Origin: Daphnia carinata
Taxonomy: Eukaryota; Arthropoda; Branchiopoda; Diplostraca; Daphniidae
DNA length: 64,000 bases
Direction of reading: 5' to 3'
Assembly (NCBI RefSeq): GCF_022539665.2
Contig: NC_081340.1
Coordinates: forward strand, 1,736,001 to 1,800,000
Part shown: piece after piece, positions 1 to 64,000 of the stretch
Numbering within the stretch: position 1 is the first letter of the stretch
How the letters are laid out: each line of letters starts with the position of its first letter
Made by a program: the position numbers and the translations under genes
The notes under the pieces: model-generated
Databases searched by the model: none
Told to the model about the DNA's origin: nothing
Seen by the model: the letters and a program-made list of their open reading frames with translations, nothing else

Positions 1-1016
1 CAGAATTTCACCGTTATCGCACTTCCTTCTGGCAGTTTTCCCCTGCGTGATTGACAGCAGCGCGAAATGTGAACGCAATTTATCTTTGTTTTCGATTTTG
101 TACAGATGTTTCCAGGTTTTTTTTTAGCTAAGCGGACTTGTATGTATTAAAGAAATTGAGGGTGGGGAATTAAAAGAAGATAACACGAAATAACGAATTT
201 GTTTATCCTTACGAGTTAGAATAGCGCAACGGAAGAAGAAAGCAGATAAAACGAAGTGACGTGAAACGGAATTCATTTATTAGGAAGATTTAAAACCAAA
301 AATAATGGGTAGCTTCAATGGTCCACCGGTTCAACTCCGCAATCGGTTCCAGTAGTACCGAGTATTTGTACAAGTCTAATTTTTGTAACGGGCAAAGATT
401 CACATTCCCGATATGTTGTTGAGGAAAATGTTGATTGACACAAGAAAAACCCAGAGATGATAATTGTTTGATCGGTAAACGATGCCAATACGTCTGGCTC
501 TATCTCAAATTCCTATAGGATGTCTGGCTGTGATTTCATGGTCACTGTGTTCGCTATTCGCACAGCTGTAAGTGTTCAATCTGTGAGATTTTCCATTTCA
601 CTGTTGTAGAAAAACTCTGAACAAATTTTGGAAAAACGTCAAAATTCATTTTAATAATAAATAAATCTTTGGTGGCAGCCTTCAAAAGTAATACCATAGG
701 AAAAACTAAATTAAAATGCGTTTAGAAAGACTTTGGAATCAAAGTGTAATATCGGCATCAGAGCAACATGAGATAAAATAACTAGGCACGCCAAGGCCAA
801 CATTCATTTATCGTCAACCTGTGATTTATTTCTCGGTCAGTCGAGATTTATAATTAACTTTTACTCTATTTACAGAATTATTCTTTGCCAACACCTATGA
901 CGATTTCCGCCGTTATTAGGCAATGATAAAAAATGCGTGACGACCAGTGAAAAGGTCACGTGCTCGAGAAACGGTGAGATATGGCAGACAGAACATGAAT
1001 GTCGTTCTACATGCTG

Positions 1017-1025
1017 TATATAAAG
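1017..1025 (+). promoter_or_regulatory. TATA box of the first OST-alpha-like gene
   Basis: TATATAAAG lies about 30 bases upstream of an arthropod initiator-like TCAGT near 1049. A GTACGT donor near 1110 then suggests a short non-coding first exon spliced to the coding exon that starts near 1195. Seen in sequence; promoter function is inferred. Confidence 0.5.
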
Positions 1026-1194
1026 CCCCACTGGAAAGAAAATGCCCAATCAGTCATCGGTGCAGTTGCGTATCTCACTTCAGTCGATAAACTCACGCGA
1101 AACCTTTATGTACGTTTTTCACTTCAATTGTCCTGCCTTTTGGATATAGACATTGTGCACTTGATTCCTGAACTTTTACTTACCGAAAAAAAAA

Positions 1195-2744
1195 ATGCAA
1201 ACAACCAAAATGGAATACTCCTACAATTGTAGCTATTTTCAGTACAATAACGTGACACCCCCAAATATAGGCCAACAAATGAAAGGTGAGAATGTTCCGT
1301 CTTGAATTTATCGGTTGACGTAACTGTTGCTCGATAATCTAATCTTTGATTTTCCTGTTGTGAACAGCATTGGGCAAGTTCGCCATGGGCGTGGGAATTG
1401 CCGGCGGAATTAGTACCGCGCTGTTGATTGTCCTTTTCATCATCAATGTTTTTACTAATATCAAGAGGAGTCCAGCACGCAGAAGAAGATTGCTCTGCTG
1501 GATCACTTCTATGCCCATGGTGGTCTCAATATTGTCGCTCTTTATCTTTCTGATTCCCAGGGCCAGTGATATTTGCGACACCGTCAAACAAGTGTAATTT
1601 ATTAAGCGACTCTTTCTCAATATTAAACAAAATTTCTAATGACGACATTTTGACGCAGGTATTTACCTTTCGTCTTGATGCATTTCGTCGATTTGGCTTT
1701 GTTGATTCAAGGAGGCGAAGAGGGTGTCCTTAACGAGGTGGTCGAGGTTCAGGCCCCCTTTTCCTTGTGTCAACCGCCTTGTTGTTTCTTTGGAATTTGC
1801 GTCCATGATCTCACTTTCACCAAGTAAGTATTTTTTAAAAAGGGATTTTCCATCCTTTGTTGAAGCACAATTACCTTTCCGTTTTACAGGATAAGACTTC
1901 GCATTGTTAAAGGATTGGTCTACCAAGCGCCAGTCTTGCAATTTGTTTTAATTATAATAATGAACGTGCTGGATCACGCGGATTTTCTCGAACAAAAAGT
2001 ATTGTTTTTTTTCTTTAAATTTCTATATCTTTTTTTGTTTCCTATTTTATTGATTTCCTTGGAATTAACACGCCTCTATCTATTATAGACGGCCGACAAA
2101 TTATTCCAATTCTTTGCTGCTTTGAACATTTTGGCATTTATGTTTGGAATTTGGGGTTTCAACATTCTGAACGCCGCTCTGAGCCCGATGCTGAAGACCA
2201 AATGGAAGAGATATATAGTTAGTTACATAGTTTAATTGCATGTAAAATTTTTGCCAAATCATTAGCTTTAATTTTGGGGGTTTTTTTTTTTTTGTCATAC
2301 AGTTGCGAACTAAAGTGCTGAGCGCTTTTGTCGTCATCCTGAAGATGCAAAACTTTATCCTGGGTATTCTCTATTTCTCCAAAGTCATTCCATGCATCGT
2401 TCCTTACATCTCACCGGCTATTATGAGAAAAAGTAGGTTGCATTTGCAAAAAAAAAACTAAAAGAGCCTAAGTGACTAATACTTAAAATTTAACTCTAGC
2501 TATTGACGCTGCCTTGTCCCTTTTGGAATCACTTCTTTTCGGTATCTTCTTTTACCTGGTATACCAAGTGAGTGACATCACCGAGATGAAACGCTCTTCG
2601 AAAGGGGACATGCTAGACACGCCGTCCTTTGAGCGTCACCTTCTTGCTCCTCCACCCCCTGTGATAATGAAGCAGCCCATACACGATTTTAGGAATATGC
2701 CTCCTGTCAATGTAATCGACGGAATTTCCTACAGTGTGTGTTGA
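1195..2744 (+). CDS. Organic solute transporter subunit alpha-like (OST-alpha / SLC51A family), copy 1
   Basis: Multi-pass membrane protein of about 360 residues, near the family's usual 340. Coding exons are 1195-1285, 1368-1593, 1659-1823, 1890-1998, 2089-2217, 2303-2432 and 2500-2744; phase is kept across every junction. Two in-frame ATGs exist, 1195 and 1210. A short outer tail is followed by about seven hydrophobic segments. Family marks are the conserved block ending in RASDICDTVKQ, the MHFVDLALL segment and a Cys/Pro cluster (CQPPCCFFGIC) in the third coding exon, matching the Cys-rich loop of OST-alpha. In vertebrates OST-alpha pairs with OST-beta to export bile acids and steroids across the basolateral membrane; the arthropod substrate is unknown. 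A tandem paralogue follows at 3689. The C-terminal tail is polar and contains a PPPP run. Confidence 0.85.
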
Positions 2745-3030
2745 GCTTGGCAACAAATGACTGCAAACAACAGTGCCTTATTTAGGTTTTAATGTATGAA
2801 AAATTATTTTCGGCTACCGTAAGTAAATCTTAAAATGTACTTGTAACGCATAATGAAAATATTTAGCCTACGTTATATTGACTAGTGCCGGTTGAAGCTG
2901 GTAGTTTGTTGTCACAGTAATTTTGCTGAAATGCGTAAAACGACAAAATGATAAGATGAAATACGGAAATTGTAATCTTTGACTGAAGGTAACGTTAAAA
3001 ATTAGGTAAAAATGTGAAAAAAGATGAAAC

Positions 3031-3111
3031 GCAGATGGTAGGGTTCGAACCTACGCCCTCAGAGAGGAATAGATTTCAAGTCTATCGCCTTAACCACTCG
3101 GCCACATCTGC
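3031..3111 (-). tRNA. tRNA-Ser(UGA)
   Basis: On the minus strand, acceptor GCAGATG pairs with CATCTGC. The D arm contains GGCCGAGTGGTTAAGGC (A box), the anticodon loop is CTTGAAA with anticodon TGA, a long variable arm typical of serine tRNA is present, and the T arm reads GGTTCGAACC. No intron. It lies between the two OST-alpha paralogues, in opposite orientation. Confidence 0.95.
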
Positions 3112-3688
3112 TAGTATTATAACAGTCATAGAGCAAGAGGTAAAGACTGGAGTTCGTAGATGGCATGGAGTTTCTTGCGTAAACCGGATAGCTACCAAGC
3201 AGTTTAAATAAATCGAAATAGGCATGACTAGTATTTATTTTGGCTTTTGGAACAAGGGAAAGCGAATGCCCGCCACGTCCCCTTGTGGAGTGGCACTCTC
3301 ACGGCCGCGGTCTCTTTCAAAAGCATGTAACGTAAACAACTTTCTTCAAATACAAAAATTAAAAACTGTGATGACGTCGTGATTTGTAGACTTTTGTTTG
3401 TCCACATTTACGCGCACTTTCGAACGTTTGCATTTACTGGTAAGGGTTTAAATGATGGTCAGTCCACTCGTGACCGGGACTTAATATATATTTTGCTTTA
3501 TCCTGAAAAAGGAACGTCAAGGTAAATAACGCATACAGAGGGATACCACTTTCTATCTATCGATGCTCTTTATGGTTCAACTCCCAACCGAGTATTCATT
3601 CCTTGCTAGTTCGTTGATGCGGCAACGTCTTTCTATTTTTGTTCCACCCTACATTTGTGATATTTGGCTCAAATAACACGTTGACACC

Positions 3689-5219
3689 ATGGAGGATAAC
3701 TGCAGCATGTTGACTTTTAGTACTCGACCCCCTAGCGTCCAACAACATTTGGAGGGTATCAATTCTTTTTCTTTCTTTCAGATTTTTTTTTGAGATTTTC
3801 AGATTTGAACGATTGATTAAGATTGCTTTCCTGTGGATTCATTAATAGCGCTCGGTTTTTATGGTTGGATCGCCACAATCACGTTTGCAGTGGCCACATT
3901 GATACTTGTTGCTCTCTTCATTCTGAACGTTGCCAGCTTTGTACGACACAGTCCACCGCATCGCCGACTTCTTTTATGCTGGGTTACCTCCTTCCCGTTG
4001 GTATATGTTTTTGAAGTTCATTAACCGTCATATGTAAATAACTATGATTTCCGCTTTTTTCAGATTATTTCGTTCTTGGCACTGATGACGTTATTGATTC
4101 CACGAGCCGGAAATCTCTGCGATACCGTCAAACAAATGTACACTACATTGCGTAACGACGTGTTTTAAGAATTTTGTAAAACTGCTAATTTTGATCTCTC
4201 TTTGGTTATTATGACAGTTTTATGCCATTTATAATGATGCACTTCGTGGATTTAACGTTGAACTTTAAAGGTGGCCAATCAGCTGCGCTGGAAGACCTAT
4301 TGCAATCGAATACGCCCATGACATTCTGCCTTCCACCGTGCTGCTGTCTTGGACTCTGCATCCGTCAACTCGACTATACAAAGTATAATTGTACATAAAT
4401 CAGTGGGAATAATTAACTAACGAATAGCGGTTTTCAATAACAGGAAGAGGCTGCGTGTCTTCAAATCACTCGTCTATCAAATGCCCCTGGTTCAATTGAC
4501 CATTATTGTATTGATTGTCCTCTTAACTGAAGCTGAAGTGATTCGCCGAGACAAGGTATTTTCTTGAAAGATGTTTCAGTCTTAGCATGAGTACGATTAT
4601 GCAACTGAATTTTATACAGGGTCCCGACGGCGTTTTCATTTTTTTGAACGTTTTAAACATTGTTTGCTTTTGCTTGGCCATGTGGGCGTTTAACATCATT
4701 ACCCGCTCTTTTGCGCCTCAGCTGGTGGCAATCAACTTTCAGGTATAGTTAAATACTGTGAATTGTTACACACAGCTATTTGCCAATTCAAATCTTAAAT
4801 TTTTAGTATAAAGCCCAACTAGTTGGACTGGGAATAGCATTGATGAAACTACAAAATTTTATTTTGGTCATCTTGAGCGTCAGGTATCGATTTTGCCTGT
4901 TTGAAAATCATTGTGAAAACCAAACTGATAAGCCTTTTGCTTAAATTGAATTTAATGAAATAGTGGAGTCATTCCGTGTATCCCACCGTTCACATCAAGA
5001 ATAGTTCTTCAAAAAAGTTCGTGATTTTTACTTAAATCATAAATTTAGCACGAAATTTAATTACTACATTATCTTGTCACTTACTTGACAGCAATTGATG
5101 CATCATTGACGTTAACTGAAGCTTTCATTCTGGGCATCTTAACATTCGTCGATTACAGAAAACTTGACCACCAAGACGAGCTGCAGCCTTCTGGTCGCCG
5201 AACAAGTCAACAAAAATAG
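3689..5219 (+). CDS. Organic solute transporter subunit alpha-like (OST-alpha / SLC51A family), copy 2
   Basis: Paralogue of the preceding gene, about 316 residues. Exons: 3689-3755, 3849-4000, 4064-4137, 4218-4382, 4444-4555, 4620-4742, 4807-4883, 4964-5016 and 5092-5219, all phase consistent. The same landmarks occur in the same order: RAGNLCDTVKQ, MMHFVDL, Cys cluster PPCCCLGLC, then further membrane helices and a short polar tail. It has two more introns than copy 1, at least one of them splitting the segment that copy 1 keeps as a single exon (1368-1593). Sequence identity is clearly lower than the shared gene structure would suggest, so the duplication is not recent (inference). A 23-base perfect palindrome sits about 110 bases past the stop. 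Confidence 0.85.
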
Positions 5220-6914
5220 TGTTGCCATATCTTTTTTGGTTTTTTATAAATTGCTTTATTCCTTTTAATTTTATATAACCCAAAATCTCGATACCTATCC
5301 AGAAAAAGGTAACAGCTCGTTAAATTAAGTGTCTTAATTTAAGACACTTATAATTTTTAATTTAAGACTCTTAAATTATTAAAGATATTACTCAATTACG
5401 GTGAAGTGCATAAAAAGGTGACGCAAAGGACCTAAAAACAAATAAACGATCATGTCAAAACTAATTAAATCATGCAAGCCATGATCTATGAAAGGAAGAA
5501 TCTGTGTTTTGAGTTGCTGAACCCTATCTATGCAAACGTGAGCGCGATTCATCCCAAGTTTTGTCATCTTTGCCAATTAGCAGGCAAAGAATGTGGAAAA
5601 CCATTGGCTCTAACTCACTAATTATTTTGGTTCAAAAATGGTTTTCAACTATGCCTCCTGGGCAATTTATCAATAAATTTATTTCATGTCTATGTGACAC
5701 AATGGAAATGTCTAGGTCAATTGATCCTATACTTTAATGTTTTGGACAGCCACCTGTTCATAGTCATAGAGACTTGCCAGCTGTGTTTCGGGACCTCAGT
5801 ATAAATTTCCTTGCTCATTTTAAGTTTCAAACTGTCCACTCATTTTTCTTCACTATGATATTATTATTGTTTTTTGCTTTCTTTTAAGGACAAAGTATCT
5901 CTGCATTAAACCAATGACTAATCCAGAATGAGATTCAGAGCTAATTTTGCTTGAAGTATACCATGAAGCCTATCAGCATGAGAAATTCAAGAGGTAACAG
6001 AAAGCTTGTCCTTCCGTGTCCTTCTTATTACTAATGATTGTCTTCCATGCCATGAAGCCTGTCCATCTTGAATATCACTAATGATTGTCTTCCATGCCCC
6101 AATCAGTTTGGTGCTACGTTTTTTCTGTTCTAGTCCTAACCGAGTCAGTGGCAATGGTCCCAGTGCTAACAATTCATCATTTCCATAGATATGGTAAATA
6201 CCACCTTCAAAGTTGAACAAAAGTAAGGTTTATTAACCATTTTCTTTAGAACCTTTTAGAATTAAGTATCGTAATAGATAGTAATATAGCATATGTTGTA
6301 TTGCTCACATTTAGTAGTCAAATGTATTTGATTTGCCTAGACACCAATAATAATTACAGCAAGCTACACTAAAAAAATTCTTTTGTTTGCACTAATTCTG
6401 TTTCTGTTTTATCACAGAATTGCTCTTCCAGCAATGGGCTCTCGGTAGCACCTGAATAATCCGCACATCAGTTCGAAGACCACTAGCGCACATCGTATAA
6501 GTCCTCTCTCGAACTTGTAACTTTAGTTTCAAGGAAGAATCCAATGGACAATTATAAATTGAATAACAGGTGCCTATATAAACATCGTGATCGCCGATTA
6601 TTTTCTATATATTTATCTATTTTAGAAACTAACTGAATTGGGCTGATGTACAAAGCACTTATTAACAGAGCTACGACATGACGTTTGCCGAAAGAAATCT
6701 GCCTGCGAGTAACTGCGCTTTGTTGCAGTGTTGCCTTATTACGCACAGCAACCATATTATTTCGGCGAGATATTATTACTTCGTACGATTTTTTTACGAA
6801 AATGGCATCAAAGAATGGGATCGAGAACTTGGCGCTCAAGAAACTTGTTTCATTGGTTGCCTGAGGCATCATCTCCATTAAATTTTCTCTGCCTTCTTAT
6901 CGGCATTCTCATCG
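5220..6914. other. Intergenic stretch between OST-alpha copy 2 and XDH
   Basis: No convincing gene seen on either strand; open frames are short and low quality. Two small structures stand out. Positions 5327-5349 hold a perfect palindrome (AAGTGTCTTAA, one T, then its reverse complement). A 22-base direct duplication occurs at 6030-6051 and 6077-6098, 47 bases apart. Confidence 0.6.
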
Positions 6915-6922
6915 TATAAAAA
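6915..6922 (+). promoter_or_regulatory. TATA box upstream of XDH
   Basis: TATAAAAA is preceded by a G/C-rich-free flank and followed by a leader of about 150 bases before the ATG at 7074. Placement suits a TATA-driven start near 6945. Seen in sequence; function inferred. Confidence 0.45.
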
Positions 6923-7073
6923 CAGCCCGAAGGGACTACTCGTGGCTGTGCATTTATCGACGCAGAAGAGCAGGGCAGACGTGGAACAGCAGAAAGTATA
7001 TATTCATTTGGTCCTGCACTTGCTTGGTGATACGTCACAACAGTTGCGCTTCAGCCGTGAAACCGAGGCAACA

Positions 7074-10000
7074 ATGGATGAAGCAGTGTCGAGTTTAGTG
7101 TTTTACGTGAACGGTAGCAAGGTAAACAGAGGAATTTTGAATAGAATTCTGAAAGTGAAAATGTGTCCTAAAATAACGCCCACAACTTGTTATGTAAAAG
7201 GTGGTGGAGGACACGGCGCAACCGGAATGGACCCTCCTGTTCTACTTGCGCAACCAGTGTAACGTAGAACAACAACTATCCAATTTAATAAGAATTTAAC
7301 TATAACAAATTCACTTCGAACTGGATCTCATTTTAGTACGACTGACTGGAACGAAGCTTGGCTGCGGCGAAGGAGGATGTGGAGCCTGCACTGTCATGAT
7401 TTCTCGTTACGACCGAACAACCGCAACGATTGTGTAATAATAAAGAAGGAATCAAAGTATGTAAATATTTTTATGTTCTAAAATTCGATTTTTTTTTAAG
7501 GCATTACGCTGTCAATGCTTGCTTGACCCCGATATGCGCCGTGCATGGCTTGGCTGTCACCACAGTGGAGGGGATAGGCCAACCAGGCGACGTGGAAGGC
7601 CAGCGAAAACAACACAAAAGACGTCTCCATGCCGTACAAGAGCGTCTAGCCAAAGCTCATGGCTCTCAATGTGGATTTTGCACGCCAGGATTCGTTATGT
7701 CCATGTATACGTTGCTCAGGAGTAACAAGACAGAGTTGCCCTCTATGGCAGAAGTGGAAGAAGGCTTCCAAGGTAAAAATAAAACGAATAATAAATGGCG
7801 TGCCATCAGCAACTGCCATAAAATAAGAAGTCTGTTACATTTTTGGCCATGTGCAGAACGACTCGAGAATTGTTTATGCACAGCATAACAATATTTAAAG
7901 AAGCGATCTGATTATGCATGCATATTCATTTTTCAAAGGTAACCTCTGCCGCTGTACCGGGTACAGACCAATTTTAGAAGGATGCCGTACTTTAACAAGG
8001 GACGGTTGTTGCGGTGGTCAGGCAAACGGCAATGGCTGCCGCATGGACCCAATCAGCCAAAGTAATGGGGATGCCATCAATGGTCATACCAATGGAAACG
8101 GTGCAACGCTGCAAAGACCCGTTTGCACAACCTTGACTAATCCGTCTGATTTCGAAGAATCGTACTCGGAAAACCAAGAGCCCATCTTCCCGCCGGCTCT
8201 TCAGCTTTCCGACGAACTGGATAAGCAATATTTAGTCATCAAGGGAGAACGCGTCACGTGGTACCGACCAGTCAAACTGGAGCAACTGCTAAAACTGAAA
8301 TCGGACTTCCCTCACGCTAAAGTTGTGGTGGGCAACACCGAAGTGGCCTTGGAAATGAAATTCAAGCATTGCGATTATCCAGTTCTAATCAGCCCAGTCA
8401 TGATTACCGAAACGCTCGCTGTAGAACGGACTGAAGATGCCCTGCTATTCGGCGGGGCCGTCACTCTCTCGACGTTCAAAGAAATGCTGGAACGTGAAAT
8501 CAAAAAGGAGCCCCGAGAATCGACGCGATTCTTTTCAGCTTTAAATCAAATGCTGCATTGGTTTGCGGGCAAGCAAATTCGTAACGTAGCAGCCATTGCT
8601 GGAAACATCATGACGGGCAGCCCAATCTCCGATCTGAATCCTCTCTTCATGGCAGCCGGATGCATTCTGACGTTACAGAGTCAGACGAAAGGCATCCGCT
8701 ACGTTAAGATGGATCAACATTTCTTCACTGGTTATCGGCGTAATGTTGTCCAGCCGGATGAGATCCTCTTGAAAATTGCTGTTCCACGCACGAGGCCGGA
8801 CGAGTATGTTAATGGATACAAACAGTCACGTCGCAGAGAAGATGATATAGCCATCGTTAACGGGGCTTTCCGGGTTCTTTTCCATCCTCAGTCCAGCAAA
8901 ATTCTAGAGATTTCAATGGCTTTTGGTGGCATGGCACCCACTACTGTTATGGCTATTGGAACAATGGAGAAACTGAATGGCCGTTGCTGGGAAGAAGATT
9001 CTTTAGTGGAAGATGTTTGCCGCTTTTTACTGGAAGATTTGCCGCTGTCGCCGTCCGCACCGGGTGGAATGAGTTCGTATCGCCAATCGCTCTGCCTCAG
9101 TTTCTTCTTCAAATTTCATCTCTACGTTTTGAGAGATTTGATCGCACGGAACATCGTGACAAGCTCCATCGCGGAGGAATTATCTGGCGCTGAACTAGAC
9201 ATCGAACGCGGGCGATTCAAATCCGCCCAGTTGTTTGAATTGGTGCCCAAAGACCAGCCCAATTTAGATCCAGTAGGTCGACCATTGGCTCACGTAGCGG
9301 GCGAGAAACATGTAACGGGTGAAGCCCTCTATTGCGATGATTTACCACCAGTCGCAGGTGAGCTCCACATGGCCCTCGTCTTGAGCAATCAAGCCAATGC
9401 AGACATCGTTTCCATCGACCCGTCTGCTGCTTTAGCGCTAGAAGGCGTCCGTGGCTTCTTCTCCGCTAAGGATATTGACCCAGGCCGAAATATCTTCGGA
9501 CCCATTATTCATGACGAAGAAGTATTTGCGTCGGAAAGAGTCACGTGTTGCGGTCAGGTGATCGCTTGCGTAGTGGCTGACAATTTAGCGCTGGCCCAGA
9601 GGGCCAGCCGTCTTGTTAAAGTAACATACCGATCTTCATCCGGCCCAACCATCATCACCATTGAAGACGCTATTGACCACAATTCTTTCTACGAAGGTCA
9701 TACCCGCCAGATAATCAAAGGAAATGTGGATGCCGCCCTACCCAATGCCCAGCACGTCTTGGAAGGAACGTTCCAAATGGCCGGTCAGGAACATTTCTAC
9801 CTGGAAACGCATGCCGTTTTGGTGATACCCAAAGGTGAAGATGGAGAATTGGACGTCACGTGTTCGACGCAAAATCCGTCTGAAGTGCAACAAGTCGTGG
9901 CAGAAGTTTTAGGCTTACCGGCTAATCGCGTCGTCTGTCGAGTTAAGCGGATGGGCGGTGGCTTTGGTGGTAAAGAAACCCGTTCTGCTATGTTGGCCGC

Positions 10001-12020
10001 TCCGGCAGCCGTGGCCTCCTTCCGACTCCAAAGGCCTGTCCGATGCATGCTGGACCGTGATGAAGACATGATGAGTACTGGAACTCGCCATCCTTTCCTG
10101 GCGCATTACAAAGTCGGTTTTGATTCAACGGGGAAAATAACAGCCCTCGATGTCCAACTATTCTCCAACGGGGGTAACACGATGGACTTGTCTCGCAGTA
10201 TTGTGGAACGGGCCGTCTTCCACATTGACAATGCTTACCACTTTGATCATTTACGTTGTCATGGTCTTGTGTGCCGGACGAATCTACCCTCAAACACAGC
10301 CTTCCGCGGTTTTGGTGGACCTCAAGGCATGGCCGTTATCGAAAATGTAATGACCGACGTAGCCACGTACCTCAACATGGATCCTACGACTGTACGATCG
10401 CTCAACTTGTACAGAGAGGGCGACGAAACTCATTACAATCAACGGCTCGAGTACTGCACGCTGGATCGCTGTTGGAGCGAATGCCAGGCGCTAGCTCGCA
10501 TGGACGAACGTCGGAAAGAAATAGACGATTTCAATCGAGCTCATCGGTTCAAGAAGCGTGGGATGGCTATGATTCCCACCAAGTTCGGCATCGCTTTCAC
10601 AGCGCTCTTTTTGAATCAAGCCGGAGCTTTAGTGCACGTCTAAAAAGACGGATCAGTGTTGTTGACTCACGGTGGAACTGAAATGGGCCAAGGATTGCAC
10701 ACGAAAATGCTTCAAGTGGCCAGCCGAGTGCTCAAAATTCCTGTCGAATTGATATTCATTTCGGAGACGTCGACAGATAAAGTCCCGAACACGTCACCGA
10801 CCGCAGCTAGCGCCGGATCTGACCTCAACGGAATGGCCGTCCTCGTACGTCAATTCGCGTTACTTGATTTGTTTATTCTTGAATTTTAGGATTTCCCTTA
10901 CTTTTGGAAATGATAGAATGCTTGTCAAATTCTAATGGACCGCCTGGCGCCCATTCGCAAAGCTAATCCAGATGGAACTTGGGAGCAATGGGTCCAGCAA
11001 GCATATTTTCAGCGCATCAGCCTCTCAACAACAGGCTTTTACAAGTAAAAAACGTGTGGTATGTTAATGTTTCCATATTACTGGCTTTAATAGTTCTTTT
11101 ATGGATTTTGATAGAACTCCAGATATCGGTTATGACTTTGTAACCAACAAAGGAACTCCGTTCCGCTACTTTACCTTCGGTGCAGCTTGCTCCGTTGTCG
11201 AAGTGGATTGCCTGACGGGCAACCACAGAGTATTGAGGACGGACATTGTAATGGATCTTGGAGAAAGCTTGAACCCAGCCATTGATATAGGTAAACTAGA
11301 ACAAAAATTAGCGTAGGTGTTTTACTTACAGAAATATTGTTTATCTCTTATTGGGTAAATTCAATTTTGCCTCACGTTTACTGCGAATCGACTTTCATTT
11401 TACTACGTGTCTCACTTAACAGTCTATTTATTTCCAATAAAAATACATGTTACATTTCGTATGTATTTATTTGATATTAGGCCAAGTCGAAGGTGGATTC
11501 GTTCAAGGGCTAGGCTTGTTCACTCTAGAAGAACCACTGTTTTCGCCGAGTAACGGCCAGATCATTACTCGTGGACCATCCAATTACAAGATACCGTCAG
11601 CTGATGACATTCCGGAAGAGTTTAATGTTTCTCTTCTACGGGGATGTCCTAATCCTCACGCCGTTTACTCTTCCAAAGTATGAATTTGCCTTTGATGTAG
11701 CTATCATTGTTGTCATATTGATTTTTTCTTTTTTTTTTTCAGGCGGTTGGAGAGCCGCCCTTATTTCTAGCAGCCAGTGTCTTTTTTGCGATTAAAGACG
11801 CCATCCACTCGGCTAGGACCGAAGCTGGCATCATTGGCAATTTCACTATAAACTCGCCGGCTACGTCTGAACGCATCCGCATGGCCTGCGAAGACGATCT
11901 GATTCGAAAGGTGATTTTCTTTTGAAATGTTTTTGGATGACTATTTACCTGTTTGTTTTCTACTCAAAGGTTTCAAAGCCTGTGTCTGGTTCTTTTCAAC
12001 CGTGGGCGACGTCGGTTTAG
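7074..12020 (+). CDS. XDH: Xanthine dehydrogenase/oxidase, with one in-frame TAA
   Basis: Oxidises hypoxanthine to xanthine and urate. Ten exons: 7074-7121, 7201-7258, 7337-7433, 7501-7772, 7939-10844, 10917-11044, 11115-11290, 11481-11677, 11743-11910 and 11970-12020; 1,366 codons before the stop, the family length. The N-terminal 2Fe-2S domains show [11 protein letters not shown] and, further on, QCGFCTPGF and [10 protein letters not shown]. The FAD domain has [17 protein letters not shown]-like and RREDDIA. The molybdopterin domain has [10 protein letters not shown] and FRGFGGPQG, whose Glu and Arg mark XDH rather than aldehyde oxidase, plus the catalytic [10 protein letters not shown]. 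The tail GSFQPW is also typical. Oddity: codon 1060 (10641-10643) is TAA where the family has Tyr, inside ALVHV[11 protein letters not shown]; the frame stays open and conserved for another 307 codons. So this is a nonsense allele, a very young pseudogene, or a sequence error. Confidence 0.93.
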
Positions 12021-13219
12021 TTCATACCCGACCAACGCCACCATAATCGATCTAGTACCCGTCCGATTCAGGCGTCCTGCGTGTCTTACGCATTGGTTTA
12101 TTTGGTATAGAGTTTATATACGCACAACAGCTGTACAATTTTTTATAGGTCTATGCGTTGCTCAATAATAGTGCAGTTTGTACGCGAATGTGTCAAGTAG
12201 ACATTTGACCTGAAGGAACCATATGCTTAAGAGAAAACTAATCCTCTTCTTAATCCTTTTGAGCAGCATCGGAGTGATGCTTAGAAAACAAAGGTAATGT
12301 AATATAATGTGTGGCTAAGCCGATGCCTTCTAATTGCCACCAGCAATTAGTCTAAAGAAGTTTTATTCTATTTCAACAGCAGCGGTAATATTGTCCATTT
12401 AAATCTTTTTACGTCTGTTTCAGTAACTATTGCGATTACCCTTGAGCAAATCCCGTTGTGTTAATTGTTAAAGAAAACCGAAGACGCATGAAAGAATTAT
12501 TGCTCAATGGTTGAGCACTCGTTATTCGTGGATTAATTATATTGGTTAAAGTAGACTATCTTATTTAGGATGTTTCCATTTGCTTTAACGAAACGACTAA
12601 ACAGCAGTCAAAGTAACGAGTTCAAGAAAAACAAATGGAATTTTTTGAATTTTATTTAGCTGACGAATCGGTTATTAAACTGACAGGACAGGGCCCTAGC
12701 ACAGCAGTAATCAAAAGAAATAATTTGGACAAAAAAGAATTGCCAGACAAATCGAATTATAATCAAACTTGTTTCTTTGCAGTTCATCTACAGTATTTAT
12801 CGATTCATTTATGAACAAAATCTCCGTTAGGGCAGCTGAAAGTCTGGCGACTAAGTAAATACGATCCATTTCCACGGTTGAAGAATTACTTTGAATGATT
12901 AAAAGAATTTTATGTTTTACTTGAATGTTTCAATACTCCAGCATTTCTCGAAGTACTTTTGGTGGACGGCATTTGCGCTCATAACGCCGAGGCTTGTATT
13001 GGTGTAATTTCCCAGTTTTAAAAAACAATACGGTATCAACGGATTTAGTTCACTGCGCATTCCGTTCAGTTTATTTTTCAGAATCAATCTCAGTTAGTTT
13101 AAATCAACGAAATGTTTGCGAATTAAGCAGTTGACACAAAAGACCCTTAGCACGGAGCTGCTTGAGCTCCGCACGTTAAGCTCCAAAGATGGCGTTGCGG
13201 CTGTTCAATGCCGAACCGC
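12021..13219. other. Intergenic stretch before the repeat cluster
   Basis: No gene recognised. The only structure noticed is a small hairpin at 12330-12350 (CTAATTGC, 5-base loop, GCAATTAG). Confidence 0.5.
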
Positions 13220-13452
13220 CAGTATATATGGCAATCCGTTTTATATGGCAATCCGTTTTACATGAAAAAAAAAAAAAAAAATGGCGGAAAAAAAAAAAAT
13301 CACACTTTTTTCTCTTTTTTCCACCCGTAGCCATCTATCAGTCGGTTTCGTTATTACAAGTATGTATGCAATTTCAGTTAATTGTATGCCATTTGCATTT
13401 AATTGAGCAGCGTGGATGGAGAAAACTGCGTGGCTGGAGAAACAATTGAAAA

Positions 13453-14055
13453 ATGGATAAGATAATAAAACAACAAAATGGTAAGTATAAAGATTATTAT
13501 GTTGGTTTTCAATTATTAATTATTGTTTATTAGATCAAATTATGAAGCTGCAGGCCCAGTTATTGGAACAACACAAAATATTAGATAACAACAAAGCTAA
13601 GGATGGTAGGCCTAATACGTAATGATTCTATTTATTTGCTTTTATTCATTCGGGTTTTGTAGCTCAAATTTTGAGTCTACAAGCACAGCTAGGGGAAAAG
13701 AACAAATTGGAATGGAACAGTTTCCAAACAGTGAAGGAGGTTTTTCAAAACTCATCCCTAACTGAATGTGAGGATGAGTTGGCATTAGGCGAACACAGCC
13801 AGGTACCTAAACTTTTCAAATAAGAATTCAAAATAAGTATAGGATTTTAAAAAACAATTTCTTATTGTTTAGTTATTCAGTCCACCACCTGACAGTGTGT
13901 TAAATTTAAATTCTGTTAGTGCTGCACTAAAAGAATCATTAGTAATAAGCCCATGCAGTGAAGGAACTGAACAATTGTGGACCGTATTTGGGCTGAAAAT
14001 GGTGTGGTACAGAAACCCAGAAATGGCACAAGTTCAACATGAAACATGGATTAGG
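13453..14055 (+). pseudogene. Coiled-coil reading frame of the repeat unit, copy 1 (frameshifted)
   Basis: Exons 13453-13480, 13534-13605, 13663-13802 and from 13873 read in phase. They begin MDKIIKQQN, then two similar amphipathic stretches (IMKLQAQLLEQHKILD and ILSLQAQLGEKNKLEW), then an acidic segment and LFSPPPDSVLNL. Family unknown; the Leu/Gln heptad pattern suggests a short coiled coil. Relative to the other copies, one G is missing after CAATTGTG near 13980, so the frame is lost from there. All copies differ in their lesions, so an intact ancestral gene is likely. Confidence 0.5.
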
Positions 14056-14930
14056 TACTTTTCGGTTTTTTGTCTATCGAAAAAGTATTTTTAATGCTAT
14101 TATTTTGCATTCACAGAATTTAACGGGGATCAAATCAAGTCTGGAAGTGTTACAGGATGGAAGAGTCAGCCTACAGATGAAAAAACACTGAGAGTGCATT
14201 ACCGTTAAGGTGTGAGGTAAATTAATAGAGTAATGCAAATTGCCTAATGAGAAGTACCATCTTGTGTGAATGAATCCTGTGTAACAGCAATCCTTTATAG
14301 TTCTGTTATAGCTAGAAGCCTCAAATAATTCTGCTTCTCTTGCTAAAGAACAACTTGTCCTTTACACTCAGAGTGTTGGTGAAGCTGGGTACCTAAATGG
14401 CCCTAAAGATGTTTCACTTCACTGGCATTGCAGAGATGAACATCATACATGGACTCTTTAGGTATGAAAGGATTTTTCTTCAAATAATTTTGAATTTATG
14501 ACGAAGAATTTCGCCTCCTTTTTGCCAACCAGGTCTTATCTACCAAAAAAAATTTTATCCAATAGGAAAGGATTTTCATGTACTTTGAACACAACTATCA
14601 ACAATGCAACATTCCACAGGTGCTAGTTTATCATTCAAGAGCCTTATACAATGAAGTTAATCTGCAATTTGTATGTCCTTTCCCAAGCTTCCACCAGAAG
14701 TTGAATCTATGAGTCATGTAAGTTCCATGATCAACAATTGATGTGTTTAACGGTGTTGTTTTTCTTTTCTCAATATAGGTTAATAGTAACATTGGATCTG
14801 AAAAGATTCTTGGTTGGGGCAAGACACTGAATAAATTGTATTGATTGGATGGATGACATGACATTGCTATACTTAATTCGGATTCCCCAAACGGTATTTG
14901 ATATTAAAAAAATTGAAGTGCATATCTGGG

Positions 14931-15300
14931 CTCCCTTCTTTTCTGAAGCCCCGTTTCCCCTTGACTCATAATAAGCCCGTAGGGGGTCATGCCCCTACTG
15001 TACGGTATATATAAAAACAACATATACCGAGGTTTGGAGGGCTCTGACCGGAAAGGGGACGTGGGGTGCCGCTTCGTCCGATGATGTGTTCACGGAGGGT
15101 GACGTGGCTGCCCACAAATCCGAACTAAAGGTTAATCGCTCCTGTAAAAATGTTCCAAATCTTCAGCTCTTCTTCCGGCTTCTCTTAGCCAATCACCGGG
15201 TAATCTCCCCGGTGGGTCAACAAGGCAGTGTCTCCCCCTGCCTGGGTTGACGGCAACTTTTGAAAGGGCTATTGTGCCTTTTTAAAGTTGCAAAAATAAT
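14931..15300 (+). other. Stem-loop-rich conserved block, copy 1
   Basis: In order: stem GTAGGGG/CCCCTAC near 14970; stem CGGTATAT/ATATACCG containing a TATATATAAAAA motif; a 160-base mixed segment; stem CACCGGG/CCCGGTG; and a composite stem GTCAAC-AGGCAG/CTGCCT-GTTGAC near 15215. It ends in a T run (near 15279) that could stop RNA polymerase III. No known RNA family was recognised. It recurs at 16200, 18345 and 20625 with all stems kept. Confidence 0.55.
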
Positions 15301-15597
15301 TGTAATGTGCAGAGAATTGTCAATAAAATTTTTTTTATAAAATATTTTTTGCAAAATTCGTTTCTTTCATTGTCTGTATTCGCTGTGTTCACACGTTACA
15401 CTTTTTATATTTAGCTTGCTTAATTCACCTTTATTGTTTTTGTCACCTTTGATGGTAAGCATTGTTTCCATTGGTTTATCGTTTACTTGTAAGTATTATT
15501 TATTACACTCTTTGAATTCTTCAACTTAGATTTAAGTACCAATCTGGATATTTTATGAAGTAATTTTGTATTATGTTTATTTCGTATTATTTCGTAT

Positions 15598-15660
15598 GGG
15601 AACCGATCCCCAGACATTCAGCGTGCAACGCCGATGCTCTAACATTGAGCCACGAGATAT
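15598..15660 (-). pseudogene. tRNA-like sequence at the inner end of the left palindrome arm
   Basis: The minus strand reads CGTGGCTCAATGTTAGAGC (A-box-like) and later GGGATCGGTTCCC (degraded B box). It is homologous to the element at 15946-16010 in the right arm. Stems are too mismatched for a working tRNA. Probably tRNA-derived repeat sequence. Confidence 0.5.
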
Positions 15661-15756
15661 ATATCTAAATATTTTATTATCGCATATCATATGTTATCGT
15701 CTAGGATGTTTATGCAGTCTTTCACAACTATATGTTTATCTTTCTATTGCTTCCAT

Positions 15757-15831
15757 AAGGTTCTTAGCTCTGTGGTAGAGCTTTTATCTGCGATACCTGT
15801 TACCCTGGGTTCAAACCTCAGTAGATGTGTA
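15757..15831 (+). pseudogene. tRNA-like sequence in the palindrome spacer
   Basis: Contains TAGCTCTGTGGTAGAGCTT (A box) and GGGTTCAAACCTC (B box) with the usual spacing, but the acceptor stem does not pair well. A tRNA pseudogene or SINE-like head lying between the two arms. Confidence 0.45.
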
Positions 15832-15945
15832 AAAATGAAGTAGAATAATGTAGAAGAGTATATTGCAGAATTGCATTTCAGTTTTATTCTAAGTGTAAAT
15901 GCAAGTCCACAAGTGACTAGAAAAAAAAGCCAACTTATAATCATA

Positions 15946-16010
15946 TGATTCGTGGCTCATTGGTAGAGCATCGGCGAGGTATGCCGAACACCCATGGTTC
16001 GATCCCTGGA
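15946..16010 (+). pseudogene. tRNA-like sequence at the inner end of the right palindrome arm
   Basis: GTGGCTCATTGGTAGAGCA and GGTTCGATCCC match the A and B boxes well, better than the left-arm counterpart. Anticodon-arm pairing around GGTATGCC is plausible, but the acceptor stem is unpaired. Could still recruit RNA polymerase III (inference). Confidence 0.5.
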
Positions 16011-16199
16011 TAATAATAGAATGCTTACAGATAAACGATAAACCAATACCCGTCACCTTACCATCTAATGTGACAAAAACAAATAAAGCAAAGCCAAAAA
16101 AAAAAATTGGTAAATGCAATGTGTGAACAAAGCTAACACAGACAATGAAAGAAACGAATTTTGCAAAAAATATTTTATAAAAAAAATTTTATTGACAAT

Positions 16200-16590
16200 T
16201 CTCTGCACATTACAATTATTTTTGCAACTTTAAAAAGGCACAATAGCCCTTTCAAAAGTTGCCGTCAACCCAGGCAGGGGGAGACACTGCCTTGTTGACC
16301 CACCGGGGAGATTACCCGGTGATTGGCTAAGAGAAGCCGGAAGAAGAGCTGAAGATTTGGAACATTTTTACAGGAGCGATTAACCTTTAGTTCGGATTTG
16401 TGGGCAGCCACGTCACCCTCCGTGAACACATCATCGGACGAAGCGGCACCCCACGTCCCCTTTCCGGTCAGAGCCCTCCAAACCTCGGTATATGTTGTTT
16501 TTATATATACCGTACAGTAGGGGCATGACCCCCTACGGGCTTATTATGAGTCAAGGGGAAACGGGGCTTCAGAAAAGAAAGGAGCCCAGA
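16200..16590 (-). other. Stem-loop-rich conserved block, copy 2
   Basis: Inverted copy of the block at 14931-15300. Exact stems: 16264-16299 (GTCAAC...GTTGAC with an inner AGGCAG/CTGCCT), 16301-16321 (CACCGGG, loop GAGATTA, CCCGGTG) and about 16517-16537 (GTAGGGG...CCCCTAC). Confidence 0.55.
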
Positions 16591-17429
16591 TATGCACTTC
16601 AATTTTTTTAATATCAAATACCGTCTGGGGAATCCGAATTAAGTATAGCAATGTCATGTCATCCATCCAATCAATACAATTTATTCAGTGTCTTGCCCCA
16701 ACCAAGAATCTTTTCAGATCCGATGTTACTATTAACCTATATTGAGAAAAGAAAAACAACACCGTTAAACACATCAATTGTTGATCATGGAACTTACATG
16801 ACTCATAGATTCAACTTCTGGTGGAAGCTTGGGAAAGGACATACAAATTGCAGATTAACTTCATTGTATAAGGCTCTTGAATGATAAACTAGCACCTGTA
16901 GAATGTTGCATTGTTGATAGTTGTGTTCCCAGTACATGAAAATCCTTTCCTATTGGATAAAATTTTTTTTGGTAGATAAGACCTGGTTGGCAAAAAGGAG
17001 GCGAAATTCTTCGTCATAAATTCAAAATTATTTGAAGAAAAATCCTTTCATACCTAAAGAGTCCATGTATGATGTTCATCGCTGCAATGCCAGTGAAGTG
17101 AAACATCTTCAGGGCCATTTAGGTACCCAGCTTCACCAACACTCTGAGTGTAAAGGACAAGTTGTTCTTTAGCAAGAGAAGCAGAATTATTTGAGGCTTC
17201 TAGCTATAACAGAACTATAAAGGATTGCTGTTACACAGGATTCATTCACACAAGATGGTACTTCTCATTAGACAATTTGCATACTCTATTACTTTACCTC
17301 ATACCTTAATGGTAATGCACTTTCAGTGTTTTTCAACTGTAGGCTCACTCTTCCATCCTGTAACACTTCTAGACTTGACTTGATCCCCCACTAGAATTCT
17401 GTGAATGCAAAATAATAGCATTAAAAATA

Positions 17430-18064
17430 CTGTTGCGATAGACAAAAAACCGAAAAGTACCTAATTCATGTTTTATGTTGAACTCGTGCTATTTCTGGGT
17501 TTCCGTACCACACCCATTTTCAGCCCAAATACGGTCCCACAATTGTTCAATTCCTTCGCTGCATGGACTTATTACTAACAATTCTTTTAGTGCAGCACTA
17601 ACAGAATTTAACTTTAACACACTGTCAGGTGGTAAACTAATAACTAAACAATAAATAATTGTTTTTTAAAATTCTATACTTATTTTGAATTCTTATTTGA
17701 AAAGTTTAAGTACCTGACTGTGTTCGCCTAATGCCAATTCATCCTCATGTTCAGTTAGGGATGAGTTTTGAAAAACCTCCTTCACTGTTTGGAAACTGTT
17801 CCATTCCAATTTGTTCTTTTCCCCTAGCTGAGCTTGTAGACTCAAAATTTGAGCTACAAAACACAAATGAATAAAAGCAAATAAATAGAATCATTATGTA
17901 TAAGCCCTTACCATCCTTAGCTTTGCTGTTATCTAATATTTTGTGTTGTTCCAATAATTGGGCCTGCAGCTTCATAATTTGATCTAATAAACAATAATTA
18001 ATAATTGAAAACCAATATAATAATGTTTATACTTACCATCCTTTTGTTGTATTATCTTATCCAT
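17430..18064 (-). pseudogene. Coiled-coil reading frame of the repeat unit, copy 2
   Basis: Mirror image of copy 1, beginning MDKIIQQKD at 18064 with the same splice sites. Here a short deletion just inside the fourth exon (near 17632) shifts the frame, whereas copy 1 is intact at that point. Downstream it keeps the G that copy 1 lost and reads QLWDRIWAENG. Confidence 0.5.
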
Positions 18065-18344
18065 TTTTCATTTGTTCCTCCATTCACGCGTTATTCTCCA
18101 TCCACGCTACTGAACTAACTGCGAATGGCATCCAATGGACTGAAATTGCCTACGCCAGTAATAACGAGTCTGAGCGGTAGATGGCTACGTGTCGGAAAAA
18201 AAGAAAAAAGTGTGATTTTTTTTTTTTTTTTGGCGAAATTTTTTTTTTTTTTTGTGTAAAACGGATTGCCATAAGCGAACACAGATAGTGAAAGAAACAA
18301 ATTTTGCAAAAAACATTTTATAAAAAAAAATTTATTGACAATTC

Positions 18345-18730
18345 TCTGCACATTACAATTATTTTTGCAACTTTAAAAAGGCACAGTAGCCCTTTCAAAA
18401 GTTGCCGTCAACACAGGCAGGGGGAGACGCTGCCTTGTTGACCCACCGGGGAGATTACCCGGTGATTGGCTAAGAGAAGCCGGAAGAAGAGCCGAAGATA
18501 TGGAACATTCTTACTGGAGCGATTAACCTTTAGTTCGGATTTGTGGGTAACCACGTCGCCCTCCGTGAACACATCATTGGACTAAGTGGACCCCCACGTC
18601 CCCTTTCCGGCCAGAGCCCTCCAAACCTCGGTATATGTTATTTTTATATATACCGTACAGTAGGGGCATGACCCCCTACGGGCTTATTACGAGTCAAGGG
18701 GAAACGGGGCTACGGAAAGGAAGGGAGCCC
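18345..18730 (-). other. Stem-loop-rich conserved block, copy 3
   Basis: Same order of stems as copies 1 and 2. The few differences fall in bulges or loops, for example CC to CA beside the GTCAAC stem. A second conserved block, not protein-coding on inspection. Confidence 0.5.
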
Positions 18731-19589
18731 AGATATGCACTTCAATTTTTTAAATATAAAATACCGTCTCGGGAATCCAAATGAAGTATAGAAATGTCAT
18801 GTAATCCATTCAATCATTACAATTTATTCAGTGTCTTGCCCCAACCAAGAATCTTTTCAGATCCAATGTTACTATTAACCTATGCTGAGAAAAGAAAAAC
18901 AACACCATTAAGCATCTCAATTGTTGCTCATGTGACTTACATGACTTATAGATTCAACTTCTGGCAGAAGCTTGGGAAAGGCCATACAAATTGCATATGA
19001 AAATCATTGTATAAGGCTCTTGAATGATAAAATAGCACCCCTAGAAGGTTGCATTGTTGATAGTTGTGTTCCCAGTATGCTGAAAATCCTTTCCTATTGG
19101 ATAAATTTTTTTTTTTTAGATTAGACATGGTTGGCAAAAAGCAGGAGAAATGCTTTGTCATAAATTCAAAAAATTTTCCAGAAAATTCCTTTCATACCCA
19201 AAAAGTCCATGTATGATGTTCATCGCTGCAATGCCAACGAAATGAAACATCTTTAGGGCCATTTAAGTACCCAGCTTCACCAACACTCTGAACATAAAGG
19301 ACAAGTTGTTCTTTAGCAAGAGAAGCAGAATTATTTGAGGCTTCTAGCTGTGACAGAACTATAAAGGATTGCTGTTACACAGGATTCATTCACACAAGAT
19401 GGTACTTCTCATTAGACAATTTGCATACTCTATTACTTTACCTCATACCTTAATGGTAATGCACTTTCAGTGTTTTTCAACTGTAGGCTCACTCTTCCAT
19501 CCTGTAACACTTTTAGTTTTGATTTGATCCCCCACTAAAATTCTGTGAATGCAAAATAATAGCATTAAAAATACTTTTTCGATAGACAA

Positions 19590-20209
19590 AAAACGGAAAA
19601 GTACCTAATTCATGTTTTATGTTGAACTCGTGCTATTTCTGGGTTTACGTACCACACCCATTTTCAGCCCAAATACGGTCCCACAATTGTTCACTTCCTT
19701 CGCTGCATGGACTTATTACTAACAATTCTTTTAGTGCAGCACTAACAGAATTTAACTTTAACACACTGTCAGGTGGTAGACTGAATAACTAAACAATAAA
19801 TAATTGTTTGTTAAAATTCTATACTTATTTTGAATTCTTATTTGGAAAGTTTAGGTACCTGACTGTGTTCGCCTAATACCAATTCATCCTCATGTTCAGT
19901 TAGGGATGAGTTTGGAAAAACCTCCTTCAGTGTTTGGAAACTGTTCCGTTCCAATTTGTTCTTTTCCCCTAGCTGAGCTTGTAGACTCAAAATTTGAGCT
20001 ACAAAACACAAATGAATAAAAGCAAATAAATAGAATCATTACGTATTAGGCCTTACCATCCTTAGCTTTGCTGTTATCTAATATTTTGTGTTGTTCCAAT
20101 AATTGAGCCTGCAGCTTCATAATTTGATCTAATAAACAATAATTAATAATTGAAAACCGGTATAATAGTATTTATAATTACCATCCTTTTGTTGTATTAT
20201 CTTATCCAT
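19590..20209 (-). pseudogene. Coiled-coil reading frame of the repeat unit, copy 3
   Basis: Starts MDKIIQQKD at 20209 with the same four exons. The LFSLPPDSV junction that is broken in copy 2 is intact here, but a TAA appears where the other copies read GTETQK. Another independent lesion in the same frame. Confidence 0.45.
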
Positions 20210-20420
20210 TTTTCAATTGTTCCTCCAGCTACGCCTTATTCTCTCCATCCACGCTACTGAACTAACTGCGAATGGCATCCAATGGACTGAAATTGCCTAC
20301 GCCAGTAATAACGAGTCTGAGCGGTAGATGGCTACGTGTCGGAAAAAAAGAAAAAAGTGTGATTTTTTTTTTTTTTTTTTGGCGAAATTTTTTTTTTTTT
20401 TTTTTTTAAAACGGATTGCC

Positions 20421-22420
20421 ATAAGTATATACCAAAAATAAAAATTATAAATATTAGCTTAACATAAATGGAGGCAAAAACAATAAAAATTAAAGGTGAA
20501 TTGAGCAAGCTAAATAAAAAATAATTGAAAAATGAAATGTGTGAAACTGTGAACACAGCGGAAAGTGGCAATGAAAGAAACAAATTTTGCAAAAAATATT
20601 TTTAAAAAAATTTTATTGACAACTCTCTGCACATTAAAATTTTTTTGCAACTGTAAAAAGGCATAATAGCCCTTTCAAAAGTTGCCGTCAACCCAGGCAG
20701 GGGGAGACACTGCCTTGTTGACCCACCGGGGAGATTACCCGGTGATTGGCTAAGAGAAGCCGGAAGAAGAGCCGAAGATATGGAACATTTTTACTGGAGC
20801 GATTAACCTTTAGTTCGGATTTGTGGGTAGCCACGTCGCCCTCCGTGAATACATCATCGGACTAAGCGGACCCCCACGTCCCCTTTCCGGCCAGAGCCCT
20901 CCAAACCTCGGTATGTTATTTTTATATATACCGTACAGTAGGGGCATGACCCCCTACGGGCTTATTATGAGTCAAGGGGAAACGGGGCTACGGAAAGGAA
21001 GGGAGCCCAGATATGCACTTCAATTTTTCAAATATTAAATACCGTTTTTAAATGAGAATGTGAATAAAATATGGAAATTCCATGTAGTGTATCCAATCAT
21101 AATACTTCATTCAGTACCTTGCCCCAAACAAGGAACCCTTTCAGATCAAAATTTATGATTAATCTCTATAATAAAAAAGTAAAACTCCATTAAGCATAAA
21201 AACTATTGTTTCATATATATATTTCATACCTTATATGATTCGTGAATTGATTGCTTAGCATATTCTTCTGGGAGAAGCTACGGAAGAGACAACTGGAAAT
21301 GATAACATACTTGATATGTACACGTAGGCTACAACATACGACACGTCCCATTGGAGCTTGCATCGTTGAAAGACACGTTCCCAGAATGAACAAAATCCTT
21401 TCCTATTGAATAGGGAAGAGTTACGTAGATAATACATAATTATATAAAAGCTTCATTTTTACTTACAAGTAAATTTTAAGAAGAAGAAATCGGTCCTTGA
21501 AATGTTAGTGAATAAGAACATAATCCGTTAATGTAACACCTGCAACATCAAACCTGAATCTCATTCAAAATTAAAATTCCAATTAGACAACCAAATAGCA
21601 AACTCATAACAAATAAGGATAATATTGGCTGAGTCATGTATGTGAAAGTGTTTTGTTTAAAGTAAACTTGCAGACCAGCTGTCATTTGTAATTAGGCAAT
21701 CATTTCTCTCATCCTCAAGCCAAGATAAATTTCATAAGAAACACACCCCCACCTCAACTTGTGATTGACAAGTCATGAAAATTTACACCTTTGCTGCCAA
21801 CCTTTCTTACATCTGGGATTGCTGGCCGCAGTGAGAATCCTTTCCAAATTCACTATAACCATTCAGCTATGAAAAGAAAGAAAATATGTCACACTGCTCA
21901 ATTTTGTCGGGCCCACTGTAAATCAACTGATCAGGAGTTTGGTTCCTTTAAGTTCGAAACCGATAACAATCCCAGTGGATTGAATGACTAAAGAATCAAT
22001 AATTGCATGTTAAAATTATACACTTGTTTTGAATTCTTACTTTAAAAATTTAAGTACCTGACCGAGTTCACCAACTTGCTCATTAAACTTCTCTTGAAGC
22101 ACAACTTCTTCAACATAAATCATTTCTACAAATTAATTATATCACTGAGACCCTATAAAAATTTATTATAACACCATGATAAACCATAATTAATCAATAA
22201 TTACCGTCAAGTCTATCCATAACTATTAACTGCTGCTGTCCGTGCGTATGTGCTAGCTGCCGTCGTCCTAACTCCTAACTAGTTGCTATCATTATGAATT
22301 TATGTAGTTACACAGACGACGGTAGATGGCTAAGAGGGAAAAAAAGAAAAAAAAGTGCGATTTTTTTTTTATAAAAAAGTGTCGGTCTTTTTTTCTGTTT
22401 CACTGCTGACGCCATCTACC
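20421..22420 (-). repeat. Fourth, strongly diverged copy of the repeat unit
   Basis: The stem-loop block (20625-21015) is almost unchanged, but the gene part is highly diverged: a remnant of the second segment reads NRKGFCSFWERVFQRC near 21390, and the first exon is reduced to MDRLD at 22220. The end carries the same A/T homopolymers. GGTAGATGGC (22321-22330) and GCCATCTACC (22411-22420) form an inverted pair around them. Confidence 0.6.
20625..21015 (-). other. Stem-loop-rich conserved block, copy 4
   Basis: The composite GTCAAC/GTTGAC stem, the CACCGGG/CCCGGTG hairpin and the GTAGGGG/CCCCTAC hairpin are base-for-base the same as in copy 2, although the rest of this repeat copy is heavily diverged. 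Confidence 0.55.
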
Positions 22421-22730
22421 TTAGGTTTATAGTTAATTCTCTATATATACCCATTGAAAATTTCCGCTACATCGCATTAGCGCTGTAGCGTACTGGCGCG
22501 CTAGCATTTTTTCAAATATTCGGTGTATTTCAAAAACGATTAATTTAATGAAAGTAGTGTTAACATCAAGACAATAAAACAGGTTAGTTTTGCGATCAAA
22601 TTTTTTAAAACTGTATTGACAACTCTCCAAAGTCCAATGCCGCGATCCCCTAAAAGGCAAGCCAGTTTCAATTGTAATTATATTTTAATTATTAGTTAAG
22701 GTACCGTTATTGGAAGTCGCAACTGTACAT

Positions 22731-24489
22731 CTATAACACGTGCCCTGGTGGGGGCACAACTGGACCGGGATAAGCACCGTATACTTTTTTCTTACATACT
22801 TTTTGTTGACAAGGTTGGCATAGTGTTTTTTTATGTTCCGCTCTACCAAAATAATTCACAGGAGCTTTCATCCTTCTGTTCTCTATTACTTCTTCATCTT
22901 GGTGAGTGTATGAACAGTTGTTGTAATAATAGTAGTCAATCTCCATATATAGATAATCCAAAACCACATCAATTTCTTCCGGCTGCAAGTCTCCTGTATA
23001 GTACTCTTTACCCTGTTATCAACAAATGATTACTATTTTTGTTATCAACGTCCCAAATACGAGATGATAACATACATTTGTAGTGCCGGGGCATTTAAGA
23101 CACTTTTGACCCAGCACATGAACAGCTACCTCGCCGATACGTATTCCCTCGCTGTTAGGTGGGTTTTGCCAAATCCAGAAGCTTACCCAACCCCTTTTCG
23201 ATTCCCAAACGTATCCGCATTTCTGAATAGATGATAAGTGAGTGAGAGGAGAAAATACGCTTACAAATTACCATGGAGGTAAATTTGGACCATTGTTTAC
23301 CGGGCATCTAAACCCCGCCTCCACTTTCTCTCCAAGGAAATGTTCCCATTTCTTTTCTCGTCTAAGAGGATGATCCTTGGTGACCTTCTCCAGGCTCATA
23401 ATCCACTTATCTGAGGGATTTTTGTTGGTAAAGCGATCAAACTTGCCATGAAAACTCAGCTCCCACTCGGTTTGGATTCTGTGGTAGAAGAAACATAGTA
23501 CTTGATTAAATGTTCAATAGTATAAAATATCCTACTGCTTTGGAGTTTTATCCCATCGGGTTTTCAATTTTGTGTAACGGTTAGTTTCAATCGGTTGTTT
23601 TTCTGGCAACTGATTTGGTTTAAGATTTCGCGGTTTCAGATGAATATCGGGTTTGACGGGAGGTGAATGACCACAGGAAGCGACATTTCCTTCTAATGTC
23701 ACGGTCTCGGGTATCACACTCACATTATTTCGTAGAGCCTTGCTTTTTTCTCCCTTCTTCAATCTCCCCCCGCGAAATTTTCTTCGGTTTTCGATGGAAG
23801 TTTCGTCGTTCTCTGTGTATTGGCATTCGTAAAACAACCACCCAATTTGCATCTTCAGGTATGAGACTACGGCCTCCACTTCGTCTTGGTAAACGTCAAT
23901 TAAAGGCATCTAAGAATTTGAAAAAATAACATTCTGTAAGTGATACAGCATAGCAATGCAAGTAGATATGAAAAAACAACTTTTAAAATCATACCTTAAT
24001 GGAGCCACAGCTTTCCTTGTTGGGACATAACTCTTGTTTTACCCAAACAATCACCTTTCCTTCATTTTCAGAATCTACATAGTTCACCAATGAGTAGTAA
24101 AAATAAACAACACCAGTATCTGTTACCCAAATATGGCCACAATCCTAATTGATGAAACGTTGTTGTTAGCACAGTTTAAAATGCATCTAAAAACTGTTTA
24201 CCTTGCATTTGCAGGCCATGCTTAGCCTCTCCTGTAATGAATTTCCCCATTCATTTGATTGGGGACATTCTTCAGTTACTGTAAGCATCCATTCATCTGG
24301 AAAATGTTTAAACTGGTCCTTGAACATTTTATGCCACCTATTTAACATCCTTTTGATGGAAACATTTTTTATACAGAAAATTGTAATAATTGCTGTATTG
24401 TTTCAATACCTGTTTTCAATTTTATCCCATCGCCTCAATCCTTTGGCTCTCCCTGTTCTACCAATTTTGGGCTGATCTGACTTTGACAT
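22731..24489 (-). CDS. Protein with two tandem 3CxxC-type zinc-finger domains (receptor-transporting-protein-like)
   Basis: Seven exons: 24410-24489, 24202-24337, 23995-24144, 23536-23909, 23301-23478, 23076-23222 and 22731-23012; 448 residues with phase kept throughout. Domain 1 (residues about 20-160): RWHKMFKDQF, then CKCKDCGHIW, then a Cys pair and a YLKMQIGW helix. A Lys-rich linker follows. Domain 2 (residues about 240-430): QTEWELSFHGKF, FRCPKCGYVW, HVLGQKCLKC, YLYMEIDYY and a CQPC near the end. The order W...F / CxxC.W / H.G..C..C matches the zf-3CxxC domain of vertebrate RTP proteins, which chaperone odorant receptors, and of related fungal and invertebrate proteins. The tail is Pro/Gly-rich and, unlike RTPs, shows no membrane anchor. 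Both halves share exon borders, so an internal duplication is likely. Function unknown. Confidence 0.75.
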
Positions 24490-25827
24490 CCTGTATAACT
24501 CTTTCTCTGTGTAGTTTTAAATTTTAATAATTTAAAAAATTAAATACAAGTACTACAGTACCTTTGCCCAAGGATGGTATGCGGCATACGTACAACGCAC
24601 TGAAGCAAATGATACGACACCTGTTGCTGTCGAGTCAGATTGTTCTTATCTGCATTATCGATTTAGGAACTTGCCACTCTGTCAGTACGTAATTTATCTG
24701 TACGCTGATAAAGGCGATAATATCACTTTCTACATCCAAAATATATGGCCTTCACGAAAGATTCTCCTTCGACTTATCTACGAGAACACAATTTGTTGTT
24801 TGTCTTCTTTTGAGATTCAATAGAAATGCGTGTTTTTCACACAATAATGGGGTCAGTAAGGGGTGGAACCGAAGCGGCTATTTTGCTTTCTTACCACACC
24901 GCTCCGGTGGTGTCCTTGACGCAGGAAGTTGTTATTGATTCCAAATATGCTTGGCAAACGGGCCAACTCTTAAGTATACTTAGACTTAATAACACCCCCG
25001 TGCGCCACGCATGCCACCCTAGCTGTGTGGCACCAAAGCCCAACAGCCGCTTCGTTTTTACCCTTTCTTATTTCATTTGTCGTGAAAATTATCTATTGCC
25101 CAATGTGAGAAAAACGGGGGAGGAGCCAAGGCTGCAGGGCGTGCTTTTTGTTTTGGATAGAGCTCGCACAAAAGCCTTAATAACCATCAACATTTAACAA
25201 ATGTTAATAACATTCAACTTCTAACACCATAAATTCTAATTTCCGAACTACGTTTTTTTTCCATCTCTAGCCACATTTTCTAAAGAAAATTTTATGGATT
25301 ATTAAGTAACCCAGAATGCCGCAGTCAGAGATCGAGATTCGCAGTGTGTGGTGGCGTGGCGCTATAGATTTTTATTTGTTCCTCCCTTAAGTGGTGTTAT
25401 CTAATTTGTTCGAATATGGATTGCCACTTGATGGCGTTGCAGGTTCGTTCTAATTTACCCCAAATAAACGATGAACTCGGCAACAGAATTTGTCTATCAA
25501 AAAATGGATCAAGTGGCATTTCGTGCACCTTTACGATAGAACAAATCATTGTGTAATTGTTCTTTGTTGTCACGAGTAGCGCCGCTAGTGGGCATCGCAA
25601 AAACATCACTGTTTTCTCCTGAATGTGTAAAAGGCTAATTGTGCTGTTTTTTAATCATCGACGACTCACTACACTCATTCTCATTGGACAGCATTCAGTA
25701 CCAATCACCAACCACGAAAAACAACATTCTTTAACGTCGGGAACGTCGCCTACAAATTTGACGCCTTGTCTCTTCCGTGGTTAATCGCGCTCCATTTCCA
25801 AAATTCCCATGTTGTAGTCATATGATT

Positions 25828-26280
25828 ATGGATAATACCAGGCAAACAGCTCGCAAATCGACAGGTGGCAGCTTAGCCAGAAATCACGTGATTAACAAAA
25901 GAACAGCCCGAAAGAGCACTGCACAACAACATTCTCAAACGCCTAACAAACGTCCTAAGCAAACTCAGCAGTATGGTAGAGGATTACGTCATCTCTATCG
26001 TCCTGGTACTGTTGCCATGAGAAACATACGACGTTATCAAAATTCGACAAGGCTACTTATCCCTAAATTACCTTTCCAACGTCTTGTTCGTGATATCGCC
26101 AAAGAATTTAAGCTCAATTTGGCGTTCCAGAGTGCAGCTCTCGGGGCTTTGCACGAGGCAAGTGAGGCTTTCTTAGTGGGTCTTTTCGAAGACACCAACT
26201 TATGTGCAACTCATGCTCGCCGAGTGACCATCATGCCCAGAGATATCCAATTAGCCCGCCGAATTCGTGGTGAAAGATAG
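25828..26280 (+). CDS. Divergent histone H3 variant (intronless)
   Basis: About 150 residues. The start at 25828 ([14 protein letters not shown]) fits H3 best; two earlier in-frame ATGs (25777, 25822) would add 17 or 2 residues. The histone fold is well kept ([60 protein letters not shown]). The tail keeps ARKS at the K9/S10 site and a second ARKS matching K27/S28, but lacks K4 and K14, and a Gln/Asn/Pro-rich stretch replaces the K36 region, making the tail longer. Loop 1 has the normal H3 length, which argues against a CENP-A-type protein. The gene is intronless with a degenerate histone 3' stem-loop 52 bases past the stop. It may be a germline- or stage-specific H3 (inference). Confidence 0.85.
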
Positions 26281-26331
26281 ACTTCATAGAGCAAAACACC
26301 AAAAAAACCAACAAACACACAAGCAATTAAA

Positions 26332-26347
26332 GGCCCTTGTGTGGGCC
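26332..26347 (+). promoter_or_regulatory. Degenerate histone-mRNA 3' stem-loop
   Basis: GGCCCTTGTGTGGGCC flanked by AAA before and AC after, 52 bases past the H3 stop. The replication-type consensus is a 6-bp stem with a UUUC-like loop; here five pairs remain, the sixth is T-T and the loop is TGTG. Confidence 0.5.
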
Positions 26348-26881
26348 ACGATTCGGTCTGTGGAAAAACAAATTCAGCTCCGCAACATAATGAAGCCATC
26401 TACTGGACTGGAACTCAAGCATTTAAAAACAGTGAAACTTACTTTCGTTATTTTGTAAGATGATTTGAAGGAAGTTAACTACCCCAACGATAAGTTATTC
26501 TACTTAGATGATCTACAATAACACCATGATAGCCCATTCTAAATGAAAACCAGAAAATGGATCTATGCAATTGGTGTACGTTTTAAGCCGAAACATTTGC
26601 CTATATTGTTCCGTTTTATTGGTGTTTTCCAATACATTTAAACTTAGATGATCTACGTCTGTAATTGAATACAATTGTAATTTGTTTCTGGTAAGAATAG
26701 ATTATGAGTTGTCTTACCACTTCGTTCACGATGAAGCCTTCCACAACGCCACTTCGTATACTGATCTGAGAGTTCTGGCGTTGGATGTTCCAATACTGCG
26801 CCATCTTGTGAGGTCATTTCCGCCCTCGAAATATTATACTTAGTATTGGGACTGATAGTAGATGTAAAGATGTTAAAATCA

Positions 26882-26965
26882 GCCGTGATCGTCTAGTGGT
26901 TAGGACCCTACTTTGTGGGAGTTCGCGGCACCGTAGTAACCCAGGTTCGAATCCTGGTCACGGCA
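26882..26965 (+). tRNA. tRNA-His(GUG) with a 12-base anticodon-loop insertion
   Basis: Acceptor GCCGTGA/TCACGGC, D arm GTCTAGTGGTTAGGAC and T arm CCAGGTTCGAATCCTGG all match animal tRNA-His. The length is 84 instead of 72. Removing 26919-26930 restores the normal anticodon region; the insertion sits between positions 37 and 38, the standard nuclear tRNA intron site. Anticodon-stem pair 28-42 is T-A, and pair 31-39 is mismatched. Confidence 0.88.
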
Positions 26966-27140
26966 CGATAAAAAAATCTATTTTTAATAGATTAGTATTT
27001 GAGAGCAAAGAAAATTAGCAGCATTAGATTTTTATTCGAAACGCTCATAAATGACTTATTACTAAATTTTCAATTAATCTTTTATAGCATTTAAATTTGC
27101 AGCAAAATACATAGCGAATCATCTAAAAGACAACATAAAT

Positions 27141-27212
27141 GCACCTGCCCAGGATCGAACTGAGGACCTGTTGTGTGTGAGACAACCGTGATAACCACTA
27201 CACTACAGGTGC
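27141..27212 (-). tRNA. tRNA-Val(CAC), copy 1
   Basis: On the minus strand GCACCTG pairs with CAGGTGC; the A box is TAGTGTAGTGGTTATCACG, the anticodon loop CTCACAC and the T arm GTTCGATCC. One base differs from the copy at 30181. Confidence 0.92.
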
Positions 27213-27878
27213 TTATCTACTTACCAAGTCTTTATAAAATAATGCTAATTTTCGTTCGTGTTAAAAAACAACAAGAGTCGAAGAACGTGCCATTCACCGG
27301 AAAATTGAACGTCGATATCGGCAAATGGAGTGGTAATAAATTAAGGCAACATACACGGTACCTTGTAGGACGACAAGGAAGACCGAAATTAGAGCAGCAC
27401 GTGTCACTATCCGTCCATGTTAAACTGTGAATAGCAAAGTGAAAAACCAGCCAAAACCGTTTTGCTGCGCCAAAAAATGAGTTACACGAACAACCAGCAA
27501 TAGTAATCGTCACAAGACTAGCAGCACTTTCTTGCTGTTAGCACTGTACCTGCTAAGATTGAACTATGACCCTGTTTCTATACGAGACTCCAGATATTCT
27601 CTTAAAGAGCTGCCCCTCCAACACGGCCATCATCGGTGATCCTAACTTTAATTTGATTTCAGTTAAAAGAAAAGGTATATGACGGATGCTTTAACCGACA
27701 TCAACATACCAATGCATCACGAAACAAATGGAGATGCAAAAAAACTGAGTGCAATAATTTCAAGTCTGAAATTTACCACTGAAGGCATAAAGGTGAAAAT
27801 CTGTTTTATCTGAATTTAGACAGTAATAACAAGCAACAATTTTGAGCTGAAAAAGGTAAACAACATTCGTGGAGCGTT
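27213..27878. other. Intergenic stretch after tRNA-Val copy 1
   Basis: No gene recognised; short open frames only. Confidence 0.5.
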
Positions 27879-29188
27879 TTAGTAGACTGCATTGTTGCCA
27901 TATCTAAAAGGATTCCTATTGTATCCACCATTCACGTTTGAGTAGGTATTGACTCCCTGTCCAGCACCGTAGGCTCCGTTCGTCATTCCACCGTAAGAAT
28001 TGCTACCGTAGTTTCCATAAGACGATCCACCGTAGTTTCCATAGGATGCCCCACCGTAGTTTTCATCATACAGCGAAGATGAACCCATTGGACCGGCGTA
28101 GGACGAGTAGGGGGAAGATGGAACGCCATAACTAACTCCACCATACGATCCAGCATTCATACCGTAGCTTCCAGGTCCGTAATTCGATCCACTGTAGCTG
28201 TTTCCATAGGAAGAGCCGAGCAGGTTCATGTTATTGCCATGCGCGGAATGGGGAAAAGCGCCATAGCTGCCGTAAGAGGATCCGACGTTATTTCCATAAG
28301 ATGGTGCGCCGTAGGCCGGAATGTTGTAGGAGGAGCCAGACCCGTATCCGTAAGCAGGGGTAACGCCGTAAGCAGGGGTAACGCCGTAAGCAGGGGTAAC
28401 GCCGTAAGCAGGGGTAACGCCGTAAGCAGGGGTAACGCCGTAAGCAGGGGTAACGCCGTAAGCAGGGGTAACGCCGTAAGATGAGCTTCCATAAGATGGG
28501 CCTGTGTAAGAAGATCCGACACCATAACTTCCAAATCCATAAGGTGTACCAGAGAGTCCCTGGTTAGCCGCACTATAGGAGGATCCGTAAGAGATTCCCG
28601 CATTGTAAGCTCCCTTCGTCCCGGATCCGTAATTACTAGCCGGCATGGCGTAAGAGGAGCCGCTGCCATAGTTTCCTGTTCCAGAATAAGCAGATCCGGA
28701 ATAAGCAGATCCGTAGTTTGTAATGGGTTTTGATGTAACGCCATAATCAGAAACGTATCCTCCATAACTCCGTCCGGAATATTCAATGCCATCTTTAAGA
28801 AACGTTAAAGGAAATTGATGCGTCAACACGTGATTCAGCTACAGAAGAATGAAACAAACTAAACACAAGAATAAAACTTTATCGAACCGCTGATGAGAGA
28901 ATCCATTTTCCCTTCGACGATTCCACCATTGTCAGAAATCGAATTACTTCCTGTATCAGAGCCCGGCTCCTTCAAATCCACAGCTACACTCGCCCCATTC
29001 GTTTGGGTAAACGTGACCAAAACTAACACCATTATCATCTATAAAAAAATTGAAAGTTGACATTACCGCAGAATAATATTTGTCGGACAAGACTTTGAAA
29101 AGAAATGCAATTGTAAATAGTAATGAATTCGCCTGATTATATTTACCGAAAGAAATTTCTGGAGGTTGTTCTGGATGTGTCGAGCCAT
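27879..29188 (-). CDS. Gly-Tyr-Ser-rich secreted structural-type protein, copy A
   Basis: Exons 29147-29188, 28888-29038 and 27879-28792, phase consistent, 368 residues. The first exon encodes MARHIQ...; the hydrophobic start of exon 2 (MIMVLVLVTF) then ends in NGASVAV, a likely signal-peptide cleavage region. The rest is low-complexity repeats of SYG, NYGS and GSSYG, including seven perfect VTPAYG units. Such Gly/Tyr-rich proteins are common in cuticle, silk, adhesive and shell matrices; the exact role here is unknown. A paralogue at 30469 shares the exon plan, promoter and C-terminal NN-x-VY ending. TATA and E-box motifs lie upstream. Confidence 0.75.
28351..28476 (-). repeat. 18-base coding minisatellite, seven perfect units
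   Basis: The unit TAAGCAGGGGTAACGCCG repeats seven times with no mismatch and encodes VTPAYG on the minus strand. The paralogue at 30469 has only about two diverged units at the same place. Confidence 0.92.
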
Positions 29189-29226
29189 GATGTGTGAATG
29201 GATGCTGAAGTGAAGGTACTCCTCGC

Positions 29227-29275
29227 CTTTTATACATCGAGTTTAAGAGGTAGGGTACGCAATTGCGTCACGTGG
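29227..29275 (-). promoter_or_regulatory. Promoter of the GYS-rich gene A (TATA plus E-box)
   Basis: TATAAAAG at 29227-29234 lies about 25-30 bases upstream of a CACTTCAG initiator region. A shared element GCGTCACGTGG (CACGTG E-box at 29269-29274) lies 35 bases further up; the same pair with the same spacing occurs before gene B. Confidence 0.55.
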
Positions 29276-29687
29276 GTCAACTCCTAATCGTCCCAATACA
29301 CGGCGACACACAACAGCAAAATATGATAAGTTGGGTGGAAACGCAAAGACCAATATTTTTTACAGATTTAATTTCGATACCTTTGTCCGACAATTTGCAG
29401 TGTATAGATGAATCTAGTTAAATTCAATTACATGTGGTGCTTTTGATAAAAACTTGATACGAGTTGTTTTTTTAATTTCCACATAGCCAAAATGAAATGC
29501 AAACTTTCTTACGTGCCTCTAGGAGGATAGCAGGTAGGGTAAGAATGGCGAAGGCCGCCAGCCAAATACAGCCGCATGGCTATCGACGGAGCAATTTTGA
29601 ATCCGTTTATAGCAACGCTACATATGTGCTTCTTCAACTGATTACACCAGAGCATGTGAATACCAATAGGAGAGTCCGAACTACAGT

Positions 29688-29882
29688 ATGTTATACATCG
29701 CTGTTGCCAACGCTTCTTTCACTATTGCATCTCCTGCACTTACTACCTTCCTTCACTACTACACCACTGAACATCCGTACTACACCAACGCAGCTCCATA
29801 CTACTCCATTACACATTCTGCTGCTACGTTCTACAAGGATCCGATATCTTACCCTTCTCCATTGATTAAAGCATCCAAATGA
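29688..29882 (+). CDS. Possible fragment of a Tyr/Thr-rich protein
   Basis: A 64-codon frame with HYYTTEHPYYTNAAPYYS-type spacing, reminiscent of the Tyr-Tyr-Thr repeat secreted proteins of small crustaceans. Upstream exons could not be assigned; no signal peptide was found. It may be a remnant or chance. Confidence 0.25.
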   Translation: MLYIAVANASFTIASPALTTFLHYYTTEHPYYTNAAPYYSITHSAATFYKDPISYPSPLIKASK

Positions 29883-30180
29883 ATTGGTCGCTAAATGTTT
29901 TTGTTTAAACTACGTTATAATTACTTATATATCCCGCAGCCAAAACCAGATTGTTGAGCAAAATAGAATTTCTAACCAACGAAAGTAAACTATTTACAGG
30001 GCTAAACTGTATTGTTATCGGATTGACTTTATTAGCCTACAGTCGCATTCGCTTATATTTCTTATAGCTGAACGGGAAACAGTGAACGAGCATTGTGTTT
30101 CGTTTATCTGTCGAATATTTATGGTACTACTAGAATCAACAAAATGATCAAAACATAACCATCTGTGCTACACTGAATAT

Positions 30181-30252
30181 GCACCTGCCCAGGATCGAAC
30201 TGAGGACCTGTTGTGTGTGAGACAACCGTGATAACCGCTACACTACAGGTGC
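30181..30252 (-). tRNA. tRNA-Val(CAC), copy 2
   Basis: Same as the copy at 27141 except one base in the D arm. It lies just downstream of the GYS-rich gene B, as copy 1 lies downstream of gene A, consistent with duplication of a tRNA-plus-gene unit. Confidence 0.92.
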
Positions 30253-30468
30253 TGATAGTTACTACTGTAGTTTTGACAGTTCAATGGCATAAACAGAAGA
30301 GAAAATGAATGGGCACGGTTAAATCATTTTTAATTGCATAATTCGGAAAGGCTATGCAAACGCACAAACGTTAAGACAAACGAGCATAATTTTTAAAGAA
30401 ATTTATTGATCGGTTTGAGCTTTCTAAAAAATCTAACCAATTACAAATAACGGCTCTAATACATCAAT

Positions 30469-31724
30469 TTAGTAAACTAGATTATTGCCATAACCAAGTG
30501 GATTCCTATTATATACGCCATTGATAGGTAAATGAGAATAAGGATTGATTCCTTGTCCAACGCCGTAAGCTCCATTCATCATTCCGCCGTAGGCACTGCC
30601 GCCGTAGTTTCCGAAAGAGGACCCATCATACGGGGAAGTTAAACCCCTTTACCCGGCGTATGATGACGAGTACAGAGGCGATGTAGTGCCATAACCAGCT
30701 CCACCATACGATCCAGCAATCATACCGTAGCTTCCGGATCCGTAATTCGATCCACTGTAGCCGTTTCCATAGGAAGAGGCCAGCATGTTGTTGCCATACG
30801 CGGAATGGGGAAAAGCGCCATAGCTGCCGTAAGAGGATCCCACGTTGTTACCATACGATGGTGGTGCACCATAGGCCGGAATATTGTAGGAGGAGCCAGA
30901 TCCGTATCCATAAGCAGGAGGGACGCCGTAAGCAGGAGTGACACCGTAAGATGAGCTGCCATAAGACGGTCCTGTGTAGGAAGATGCAACACCATAACTT
31001 CCAGATCCGGAGGCGATGCCGTAAGGACCCTGATTGGCTGCACCATAAGCAGAGTCGTAAGACATTCCCGTACTGTAAATTCCATTCGTTCCTGCTCCAC
31101 GGCTAATAACCGGCCTCGAGTATGGGAAACCGCTGTCGTAGTTTCCTGTTCCGGAATAGGCAGAACCAGAATAAGCAGATCCATAGTTTGAATAAGGTTT
31201 TGAAGTAACTCCATAGCCAGAACTGTATTCCCCATAACTCCGGCCGGAATATTCGTTAGCACCTTTAAGAAATATCGAGTAAAATCAATATGTAAGACAA
31301 TCAGTTTGCAATGGAAGTATGGAGCAGGTAGAACAGAAGCACATCAAATTCATACGTTTAAACACGATTCAATGACACTAGAATAAAACAGATAAAACAG
31401 AAGCATAAAATTTTATCGAACCACTGGTGCGAGGATCCAGTTTCTCGTCAACGAATCCGCTTGAAATCGAATCGTTGCCTGTTTCAGTGTTTGGCTCTTT
31501 CGAATCCACAGCTACACTTGCTCCATTTGTTTTGCTGAATGCGACAAAGAATAACGCTATTGCCACCTGAAAGCAAATCACAATTTTAAACATAATAATG
31601 TTTTATCATTCGAGACTTAGAAAAGCACTGAAAACATAATGGAATATTCAACTTAATAAGCAATTCGTTTGGATAGGTTTACCGGAGTGAGACATTGGAA
31701 GTGCATCTTATCGTGGCGAGCCAT
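30469..31724 (-). CDS. Gly-Tyr-Ser-rich secreted protein, copy B, with in-frame TAA
   Basis: Exons 31683-31724, 31422-31566 and 30469-31262. Exon 1 encodes MARHDKM...; exon 2 starts VAIALFFVAFSKTNGASVAV (signal-peptide end). Exon 3 is GYS-rich like copy A but with only two VTPAYG-like units. A TAA at 30649-30651 falls where copy A has a Pro codon. The following 59 codons remain in frame, keep GNYGG, AYGGMMNGAYG and YNRNP, and end in NNLVY like copy A. Hence a recent nonsense change, a variant, or readthrough; alternatively GTAAAG at this point acts as a splice donor. Confidence 0.65.
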
Positions 31725-31762
31725 GATGGATGAATGGGTACTTGGTCAAAGGTATTGGTCAC

Positions 31763-31812
31763 CTTTTATACAATGCGTCCTAGAGGTAGGGTGTTCAAAC
31801 TGCGTCACGTGG
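31763..31812 (-). promoter_or_regulatory. Promoter of the GYS-rich gene B (TATA plus E-box)
   Basis: TATAAAAG (31763-31770) and GCGTCACGTGG (31802-31812) have the same spacing as in gene A, with CCCTACCTCT conserved between them. Confidence 0.5.
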
Positions 31813-32021
31813 ATGGACTCCTGATCATCCTAGACATCATGGCATAACAAAATGGGAATGATTATGTTACAATTATTTGGTAATTTTTTAAAGCTTACTA
31901 GACAATTTGTAAAACTTACCAGGTTAAAATTGCTTTTTCCTTTTCATCAAAATGGCTATAGCATCCAATGATGATATAAGTATAGAAATTCGGGTGTGAA
32001 AACTTGTTTACAAAATTGACA

Positions 32022-32071
32022 AAAAATGTGGAACGCTTCACGATTTTGCGTGTCATCCTTGCGCAGGGGCC

Positions 32072-32111
<40 letters not shown>

Positions 32112-32127
32112 ATTCCGTATGGAATAC
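32022..32127 (-). ncRNA. U6: U6 spliceosomal snRNA
   Basis: The catalytic core is intact: ACTAAAATTGGAACGATACAGAGA, AGATTAGCATGGCCCC and TGCGCAAGGATGACACGC, then GTGAAGCGTTCCAC and a T run. The 5' stem is GTATTCC-ATAC-GGAATAC, different from the usual animal G-T-T-C-T-T-G-C-type stem but fully paired. A TATA (GAGGTATAAATTCTG) lies about 30 bases upstream, as in RNA polymerase III type-3 promoters. Confidence 0.93.
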
Positions 32128-32690
32128 ATCTGTATATGGGTTTCTCACAGAATTTATACCTCTTCCAGCTACTTGAAACATGCATGATGTTCCCGAAGTC
32201 ACCACTATGCTTACCTACAGTTTAAGAAAGCCGTTTGCTTATTCATTTTGAATAGAAAACAAAGGTGGTGATAGTAGAATTAAAGTTCATTTGCTAATTT
32301 TTGTGTTTTTTAATTTGTTGTTTGACAGTATTAAAATTTATTTTGAATAGCATACGATCACCAAACGCTCCTCCCTCTTGCAACAAACACCCCCTTTGTG
32401 CCCCCTCCCAAGGATGGGCTCAGCCCATTTTTGGAATGTGGGAGGAGCATAGTAACGATAAATTACATAGCGCAGCAAAAAAAGGCTGTATATAGCTACA
32501 ATATCTTAACCTTGAAAATCTAAATAATGAACTTTAAAGCACTTTGTTACGTCTTTCATCTAAACATCTACAAAGTGCCACAACTACTAACTGAGATTTA
32601 AGCTGAGGCGCTCTTTAGTACTGCGGAATGCTATCGGTAGTGTAAACTCGTTTTGGAGGTATAAATTCTGGGATGGCCACTCAGTTAATT

Positions 32691-32714
32691 GTATTCCATA
32701 CGGAATACATATAT

Positions 32715-32746
<32 letters not shown>

Positions 32747-32798
32747 GGCCCCTGCGCAAGGATGACACGCAAATTCGTGAAGCGTTCCATATTTTTTT
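32691..32798 (+). ncRNA. U6: U6 spliceosomal snRNA, divergent partner
   Basis: Same structure, with two substitutions (ATATATTAAAA for ATATACTAAAA, and CAAATTCG for CAAAATCG). It is transcribed away from the copy at 32127; both share the GAGGTATAAATTCTG box (TATA from 32660). Its slightly altered core suggests it may be the less used copy (inference). Confidence 0.9.
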
Positions 32799-33866
32799 TT
32801 CCTAGGGACAAAAAAGTACATACCAACCTGGTCTGGGCTTGCGTTGTAGTATTTTAAAATATTCCGATAGCTGAATCAAAAGCATCTTAACGTCCCATGT
32901 GAGTACTGTGTCCGGTATCGATAAATCATTAGATGGGTTATATCCTTGTAGTGGTGTAACATACGTCTACCCGCGGGTAGACGTCCCTCTAAGATCATAC
33001 GTGGCAGTTATAGCGCAAGTCTTGACCACGGATGGTTGTTAGGGTTTTATAGTACTATACAATTTCCAAATAGAAAAGGTTCGATAAATAATAGGATCCT
33101 CAATGCATGCAAACAGATGGGATGCTTCATTTTGGTCAACTGCTTTAGTTCTGGTTGACTGGTCGTAGGTGAGAGAAATCCCACATCGTACAATACTCAT
33201 CTGTAAAAGCTGTCACTACTATCGTTTCACATTAAGATGAGGAATGGAAAGATGGTTGTTTTTTAATTGTAAGAAGCCCTTATGTCTACTGCCACAGCTT
33301 TCAATATGAACAGAGTATCCTACGAAATAAAGTGGAAAGAACATTACATTGGTAGCACCCACATTTATTTTAAAGATACAAGACACATTGGCAAGCGTAA
33401 ACTGCACATGCACACTAATCATTTTGTAACATCGATCACCAGTATCGGGAATACTGTTGCATTTCGAATATTTTATACTTTGGCGTGCACTCTAAAGGTG
33501 TGACACAAAAGAAGATTCAAGTGAGAAGAAAGAACAACCTTTGGCCAGCAGTTCACACTGCTAAAAGAGGAATCTTGACTACTGATAGGTGACTGGAGAT
33601 CGGTATTCTGAAGAGGTTCACACACTGCTGTACCCTTTTCATGCACATCATTTTGCAATGCACTCTTTGCTCTTCTGCTACTCCGACGAACAGGTTGCAA
33701 ACTGTCCCTCGAAATTGTTTTGATATTTATTTTTCATTCATCTGCAAGTCTAATGTCTCAAACATTGTACCTGTGTAAGAACTGTTCTGTACGACACAAG
33801 GCATGCTTTTTCGTATGTTTCTGTCATACAACAAATGAAAAAAAAAATCATTTAACCAATTTTAAC
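32799..33866. other. Region between U6 and the minus-strand C2H2 gene; possible 3' exons
   Basis: It probably holds later exons of the C2H2 gene at 33867-34273. A Ser/Arg/Gln-rich stretch on the minus strand (33514-33714, with PVRRSSRRAKS) and a small exon-like segment (33770-33830) are candidates, but phase could not be closed. Confidence 0.35.
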
Positions 33867-34273
33867 ATGTCTGCTGAATGTACCATTCGTGGGGCATGAG
33901 ATCGCAAGTGGTTCTTCAGATGCCATTTTTCTTTAAATGACTAAAGGAAAAACACGAATTGAATAGTGACAGTGCACATGGATACTTGAGAATCATACCT
34001 TTAGACAGATTTGGCAGACATGTTGGTTTTCTGAAAAAGGGACCTGTTTACCAACACATGTGTTACTTTTTTTATAAAATGACTCTTCTGGTACATGTGT
34101 TTCCATTACATGGCTTCTCATGCTTAATTGTGATTTGCTCGTCTAACAATCGAAACCATTAAACCATTTTCTCCTGCGTGACTTACATCAAAGCCAACTC
34201 TACTGCAATATATGTTTTTTTTACCTACATGAGAACATAGAAGACAAACAAACATCTTTTCTTGAATATACAT
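33867..34273 (-). CDS. C2H2 zinc-finger protein (5' part; 3' exons unresolved)
   Basis: Exons 34229-34273, 34067-34142, 33999-34030 and 33867-33940 read in phase. The start MYIQEKMF leads to finger 1 (FVCLLCSH | TSKSQLSMRSHVMETH) and finger 2 (HVCQICLK | SFKEKWHLKNHLRSH). Each finger is cut by an intron just after the CxxC knuckle, as in the zinc-finger gene at 37532. Likely a nucleic-acid-binding protein; target unknown. The C-terminal exons are not settled. Confidence 0.6.
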
Positions 34274-34691
34274 TGTTGTGCCGAATACAGATCGTCTGCT
34301 TAAATATCTACTCTTTCATTTCAATATGGCAACATGGTGTCGCCATTATATACATAATGTATAAAGTTACACATTAAAGTGAATGTGGCTAAAACAGAAC
34401 AATATAACAACAAACAATAATAGTATTTACGAAGAAACACGTATTAATAATTTTTTATTCAGTATGCCATCTCCAGCCTAAGGAGTGCATTGATACGTGC
34501 CATCTGCCATATAAACGGCTCTTGTCCTCGAGTCTGCTCACAAATCGGATAGCTTTTAAGTTGATTTCCGATTTAAAATGTAGTAATGTTATTTCAAATA
34601 TTTAAAAGAAAAAAAATGACAGCATAGCTTGTCAAAATTAAAACAAAGGGATGGTGTACAATGATGGTTCATTAAAAAAGAAAAAAAGTTT

Positions 34692-34763
34692 TGGAGATGC
34701 GGGGGATTGAACCCCGGGCTTTTCGCATGCAAAGCGAACACTCTACCACTGAGTTACATCCCC
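34692..34763 (-). tRNA. tRNA-Ala(UGC)
   Basis: On the minus strand GGGGATG pairs with CATCTCC. The A box is TAACTCAGTGGTAGAG, the anticodon loop TTTGCAT and the T arm GGGGTTCAATCCCC. It differs from the usual A box at TAACTC (normally TAGCTC). Confidence 0.93.
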
Positions 34764-35112
34764 TACATACAAAATGCCTTTTAACACCTATAAATACTAG
34801 CATTTTCGACAGGCCAACAACTGAAAAAAACATAGATACAGCAAGAAAAAATGTTAATTCACAAAGAAGAATATGTGGTGTATGCAATACAAGAAAATGT
34901 TATATATACTGTAAACCTTTGCCTTTGATATGGGTTCTAGCCGTCTGTCAAAACGGCGCAAACGGGTGGGCATACAAACTTTGTACTTAAAATCTACAAA
35001 CATGACTGTACATACGGACACACTTTTTGTTTCATTTCTTAACTGATGCAAGTCTTTCGGTGAAAGAACGAAGTGTGAACGGTAATGCACATTGATTGCG
35101 TGTTATGCCCAA

Positions 35113-36601
35113 TTAGTGAAAGAAATAGCATTGGATGGAAAGTACGCTCACAAGGAATAACGTTAAACACGATGAATCAACGATTGGTATGGCCGAATTC
35201 GGAATAGGAATACTCGTTTCTTCTGTTATCCAATTTACGTAGTTTCGAATGCGAGTGAACCCAGATGGCAGGCTGTTTTCACATCCCGCCGCCGCAAAGA
35301 AAGATGCAACTCCAATCTGAGTAAAACTTCCATCAGCGTTCATGTACCCCATAGGCCCACCGTTATCACTCTGCATACGTATATAATGAAAAGATTAGAC
35401 CAATGACCTTGTATATTTTTCTTATTCAAAAATCATACCGGACAGATTCCTCGACCTCCAGCTCCACTGCTGCAAATAATGTTGTCAGTCACGACATTCC
35501 CATAGGTTGCATAACATTCGGAATTGCTAATGACGGTAGTTGTCGTTTCTCGTAAAACTGGACTCAATGGTCCCACTGCTCCAGCTATGCAAAACAAAAA
35601 CACGTCAGGTTTAAAGGCGTGGCATTTAAATGATAATGGTGTTAGTAATTAACTTACAGCCTGAAGTTCTTCCCCACCCAGTAAGGTAAACAGTATCGCC
35701 ATTATGGTTAGGATCGTTGGTAGATGGTAAACAAATCGGTTTGATGTAAGCTATTATTTAAGGGTTTGTACAAAACTTGATTGAGTAATAGTTATTTAAC
35801 TTAAATGATTGATTACAGGTGAAGTTGACAGGGACGGGCAATTTGATGAGGGCGATGTCACCATTCAGAGTCTGAGCATTCCAACTGGGATGCTTTTTGT
35901 AATCGGTGGTAGTGAGCATGACTCTTTGCCATTCATTGGTAGCAGTTATATCGTGAGCACCAAGATAGACCTTGATTAACGACGCCCTAGTTATTGAAAA
36001 AGGAATATCAGGGAATATAATTTCAGAGGTAGAACTTGTGACGTCGAAAATCATGTTATGTCGTATGGGTACTAACCCATCAAGGCAGTTGGCCGCGGTT
36101 AAAATCCACTGATTGCTGATTAAGGTGCCACCGCAGACGTACTCTTCTAATACAGGCCAATCTTGTGAAATTTGCAAAAATGCCTGCCATGGGTATTCAT
36201 TAGGAGTGGCCACATTTCCTCCGGCAATCTTTCCCGCCAGTAACGGTTGGTTTTTCTTTCCACATGTTGCATCTTATTATTTTATCAAATAATAATGTTT
36301 ATTTTACATAGTATATGAAATAGTACGAAAAAACAAACCTCTAAGAAGTGGTGGGTTGGCCAATGGTGTCAGCACATTAGGCTGAAACAACGTAAAATTG
36401 CTGTATGTTCGTTCTTGGACAGCGCTCAAAGCTTGCTAAAATTGCATCACAATTGAAAATTAAATCTCGTGTTCAAAAACCGCGATAGAAAACAATGCTA
36501 GAGCTAAGTTATACTCAATTTATTACCTTATTGCCCGTCGCTAGTGAAACACACAATCCAAGAGCACTGGCTGCGAGACACAAGTAAAGAAAATTTTTCA
36601 T
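35113..36601 (-). CDS. Chymotrypsin-fold serine protease homologue, catalytically dead
   Basis: Exons 36527-36601, 36339-36435, 35817-36272, 35658-35750, 35439-35584 and 35113-35370; 374 residues. A signal peptide (MKNFLYLCLAAS...) and a 45-residue pro-region precede the protease domain, which starts KIAGGNVATPNEYPWQA. The catalytic His is Asn (LTAANC), the Asp is kept (GDIALIKL), and the Ser is Asn (CPSDNGGPM instead of the usual GDSGGP). The oxyanion Gly residues and the Cys framework (CGGTLI, TGWG) remain. It ends in a hydrophobic segment (LTLFLVSVLSIQ) that could be a GPI-anchor signal or membrane tail. Such homologues act as cofactors or regulators in arthropod immune and clotting cascades. 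TATA at 36661. Confidence 0.85.
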
Positions 36602-36639
36602 GTTGAATTCGTTTCCCTTGGCTCAAACAAGAAAAGCGT

Positions 36640-36668
36640 ACTGAATCGAAATAGAACTGCGTTTTATA
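36640..36668 (-). promoter_or_regulatory. Core promoter of the protease homologue
   Basis: TATAAAAC (36661-36668) with an initiator TTCAGTA (36639-36645) about 25 bases downstream and the ATG 39 bases after that. Confidence 0.55.
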
Positions 36669-37292
36669 GGGTTGACTTACTTAAGTGGTCAAAGCTGATA
36701 AGATGAATGTTACCGGAACTCGGTGGTACTTCAGCGTCATGTTCCGGTTTCTTGATTATGAACTGTTAATGTGATTGTGTAAAAAATCGAGCCGACTTCT
36801 CACGAAAGTCAACATACATGAAAGCACTCAGCTTTGAAAGGCCGGTTACTTTAATTCACCTTTATCATGGGTTGAACAAGTTTTCTCATTTTACGAGTTT
36901 GATGTGCAATCATTTCCGGTGATAAAACTGTGGCTCTCTGCATGCGACAAGGACCGACATAGAGTTGATACCAGATGACGAGTCTAAGTAGATACCTTGT
37001 TACAAGAAGAATATGTAATTTGTGGCCTTAAAAAAAACGAAATAAAAAAAGGATAAAGAAAACAGAAAAGAAATAACAAGTGTCATTCATCAACCACTGC
37101 ACATGGTCGCCAATATTAGTAGATATTTACACGAAAATTTTTTTGGGAGTAAACAACTATGATGAAATGATTGCATTGAACTCAATTAGTATTTATATGA
37201 TAATATATGTTATGGAGCATCCCCGCGCCCATATTTACTTCCTATTTACGATTTTTCTAGATATCTAGAAGCAAATGGACGCAAAATTGCAT

Positions 37293-37379
37293 CCGTCGAT
37301 AGCTCAGTTGGTAGAGCGGTGGACTGTAGAATTAAATAATGAAATCCATAGGTCGCTGGTTCAACTCCGGCTCGACGGA
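37293..37379 (+). tRNA. tRNA-Tyr(GUA) with a 14-base intron
   Basis: Acceptor CCGTCGA/TCGACGG; A box AGCTCAGTTGGTAGAGC; anticodon in ACTGTAG; T arm GCTGGTTCAACTCCGGC. The AT-rich intron lies at 37330-37343, just 3' of the anticodon, as is standard for eukaryotic tRNA-Tyr. Confidence 0.94.
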
Positions 37380-37531
37380 AGTTTATTTTTTCTTTTTTTT
37401 ACTGAAATACGTCTCGCGATTCATTTATTTTGTAAATAAGCAGTTCCTTTTAAAGTCTACTTCCGACAAATCTCCAAGATTACTTTAAATTTTAGTGATG
37501 TACAAAGAGCATTAATTGGAAACAGCTTACT

Positions 37532-39697
37532 ATGGAGGTGCAGCCAGCTAATGTACAGGTAAATCATAAATTTAACTACCTTGTGTACTTACCATTAACT
37601 TCTTTGAAATGGTTCCAGACGCAGATCTTTCAGAACAATTTTCTTCTATTTTCACCGTAGGTAAATGTTTTCTGCATAATCCTCAAAACCTACTTATGTA
37701 CCCCTTCCCCCTCTCGAATGAACTTTCCCTTTTTGCTGTCCACTCCTTCCCCAATTTGTAAATGGAAAACTTTTGTTTTCTAGCCATTATTTTTTTGCAA
37801 AGAGGGTTATCTCTAACTGTAAGTCAGAACGCGTGGTTTAGAATATTGTTTGTCCCATAATAGAAGGTAAAACATTTCATCAGGAAGTGGCTTCAAGTAC
37901 GTGTTTAGAAGAAGATTTCGACGTTTCTACGTAGTCTGTGTAAGGTCAGATATTCTTTGCCATATCGTTCGCAATCATGAAAGACTAGCATACAAGTAGG
38001 AAAATTAGGAAATACGTAGTCCTAAATCTATTTTCTTAAGCGTATTATTCAATAGTTTTAAAACTAGATATTGCAAATTTCGGTTCTTAAGTTCACGCGT
38101 TAGCAATTTCCATTTGACAATTGGCATCTTGGCATTTAAATATATTTATCTTAAAACTATATTTTGCACTAGAGCAACTGCTAATACGTTCGGATAGTTG
38201 TATTTTTGAACGAAATATTTTTTCTGAAACAATTTAATGTTTTAATATATCTCCCTTGAGAAAACCACCTTGAAACCGTATTCTATAATAAAAATTTTAT
38301 TGATAACAAAAATAATAGATTGAAAAAATTATGCTACAATATTCCAATCTAGTGTTTGTGTGAAAATCAACTTTGGCACATCTTTGTGGTATTGCAGTTT
38401 TACCGAAATTCATTCACGAATCATTATTGATTAACAAAAGATATTTGATTGTTGTTAGATTTCCATAAATGTTCAAGGTAACAAAATTATTTATATAACA
38501 TTTTGATCCTTTGAATCCTGAGATACCTTTGTTTCATAGCAACTGGAGATAGCCATGATGGAAGATTCAGTAATTTTTAAAAATATGATTTGTCCTAAAA
38601 GTATGCTGTCATCCATTTCTGTTGTATTTCAGGTTCAAAGCACTCGAAGTATGAGGCAGTGCCCAATCTGTTCAGAGGTACAATATAGCTGTTCAACTGT
38701 AAACTCTTATCTTTGTTTTACATGCCCAACTACATATCATAATACAATGTTGTTGGGTGCTTTCAGGTGGTGGGCAACAAGAGGCAACATATAGATATGC
38801 ATTACGGGATAGAATTTGACCACCAATGTCGATATTGTGACAAAGTTAGTTTGTTTTCTTTTCTTCAGCTTCACCACTCTTGCTGTGTGGAAATGGTCAT
38901 AGTTTATTGTTTTAGCATTTTTTAAACTTTTAAGCTTTAGGTTTGAACAATATGCCCAAATGTTTAAATCTTGTTTATGGTAGATATTTGCTCATCCAGG
39001 CAATCTTCGGACCCATGAACGCGTCCATTTAGAGACCGTTCAGGACAAGTCGGTGAAAAATCTCTCAACATTTCATGTGAACAGCCTCATGATTTTATTT
39101 TAATTTAGGTAGTCGCAGCATTCACTTCTGAGGAGGAATGGCCGTATAAATGCAAATTTTGCCCAAAAGTAAAGCCTTGCCTTAAAATTAATAGTGATCT
39201 CAAATCAAAGGTTTTGTCCATTCAGAGATTTCGTTTTTCGTCTCGATTAATGGAACATACCACAATCCATTCAAAAGAACGTCCGTATACTTGCCTATAT
39301 TGCCCTAAGGTAAATCAAGTATATCCAGTGTTATTAGTTTAAGGTAAGTTATTAACAAGTCACAATTTCGATTAAAGACATTCAAAAATGCCTATTCGGT
39401 ATGGGAGCATTTAGCAAATACCCACTCAACGCACAATTCTACTCAAGTGAATAAAATGAATCTCCCGAAAGCTGAAATTAAAAGCTCGTTGAAGGTAAAT
39501 ATTTTCCTATTACAAATTATTTTACGATTCTATCGTTCGGCATTTTTTCGCAAAAGACAAAAGCTATTCACACGATGAAGGTAAAAGGATACCCGCGCGA
39601 AATCAGATATACATTACCAGCATCAATGAAGAATGCCAACCTGTGTCCGAGAGTAGTTCTTTCACGATCCCTGACTGAAGTCCTTAATAAAATGTAG
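37532..39697 (+). CDS. C2H2 zinc-finger protein with intron-split fingers
   Basis: Well-supported exons: 38540-38677, 38767-38844, 38984-39052, 39109-39168, 39226-39309, 39378-39494 and 39557-39697, all phase 0. A small exon 37532-37558 (MEVQPANVQ) joins 38540 in frame and is the likely start; MMEDS at 38555 is an alternative. Four fingers: CPICSE | VVGNKRQHIDMH, HQCRYCDK | IFAHPGNLRTHERVH, YKCKFCPK | RFRFSSRLMEHTTIH and YTCLYCPK | TFKNAYSVWEHLANTH. An intron falls at the same place in every finger, directly after the second Cys knuckle. The tail is basic with no recognised domain. Confidence 0.75.
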
Positions 39698-40157
39698 ATG
39701 TGGCACTCGGTAGGTCAAACTGTATCAGGTGTACATCCGATAGTGATAAGAATTTTATCACATGTTGCGCTGTACATCTCTACATTTTCAAAGATTCCCT
39801 TCAATTTGATTTGAATATTCCGTTGACCATCCATTTTGCTTTTTTCATTGCGCTTGTCTTTTGAGAAATATTTTCTGTCTTGCATTACGCATTATGTTAC
39901 AAAGAATCAAAACTGCTATAATTTCAATGTTACCTACTGTATCAAGAAATGTATTACTGAAAACTGATTTCGTTTTTCATTCCTATTTTTAGAATTGATG
40001 GATTTCAAACATTCTTCCCATCAAACCAGATTTGCGCCAGTTAGATGTGTATTTTTTCCCTATTTAAAACTTAAAAGCTACACCCTAAATATTTGAAAGA
40101 AATTTGAAAGAGAACATTAATGTCGGGAAAGAGTTCAAAGACGAGTCGATTTACGCT
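39698..40157. other. Gap between convergent zinc-finger and CPxG-globin genes
   Basis: Both neighbours end here. No gene seen. Confidence 0.6.
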
Positions 40158-40604
40158 TTAACGAGACTTGCGAATAGCAACGTCGCAAGCTCTCAAACCA
40201 TCTTTCCAGGCTTTTCTGGCTTCGGTGGAAAACAATTGTCCAAGCTCTTCCTCCATGACATTGAACATGACTTCACCAAATAATTTAAGCTCGTCGGGTT
40301 TCACGTCTTTGAAGGCGGGCGAGTTGAGGTAAGGACAGCTTTTCGGGTTTTTGCCCAGGTTGTCAATGTATGCATTGAGGCCGGCCAGGCAGGTATACGC
40401 TTGATTCAAGAAGTGATTGTTGGTGGGCAAATCAGCCAGATCGACGTCAGCAAAAGCGGCAAACTTCTTTTGGGTTTCGGGTTTCAGTTTGAAGTAACGG
40501 ATGAACGCTTTTGGTGCAATGTTTCCATTTTTCTTGGCGACTTTCCAGGTGGCCTTGATCAAAGCACGATCTTCGTCCTTCATCGAGTATTCACGTGTTT
40601 GAGG
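40158..40604 (-). CDS. Last exon: globin-fold domain without proximal histidine
   Basis: 148 residues. Helix A has LIKATWKVAKK with the invariant Trp, CD1 Phe lies in KKFAAFADVD, helix E is FLNQAYTCLAGLNAYIDNL, and the G/H region has VKPDELKLFGEVMF and ARKAWKDGL. Aligned on the V-x-P that follows helix F, the F8 position is Ser, and no His occurs between NNHF and the end. The E7 position aligns with Gln. A CPY motif sits at SCPYL just before helix F. Canonical His-ligated heme binding therefore looks lost. Confidence 0.75.
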   Translation of the reverse strand, partial: PQTREYSMKDEDRALIKATWKVAKKNGNIAPKAFIRYFKLKPETQKKFAAFADVDLADLPTNNHFLNQAYTCLAGLNAYIDNLGKNPKSCPYLNSPAFKDVKPDELKLFGEVMFNVMEEELGQLFSTEARKAWKDGLRACDVAIRKSR

Positions 40605-43600
40605 CTGAAAAAACAGTGAAAGTTTATGATGTTATTGTTTGAAATGTATCGATTCTGGTGCTGTGTACCATGACGGTATGATGGCCGTAAGGGCATTTGA
40701 CTCCCTGCTGACTGTATGGGCATTTAGATCCTTTTCTAATGTAAGGGCATTTTGATCCAACCTTAGAGTGATGGTAACTGGATGATGGTTTCTATGCAAA
40801 GATTAACGATTTGTATTAGATTTTGTTTCATACATTTAATGCCAATAATAAATGTGTTTACCTGGATTCCGAGAGGACAGCCGTTGGCGGATTTCTTAGG
40901 GGAAAAAAAGGCAAACGATCGTATGGAAATTTATTTCGATCATTTAGAGTGTTAATAGTTACCTTGAAGCCATGAGGACAACCACTAGCTGAAGCATCGT
41001 TACGCTGTATTACAAAAATAAATCAATGTCATCATGTTAATTATTTTGGGTACTAAAAATGAATTACCGTGTATCCGTAAGGGCATTTGCTTCCGGCAAC
41101 CATTTGTTTCTGTCATAAACGAAAGGTACGCTTATTACTTTGAACGATTGGTAAATGAAAAAAGTATGGGGTTCACCTTAATTCCAAATGGACAGCCATG
41201 ACCAGAACCTGAAGACTATACGATTTATGAACAAATAAATAAATGATGGAATGTTATTACAGGTAAAGTAAATTCAGAATCATCTTGACTGCATGACCTA
41301 CCCCAAAACCTAAGGGGCACTTGCCATCGGTTGATTGAGCGACCTAAAAATATTGAAAATATGATTAGTATACTCATGACTGGAGCGTGTTATCTTATTT
41401 GACTCACCGAGAATCCGAAGGGGCATTTCGAGCCTTCGACCAATCCTCGCTGAAATTCATATACGTCAGTTTAAATTTGCATCATAGTTAATTTACGCCT
41501 TTTTAATACCTTGAGCCCCAATGGGCATCCACCAGCATTTTTCTGTTAACACAAAAAACCATTTTTTTTTAGATTTGGGAAACGCTAACGCGAATGATGC
41601 CGTTAATTTTATACCTTGAATCCGTAAGGACAACCTGATGCAGCAGCTGCTTCTCTCTGTGATGAATAAAATCCAGCAATTAGTTTTTTTTTTCTTAAAA
41701 CGAAACTTGCTCTAGTGATCTAAACTTACAGTATATCCATAGGGGCATGAGGTTCCTTCCACCGATTGTTTCTATTTCAATTAAAACATTTAAAATATTT
41801 TCATACGAAACATAAAGTACCAGTATCTTCCTTCGTTTATACTATACCTTGAGTCCTAGAGGGCATCCCTTTCCGGAACCAGTTCCCTATAATATCGGAA
41901 ATAATCACATATTTGAATAAGTTGATTTCTTTTTTTCTAAAAAAAAACTAAGGTGTTGCTAAACTCACTTGGAAGCCGAGCGGGCATTTACCATCGGTGG
42001 CCGCATCTCTCTGTTAGATAGCCAACAAGTTATTTTAACTATAATTAAAATAATTTGGTTTAAATTGTAAAGGAATTGGCTCACCGTGTAACCAAAGGGA
42101 CACTTCGATCCTTCCACTAGTCCTTTCTGTAGTCCAGTTGATATAGGGTAGTTCATTAAATATTTTGACGTGATACAATCAAAAAGAAAAAAAAGAGAAT
42201 AGTGAAATAGAATGATTTACCTTAACACCAAGTGGGCATCCAGAATCAGATTTCTATTCAATAAAAAACACAAACAATTTAGTAAATTTGAGCATACTGA
42301 TCAGCTTGAATTTTTATTACAGTCCAGCCTAATTTTACCTTGAAATTGAGGGGACATCCAGGTTTGATTGCCGATGCCTGCGTCAAAGGTATATGGTTAT
42401 CACTTTCCTTTCACGTTTGGTTAGATTGAAGTGACAACTATTACAAAAACAAATTTTACTCACAGAATAGCCAAACGGGCAACGTGTGCCTTCCGTTGAC
42501 GATTGCTGGAAAATTAAAGAAAATACAGTTTAGTTAATAGCTTCATTATTATCGTTAAAGAGTTACTGAAAATCTTACCTTGAAGCCAAATGGGCACGGT
42601 TCGCCAGATCCGGTCTTCTATGATATTCAAAAGCAACGTGCGAAAATAAGAGTAAGTGCGATACATTCAAAAGAACGTTTTAAACAATGAAAATTTACGT
42701 TGAATCCGTAAGGGCAGTTTCCGTCATTGAATCCAGATTTCTGTTTCATGTAACAATTTCAATGAATGTTTTAAAATTCAATTTTTGACAAATTTAGAAA
42801 TAGTTAATCATCTACTAACCGGGTATCTGTAGGGACATCTGCTCTTGCTCTTGTAGCTGACTAATTTCTATAAAAGAAATGAGAAACAAAATCAAATGTT
42901 AGATGCTATGAAATCACGTTAAGATGATTTAAATTACCGAGTGGCTGTATGGGCATTTATGGGCAGCATCAGTTGGTTTCTAAATGTAAACAAACATTGT
43001 GATCCCTATAACTAAAAAGATTCACTATATTATCGACTTACGCTGAAGCCGTAAGGGCATCCAGAATCAGATTTCTGTAGGAAAAGAAACAAATGTTTAG
43101 TATGCAAAGTTGAAATTCGATTTTCTTCACTTTAACGCATACCTTGAAGCCATGCGGACATCCGTTTGTTGCAACATCACTTGGCTGTCAGAAAAAGAAA
43201 TGAAAACCGCTTAAAAATCATCAATTCAATATAAAATATTTTTTGGGTGAGAAATCATACGCCATATCCGTAGGGACATTTGCTTCCGGCAACCATTTGT
43301 TTCTAATAAAGAAAATAAAATCAATGAGATTCAAATGTCAAGTATTGAAGTAACTGCAATTTTTTACCTTCAGACCGTAGGGGCAGCCGTTACCAGAACC
43401 AGTTGGCTATTAACAACGAATATTAGTTTAAAAAATAGTCAGTTAGATATCACACAATTAATATGATGGCTGTAAATCACCTTGTATCCAAAAGGGCATT
43501 TGCCGTCATTAGCCTCTTCAAACTGTGCGAAAATGTGTTTCAATGTGTTGTAAATATAATGCCCATATTTTTGTTTCACGTTATTAACTTACAGTTCCGC

Positions 43601-46600
43601 CGTAGGGGCATTTCGATCCAGCAACGAGTCCCTTCTGAAAAAAAGAAATGATTCGTAGAATTAAATGATATAAAAAGTTAGTTGTTAAATGTCATATTCG
43701 TTAACAAATACCTTGATTCCTAGTGGGCATCCGGAAACGCCCTTTTTAAAGTTATGGGGACAACCTGGCGCAGCTGCGTCTTCTCGCTAAAATATGCAAA
43801 ATTAAGTTTTTGTCTGTCAACATAATTATATTTAAAGTGTAAGTTTACAGTGTATCCGAACGGGCATTGAGATCCTTCAACCAACTGACGCTGTACAAGG
43901 AAATGAACAAAAGATTCGTAACTGTTAGTGACAGCGAATGAAGTAGTTACACAAGTTTAATTAGTTGCGTACCTTGAAGCCTAAAGGACAACCTTTTCCG
44001 GTTGCGACTCCCTGAAAATGAATGATAATCCAAAACATGAAAGATTACAGACTAGAAATAGGAAAAAAAAAATTTGGAAGTTGGCCGTACAGAAAATCCA
44101 GCAGGACATTTGCCATCACCGATGGATTCCTTCTATAAATTAAAAATAATAAAAATATATTAGTGTTAGAGTTAAACGATTTAGATAGAAGTTTAGTGAC
44201 CTTGTATCCGAAGGGGCATTTTGATCCTTCGACGAGTCCTTTCTAGAAATTCACGAATCAAAAAGCAAACATATTTAGACAATGAATCACAAATCTTCTA
44301 GATGTACTCTGAATTACCTTAACACCCAATGGGCATCCTTTATCGGATTTCTAGTAAACAATAAAACATTGTAGTTTAACTAAACTCTATACAATATTCT
44401 TTAATTCACTGTGTTTGTGGCTTTGGTCTGTATTCTTTGCGAATGAAATATGTTACCTTAAAACCATAGGGACAGCCTGATTTTGAAGCCAAAGCATTCT
44501 AAAATTTAAGAAAAAGATAAATTAATATTTTTCTAATTTTCGTGAATGCTTAAAAACAGAACGGAATTCGGACGTGTTAGTAACAGACTCACATTATATC
44601 CGAATGGGCATTTTGTTCCCGCAACGGTAGATTGCTATTCCGGATCCAAAAAATTAATTAATAGTTAATATTCAAATGTATAATATTCGTAACATTGATC
44701 GGTTCCGCTGGTTTTACCTTAAAACCCCATGGACAACCAGCACCAGACCCCGTTTTCTATATGAAAATAAGGAGAAAAACGAAAGCATTTTTAGACATAA
44801 GATTATTTATAAGTTGCGCTACGTGAACATACCTTAAATCCGTGGGGACAAACTCCATCGTTGAAACCAGATTTCTGTTGGAATAAAAAGAGTAGATTAA
44901 TAGCTACTCCGATACTATTTAATATTTTTGGCACGTTTTGTTGAAATTTAAATATGAAATACTAACCGGATATCCATATGGACATTTGCTCATTTTCGAT
45001 CGGATGCCGGAGGATTTCTAAAATTCATTGAATGACGTTGTTGTAATAATGAGTCTAAAGGGATGTGATTGAAAAGAAGGTAAAATTACCATGTAGCCGT
45101 AAGGGCATTTAGTGAACGGAGCAACAGCTTTCTATTTGATTTAATAAATGAATAATAATTGAACGCTTGAAATTTCGTAGTTGGGGTGTAGGCGTAAAAC
45201 GATTCTCACGTTAAAGCCATAAGGGCATCCAGCACCATTAGCAGATTTCTTCATTTGAAGAAAAAAAAATTTATGTCAAATTTTATGAATTCATAGGAGA
45301 AAATAATTGCTATGAATACCTTGAAACCGTGTGGACAACCTTGAGCGATGGCCTTCTGTAAAATGTGAAAATTGCAAATAAGGTTAGAATCATTTTCATT
45401 TTCAATATAACAATGACAAACGTACGCTGAATCCATATGGGCATTTGGTGCCAGCAATTTGTTGTTTCTTTAAAATTCATTCAAAACACGAATTTAAGTG
45501 ATAATTATTTTAGGACTTGAGTTCTCTGTTGGCACATACTTTAATTCCAAATGGACATCCTTTTCCGAAACCGCTAGCCTATATATAAAACAAAAATCAT
45601 TCGAAACTGAGTGTTAAAGAGGCAAGGAATAAAAGATAAATACCTTAAAACCTAATGGACAAACGCCATCTTCAGCAGCTTCTCTCTACGTGCAAAATAA
45701 AAATCGAAATATTTCAGAATTAATGTGTTTTAGAAACGATTTAATTCGAATATTACAGTTCCGCCGTAGGGACACTTGGATCCTGCAACCAGTCCTTTCT
45801 GTATTATAAAACAAATTGTTTTTTAAAATGTTAAATACGGATGAATTATGAAGGTAGGCGGTTTACCTTGATACCAAGTGGACATCCTGTTGCATTTTTC
45901 TGCATCATCAAACAAGTAAAATCGACGAAATAATAAAGAAATTTAATTACACTGATTAGGGAAACGGTTCTACCTTGAAACCGAATGGGCAGCCATTCGC
46001 AATTGCATCGAGAGCCTACAGACAAATTCAGATAAGTGGTTGGCTATTATTAGATGTAGGGGATATGGTTTTACACTTACAGTGTATCCAAAGGGGCACT
46101 TAGATCCGTCCACTTGATTGCGCTGCGGCCACACGTAAAAATGTATAAATGTGAACAGAATGAGCAGTTATTTCAAATTTAAAATGAATACCTTGAAGCC
46201 AATTGGGCATCCATTTCCAGTAGAAACTCCCTACAAAGATAGCCAGTTTAAAACGATTGAAAACATCAATTAACTGGCAATGACACTTACGGAGAAACCA
46301 GCTGGGCATTTTCCGTCTCCAATCGCCTCTTTCTAATTATTATAAAAAGGGGATGTCAATAAGCTTCATTGTATCTGTAATGATTTTCAAATGCGAATAG
46401 ATTCTAATTACCTTGTATCCGTAAGGGCATTTGGATCCTTCAACTTCTTGTTTCTAAAAAAAAAAACGGATCAATTGAATAAATCAATTAACAATATCTG
46501 AATTCTTTCGAGCGGAAGGGAAATGTGGTAAACTCGATGGCTGGATTCATACCTTGATGCCGAGAGGGCATCCTTGGCTTGATTTCTGAAATATCAAATA

Positions 46601-47572
46601 GATCAAAAGGTTAGCACATTGGCTATTAATAATGCATGGTAAGCTAAAAACTAGTATAATACCTCAAAGTTGTAAGGGCATCCGGATTTTGATGCAAAAT
46701 CTCTCTATAACGAATAAAAGACGAAATGTCAGTGGTTGATGTCTTACTGAATGAATAATCATTACTTACAGTATATCCGAATGGACATTTCGTTCCGCTT
46801 ACCGATGATTGCTATAGACGTACAAAGGGAAACATATTCAAATGATCATCAGTAGACCAAATGTTAAGACAAATACGACATAGAGTATCAGAAGGTCCAG
46901 CATGTTAATAAATAAAACTATTGAACAAAAAAACAGACCTTATTGAATCCCCATGGGCATCCACTTCCAGGATCGTTATTCTGCAAAACATTGATTGAAT
47001 CAACATTTAAAAAAAAATTGCACTGTGAGCATGATAAAAACAATAATTCACCTTAAAGCCGTGAGGACATTGTCCATCGTTGAATCCCGATTTCTGACGT
47101 ATGATAAAACACACATGCATTGTGAATCGAATTTTTATTAATAAAATCAAAAATCTTTACCGGATATCCGTAAGGACACTTGCTCATGCTTCTGGAACCA
47201 ACGGATTTCTTTATTTTCAAAAACAAACAAAATAAAAATAAAAAAAAATAAAAAATTAAAAAAAAAATACGTTGAATTCTATTTCTTATTAATTATTGCT
47301 TAAAACTTACCGAATATCCGTAAGGGCATCCTGCACCCTTTTCAACTCCTCCAATGGCACCATGGCCCTAAATTATTTAAAGAAAATCACATTTCACTCG
47401 TAACGTATTTCAAGAAGATGCCATAAGAATAAAAATACAAAAAATTTATAAATCTCACATGATGAGGATTAGCCCCGGAACGATGACTGTAGGGGCAGTT
47501 ATGGGCGTTCCCAATCGCTGCCAGGCAGACAGCAATCAAAATGAGAATTTTCGCAATGCTCATGGCGTTCAT
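40158..47572 (-). CDS. Secreted CPxG micro-exon-array protein with C-terminal globin-fold domain
   Basis: Fifty-nine exons, all phase 0, give a protein of about 1,001 residues. Exon 1 (47459-47572) is a signal peptide (MNAMSIAKILILIAV..., cleavage probably after GNA) followed by NCPYSH. Exons 2-57 are micro-exons of 33-57 bases (one of 75), each encoding a variable start and then CPxG, for example KGLVEGSKCPFGYT. Introns are about 60-130 bases. Exon 58 (40669-40791) has three CPY motifs and a His-rich start. Exon 59 is a globin domain. About 62 Cys-Pro pairs in all, normally one Cys per repeat, so disulfides within a repeat are not possible. CP dipeptides are the core of heme-regulatory motifs in other proteins, which together with the globin suggests heme handling; that is inference. 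No known family was recognised for the array. The strict exon-repeat correspondence and hierarchical order are described in the findings. Confidence 0.85.
40669..42867 (-). repeat. Third 18-19-exon higher-order block of the CPxG array
   Basis: It starts with the exon ending SKSRCPYRYP (42820-42867), then three 6-exon modules. Each module runs: ..DGxCP, GSGxxCP, a Q-S/M-V-xGTxCP-type exon, a longer GCPxxFK exon, a short 11-residue GCPLGxK exon, and G-LVEGSKCPFGY. The last module ends in the enlarged exon 58. Confidence 0.75.
42938..45017 (-). repeat. Second higher-order block of the CPxG array
   Basis: It starts with the exon ending SKMSKCPYGYP (44967-45017), followed by KSGFNDGVCPHGFK and the same module order. 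It ends with KPTDAAHKCPYSHS (42938-42979), whose CPYSH resembles the signal-peptide exon. It includes the fused exon at 43712-43786. Confidence 0.75.
43712..43786 (-). CDS. Fused micro-exon carrying two CP repeats
   Basis: 75 bases, 25 codons: REDAAAPGCPHNFK joined directly to KGVSGCPLGIK. In the other modules these two repeats are separate exons with an intron at exactly this K|K border, so one intron has been precisely lost here. Confidence 0.8.
45090..47208 (-). repeat. First higher-order block of the CPxG array
   Basis: It starts with KSVGSRSMSKCPYGYP (47161-47208) then KSGFNDGQCPHGFK, and follows the same 6-exon module order. It ends with KAVAPFTKCPYGYM (45090-45131). Confidence 0.75.
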
Positions 47573-47665
47573 TCAAAATTAACTTTTCAAAAAATTCTTC
47601 CAATTCGTGGTTGGATGGTCTCTTGTAGTCGGACCAATATCTGAAGCTACACATCTTCATTTTCG

Positions 47666-47674
47666 CTTTATATA
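47666..47674 (-). promoter_or_regulatory. TATA box of the CPxG-globin gene
   Basis: TATATAAAG about 95 bases upstream of the ATG, within a G/C-rich flank (GGCCGGG). No hypoxia-response cluster was noticed nearby. Confidence 0.5.
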
Positions 47675-49644
47675 CCCGGCCCGCCTCTCTCTCCAAAAAT
47701 GCACAGTCGAAACTGTATTTCCACATCATCTTCGGCAGCCAATCTAAGAAATCGATCGGTCAAGTTTTCGAGTATCCTGTTGAGTCGTTATTTGTCTAGA
47801 GGCTTCGGATGGATGTTTGTCTAAAGCAACTGATAAAAACTGATGGTACGCCTTCTTCTTTTTTTTCTTTTTTTGCTTTCTGTGATTTCTTTCAAATGTT
47901 TCGAGAGGATGTACTAAAGCAAGTAATCGTTTTCTTACGACGCACATTTCTTTTTCTGTGCCACCAATCGTTTTGCAACGGGGCAGTCCACCAGTCCACC
48001 ACCGCTTATATAACTAAACTATCAAAATGAATTCATTTTAATGTTGCCATTCATATTTAAAGTGGCAACCCCCCATTGCGTTCCTTTGTTTTTAAATACA
48101 AGTTAGGGAATTGCAAAAATATTAAATAGGCCTACTTTTTATAAATCATGGGCTATTGGAAAAGCAAACATTGCTAAATAAACTATGAAAGGATGATTAC
48201 CCATTAATTAATAAGCCGGATCTCGTTGGCTTTCCGTTGGTTGTTCTCGAAAGGCGTGGGTCAACGCTATCGCGCCAAAGTTTATCTCGTCCTTGCCCAG
48301 TTAAGTTTCGTCAGAACAGCTGTTGTCCTCTGTAACCTACAAGGAATTTGAGCTATTTTTTTTAAAACTTTAAAAACAAATAAATACATTTTCTGTTTTG
48401 TAGAAGAAGACGAAAAAAGTGTCATGACAAGTACGACGTCACATGCAGTAAATGCGTCTTAGAAATGTAGCTCAATCATCGCCCCAACTAAACAAGTTAG
48501 CTCGTGGTTTCTGAAGAATATTTATCAGAACTATTCTAAAGAAAATTGAAGCAGTTGTCTATGGAACGAGAGTTAAGAAATGATTCAGCAAAATGAAACT
48601 CCCAATACGCCTTCGTTCATGATTGCTTCACCGATACGTATTCGTCTATCTTATGTTTTAAGCAAAGGATAAAGGTCATGGGAAGATAAATAACGGAATT
48701 AAATCTAAGTCTTACCGACAAATGTAGCGAACTTATATAACACAAAATGAAAATGTGTGGTCCTTAATTTAGTTCTGGCATTCAGATGTTTGCTGCATCC
48801 AGGGTGGAATAGGACATTTGATTTCACTCAATTTAAGTCTAAGAATTGACCCAGAACAAGCCAATCTCTTTCCACTGAGTGATTCGAACCTATAACGATG
48901 TGAATCCCCAACGTTTTATGTGACAGACGGGTTGGTTGACAAATACATCTTGGTCAGATGTCTACACAAAAACAGGGCTAACGGCTAAGAACCGAATTTA
49001 GCCCAGCGTTCTAATTAATTTGAAGTGCATGCTAAATTTTATAACTAGAGAACTAAATACATTGAAATTTGGTAACCGCCAGAGGCCCATAAACGGACAA
49101 CCAGCACCAAAAATGTGATATCAATTACATTTCCTCTTTCATATATTGAATGAATTTGGTAGTAATGCAGTTTGATTTAAGATGATATTTCTCATATCTG
49201 GGGAGGAGGTACTCATTATGAATACACCCTTTGTACTATGAGAAGCATTTTTACCGTTTGTAAGATTTAGAATATCCATGGACTCGAACCACTGACTTTC
49301 ACCGCCTCACGCCAAGGTGTTAACCACAATGCCATGGCATTACCGTAATACACTCGCCAAGCAAACGTTTTGTTTCTCGATAATATTGTATGTCTCCTGG
49401 AAAAATTCAGTGAATATGTAATTATTTATGCAAGCTGACATTTCGTATCATTCTCATTTTCATTCATAGCAAATAAATTGATGAACATAGACTTATAGAA
49501 CTAACGAAATTACAGAAATGTAATACGGCATGCATCTATAAATGCCATAATAGGCCGAAACGGATGGCACAAAACTACAACGAGAAGAATGATTAATCGA
49601 AAACATACCTTCCCAAAAATTATGACCTGTCTTTTATTTTAGTT
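47675..49644. other. Intergenic stretch upstream of the CPxG-globin gene
   Basis: About 2 kb without a recognisable protein gene. It contains one tRNA-like relic at 49272-49340. It is the shared flank of the CPxG-globin gene (start side) and the HAAO gene (end side). Confidence 0.5.
49272..49340 (-). pseudogene. Degenerate tRNA-like sequence
   Basis: The minus strand shows GGCATTGTGGTTAACACC (A-box-like) and GTGGTTCGAGTCC (B box), with acceptor ends that pair poorly. Probably a tRNA pseudogene. Confidence 0.4.
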
Positions 49645-50817
49645 TCAAAGAAGCTTCTCCATATTATTCTTTGGCGTTGGCATGGCAACAGACATGATCA
49701 AACAGGTATCCAACTGGCGCGTCAGCTTGAACGCTTCTCCTGACGGAACGAGAAGGCTGTCGTCGGTTTTGAGAGTTATTTCTTTGCCATTTACAGTAAC
49801 AGATGATTCTCCTTCCTGTGTACAAATGGAGTGAATCGAATTTGCAATAAAAGAAAAAACAGCAAATATTTTTTTAAATATTACCAATTGCCACAACCAT
49901 GTTTCATAGGTGGTGGCTTGAAAGTCATCGATTCCTTTGCCATAAACAACAATGTCCGATTGATAATTAATGTTGTCAAACAGCTTCTTTTTGCCTTCTT
50001 TCTGGATTTCAGCTCGGTGTAACGCAAGCCAGCCTTTCAAGTCGAAAGGGTTTTCCACCTCTCGGTTGGAATCTGGTTTGTAAGGCGGATTCTCCGGAAT
50101 AGTTCCCGGAATAGGACGGCCCGTTCGGCATTGTTCCGATGCAAAAAATTCTTTGATGACGGGCACTAGCTGAACACCTAGATCGTCGCAATAGAACCAT
50201 TTTTCAAAAAGCCCTTCGGTTGAGTCGTTCACAAAATATCTGAAAAGGCAAAATTCCCTCAACTGTCAGCGAGTGATTTTTTTCCAAACAAAAGGAAGGC
50301 TGGAAACAATTCAATCACCTCAGGCAGTCTAGTTCATGTGTAGCTCTTTCTCTTTCAATGACCAATCCAATGGTATCCTCTTTCCTTTGAGGTGAATGTG
50401 GAATTTTTCCCGGCAATAGAAATATCTTGTGTAAAATGAAAAAAACATGAGAAAACTTGTGTGAAGAAAACGTCGAAAATGGGGATTTCCGGCACCAACA
50501 ATTTGTATTTCTTACCTCACCCTCTTGAATGGGGACTGTTTTAAACTTCCCTTTTTCTTGTATAATTAACTCCATTGCTCCCTTTTTCATGTAAAATAAT
50601 TCCTCGCCTTCTTCCAGGTGGAAATCTTTACGTTGGTTGGGCCCTCCGACGAAGAAAACTTTCAATTGCTGTTCATGCCTGTACAAATGGAAACTGACAC
50701 TAGTTTTATGGCAATCACATCATGGTTGACTTACATGAGTTTGTTGCAAACAGGCGGCAAGAAAAAGTCTTTATTTTCCTCAATCCACTCATTAATGTTA
50801 TAACACTCGGCCGCCAT
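49645..50817 (-). CDS. HAAO: 3-hydroxyanthranilate 3,4-dioxygenase
   Basis: Kynurenine-pathway enzyme that opens the ring of 3-hydroxyanthranilate to give the quinolinate/NAD precursor; cytosolic, Fe(II)-dependent cupin. Exons 50735-50817, 50516-50678, 50319-50425, 49885-50239 and 49645-49815; 292 residues against 286 in human. Motifs: [30 protein letters not shown] (His and Glu iron ligands) and [10 protein letters not shown] (third His). Then [23 protein letters not shown] and the C-terminal cupin half [13 protein letters not shown]. As in other animals, the bacterial rubredoxin-like second metal site is absent. All residues expected for activity are present. Confidence 0.96.
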
Positions 50818-51445
50818 TTTCGTCTGTAATATTCGTGCACTTCACTCGACTTACAGCTCTCGGGACGAGACTGGCACAAAAACATATTTGCTTTACCGAA
50901 ACAGAGACCCTGAAATATTTTCACCGTCACAAACAGTCCCACCGCTCAAGGTTAAAAAGGAGAAAATCTCAGGGAACAATCGCCTAAGGTCTTGATCGCC
51001 CATCCTCTCTCAATGCATGCTTTCAAATTTGGCGTTGCGAGGCCACGTGTACAATAAAGGCGAATAGAAATGGAATGCAATTTCAAGAGTTCAGCAGCAA
51101 AGTGTTCTGGCTCTTGAGAAAAAAAAATTAATTACGCTTAACATCCAAGTGTTTTGCATTCTGTGGCAGGGGCACCAATACATACTTTTTAAGTTTATGG
51201 TTATCACTTATGAGAAGACAAATCGAAAATTATCTCTGAAAAATCTCTACTAGAAAAGTGGCTTCCTTTTTCTTGGAAGAAACAACGAAGAGAATAAATT
51301 ACCGCACGGAATTTCGCCATCTGTCGTTGTTTTTTCTTGTTGCACATCCACTTTTCGTATTACCCTTTATGAAGCAAAACGTCGTAATGCCGTTGATGTA
51401 TTCAAAGCAGAATACAGCCTTCCCCATTATTATTTAGCTTCAGTC

Positions 51446-53032
51446 ATGGGATTCGAACGTTTTGAGATCGTGTTGGAGAACCGTAATGGGATTTTTTACC
51501 CAGGTCAAACTATTATCGGTGTTGTCCACGTATCAAATGCCAAAAGTGAAACTATAAGAGGTAATTATTTAGATATAATATTAATTTTTAAAAATGCGTA
51601 TAAAAAGGTAATTGGAGTGCTCTCCAAAAGGTATTCAAGTTGATTGCAGTGGAGTGGCAGAAGTTCGTATCCCAGGGAAAGATGCGAAAAACACTTACAA
51701 TTCGACAGGATGTGACTTTTACTGCGCGAGAGAACAATATTTCGATTTCAAATTCTCACTAGTCAATCCAGGTAAACGTGAAATGAAAACAGTAAAAATA
51801 TCAACAGGAAAACAATTGAGAACATCATGTTGTGCTTTCTTAGGGCAGCATGCTGTCGAATTGGCGGCAGGTCACCATCAATATCCGTTCACCTTCGTTC
51901 TGCCAACGCAGATCCCTCCGTCGTTCGAAGGACCTTACGGCCATATTCGCTATAATATTCAAGCTGTCGCCCAGCGTACTTGGCTAAAGCGAGAATACGT
52001 TTGCAACAGCAATCTGACTGTCAATGCAATCGTCGATCTCAATACCATGCCCAAGACAGAGGTATAACTTCTATAAATGTTTACTAGTGAATTAAAAAAA
52101 AAAATTACTCATAAAATGAAATTCCATATAGCTACCAGTAAAAAAAATCAAGTCAAAAACACTTGGTTTATTATGTTGCAAATCGGCCCCCATTTCTGCA
52201 CAAGCGCAGATCGAACGCGCTGGCTACGTACCGGGAGAAACGATCATTTTGCACGCACATACCGATAACGAGAGTGGTATATCGATGCGAGGTTCTAAAG
52301 CTCAACTTGTTCAGGTTGGTTACGCATTATAAGGTGCTTTATTCGTCATCAATGCATTTTAATGGCGGCTGGCGGTTGCAGATTACCAAGTTTATCGCTG
52401 AAGGGCAAACGAACTGCGAATCTAAAGTCCTAAAAGCTTACATTCACGAAAGCTTTATTGAAACTGATGTTATGGATAACGTAAAATTCGTTGTTCCTCA
52501 AGTACCACCTTCTACCCTGCCGTTTTGCGGAATCATGGATATATCATACCAAGTTCAAGTGAGCCGTTTGATTTTAAAAACAAACATGTTTTATTGATAA
52601 TTTTATCATGAAACGATAGTATAGATTTCAAATTTTCATCTTAAATGAAGTGTTCTAGGAAACAGTTCATTTTTTACAAAGTTACGTTATAAGTAACGTT
52701 TACTTTTTTTTATGGGTAAATAGTATATAGTTGACCCTGGTACTTTGTCGATTAACGTGACCATCAACCTTGATCTGGTGATCGGTACGATCCCACTCCG
52801 TTCTCATACGGTCCCAAGCACAACCACAGTGTCAAATAACTCCGTACCTATTCTTGATCATTGGACGATCCCTGACGTCCGTGGAAGTGAATGGGTTCGC
52901 CCGTCTGCTCGTAAGTTGTGTAGTTGCATTGCAATCTATTTTGCTTACAATTAAAAATTTTATTATTTTACTCTTTTACGGCTAGCTCCACCGAGTTACG
53001 AAGAAATTGTTCAAGTCGGAGACGCACGATAG
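51446..53032 (+). CDS. Arrestin-domain-containing protein with C-terminal PPxY
   Basis: Alpha-arrestin, about 355 residues. Exons 51446-51560, 51631-51771, 51844-52061, 52132-52314, 52382-52558, 52724-52910 and 52986-53032. N-terminal arrestin domain: FEIVLENRNGIFYPGQTIIG and YPFTFVLPTQIPPSFEG. C-terminal arrestin domain: LGLLCCKSAPISA then AGYVPGETIIL and PSTLPFCGIMDISYQV. It ends in PPPSYEEIV, a PPxY motif that binds WW domains of Nedd4-type ubiquitin ligases; family members act as adaptors for ubiquitination of membrane cargo. The 72-base intron 51772-51843 is a multiple of three and stop-free, so its retention would add 24 residues. It is convergent with the next gene, with 312 bases between stops. 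Confidence 0.9.
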
Positions 53033-53344
53033 GCAGTGAAGTTGTAGACTACTGCTAGTCACATGTTCTTTTTTCTAAATGCATGTCTTATTGAAATTTC
53101 ATAAGATTTTAAGTATCAAATAAAAGACCTCAATTCTAGTCTACCATACCAATTGTTTTACGAGGACGAGATGATATTGAAATCATTGTAATTTTTTCCA
53201 GTAAAATTATGTTTACAATCGAGTCATTGGACGGGAAATCACATTGCCAATGTCCACATAATTAAAAGACACCGTTACGGGAATCAGGTTAAAACAAAAT
53301 CACCAAATAGTTTCATTCACATTTAGCTAAGGGTGAGTCCTTCA

Positions 53345-55410
53345 TCAATCAACAGGACGGTCAATGGCTGCCTTCTCATCCAACTGAAGAAAATCGATGA
53401 TATGTAATTCTGAATAATCTTTGGCACGACAAGGAATTAATGCAATCTGATATTCGTCTGCTCGAACAACTGGACAAAGAAGAGGGCAATGCACATTTGT
53501 GGCATCCAACTGGTACAGCAACAGCGAGCGTGGATGTGTGGGATTTAAGGCGTATTTAAGATCCCAAACCTCAATTTTACCCGACGTATTACAGCTGACC
53601 CAATATTTATCCGATATGATTCTGTATTGTCGATAAAATGAAGACTTTCATAAATAAAAACTGTCTGAAAAGAATAATTTTACGTACTTGACGAAAACAA
53701 TGGAACTGCTGCTTCGGACGCTCCTTATGCAAGTTGTAGTCTCCGTGTCCCACAGCCTGCGCGCGAGAACAATTACAGCGTAAAATTAGAAAATTCTTAA
53801 TTACAGTACAGGAAATTATTACTGGATTTCGTAACGAGAGCCAGCCAATAGCAATCCCTTTCTATAGTCGAACACGCCCATTTCCGAATATGGGATTTGG
53901 ATGGTTTTAAGGATCTCCATGGAAGCGGTGGACCGTATTTGTATTTGGTCACACTTGGCCTCGGTATCACTTATGAGGAGCAAGACATATGCATCGTTTA
54001 CGAAAAGCTGTAGGACTCTAAGTTTTTGGTCGAGTACAATTCGGTGTACTATGGGTATCTCTTCGGAGGGAGACTTGATCAGCCGAAGGGTGATAAAGTC
54101 TTGTTCTGTTGGCTACAAAGCATTATTATTAATGACAATAGTTTCAGTGGGTTACGAGAATTACCGACGACAAGCAAGAAAGCAGCCAATAATTTCCTGG
54201 TGAACCGCCAAGACTGAGACCATTCACCGGAATGTAGTGAGATTCGTAATTGGCAACGTCCATCTCGTCAAGTACCTGAAGCTGTTGCGAAAAAGATTAA
54301 AAAGGAAAAATCACTAACGGAAGTAGCAGCTTTTGTTTAACTAACTGCTTACCAATTCTGTGGTATGTACATTCCATATGCAAATAGAACCTCCAAAGTA
54401 ACTAGCAACGACGATGTCGTCATTAAACTGCAGGCAACGGACCGTGTTGCATCCAAGAAGACGGTTGGTCAACAGCAACGGTTGAAAAATCTTTAAAACA
54501 AAATTATTTCTTGTCAGTCGTGAAACATTGTGCTACAAGTTGTTAACTTACAGCGCTCGTTTCCAACGTCCATCTATTCCAAAATCTTATGCTGCCATCG
54601 CGTTGACCTCTGCCAATCCACCTTTTGTTCATTTCAAAATTGAGACTTCCTCGTATCCAAAAAATACTTTCAATTTCAGGTTGACTAAAATCCGTAAATT
54701 CATTCTTGGAGTGCCGACCTTCTAGCCAATTCCGCCGTAGTTTCTGCAGAGAACATTGGTAGCCTTATGATTTAAGAAATTATTCTAGAAAAAAGCCTAC
54801 CGACACAGAGTTTCCCACCTGCTGGCATAGGGTACGGCAACGAATATAACTTTTTGGAACACTAGAATCCAGAGACCATTTTAAAGCCAAAATTTCTAGC
54901 ATGTCTCTCCATTCCACAGACAACCTTAGCTACAATAACAAAATGATAATATTGGTGTTAATTCCTCAAAATTAAGATATGTTAACATTTCATATCTCGG
55001 ACTGGTTAGATATGGGGCACTAATTACCTCAACAAAGGTGAAATCAATAATTCTCTGGCTAAGTATATTCAATGCTATTCTAAAGCATGCTAATGCAAGT
55101 TAGTTACTACAACACAAAACAAAATACTAAAGATGTAACCTTACATTTCTCTCTAACAGCTTTTTCCATGTTTTTCCATATGTTATATTGTCACGCCACT
55201 GAACTGACACTGCTTCCGAATTCTTCAGGCTATCATAGTCCAAGTAATTGAAAATTTCTTCAACCACATCGTTCATCAGACGTCCTGAAAGCAAATGTAT
55301 AGAAGCATATATTAGTAAATGTAGCATAAGCACTATCCCATCAAGTTAAACTTACTTGAGAGGGAACTTACGATATCAGATTGATACCTTATTTGAATCT
55401 CTTTCGTCAT
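53345..55410 (-). CDS. F-box and WD40-repeat protein
   Basis: Nine exons: 55356-55410, 55145-55284, 54819-54929, 54552-54743, 54353-54490, 54165-54281, 53823-54112, 53688-53756 and 53345-53621; 462 residues, phase consistent. The N-terminal F-box reads LMNDVVEEIFNYLDYDSL...SVQWRD; several WD-type strands follow (GSIRFW, GGSICIW, IQLWD, GKIEVWDLK). F-box proteins bring substrates to SCF (Skp1-Cullin-F-box) ubiquitin ligases; the WD propeller is the substrate-binding part. Which FBXW subgroup it belongs to is not clear. The start at 55410 (MTKEIQ) is chosen because its donor gives the needed phase. Confidence 0.8.
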
Positions 55411-55820
55411 TCTCCATTAACTGGCTTTTAAAAAATTTGCTAAAAATTAAAATCAACACGAATCGTTTCAATCCAGAGAGTAAACACAATTTGGAACATA
55501 AAATCCGGCTGCAAATAAGCCACCCAGCGTTGCCTGTTTCATAAAAACCCAACCTATGCAAGAATGCAATGCGCAAATCAGTAGGCCAGGACGACGACTG
55601 TGTAGAATAAACGTTGTTGGATTATTTTCCGTTATCATTTTGGGGGCTTACAACGTCACCTTATTATCACGTCACTGACGTATGGTAAACAGCTGGTACA
55701 AAAGTGGTTGTTGTAACTCCGGACAGATAAGAATTTTTATGCAAAGACTAGAAACATTTTCTTTTCGATGAAGTGTATCATAATTATAATTATTTATACA
55801 CAGAATAATATACATAATTA

Positions 55821-57129
55821 TTATAGAATTGCAATATCCGCGCAATTCACATATGTTTCCTGATCGCCGCATCCGTAATCTGTTGTACCATCCCCACAAT
55901 CTCCGATTCGGCTACCTTCAATTCGCGCATAAGTATAAAAATTTTTTAGGAAACAAATCGAATTGCAAACAGCATTACAAATAAAATGCAATTGCAATAG
56001 CAAGAAGCAAGGAAAATAACATCTTACCTCCCCTGTAGTACCACTGCAGAACGCAGTTTTCACAAGTGATTTGAGCAGGTAATTGCACCTGAATTGTGAA
56101 TACCACTGCCACGGAATTTTGCTCAACGTTGAATTGAGTCGTTCCGTCCGCTAATGTCAACAAGTTTTGGTTCAAACATTCTTGGGTGACCAACTCTTCG
56201 GACGAGGTCTTAGGACACAGACGGAATTCAAAGAATCCCATATGACTGATGTTTAGGTTGATTGTAACATCAATTAGCTGAAATTAAAAACAAACAAAAG
56301 AAAAAAAAATGGGCCTAATTGAAATTACATGATAATGGCACATGTAATGTATTAGAAATGTTGTTTCAAAATTAAATTTCTAGTCCTTACACTTCCTTGT
56401 TCGTAGATTCTACCAATCGTCCCTGTGCCATACAGTCCTCCTTCGTCATTGTTGCGAGGTCGAGGATCGCTCCAGATATCACCACACTCACCACACCGAC
56501 CTTGATTCACATCATCGTATTGCACCTGTTGATCGTCAATAACAATTTATACATTCTTCTTTAATGGATTGTGCATGGCAAATCGTCAATGTTCTGTCGA
56601 ATAAGGAAAAACTTGATTCGTTTTGTAAATGAATACAAATAATAGTCGCGTAATTAAAAATGAGTAAATTTTCGAACCAAATATCAAATAGAAATGGAAT
56701 TAAGACCATTAGAAATAGAAAATATTGATACTAAACAGCAATAAAAATAAGAACTTATGTCGTACAAAAATAAACTTATATATTCGAAATTGTATTCGAA
56801 ACGATTCAATTTGCAGCTACAACGAACAAGAATAACGAATAAAAATAAGGAAAATTGTTATTCGACGAATAACGAATAAAAATTTTGCATTGTTCTATTC
56901 GAAATTTTTGTTTGACAGAACACTGCAAATCGTGTGTCAAGCGGATCGATTTAAGTACTACCTGCACGTATCCACAGCTGAGAAAATCGTCTGCTGTGTT
57001 GACGGGTGTGTTGAAACCGAATCGCCACATAGACGATCGCTGAGGTGGGTCGAACATCATTCCATGACCGACTACGTTAGATGCTGAAAAGACCAAAGCC
57101 AGGAAGACGGACAAGGTAAATGCTTGCAT
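55821..57129 (-). CDS. AA15-type lytic polysaccharide monooxygenase, copy 1
   Basis: Secreted copper enzyme that oxidatively cleaves chitin or cellulose. Exons 56962-57129, 56391-56525, 56028-56277 and 55821-55915; 215 residues. After a 21-residue signal peptide the mature protein begins with His (VVG | HGMMFDPPQRSSMWRFGF), the first ligand of the histidine brace. The second is in ISHMGFFEFRLCP. Cys-rich GRCGECGD, TCENCVLQWYYR and GCGDQETYVNCADIAI complete the AA15 pattern of arthropods. No carbohydrate-binding module follows. Confidence 0.92.
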
Positions 57130-57474
57130 GTTGCTGCTTGTCTAAATTGGTTCCTGCTAGAAAAATAATTAGGAGAACTCAATGTGCAGTGAACCTTAGG
57201 GAACAAAATTTAAACGGCTGATGAGCTAGTTTCAGTTGCCCAAAGCTTTTTATGGGATTAACGTCAGGTTTCTTATCTAACCAGCTTGTATAATAAGTAT
57301 ATTTTATTTTGTTTTGCTTATTTTTTTATCATGAGACTGTTTGTACCCAACTGTTAATCTAATGTCAGTCATTCCCGGTTCCAATAAAGCATACACGTAG
57401 CACGATGCTTACCCCAGACATTGATCGACACGAAGTGATCTCTTTTTCGGAGGAGATGATGACCTAAAAAACTG

Positions 57475-58107
57475 ATGTATGCAATTTGCGTGTTGTTTTT
57501 CAAATTGTTGGGAGCAACGCTTTTTTATTCGATTTTTATGAAAATCGGAACCGGTGTTGAATTTAAACGCGAATTAAATGGTAAACTCAACTCATCAGTC
57601 ATAGTCTGGAGTTACATAAAAATCAAAATGAAATGTTTCTGGTGGCAGTGTACTACTGATACGTTTATCTTTATTTTTTGTTTTGTGGTGAGGTGAGGAG
57701 ATACAATCACACACAAAGAAGGTACCAAACTTAGCGCTATCTCATTGGTGTCTAGATAAGTAAGCAAAGATTTGTGCGTTGAAAAGCGTTACATAGCATG
57801 AAAAGAATGAATAAATAATACCGAAGACAGTTCGATTTACAACATAGAATTGAATTCGGTGGTAACTATATTTAACACACTACTTGCCATTTTGGATTTT
57901 GATAGCTCTGTCGGTAACCGAAAACGAATCAAATACAAGCACTTTTTTTCCTGATCTAATCCTAGAAAACGCCAAAAAGTTCTATACTTGATTTGTAATT
58001 TACGAAGTCAGAGACATGCAACATAGGACGATGTAAATACTTTACTTGAACTATTGAATCTGGGTTGTTCAATGAAAGTGTATAGTAACAATGGCGTATT
58101 TTCCTAT
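57475..58107. other. Gap between the two LPMO genes
   Basis: No gene recognised; both LPMOs are on the minus strand and this holds the upstream region of copy 1 and downstream region of copy 2. Confidence 0.5.
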
Positions 58108-58976
58108 TTATGGAAGGATGGCTATATCGGCACAATTAACGAAGGTCTCTTGATCTCCGCAACCTAAAGCGCCAACGCCGTTGTCGCAGACGCCCCACGA
58201 GTTGCCTGATTAGAAAGAAGTGTCACACCATGAGCATAGCAAAGGAAGACGGTCTTTTGTTGTTTGGAGGGAAATCTTTATTACCTGCTCTATACCACCA
58301 TTGGAGTACGCAATTATCGCAAGTTAAACCAACCGGCAATTGAACTCGCGGATTAAACGGTTGGGCTGTTGACGATGGGAGGTAATACCTCGTTGTGCCA
58401 TCTGCAAATGTCAATAAGTTGTTGTTCAAACACTCCTGTGTTACTAGTTCACTGGCGGAATTCTTCGGACACAGCCGGAACTCAAAATAGCCTTTGTGAT
58501 TGGCTGATACATTAACGGAGATATCAATAACCTTATTTTAATAAAACTAAAATTAATATTATCGTAAAACAAAAAGGGGACTTGTTATTATTTTACTGAT
58601 CCTTGGCGATAGGTTTGCCCTTTGATTCCGGTGCCATAACGGCCTCCTTCGTCGTTCGGCCTAGGTCTTGGTAAACTCCATTCGTCGCCACACTCTCCAC
58701 ACCGGCCCTTGTTCACTGAGTTGTACTGGACCTGTGGTGTAGTAAAAGCAACAAATCAAATTAAATTTCACCTATTTAGAAAGAAAAATTTATTACCCCA
58801 AAACCGCCGCAGTTAAGACCGTTGTCGTTGTAATTTGGAGGCACTGCAAAGCCGAATCGAAACATCGATGATCGCTGAGGTGGATTCAACATCATACCAT
58901 GGCCGACGATGGCGGTTGGTGCCATCACTACCACCAAAACCACTAAAGCTAGCAACTTAAAAAATGACTGCTCCAT
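58108..58976 (-). CDS. AA15-type lytic polysaccharide monooxygenase, copy 2
   Basis: Tandem paralogue, 219 residues. Exons 58797-58976, 58597-58731, 58285-58531 and 58108-58205, with the same intron positions as copy 1. The signal peptide ends IVG before HGMMLNPPQRSSMFRFGF; the second copper His is in ANHKGYFEFRLCP. GRCGECGDEW, TCDNCVLQWWYR and GCGDQETFVNCADIAI are kept, so activity is likely. Known arthropod roles include gut digestion and chitin remodelling at moulting. Confidence 0.92.
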
Positions 58977-60193
58977 TGAAAATTACCCTTGACTTTGAAA
59001 ACAAACTTCACAGCTATTCATGGGTTTAAAAAATCTAAGGTTTATATAGGTAGCGAGCGACAGAATGCTCGGTGACATCTTGTGCAATACTTATCCTTAT
59101 CTACCAGTTTTAATTACTGTGTTTCCCCCGGCTTTATAGAGTCCTTGTGGCATTTAGGAGTGAATATCAGTCGGATGATAATCTTGCTAAAATCTTGGTT
59201 TAGTACCCATATGCATAGGCCTCTTAGCTAATCCTATAATGTGTTAAATAACGAATTTGTTTATTACCAGAAGGCAGTCAATGATGAAAATGATTGACAA
59301 CTATTGGAGACTGATTCACCAACAAGATGCTCAGAAATGTACTTTCTGATCGGCGAAGTATTTACGCTGAACACAAAATGAGGTCTGTAGTTAGTGAATA
59401 ACATTTAAATTTATTAACTTGATTTCTTGGGTTGGTGGCCGTGCTTTATCTTTCTAACCAGTCTTACGGCAGACGAAGCTTATTTGTTCTTGACTTCTGG
59501 ATCTGTAAATGCTTGGCCTTTATTTTCTCTTGAAGATGGTTGCTCAATGCGGCGCAGAAATTTTTATCCACTTAAAGCTTATAAGCCATGGCCGTCAAAA
59601 ATTTTAATAACACTACGTTACTATGACACTACAAGAACAAAGAACTCGTGTTTATGCAGTGTAAATTTCCCCAAGTACTTATACCTCTTGATTTGTTGCA
59701 ACGTAAGCTGGTTGGAGATGCCAGGTAATTAACGATTTTCGTCCACTTTACGTTGTATCGTGCACGATCTCTACGATTCATCGTGAAACTCGTTTTCCTC
59801 TTAACACGCATTTCAATTAAACTAAGAATGGAACTAGTGTCAAACAGAACTTTCTGCAACTTTTACTGTGGCAATATTTTTATGACATATAATAGAGGTT
59901 AGTTCGGCTTTTGAAGCAATCTTTCACTGCCATGACATGACGGCATTGTACATTTTATTATTCTGTTACCAACAACCAAATGTCAAGTGCTCTCCAACTT
60001 CTTTTATCCTATTCTATGGAAAACTTCCCCTGCTAACTATGAGTGAGTAAACTGACTGGCCGACCCAAAACAGTAGTGCCTTTTTGAACATTGTAAACAG
60101 ATTACAGCTCAATTTAAGAGACATTACATTTACTCATGGCTTACTGTAGCAACGCCAAGTCAACGCGCAATCCCTCCTGCAACCTGAAACTAG
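58977..60193. other. Intergenic stretch upstream of LPMO copy 2
   Basis: No gene recognised; open frames are short and without family resemblance. Confidence 0.5.
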
Positions 60194-60420
60194 ATTGCCA
60201 GAGGGTTGCAATACCCCAAACCGGATTCCATTTTCCACTGCTTGGTAACCAATACATAATTGGAATAAGCGGAAAGAAGCTGTGGAAAGTGGAATTCCGT
60301 TGGCTGCTCAGTTTCTCCCCCAGAGGACACAGGTATGGCCAATATCGAAGAAATTGGAATGGGTGGAAAGAAGCTGTGGAAAGTGGAACTCGGTTTGAGG
60401 TATTACGACCCTCTGGCAAT
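60194..60420. repeat. Small foldback (inverted repeat) element
   Basis: About 48 bases starting ATTGCCAGAGGGT at 60194 recur as an imperfect reverse complement ending at 60420. A 35-base segment with GGAAAGAAGCTGTGGAAAGT also recurs directly at 60271 and 60365. Arms differ at roughly one base in six. MITE-like or a nested duplication; no coding content. Confidence 0.6.
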
Positions 60421-61007
60421 TTTGTTTTTGGCGGGAGGGGTTGCACGTTGACCGGCCGTTACTACCGTAGGCTATGCATTTACTTGAATGATGAGTTGTT
60501 TTGCGGTAAACTGTCGGTAATAAAAATGTAGAGCAATAGTAATAGAGGATGCAAAGAAAAACTCTTGTGCACATAATTTGAACAACTTGATATCACTAAC
60601 AGAATAGCTTGCAAGGTGAGGGGACGAAAACAGAAACTTGTACCATTCGTCTCTGCTGTTGAACTAGCGAGTCGCGACCTTGGGTTGCAAGGAATCTCGG
60701 TAGGGGTCAGCTGGGTCAAGCCAGGTTCAAAATAGTTTCGCCGTGGTTTCGTATCGGCCATTGTTATCTGTTAACAACGACGAAATTCGTAGGTTACGTA
60801 AATTTCTTTATGGCAGATTTATAAAACCTGTGCGTAAAATGTCTAAATTCTTTAAATATTCACTGTGAATTCGTGCTAATCAGGAATATTATAAACCAAA
60901 GATTTTAGGAAGATCCGTAGTGGTTTCCCAATAATAAACTTCTTTTCCATATTTTGCAGGTAGTATTACTCTAGTTGATACCAACTTAATCCTAATAGTT
61001 CTAATGC

Positions 61008-64000
61008 ATGAGCCCTAAAGCCAGATCATTTGGAAGAATAATCAATACTGCCACAAAGATGACATATGCACACCGCCAACAAGTGATTTTTACCCTTGAA
61101 GATCTCAAACACAGCACCGAATTTCCTGTTAGTGCCAGTGGATCCGAGCTTGCACCAAAAAATTATCTGACATCCTTTAGTCTCTGTACTGGTGATGAAA
61201 TATCAGTTCCTGTATCCAAGAATGTAAATAAGTTTATTATTTTAAATCAGTTCAAAATTTTACCATTATAAATTTTTTTTTGTAGCACCTCAGCCTGCTT
61301 GAAGAATTGGGAGAAAAAATAGGAATGAGCAATTGGCAAATTGAGTGCCGCATTGGTGCATCAGAGATTATCTTATTCTCTCCTTCAGATTCCTCTGCAT
61401 CTCTGCTGCATGAACTAATTGCTTTGTCTCTTAGAGACTTCCAAGAATTCAGCCAAGGGATAGAATCTGTGGAAGCAAACCTGTCACATCTTTCCCTTTA
61501 TAGGGCTGTTGAAGCCAATGATGATGTTAATTATGATGTCGAGCCGAAACGCTACACTTCTGTTGTAAACAACGCGAAATGGACGGGTAAAGAAAATAGA
61601 AAGAAACAACATATAAAAAAATATTAAATAAGTAAAAGTCAGTGAATTAATCAACTATTTTAATTTATCGTAGGATCGTTTGGAACTCTTATGTTACAAA
61701 TCCCTGTTATGGGTGGATTCCGCGGTGGCGATTTCCGTCTAAAAAATCGGAAACAGCAAAGCAAATTATTCAACACCTCTCGAAATAGCCATCACGCTTT
61801 TCATGTGACTGCGTTTTATGACGATTGTCAAGCCTTGATGGAACCTATAACGAAAGGCTCTCGCATTGATTTCGTATTTAACCTACGATACAAAGATCCA
61901 ACCATAGGGATCGCCCTACCGTTGAGTGAAGATTGTAGCAGCCCATTGTATCGTATATGGCAATCACCTCAGAACGATACTCATGCCGGAGCCGTTGCAC
62001 AATTATCGAAGAATGAACAAAAATTCAGAGATCTGTTCAGTGATTGGAAGAAAATTGATCACTGTCGAGTAGAGCTGTATGCTGTGCCCTTGGAGCATGA
62101 TTATTGCAAACAAAATTTATCGTTTAACTCACTGAAAGGCATTGACCGTTCCACGGTTAATCTCATTTTATCCATCCTTGGAGATTTTGTCGAGGTTCAC
62201 CTTGCGATCGTCACGAAATACATAGGATATAAAGAAGACGATTGGATAACATCCGGAAGAGAGCATCTGATCAGAAAAAACCAAGGAAAGAGTCCTAAAT
62301 ATTTCCGCGAAAACGAATGGGTTGAACACTGGGCTGGAAACTGGGTGGATCTTCAGAATCGTCGCCTCGTATTGCCACCGCTTTCGATTGTCGTTCCCGA
62401 TGAGCTATTAGGATTTGATGAAGCAGTTTTCCATTCCGATCCACCTCACCACGGCGGAAAATTTGACGGACACACGTTTGATCGAGCTGCCGTCATTATG
62501 TGGCCCAGGAATCAAACCTTCTCTACCGCCATCAGTTTTGGATTAGATCAAGCTTTGGATGTTGTTGAGAACGCTTCAAAGGAAAGTGTTTCTTCCCTTA
62601 TCCTCACCGAAACGAAAAAAACTCAAATGCTGTACTTGTTAGCCCTATGCAAAAAGGAACCGAACAAGTCATGGTTTGCGTCTTCGTCGGAGTGTAGCGA
62701 TCTGCGTTGCGATAGAGCTATCACAGTCCCTTTGCAAGTTGCATTCAAGAGGGCCCTTCGCTTGATTCATCTTTGTTTGATTTGGAACTTACCGGAATGT
62801 GGTCTGGAGCTGCTCTGTCTTCTCTTTACTGGCTTTGACACAACAAATTATCGTTGTCACCAATGTTCCATGTCGAACGAATCAACCGCCTTTGTAGGCG
62901 GTATTTGTTCTAAGGAAGTGGCAGACAAACTAGCAGAATTGGTTGTAATGCTTGACACGTGGAGTTCTAGCATTGTCAATGATTGCTTGAAGCCGTTGAT
63001 CAACGAAAAAACGTCATTCGATCTAAGCCAGACTGGACATCTTGCAGATTTCGCGGCTTGTCTCTTCCACCGCCAGTGCTTCGAAGCGGCAATCTATATC
63101 AGTGATCAGGTTTACAGAATGCTGACCAACTTTTATTTGATTGAACTTACTGAATCGCAATCTACAGATAGCGTTGTAGGTACTTGCATCAATATGCTGG
63201 TTTTGATTGATGGTCTACCGTCAGAGTACAGCCGACTTACTCAACTTTTATTTCAGCTGAAATCTTTGAGCATTCGCCATCCATCAATTGTGATCGGTTG
63301 GCTTCAGCAAACCGATGTGACTTTGCTTAAGTCTCTACCTCCATACTGGGATTTCTACGTAGATCTTGTAACTAAACTGGAAAGTCAGCTAATGGAATTT
63401 GATGATCCCGCCAACAAGTACACATGTTCGTTTGAAGCTCTGGAAAAGGCTGCAGCTCAATTGATGGTATCGTTCCTGAAACTGCAAGACACTCAGAAAC
63501 TTAAGATACTAATAGACAGGATTGTAAATTCCAAAAATCAAGCGGCAAGAATTTTATTGGCAGCGATACTTTCGTCTAGCAACATCTGGGCCGTTCCAAT
63601 ATCAGCATCAATGGAAGCCACGTTAATCACCTTGAGCGCCGCACGGGTTCAACAGCTTGTTCGCTTCAAATTCCCCATGTTAAAGTGGGAACAACCTGAT
63701 GCAATCCTTAAGGAACATCCTGCAGTGGAGCTCTTCCTCCATTCAACCAAAGAGTCAATGACGTACAGCACATTTACAAGCGAAGAAGAAGCTCAGGCAT
63801 TTACGTCCAAGTATTTCGGAGGCCAGAAGACCGTAACAGGTTACAGTGCAAAGGTGTCGGACATTCTACGTGGGTCAGATGGCGTGATTTCTGTGACAAT
63901 TTTGAAGACCCCGGAAATCTACGAATCGTCTTTAAAGCAATTGGCATCTTTGGAAGCTGCACTGTCGGGTCCAAGTTTGATGACTTGTTCACCAAGTAGA
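61008..64000 (+). CDS. Large 2OG-Fe(II)-oxygenase-like protein, cut at the window end
   Basis: Exons 61008-61223, 61286-61586 and 61674-beyond 64000; more than 940 residues, with the last exon open to the edge. The N-terminal part resembles the 2OG-Fe(II) oxygenase family with a large C-terminal extension: GGFRGGDF, then HHAFHVTAFYDDCQALMEPITKGSRIDFVFNL, read here as two joined segments (AFYDDC and EPITKGSR). Family members usually have His in DCxHEV; here it is Ala-Leu-Met, so an iron ligand may be missing. The long alpha-helical remainder was not recognised. C-terminus outside the window. Confidence 0.6.

Follow-up and report, generated by a model that had tools for sequence, protein, structure and literature searches.

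Daphnia pulex has a cluster of eight hemoglobin genes, according to the available part of PMC2678976, and monodomain HbL proteins in which, according to the text available from PMC7457136, DpuHbB has its E7 His replaced (printed as 'His > Glu') and Val at F8, while other monodomain HbL have Tyr at F8. Schistosome MEGs are described, in the accessible portion of PMC10526429, as secreted proteins encoded by strings of 3-81 bp exons. The gene considered here, found in a 64,000-nucleotide stretch of the Daphnia carinata genome (the window), resembles both, as it has strings of very short exons and a predicted secreted product (signal peptide read by eye), and ends in a globin with a replaced E7 (Gln, probably the same change as in DpuHbB) and Val at F8. 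It differs from the MEGs in its introns, which span 60-127 bp (mean 76) rather than up to 5 kb, and from the monodomain HbL in having an N-terminal CP array and micro-exons, neither of which is mentioned in the available text of PMC7457136. A search of open-licence papers returned no description of the array, and we know of no globin in the schistosome MEGs.

The predicted gene runs on the minus strand from 47563 (or an in-frame ATG at 47572) to 40158, comprises 59 exons, and encodes 998 aa. A signal peptide comes first, followed by the 56 micro-exons, an exon with three CP and a globin contained in a single exon:

47667..47674, minus strand: TATA-box-like TATATAAA upstream of the gene, read from sequence
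47459..47572, minus strand: exon 1, signal peptide and first mature motif HNCPYSH, one CP, ATG at 47572 or 47563; the N termini of the relatives P0022 and P0023 are similar
40862..47367, minus strand: exons 2-57, 56 phase-0 micro-exons of 33-75 nt, each with a single CP apart from exon 32
45090..47208, minus strand: first super-block by 19-unit spacing, exons 3-21 (units 3-21)
42938..45017, minus strand: second super-block by 19-unit spacing, exons 22-39 (units 22-40)
43712..43786, minus strand: exon 32, 75 nt, an in-frame fusion of two units (42 + 33 nt)
40862..42867, minus strand: third super-block by 19-unit spacing, exons 40-57 (units 41-58, one unit short)
40669..40791, minus strand: exon 58, 123 nt, three CP (CPYI, CPYS, CPYG) and a His-containing linker
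40158..40604, minus strand: exon 59, globin, 148 aa and stop, with His64, Gln68, Cys72, Cys90 and Val101

Every exon length is a multiple of three (59/59), all exons are in phase 0, and all introns have GT donors (58/58) and AG acceptors (58/58; TAG 29, CAG 25, AAG 4), the GTACAC donor of exon 58 having been picked from three weak listed candidates. Exon 1 covers 47563-47459 from the nearer ATG, and the alternative upstream start at 47572 is the end coordinate used in the initial annotation. The boundary between signal peptide and mature chain was placed by eye between MSIAKILILIAVCLAAIGNA and HNCPYS, as were those of P0022 and P0023. This model confirms the arrangement of signal peptide, CP micro-exon array and terminal globin that had been proposed, as well as the estimate of about 62 CP dipeptides in one chain, the count being exactly 62. 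There are indeed 56 micro-exons (33-75 nt, 56 of the 59 exons), but only 55 carry one motif as had been claimed, since exon 32 holds two; a clean loss of an intron could account for this fused double unit. Skipping an exon or duplicating a unit can alter chain length with the frame intact, since both ends of every micro-exon are in phase 0.

The full chain contains 53 CPxG motifs and 65 Cys, 64 of them in the mature chain. Pro directly follows all 61 mature Cys that lie N-terminal to the globin, and of the three Cys with no Pro after them, the signal peptide has one and the globin two. Across the 60 CP units of exons 2-58, position +2 from the Cys is Y, F, L, I, W, H or A in every case, and +3 is Gly in 53. 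Neighbouring Cys in the array lie 9-26 apart, in most cases 11-14, and CxC and CxxC do not occur; exons 3-57 hold one Cys per 11-17 residues. The chain is rich in Gly, Lys and Ser. Similarity within the array recurs at periods of 3, 6 and 19 units, with further peaks at 38, and at 13 (z 4.1) and 25 (z 5.8), one 6 units below 19 and the other 6 above.

The gene looks real and conserved on these sequence comparisons. Open, phase-0 CPxG units bounded by AG and GT number 53 on the minus strand of 40000-47700 and none on the opposite strand, with one in the remaining 56.3 kb of the window (at 12834, TFSCPNGDF), and 200 dinucleotide shuffles yielded a mean of 0.03 and a maximum of 1. Exons 19 units apart share 0.696 identity (33 pairs), against 0.578 in 435 pairs of equal length whose spacing is not a multiple of 3, whereas intron identity is 0.540 at the 19-unit spacing and 0.547 in 312 other pairs. 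Between such exons, differences at the three codon positions are 0.19/0.15/0.54, with dN 0.20 and a saturated dS of 2.1. As judged from these alignments, this is purifying selection at the protein level, with the exons conserved and their introns not.

A strict repeat pattern matched 15 times in the 108 Mb genome, always within the array gene (15/15), and the reversed-pattern control gave 0 matches. This search, which could miss a diverged second array elsewhere, is better evidence on that point than the genome search with P0023, whose 23 matches covered globin stretches only; as it also missed the window gene's own array, a second array is not excludable by it. Twelve extra DNA matches of the gene's 5' part were discarded, all falling at query 295-362, the A/T-rich stretch 47211-47278.

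Exon 59 scores 50.6 bits against the Pfam globin profile PF00042 (cut-off 22) and has the myoglobin fold, with F48 and F51 invariant across 21 globin sequences; from Mb numbering, we take F48 to be the CD1 Phe. Its sole His, H64, is at E3, with Gln68 at E7, Cys72 at E11, a CP at Cys90, and Val101 at F8 (Pro96 by an alternative phmmer alignment), so the domain has no proximal His. The F8 column of the array-clade sequences is Val, Ile, Leu or Met in 23/23 and His in none, and AlphaFold2 models the helix F region as no more than a turn of three residues (87-89) and a helix of four (96-99), at lower confidence. The step from globin to heme that had been made earlier is therefore weakened by an only His at E3, a non-His F8 throughout the array clade, and a reduced helix F.

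These features are shared beyond this gene. Cys at E11 and at the CP position near helix F occur in 28/28 monodomain globins and 0/8 didomain pieces; the CP near the lost F8 is retained in 27/28 (P0005 has CH instead), and the F8 His is replaced in 27/28 of those sampled, the exception being the paralog C6:2427021. F8 is Tyr in 4/5 of the other monodomain globins examined in this genome. The Daphnia-type didomain hemoglobins here (the C9 globin cluster and C6:2841303) have E7 Gln in 8/8 pieces, as does the window globin, but differ from it in having F8 His in 8/8 and neither the E11 Cys nor the CP Cys. In a tree built from about 75 residues per sequence, with no D. pulex sequence among them, the 28 monodomain globins form a clade apart from the didomain hemoglobins (support 0.81), the eight didomain pieces coming from six loci (L009, L012, L013, L014, L016 and L017) and the other globin loci being left out. 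The window globin is probably a branchiopod monodomain HbL as in D. pulex (PMC7457136), and a putative ortholog. Hence the remark in the initial annotation that the family was unfamiliar holds for the array, unmentioned in the available text of that HbL paper (PMC7457136), but not for the globin, which very probably belongs to a described group.

That array and globin form one chain, as had been claimed, is seen directly in P0022, P0023 and the partial P0019, each of which has both within one open frame. Among the 22 proteins P0002-P0023, only these three combine them; the remaining 19, being globin exons or short ORFs, are uninformative on the array. The number of CP motifs ahead of the globin ranges from one in a paralog on C8, through 19 in P0022 and P0023, to 61 in the window gene. 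In its hand-made gene model, the C8 paralog has a signal peptide and ECPRGYK ending exactly at a phase-0 donor, then the globin; a search for CPxG exons near four monodomain paralogs covered loci of about 3.2 kb. In P0023, one Cys of the array lacks a following Pro, and the periods of 3 and 6 units are weak (z 1.8 and 1.9). AlphaFold2 gave pLDDT below 50, mostly about 30, for residues 1-343 of P0022, in keeping with a flexible chain, although this may reflect lacking data, as the alignment was thin (7 rows, 3 with any array).

A full-length search, which scored the 7992 candidates with most shared words, returned P0001 as its sole match (568 aa, 23 CP, no globin; E 5.7e-14, 28% identity over 57%). 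P0001 has no Pfam family above cut-off and no confirmed relative in the viral collection, and was set aside as a possibly convergent protein rather than a distant relative. It also had no match in this genome, a blank that shows little as the search had no positive control.

A single gene model thus yields 61 CP motifs between a signal peptide, read by eye, and a C-terminal globin fold that lacks the proximal His. The reading that we favour, at a probability of roughly 40%, is that the protein is secreted and forms a flexible thiol scaffold built on a globin without heme. The secreted chain would be a flexible comb, each CPxG turn of which presents one Cys. In the oxidising extracellular space, disulfides between adjacent repeats and from chain to chain could link these Cys into a multivalent scaffold. 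The globin, presumed to descend from secreted hemoglobins, would have given up its heme pocket, perhaps stapled by a disulfide from the E11 Cys to the CP Cys (Cys72-Cys90), and may act in docking or assembly. In 3/4 proteins the mature Cys count is odd (P0022 21, P0023 23, the hand-joined C8 paralog 3), and therefore not all Cys pair within one chain there, to the extent that the by-eye cleavage sites and, for C8, the hand-made gene model are correct. The window gene's own count of 64 is even, which speaks against the scaffold, as does the strict Pro after Cys, which cross-linking alone leaves unexplained.

Heme regulatory motif proteins, such as ALAS, HO-2 and HAP1, have the Cys-Pro dipeptide in common with the array, which differs in being predicted extracellular, in its 62 copies and in its CPxG[FY] pattern. 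It is possible, with perhaps half the credence of the scaffold or a little more, that the array captures or delivers heme, its CP motifs acting as thiolate ligands of the heme-regulatory type, so that the chain soaks up heme or porphyrin at many sites and the globin either accepts it or partners a hemolymph hemoglobin. The invariable Pro after the 61 pre-globin Cys would suit such a role, as would a hydrophobic, aromatic or His residue at +2 in 60/60 units, a mean 9-mer net charge of +0.28, and the CP that the globins retain near the lost F8. The missing proximal His argues against it, and 25/60 CP units (exons 2-58) fit [KRN]CP[hydrophobic or K], the consensus for these motifs presumably being a basic residue or Asn before CP and a hydrophobic one after. 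Furthermore, secreted thiols tend to oxidise, such that CP thiols may be tied up as disulfides, and a secreted chain with 64 mature Cys likely meets oxidising conditions. The available portion of PMC10377097, whose reference list names HO-2, reports that CP-containing peptides bind Fe(III)-heme in mostly five-coordinate form and that Pro bends the chain, which favours heme; it also gives about 87% of known CP heme motifs as having aliphatic residues ahead of the Cys, against 25/60 CP units (exons 2-58) with A, I, L or V in the four preceding residues, a span that may differ from the published one.

A less likely proposal is that the globin changed its ligand chemistry, losing the F8 His while the E11 and near-F Cys became invariant, and that the CP was then multiplied more than 60-fold by micro-exon duplication, giving a secreted heme- or redox-handling chain in which CP thiolate would be the working group of both globin and tail.

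Metallothioneins carry clustered CxC or CxxC. A role as a secreted store of thiols for Zn, Cu or Cd, with several repeats per ion, is unlikely. The 61 mature CP Cys ahead of the globin speak for it, but they are spaced 9-26 apart with none of that clustering. One P0022 unit (residues 117-134) speaks for it too, resembling the zinc-ribbon family TIGR02443 at 30.1 bits, below its cut-off of 49.45; against it, P0023 has no NCBIfam match.

Antistasin domains have six Cys per about 26 residues. Descent from such a domain, with CPxG[FY] resembling its core and the array blocking serine proteases, appears improbable, even though the full chain scores 46.3 bits against Pfam Antistasin (PF02822; cut-off 21.2) over 7 stretches, this being the one Pfam family found for the repeat, and true antistasin domains are present in this genome on C5 and C10. 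What the two share is a core similar to CP[YF]G[FY]K, and a spacing of ten residues to the next GCP at some junctions. The control took two of three shuffles in which the globin was left off the 815-residue array and the five-residue cores were retained, the unshuffled score being that of the full chain. Both lost the match, which thus also draws on the residues and spacing that flank the cores, for example CPFGFKKNATGCP. Nevertheless, the best stretch is a 14-residue core covering profile positions 10-23 of 26, each unit has one Cys rather than six, and the relatives fall below the cut-off (P0022 16.2, P0023 15.8, P0019 7.4 bits). An antistasin origin holds some appeal, but we did not take the array as a member of this family.

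An artefact or pseudogene, with micro-exons due to chance or a tandem duplication that has decayed next to an ordinary monodomain globin, is scarcely credible given the 53 CPxG units against a shuffled maximum of 1 and the conserved codons beside unalike introns, and is already contradicted by the uninterrupted array-globin ORFs of the relatives.

The locus joins a hemoglobin-lineage domain to a very long array whose units almost all have an exon to themselves and whose length varies widely among relatives. If confirmed, it would be a test bench for how a globin is used once its heme ligand is gone, for whether serial CP motifs bind heme, metal or each other, and for the splicing of >50 consecutive exons, mostly of 33-42 nt, across introns of about 76 bp.

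The array gene, a minus-strand run of Cys-Pro (CP) repeats leading into a globin, was modelled by enumerating open stretches with an in-frame CP between AG and GT, then joining them into 59 exons that end at 40158 and start at 47563 or, alternatively, at an in-frame ATG at 47572. All 59 exon lengths are multiples of three, and the introns are phase 0, GT-AG and 60-127 bp long. The 56 micro-exons measure 42 nt (33), 39 (ten), 33 (seven), 48 (two), 36 (one), and 51, 57 and 75 nt (one each).

47674-47667, minus strand: TATA-like TATATAAA, read from the sequence
Exon 1, minus strand: signal peptide (judged by eye) and first CP
Exons 2-57, minus strand: 56 micro-exons
43712-43786, minus strand: exon 32, two units joined in frame (exon model)
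Exon 58, minus strand: three CP
Exon 59, minus strand: globin

The signal peptide (by eye), 56 micro-exons and terminal globin of the initial annotation are thus recovered, as are its approximately 62 CP dipeptides: the predicted chain of 998 residues (pI 9.4; high in Gly, Lys and Ser) contains 62 CP and 53 CPxG. Its description of micro-exons as one-motif holds in general, but not for the two-unit exon 32, which would fit the clean loss of one intron within the array.

Units of the form AG-open-CPxG-open-GT number 53 on the gene's strand versus none on the opposite strand and one in the other 56.3 kb of the window; 200 dinucleotide shuffles averaged 0.03 such units and never gave more than 1. 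A strict repeat pattern searched genome-wide (108 Mb) matched 15 times, 15/15 inside the array gene, and a reversed-pattern control gave no match. The annotation had also staked its claim on the joining of array to globin, which was looked at in relatives. P0022 (483 aa, 1826 bp contig) and P0023 (479 aa, 1556 bp contig), both of source 'lgn', each have a signal peptide, 19 CP motifs and a globin in one unbroken reading, and P0019 (234 aa) has seven CP motifs, then a globin. In these uninterrupted frames array and globin are a single predicted chain, whether the contigs derive from RNA or DNA.

The globin exon matches Pfam Globin at 50.6 bits, and heme globins, hemoglobins and myoglobins among them, are the nearest of the solved structures listed for it. 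Its AlphaFold2 model (21-row alignment A1) has a mean pLDDT of 86.8; residues 81-100 have block means of 76-78, and the helix F region is helical at 87-89 and 96-99 only. The domain contains one His, H64. An alignment of 28 monodomain and 8 didomain Hb pieces (six loci, same genome) included the array clade (n=23: the window and proteins P0002-P0023), the array being seen in only four of these. At F8, the position of the proximal heme ligand, His is present in 8/8 didomain pieces, versus Val, Ile, Leu or Met in 23/23 of the clade; five further monodomain paralogs have Tyr (four) or His (one). Didomain pieces have Ile or Val at E11 (8/8), where the monodomain pieces have Cys (28/28), and the CP-position Cys occurs in 28/28 monodomain versus 0/8 didomain pieces, P0005 keeping this Cys with His in place of Pro. 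A phmmer alignment against fish myoglobin places F8 at Pro96, not Val101; by neither alignment is it His. The window globin fits D. pulex HbB as described in a 2020 survey (PMC7457136), where monodomain HbL have F8 Val in HbB and Tyr in HbC, E, F and K, and their O2 binding is doubted. Apart from the C8 paralog L030 (below), four monodomain globins (C8:5304140, C8:5305603, C6:2427021, C6:2469969) share E11 Cys and, close to helix F, the motif E[RQ]CP; F8 is Tyr in three of them and His in one.

Before the globin, each mature Cys is followed by Pro (61/61), the +2 residue is hydrophobic, aromatic or His in 60/60 units, and Gly occupies +3 in 53/60. The mature Cys count is odd in three of four chains examined, the window chain having an even 64, and the P0022 array has no confident predicted structure (pLDDT ~30, thin alignment). 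The chain may be a flexible secreted comb of thiol turns, which would pair within and between chains, with a non-heme globin carrying the comb and serving docking or assembly. This ranks somewhat ahead of heme capture through the CP motifs, a role inferred in the initial annotation and still to be taken seriously: heme ligation by CP motifs is known (PMC10377097), and a CP is retained in the globin itself, but that globin has lost its F8 His, 25/60 units fit known CP contexts, and secreted thiols are expected to be oxidised. Soft-metal binding by the array is a weaker rival, as is an antistasin-like inhibitor. The 46.3-bit Pfam Antistasin match on the chain was lost when the array was shuffled twice with its cores kept, and three relatives fall below the cut-off.

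Similarity among 61 units peaks at spacings of 3, 6, 19 and 38 (z 3.3, 6.7, 14.1 and 6.9; 1000 permutations), and further at 13 and 25 (z 4.1 and 5.8), which lie 6 below and 6 above 19. Periods of 3 and 6 recur in P0022 (z 2.7 and 5.8) and are weak in P0023 (z 1.8 and 1.9). Exons 19 units apart share 70% DNA identity (33 pairs); among 435 pairs of equal length whose spacing is not a multiple of 3, the value is 58%. The introns following the exons 19 units apart show no such excess, with an identity of 0.540 (33 pairs) versus 0.547 for other intron pairs (312). Differences by codon position are highest at the third, both between blocks 1 and 2 (0.19, 0.15, 0.54; 177 codons) and between blocks 2 and 3 (0.21, 0.21, 0.56; 187 codons), with NG86 dN of 0.20 and 0.24 and saturated dS of 2.1 and 3.3, respectively. 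This combination looks like old duplications under protein-level constraint.

A paralog on contig C8, L030 (G000:C8:4434620-4435182; 53% identity over the best stretch), has a signal peptide, then ECPRGYK, then a globin with F8 Tyr, and is likely a picture of the pre-expansion gene. Its signal exon ends right after GYK at a phase 0 donor, hence the array can have arisen by expansion of the final coding segment of an exon like this one. Growth would have run from unit to trimer, hexamer and 19-unit block; three such blocks are present, the third lacking one unit.

Several other sequences were noted. The 568-aa protein P0001 (jgi source) has 23 CP motifs, such as CPYGYDKM and CPFYxxxMP, in two long repeats, with no globin and no Pfam family above cut-off. 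Antistasin-domain genes lie at G000:C10:2107970-2110908 and C5:3350431-3350805, one sharing a contig with the array gene. Within the window, adjacent Gly-Tyr-rich repeat ORFs at 27882-28838 and 30652-31284 (both minus), the former with 7.4 identical 18-bp repeats at 28348-28480, gave no Pfam match, and a core histone at 25762-26277 (plus; Pfam Histone, 129 bits) is by eye a divergent H3/CENP-A-like protein with a long basic tail. No heme theme is evident among four Pfam-identified neighbours:

7899-10640, plus strand: aldehyde oxidase/xanthine dehydrogenase
35761-36273, minus strand: trypsin-like
49648-50265, minus strand: 3-hydroxyanthranilate dioxygenase
51612-52064, plus strand: arrestin

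No description of the CP array was found within reach of the literature searches. By all the sequence tests made the array gene is real, conserved and unusual, and it appears to be a branchiopod-type monodomain globin bearing a micro-exon CP array.
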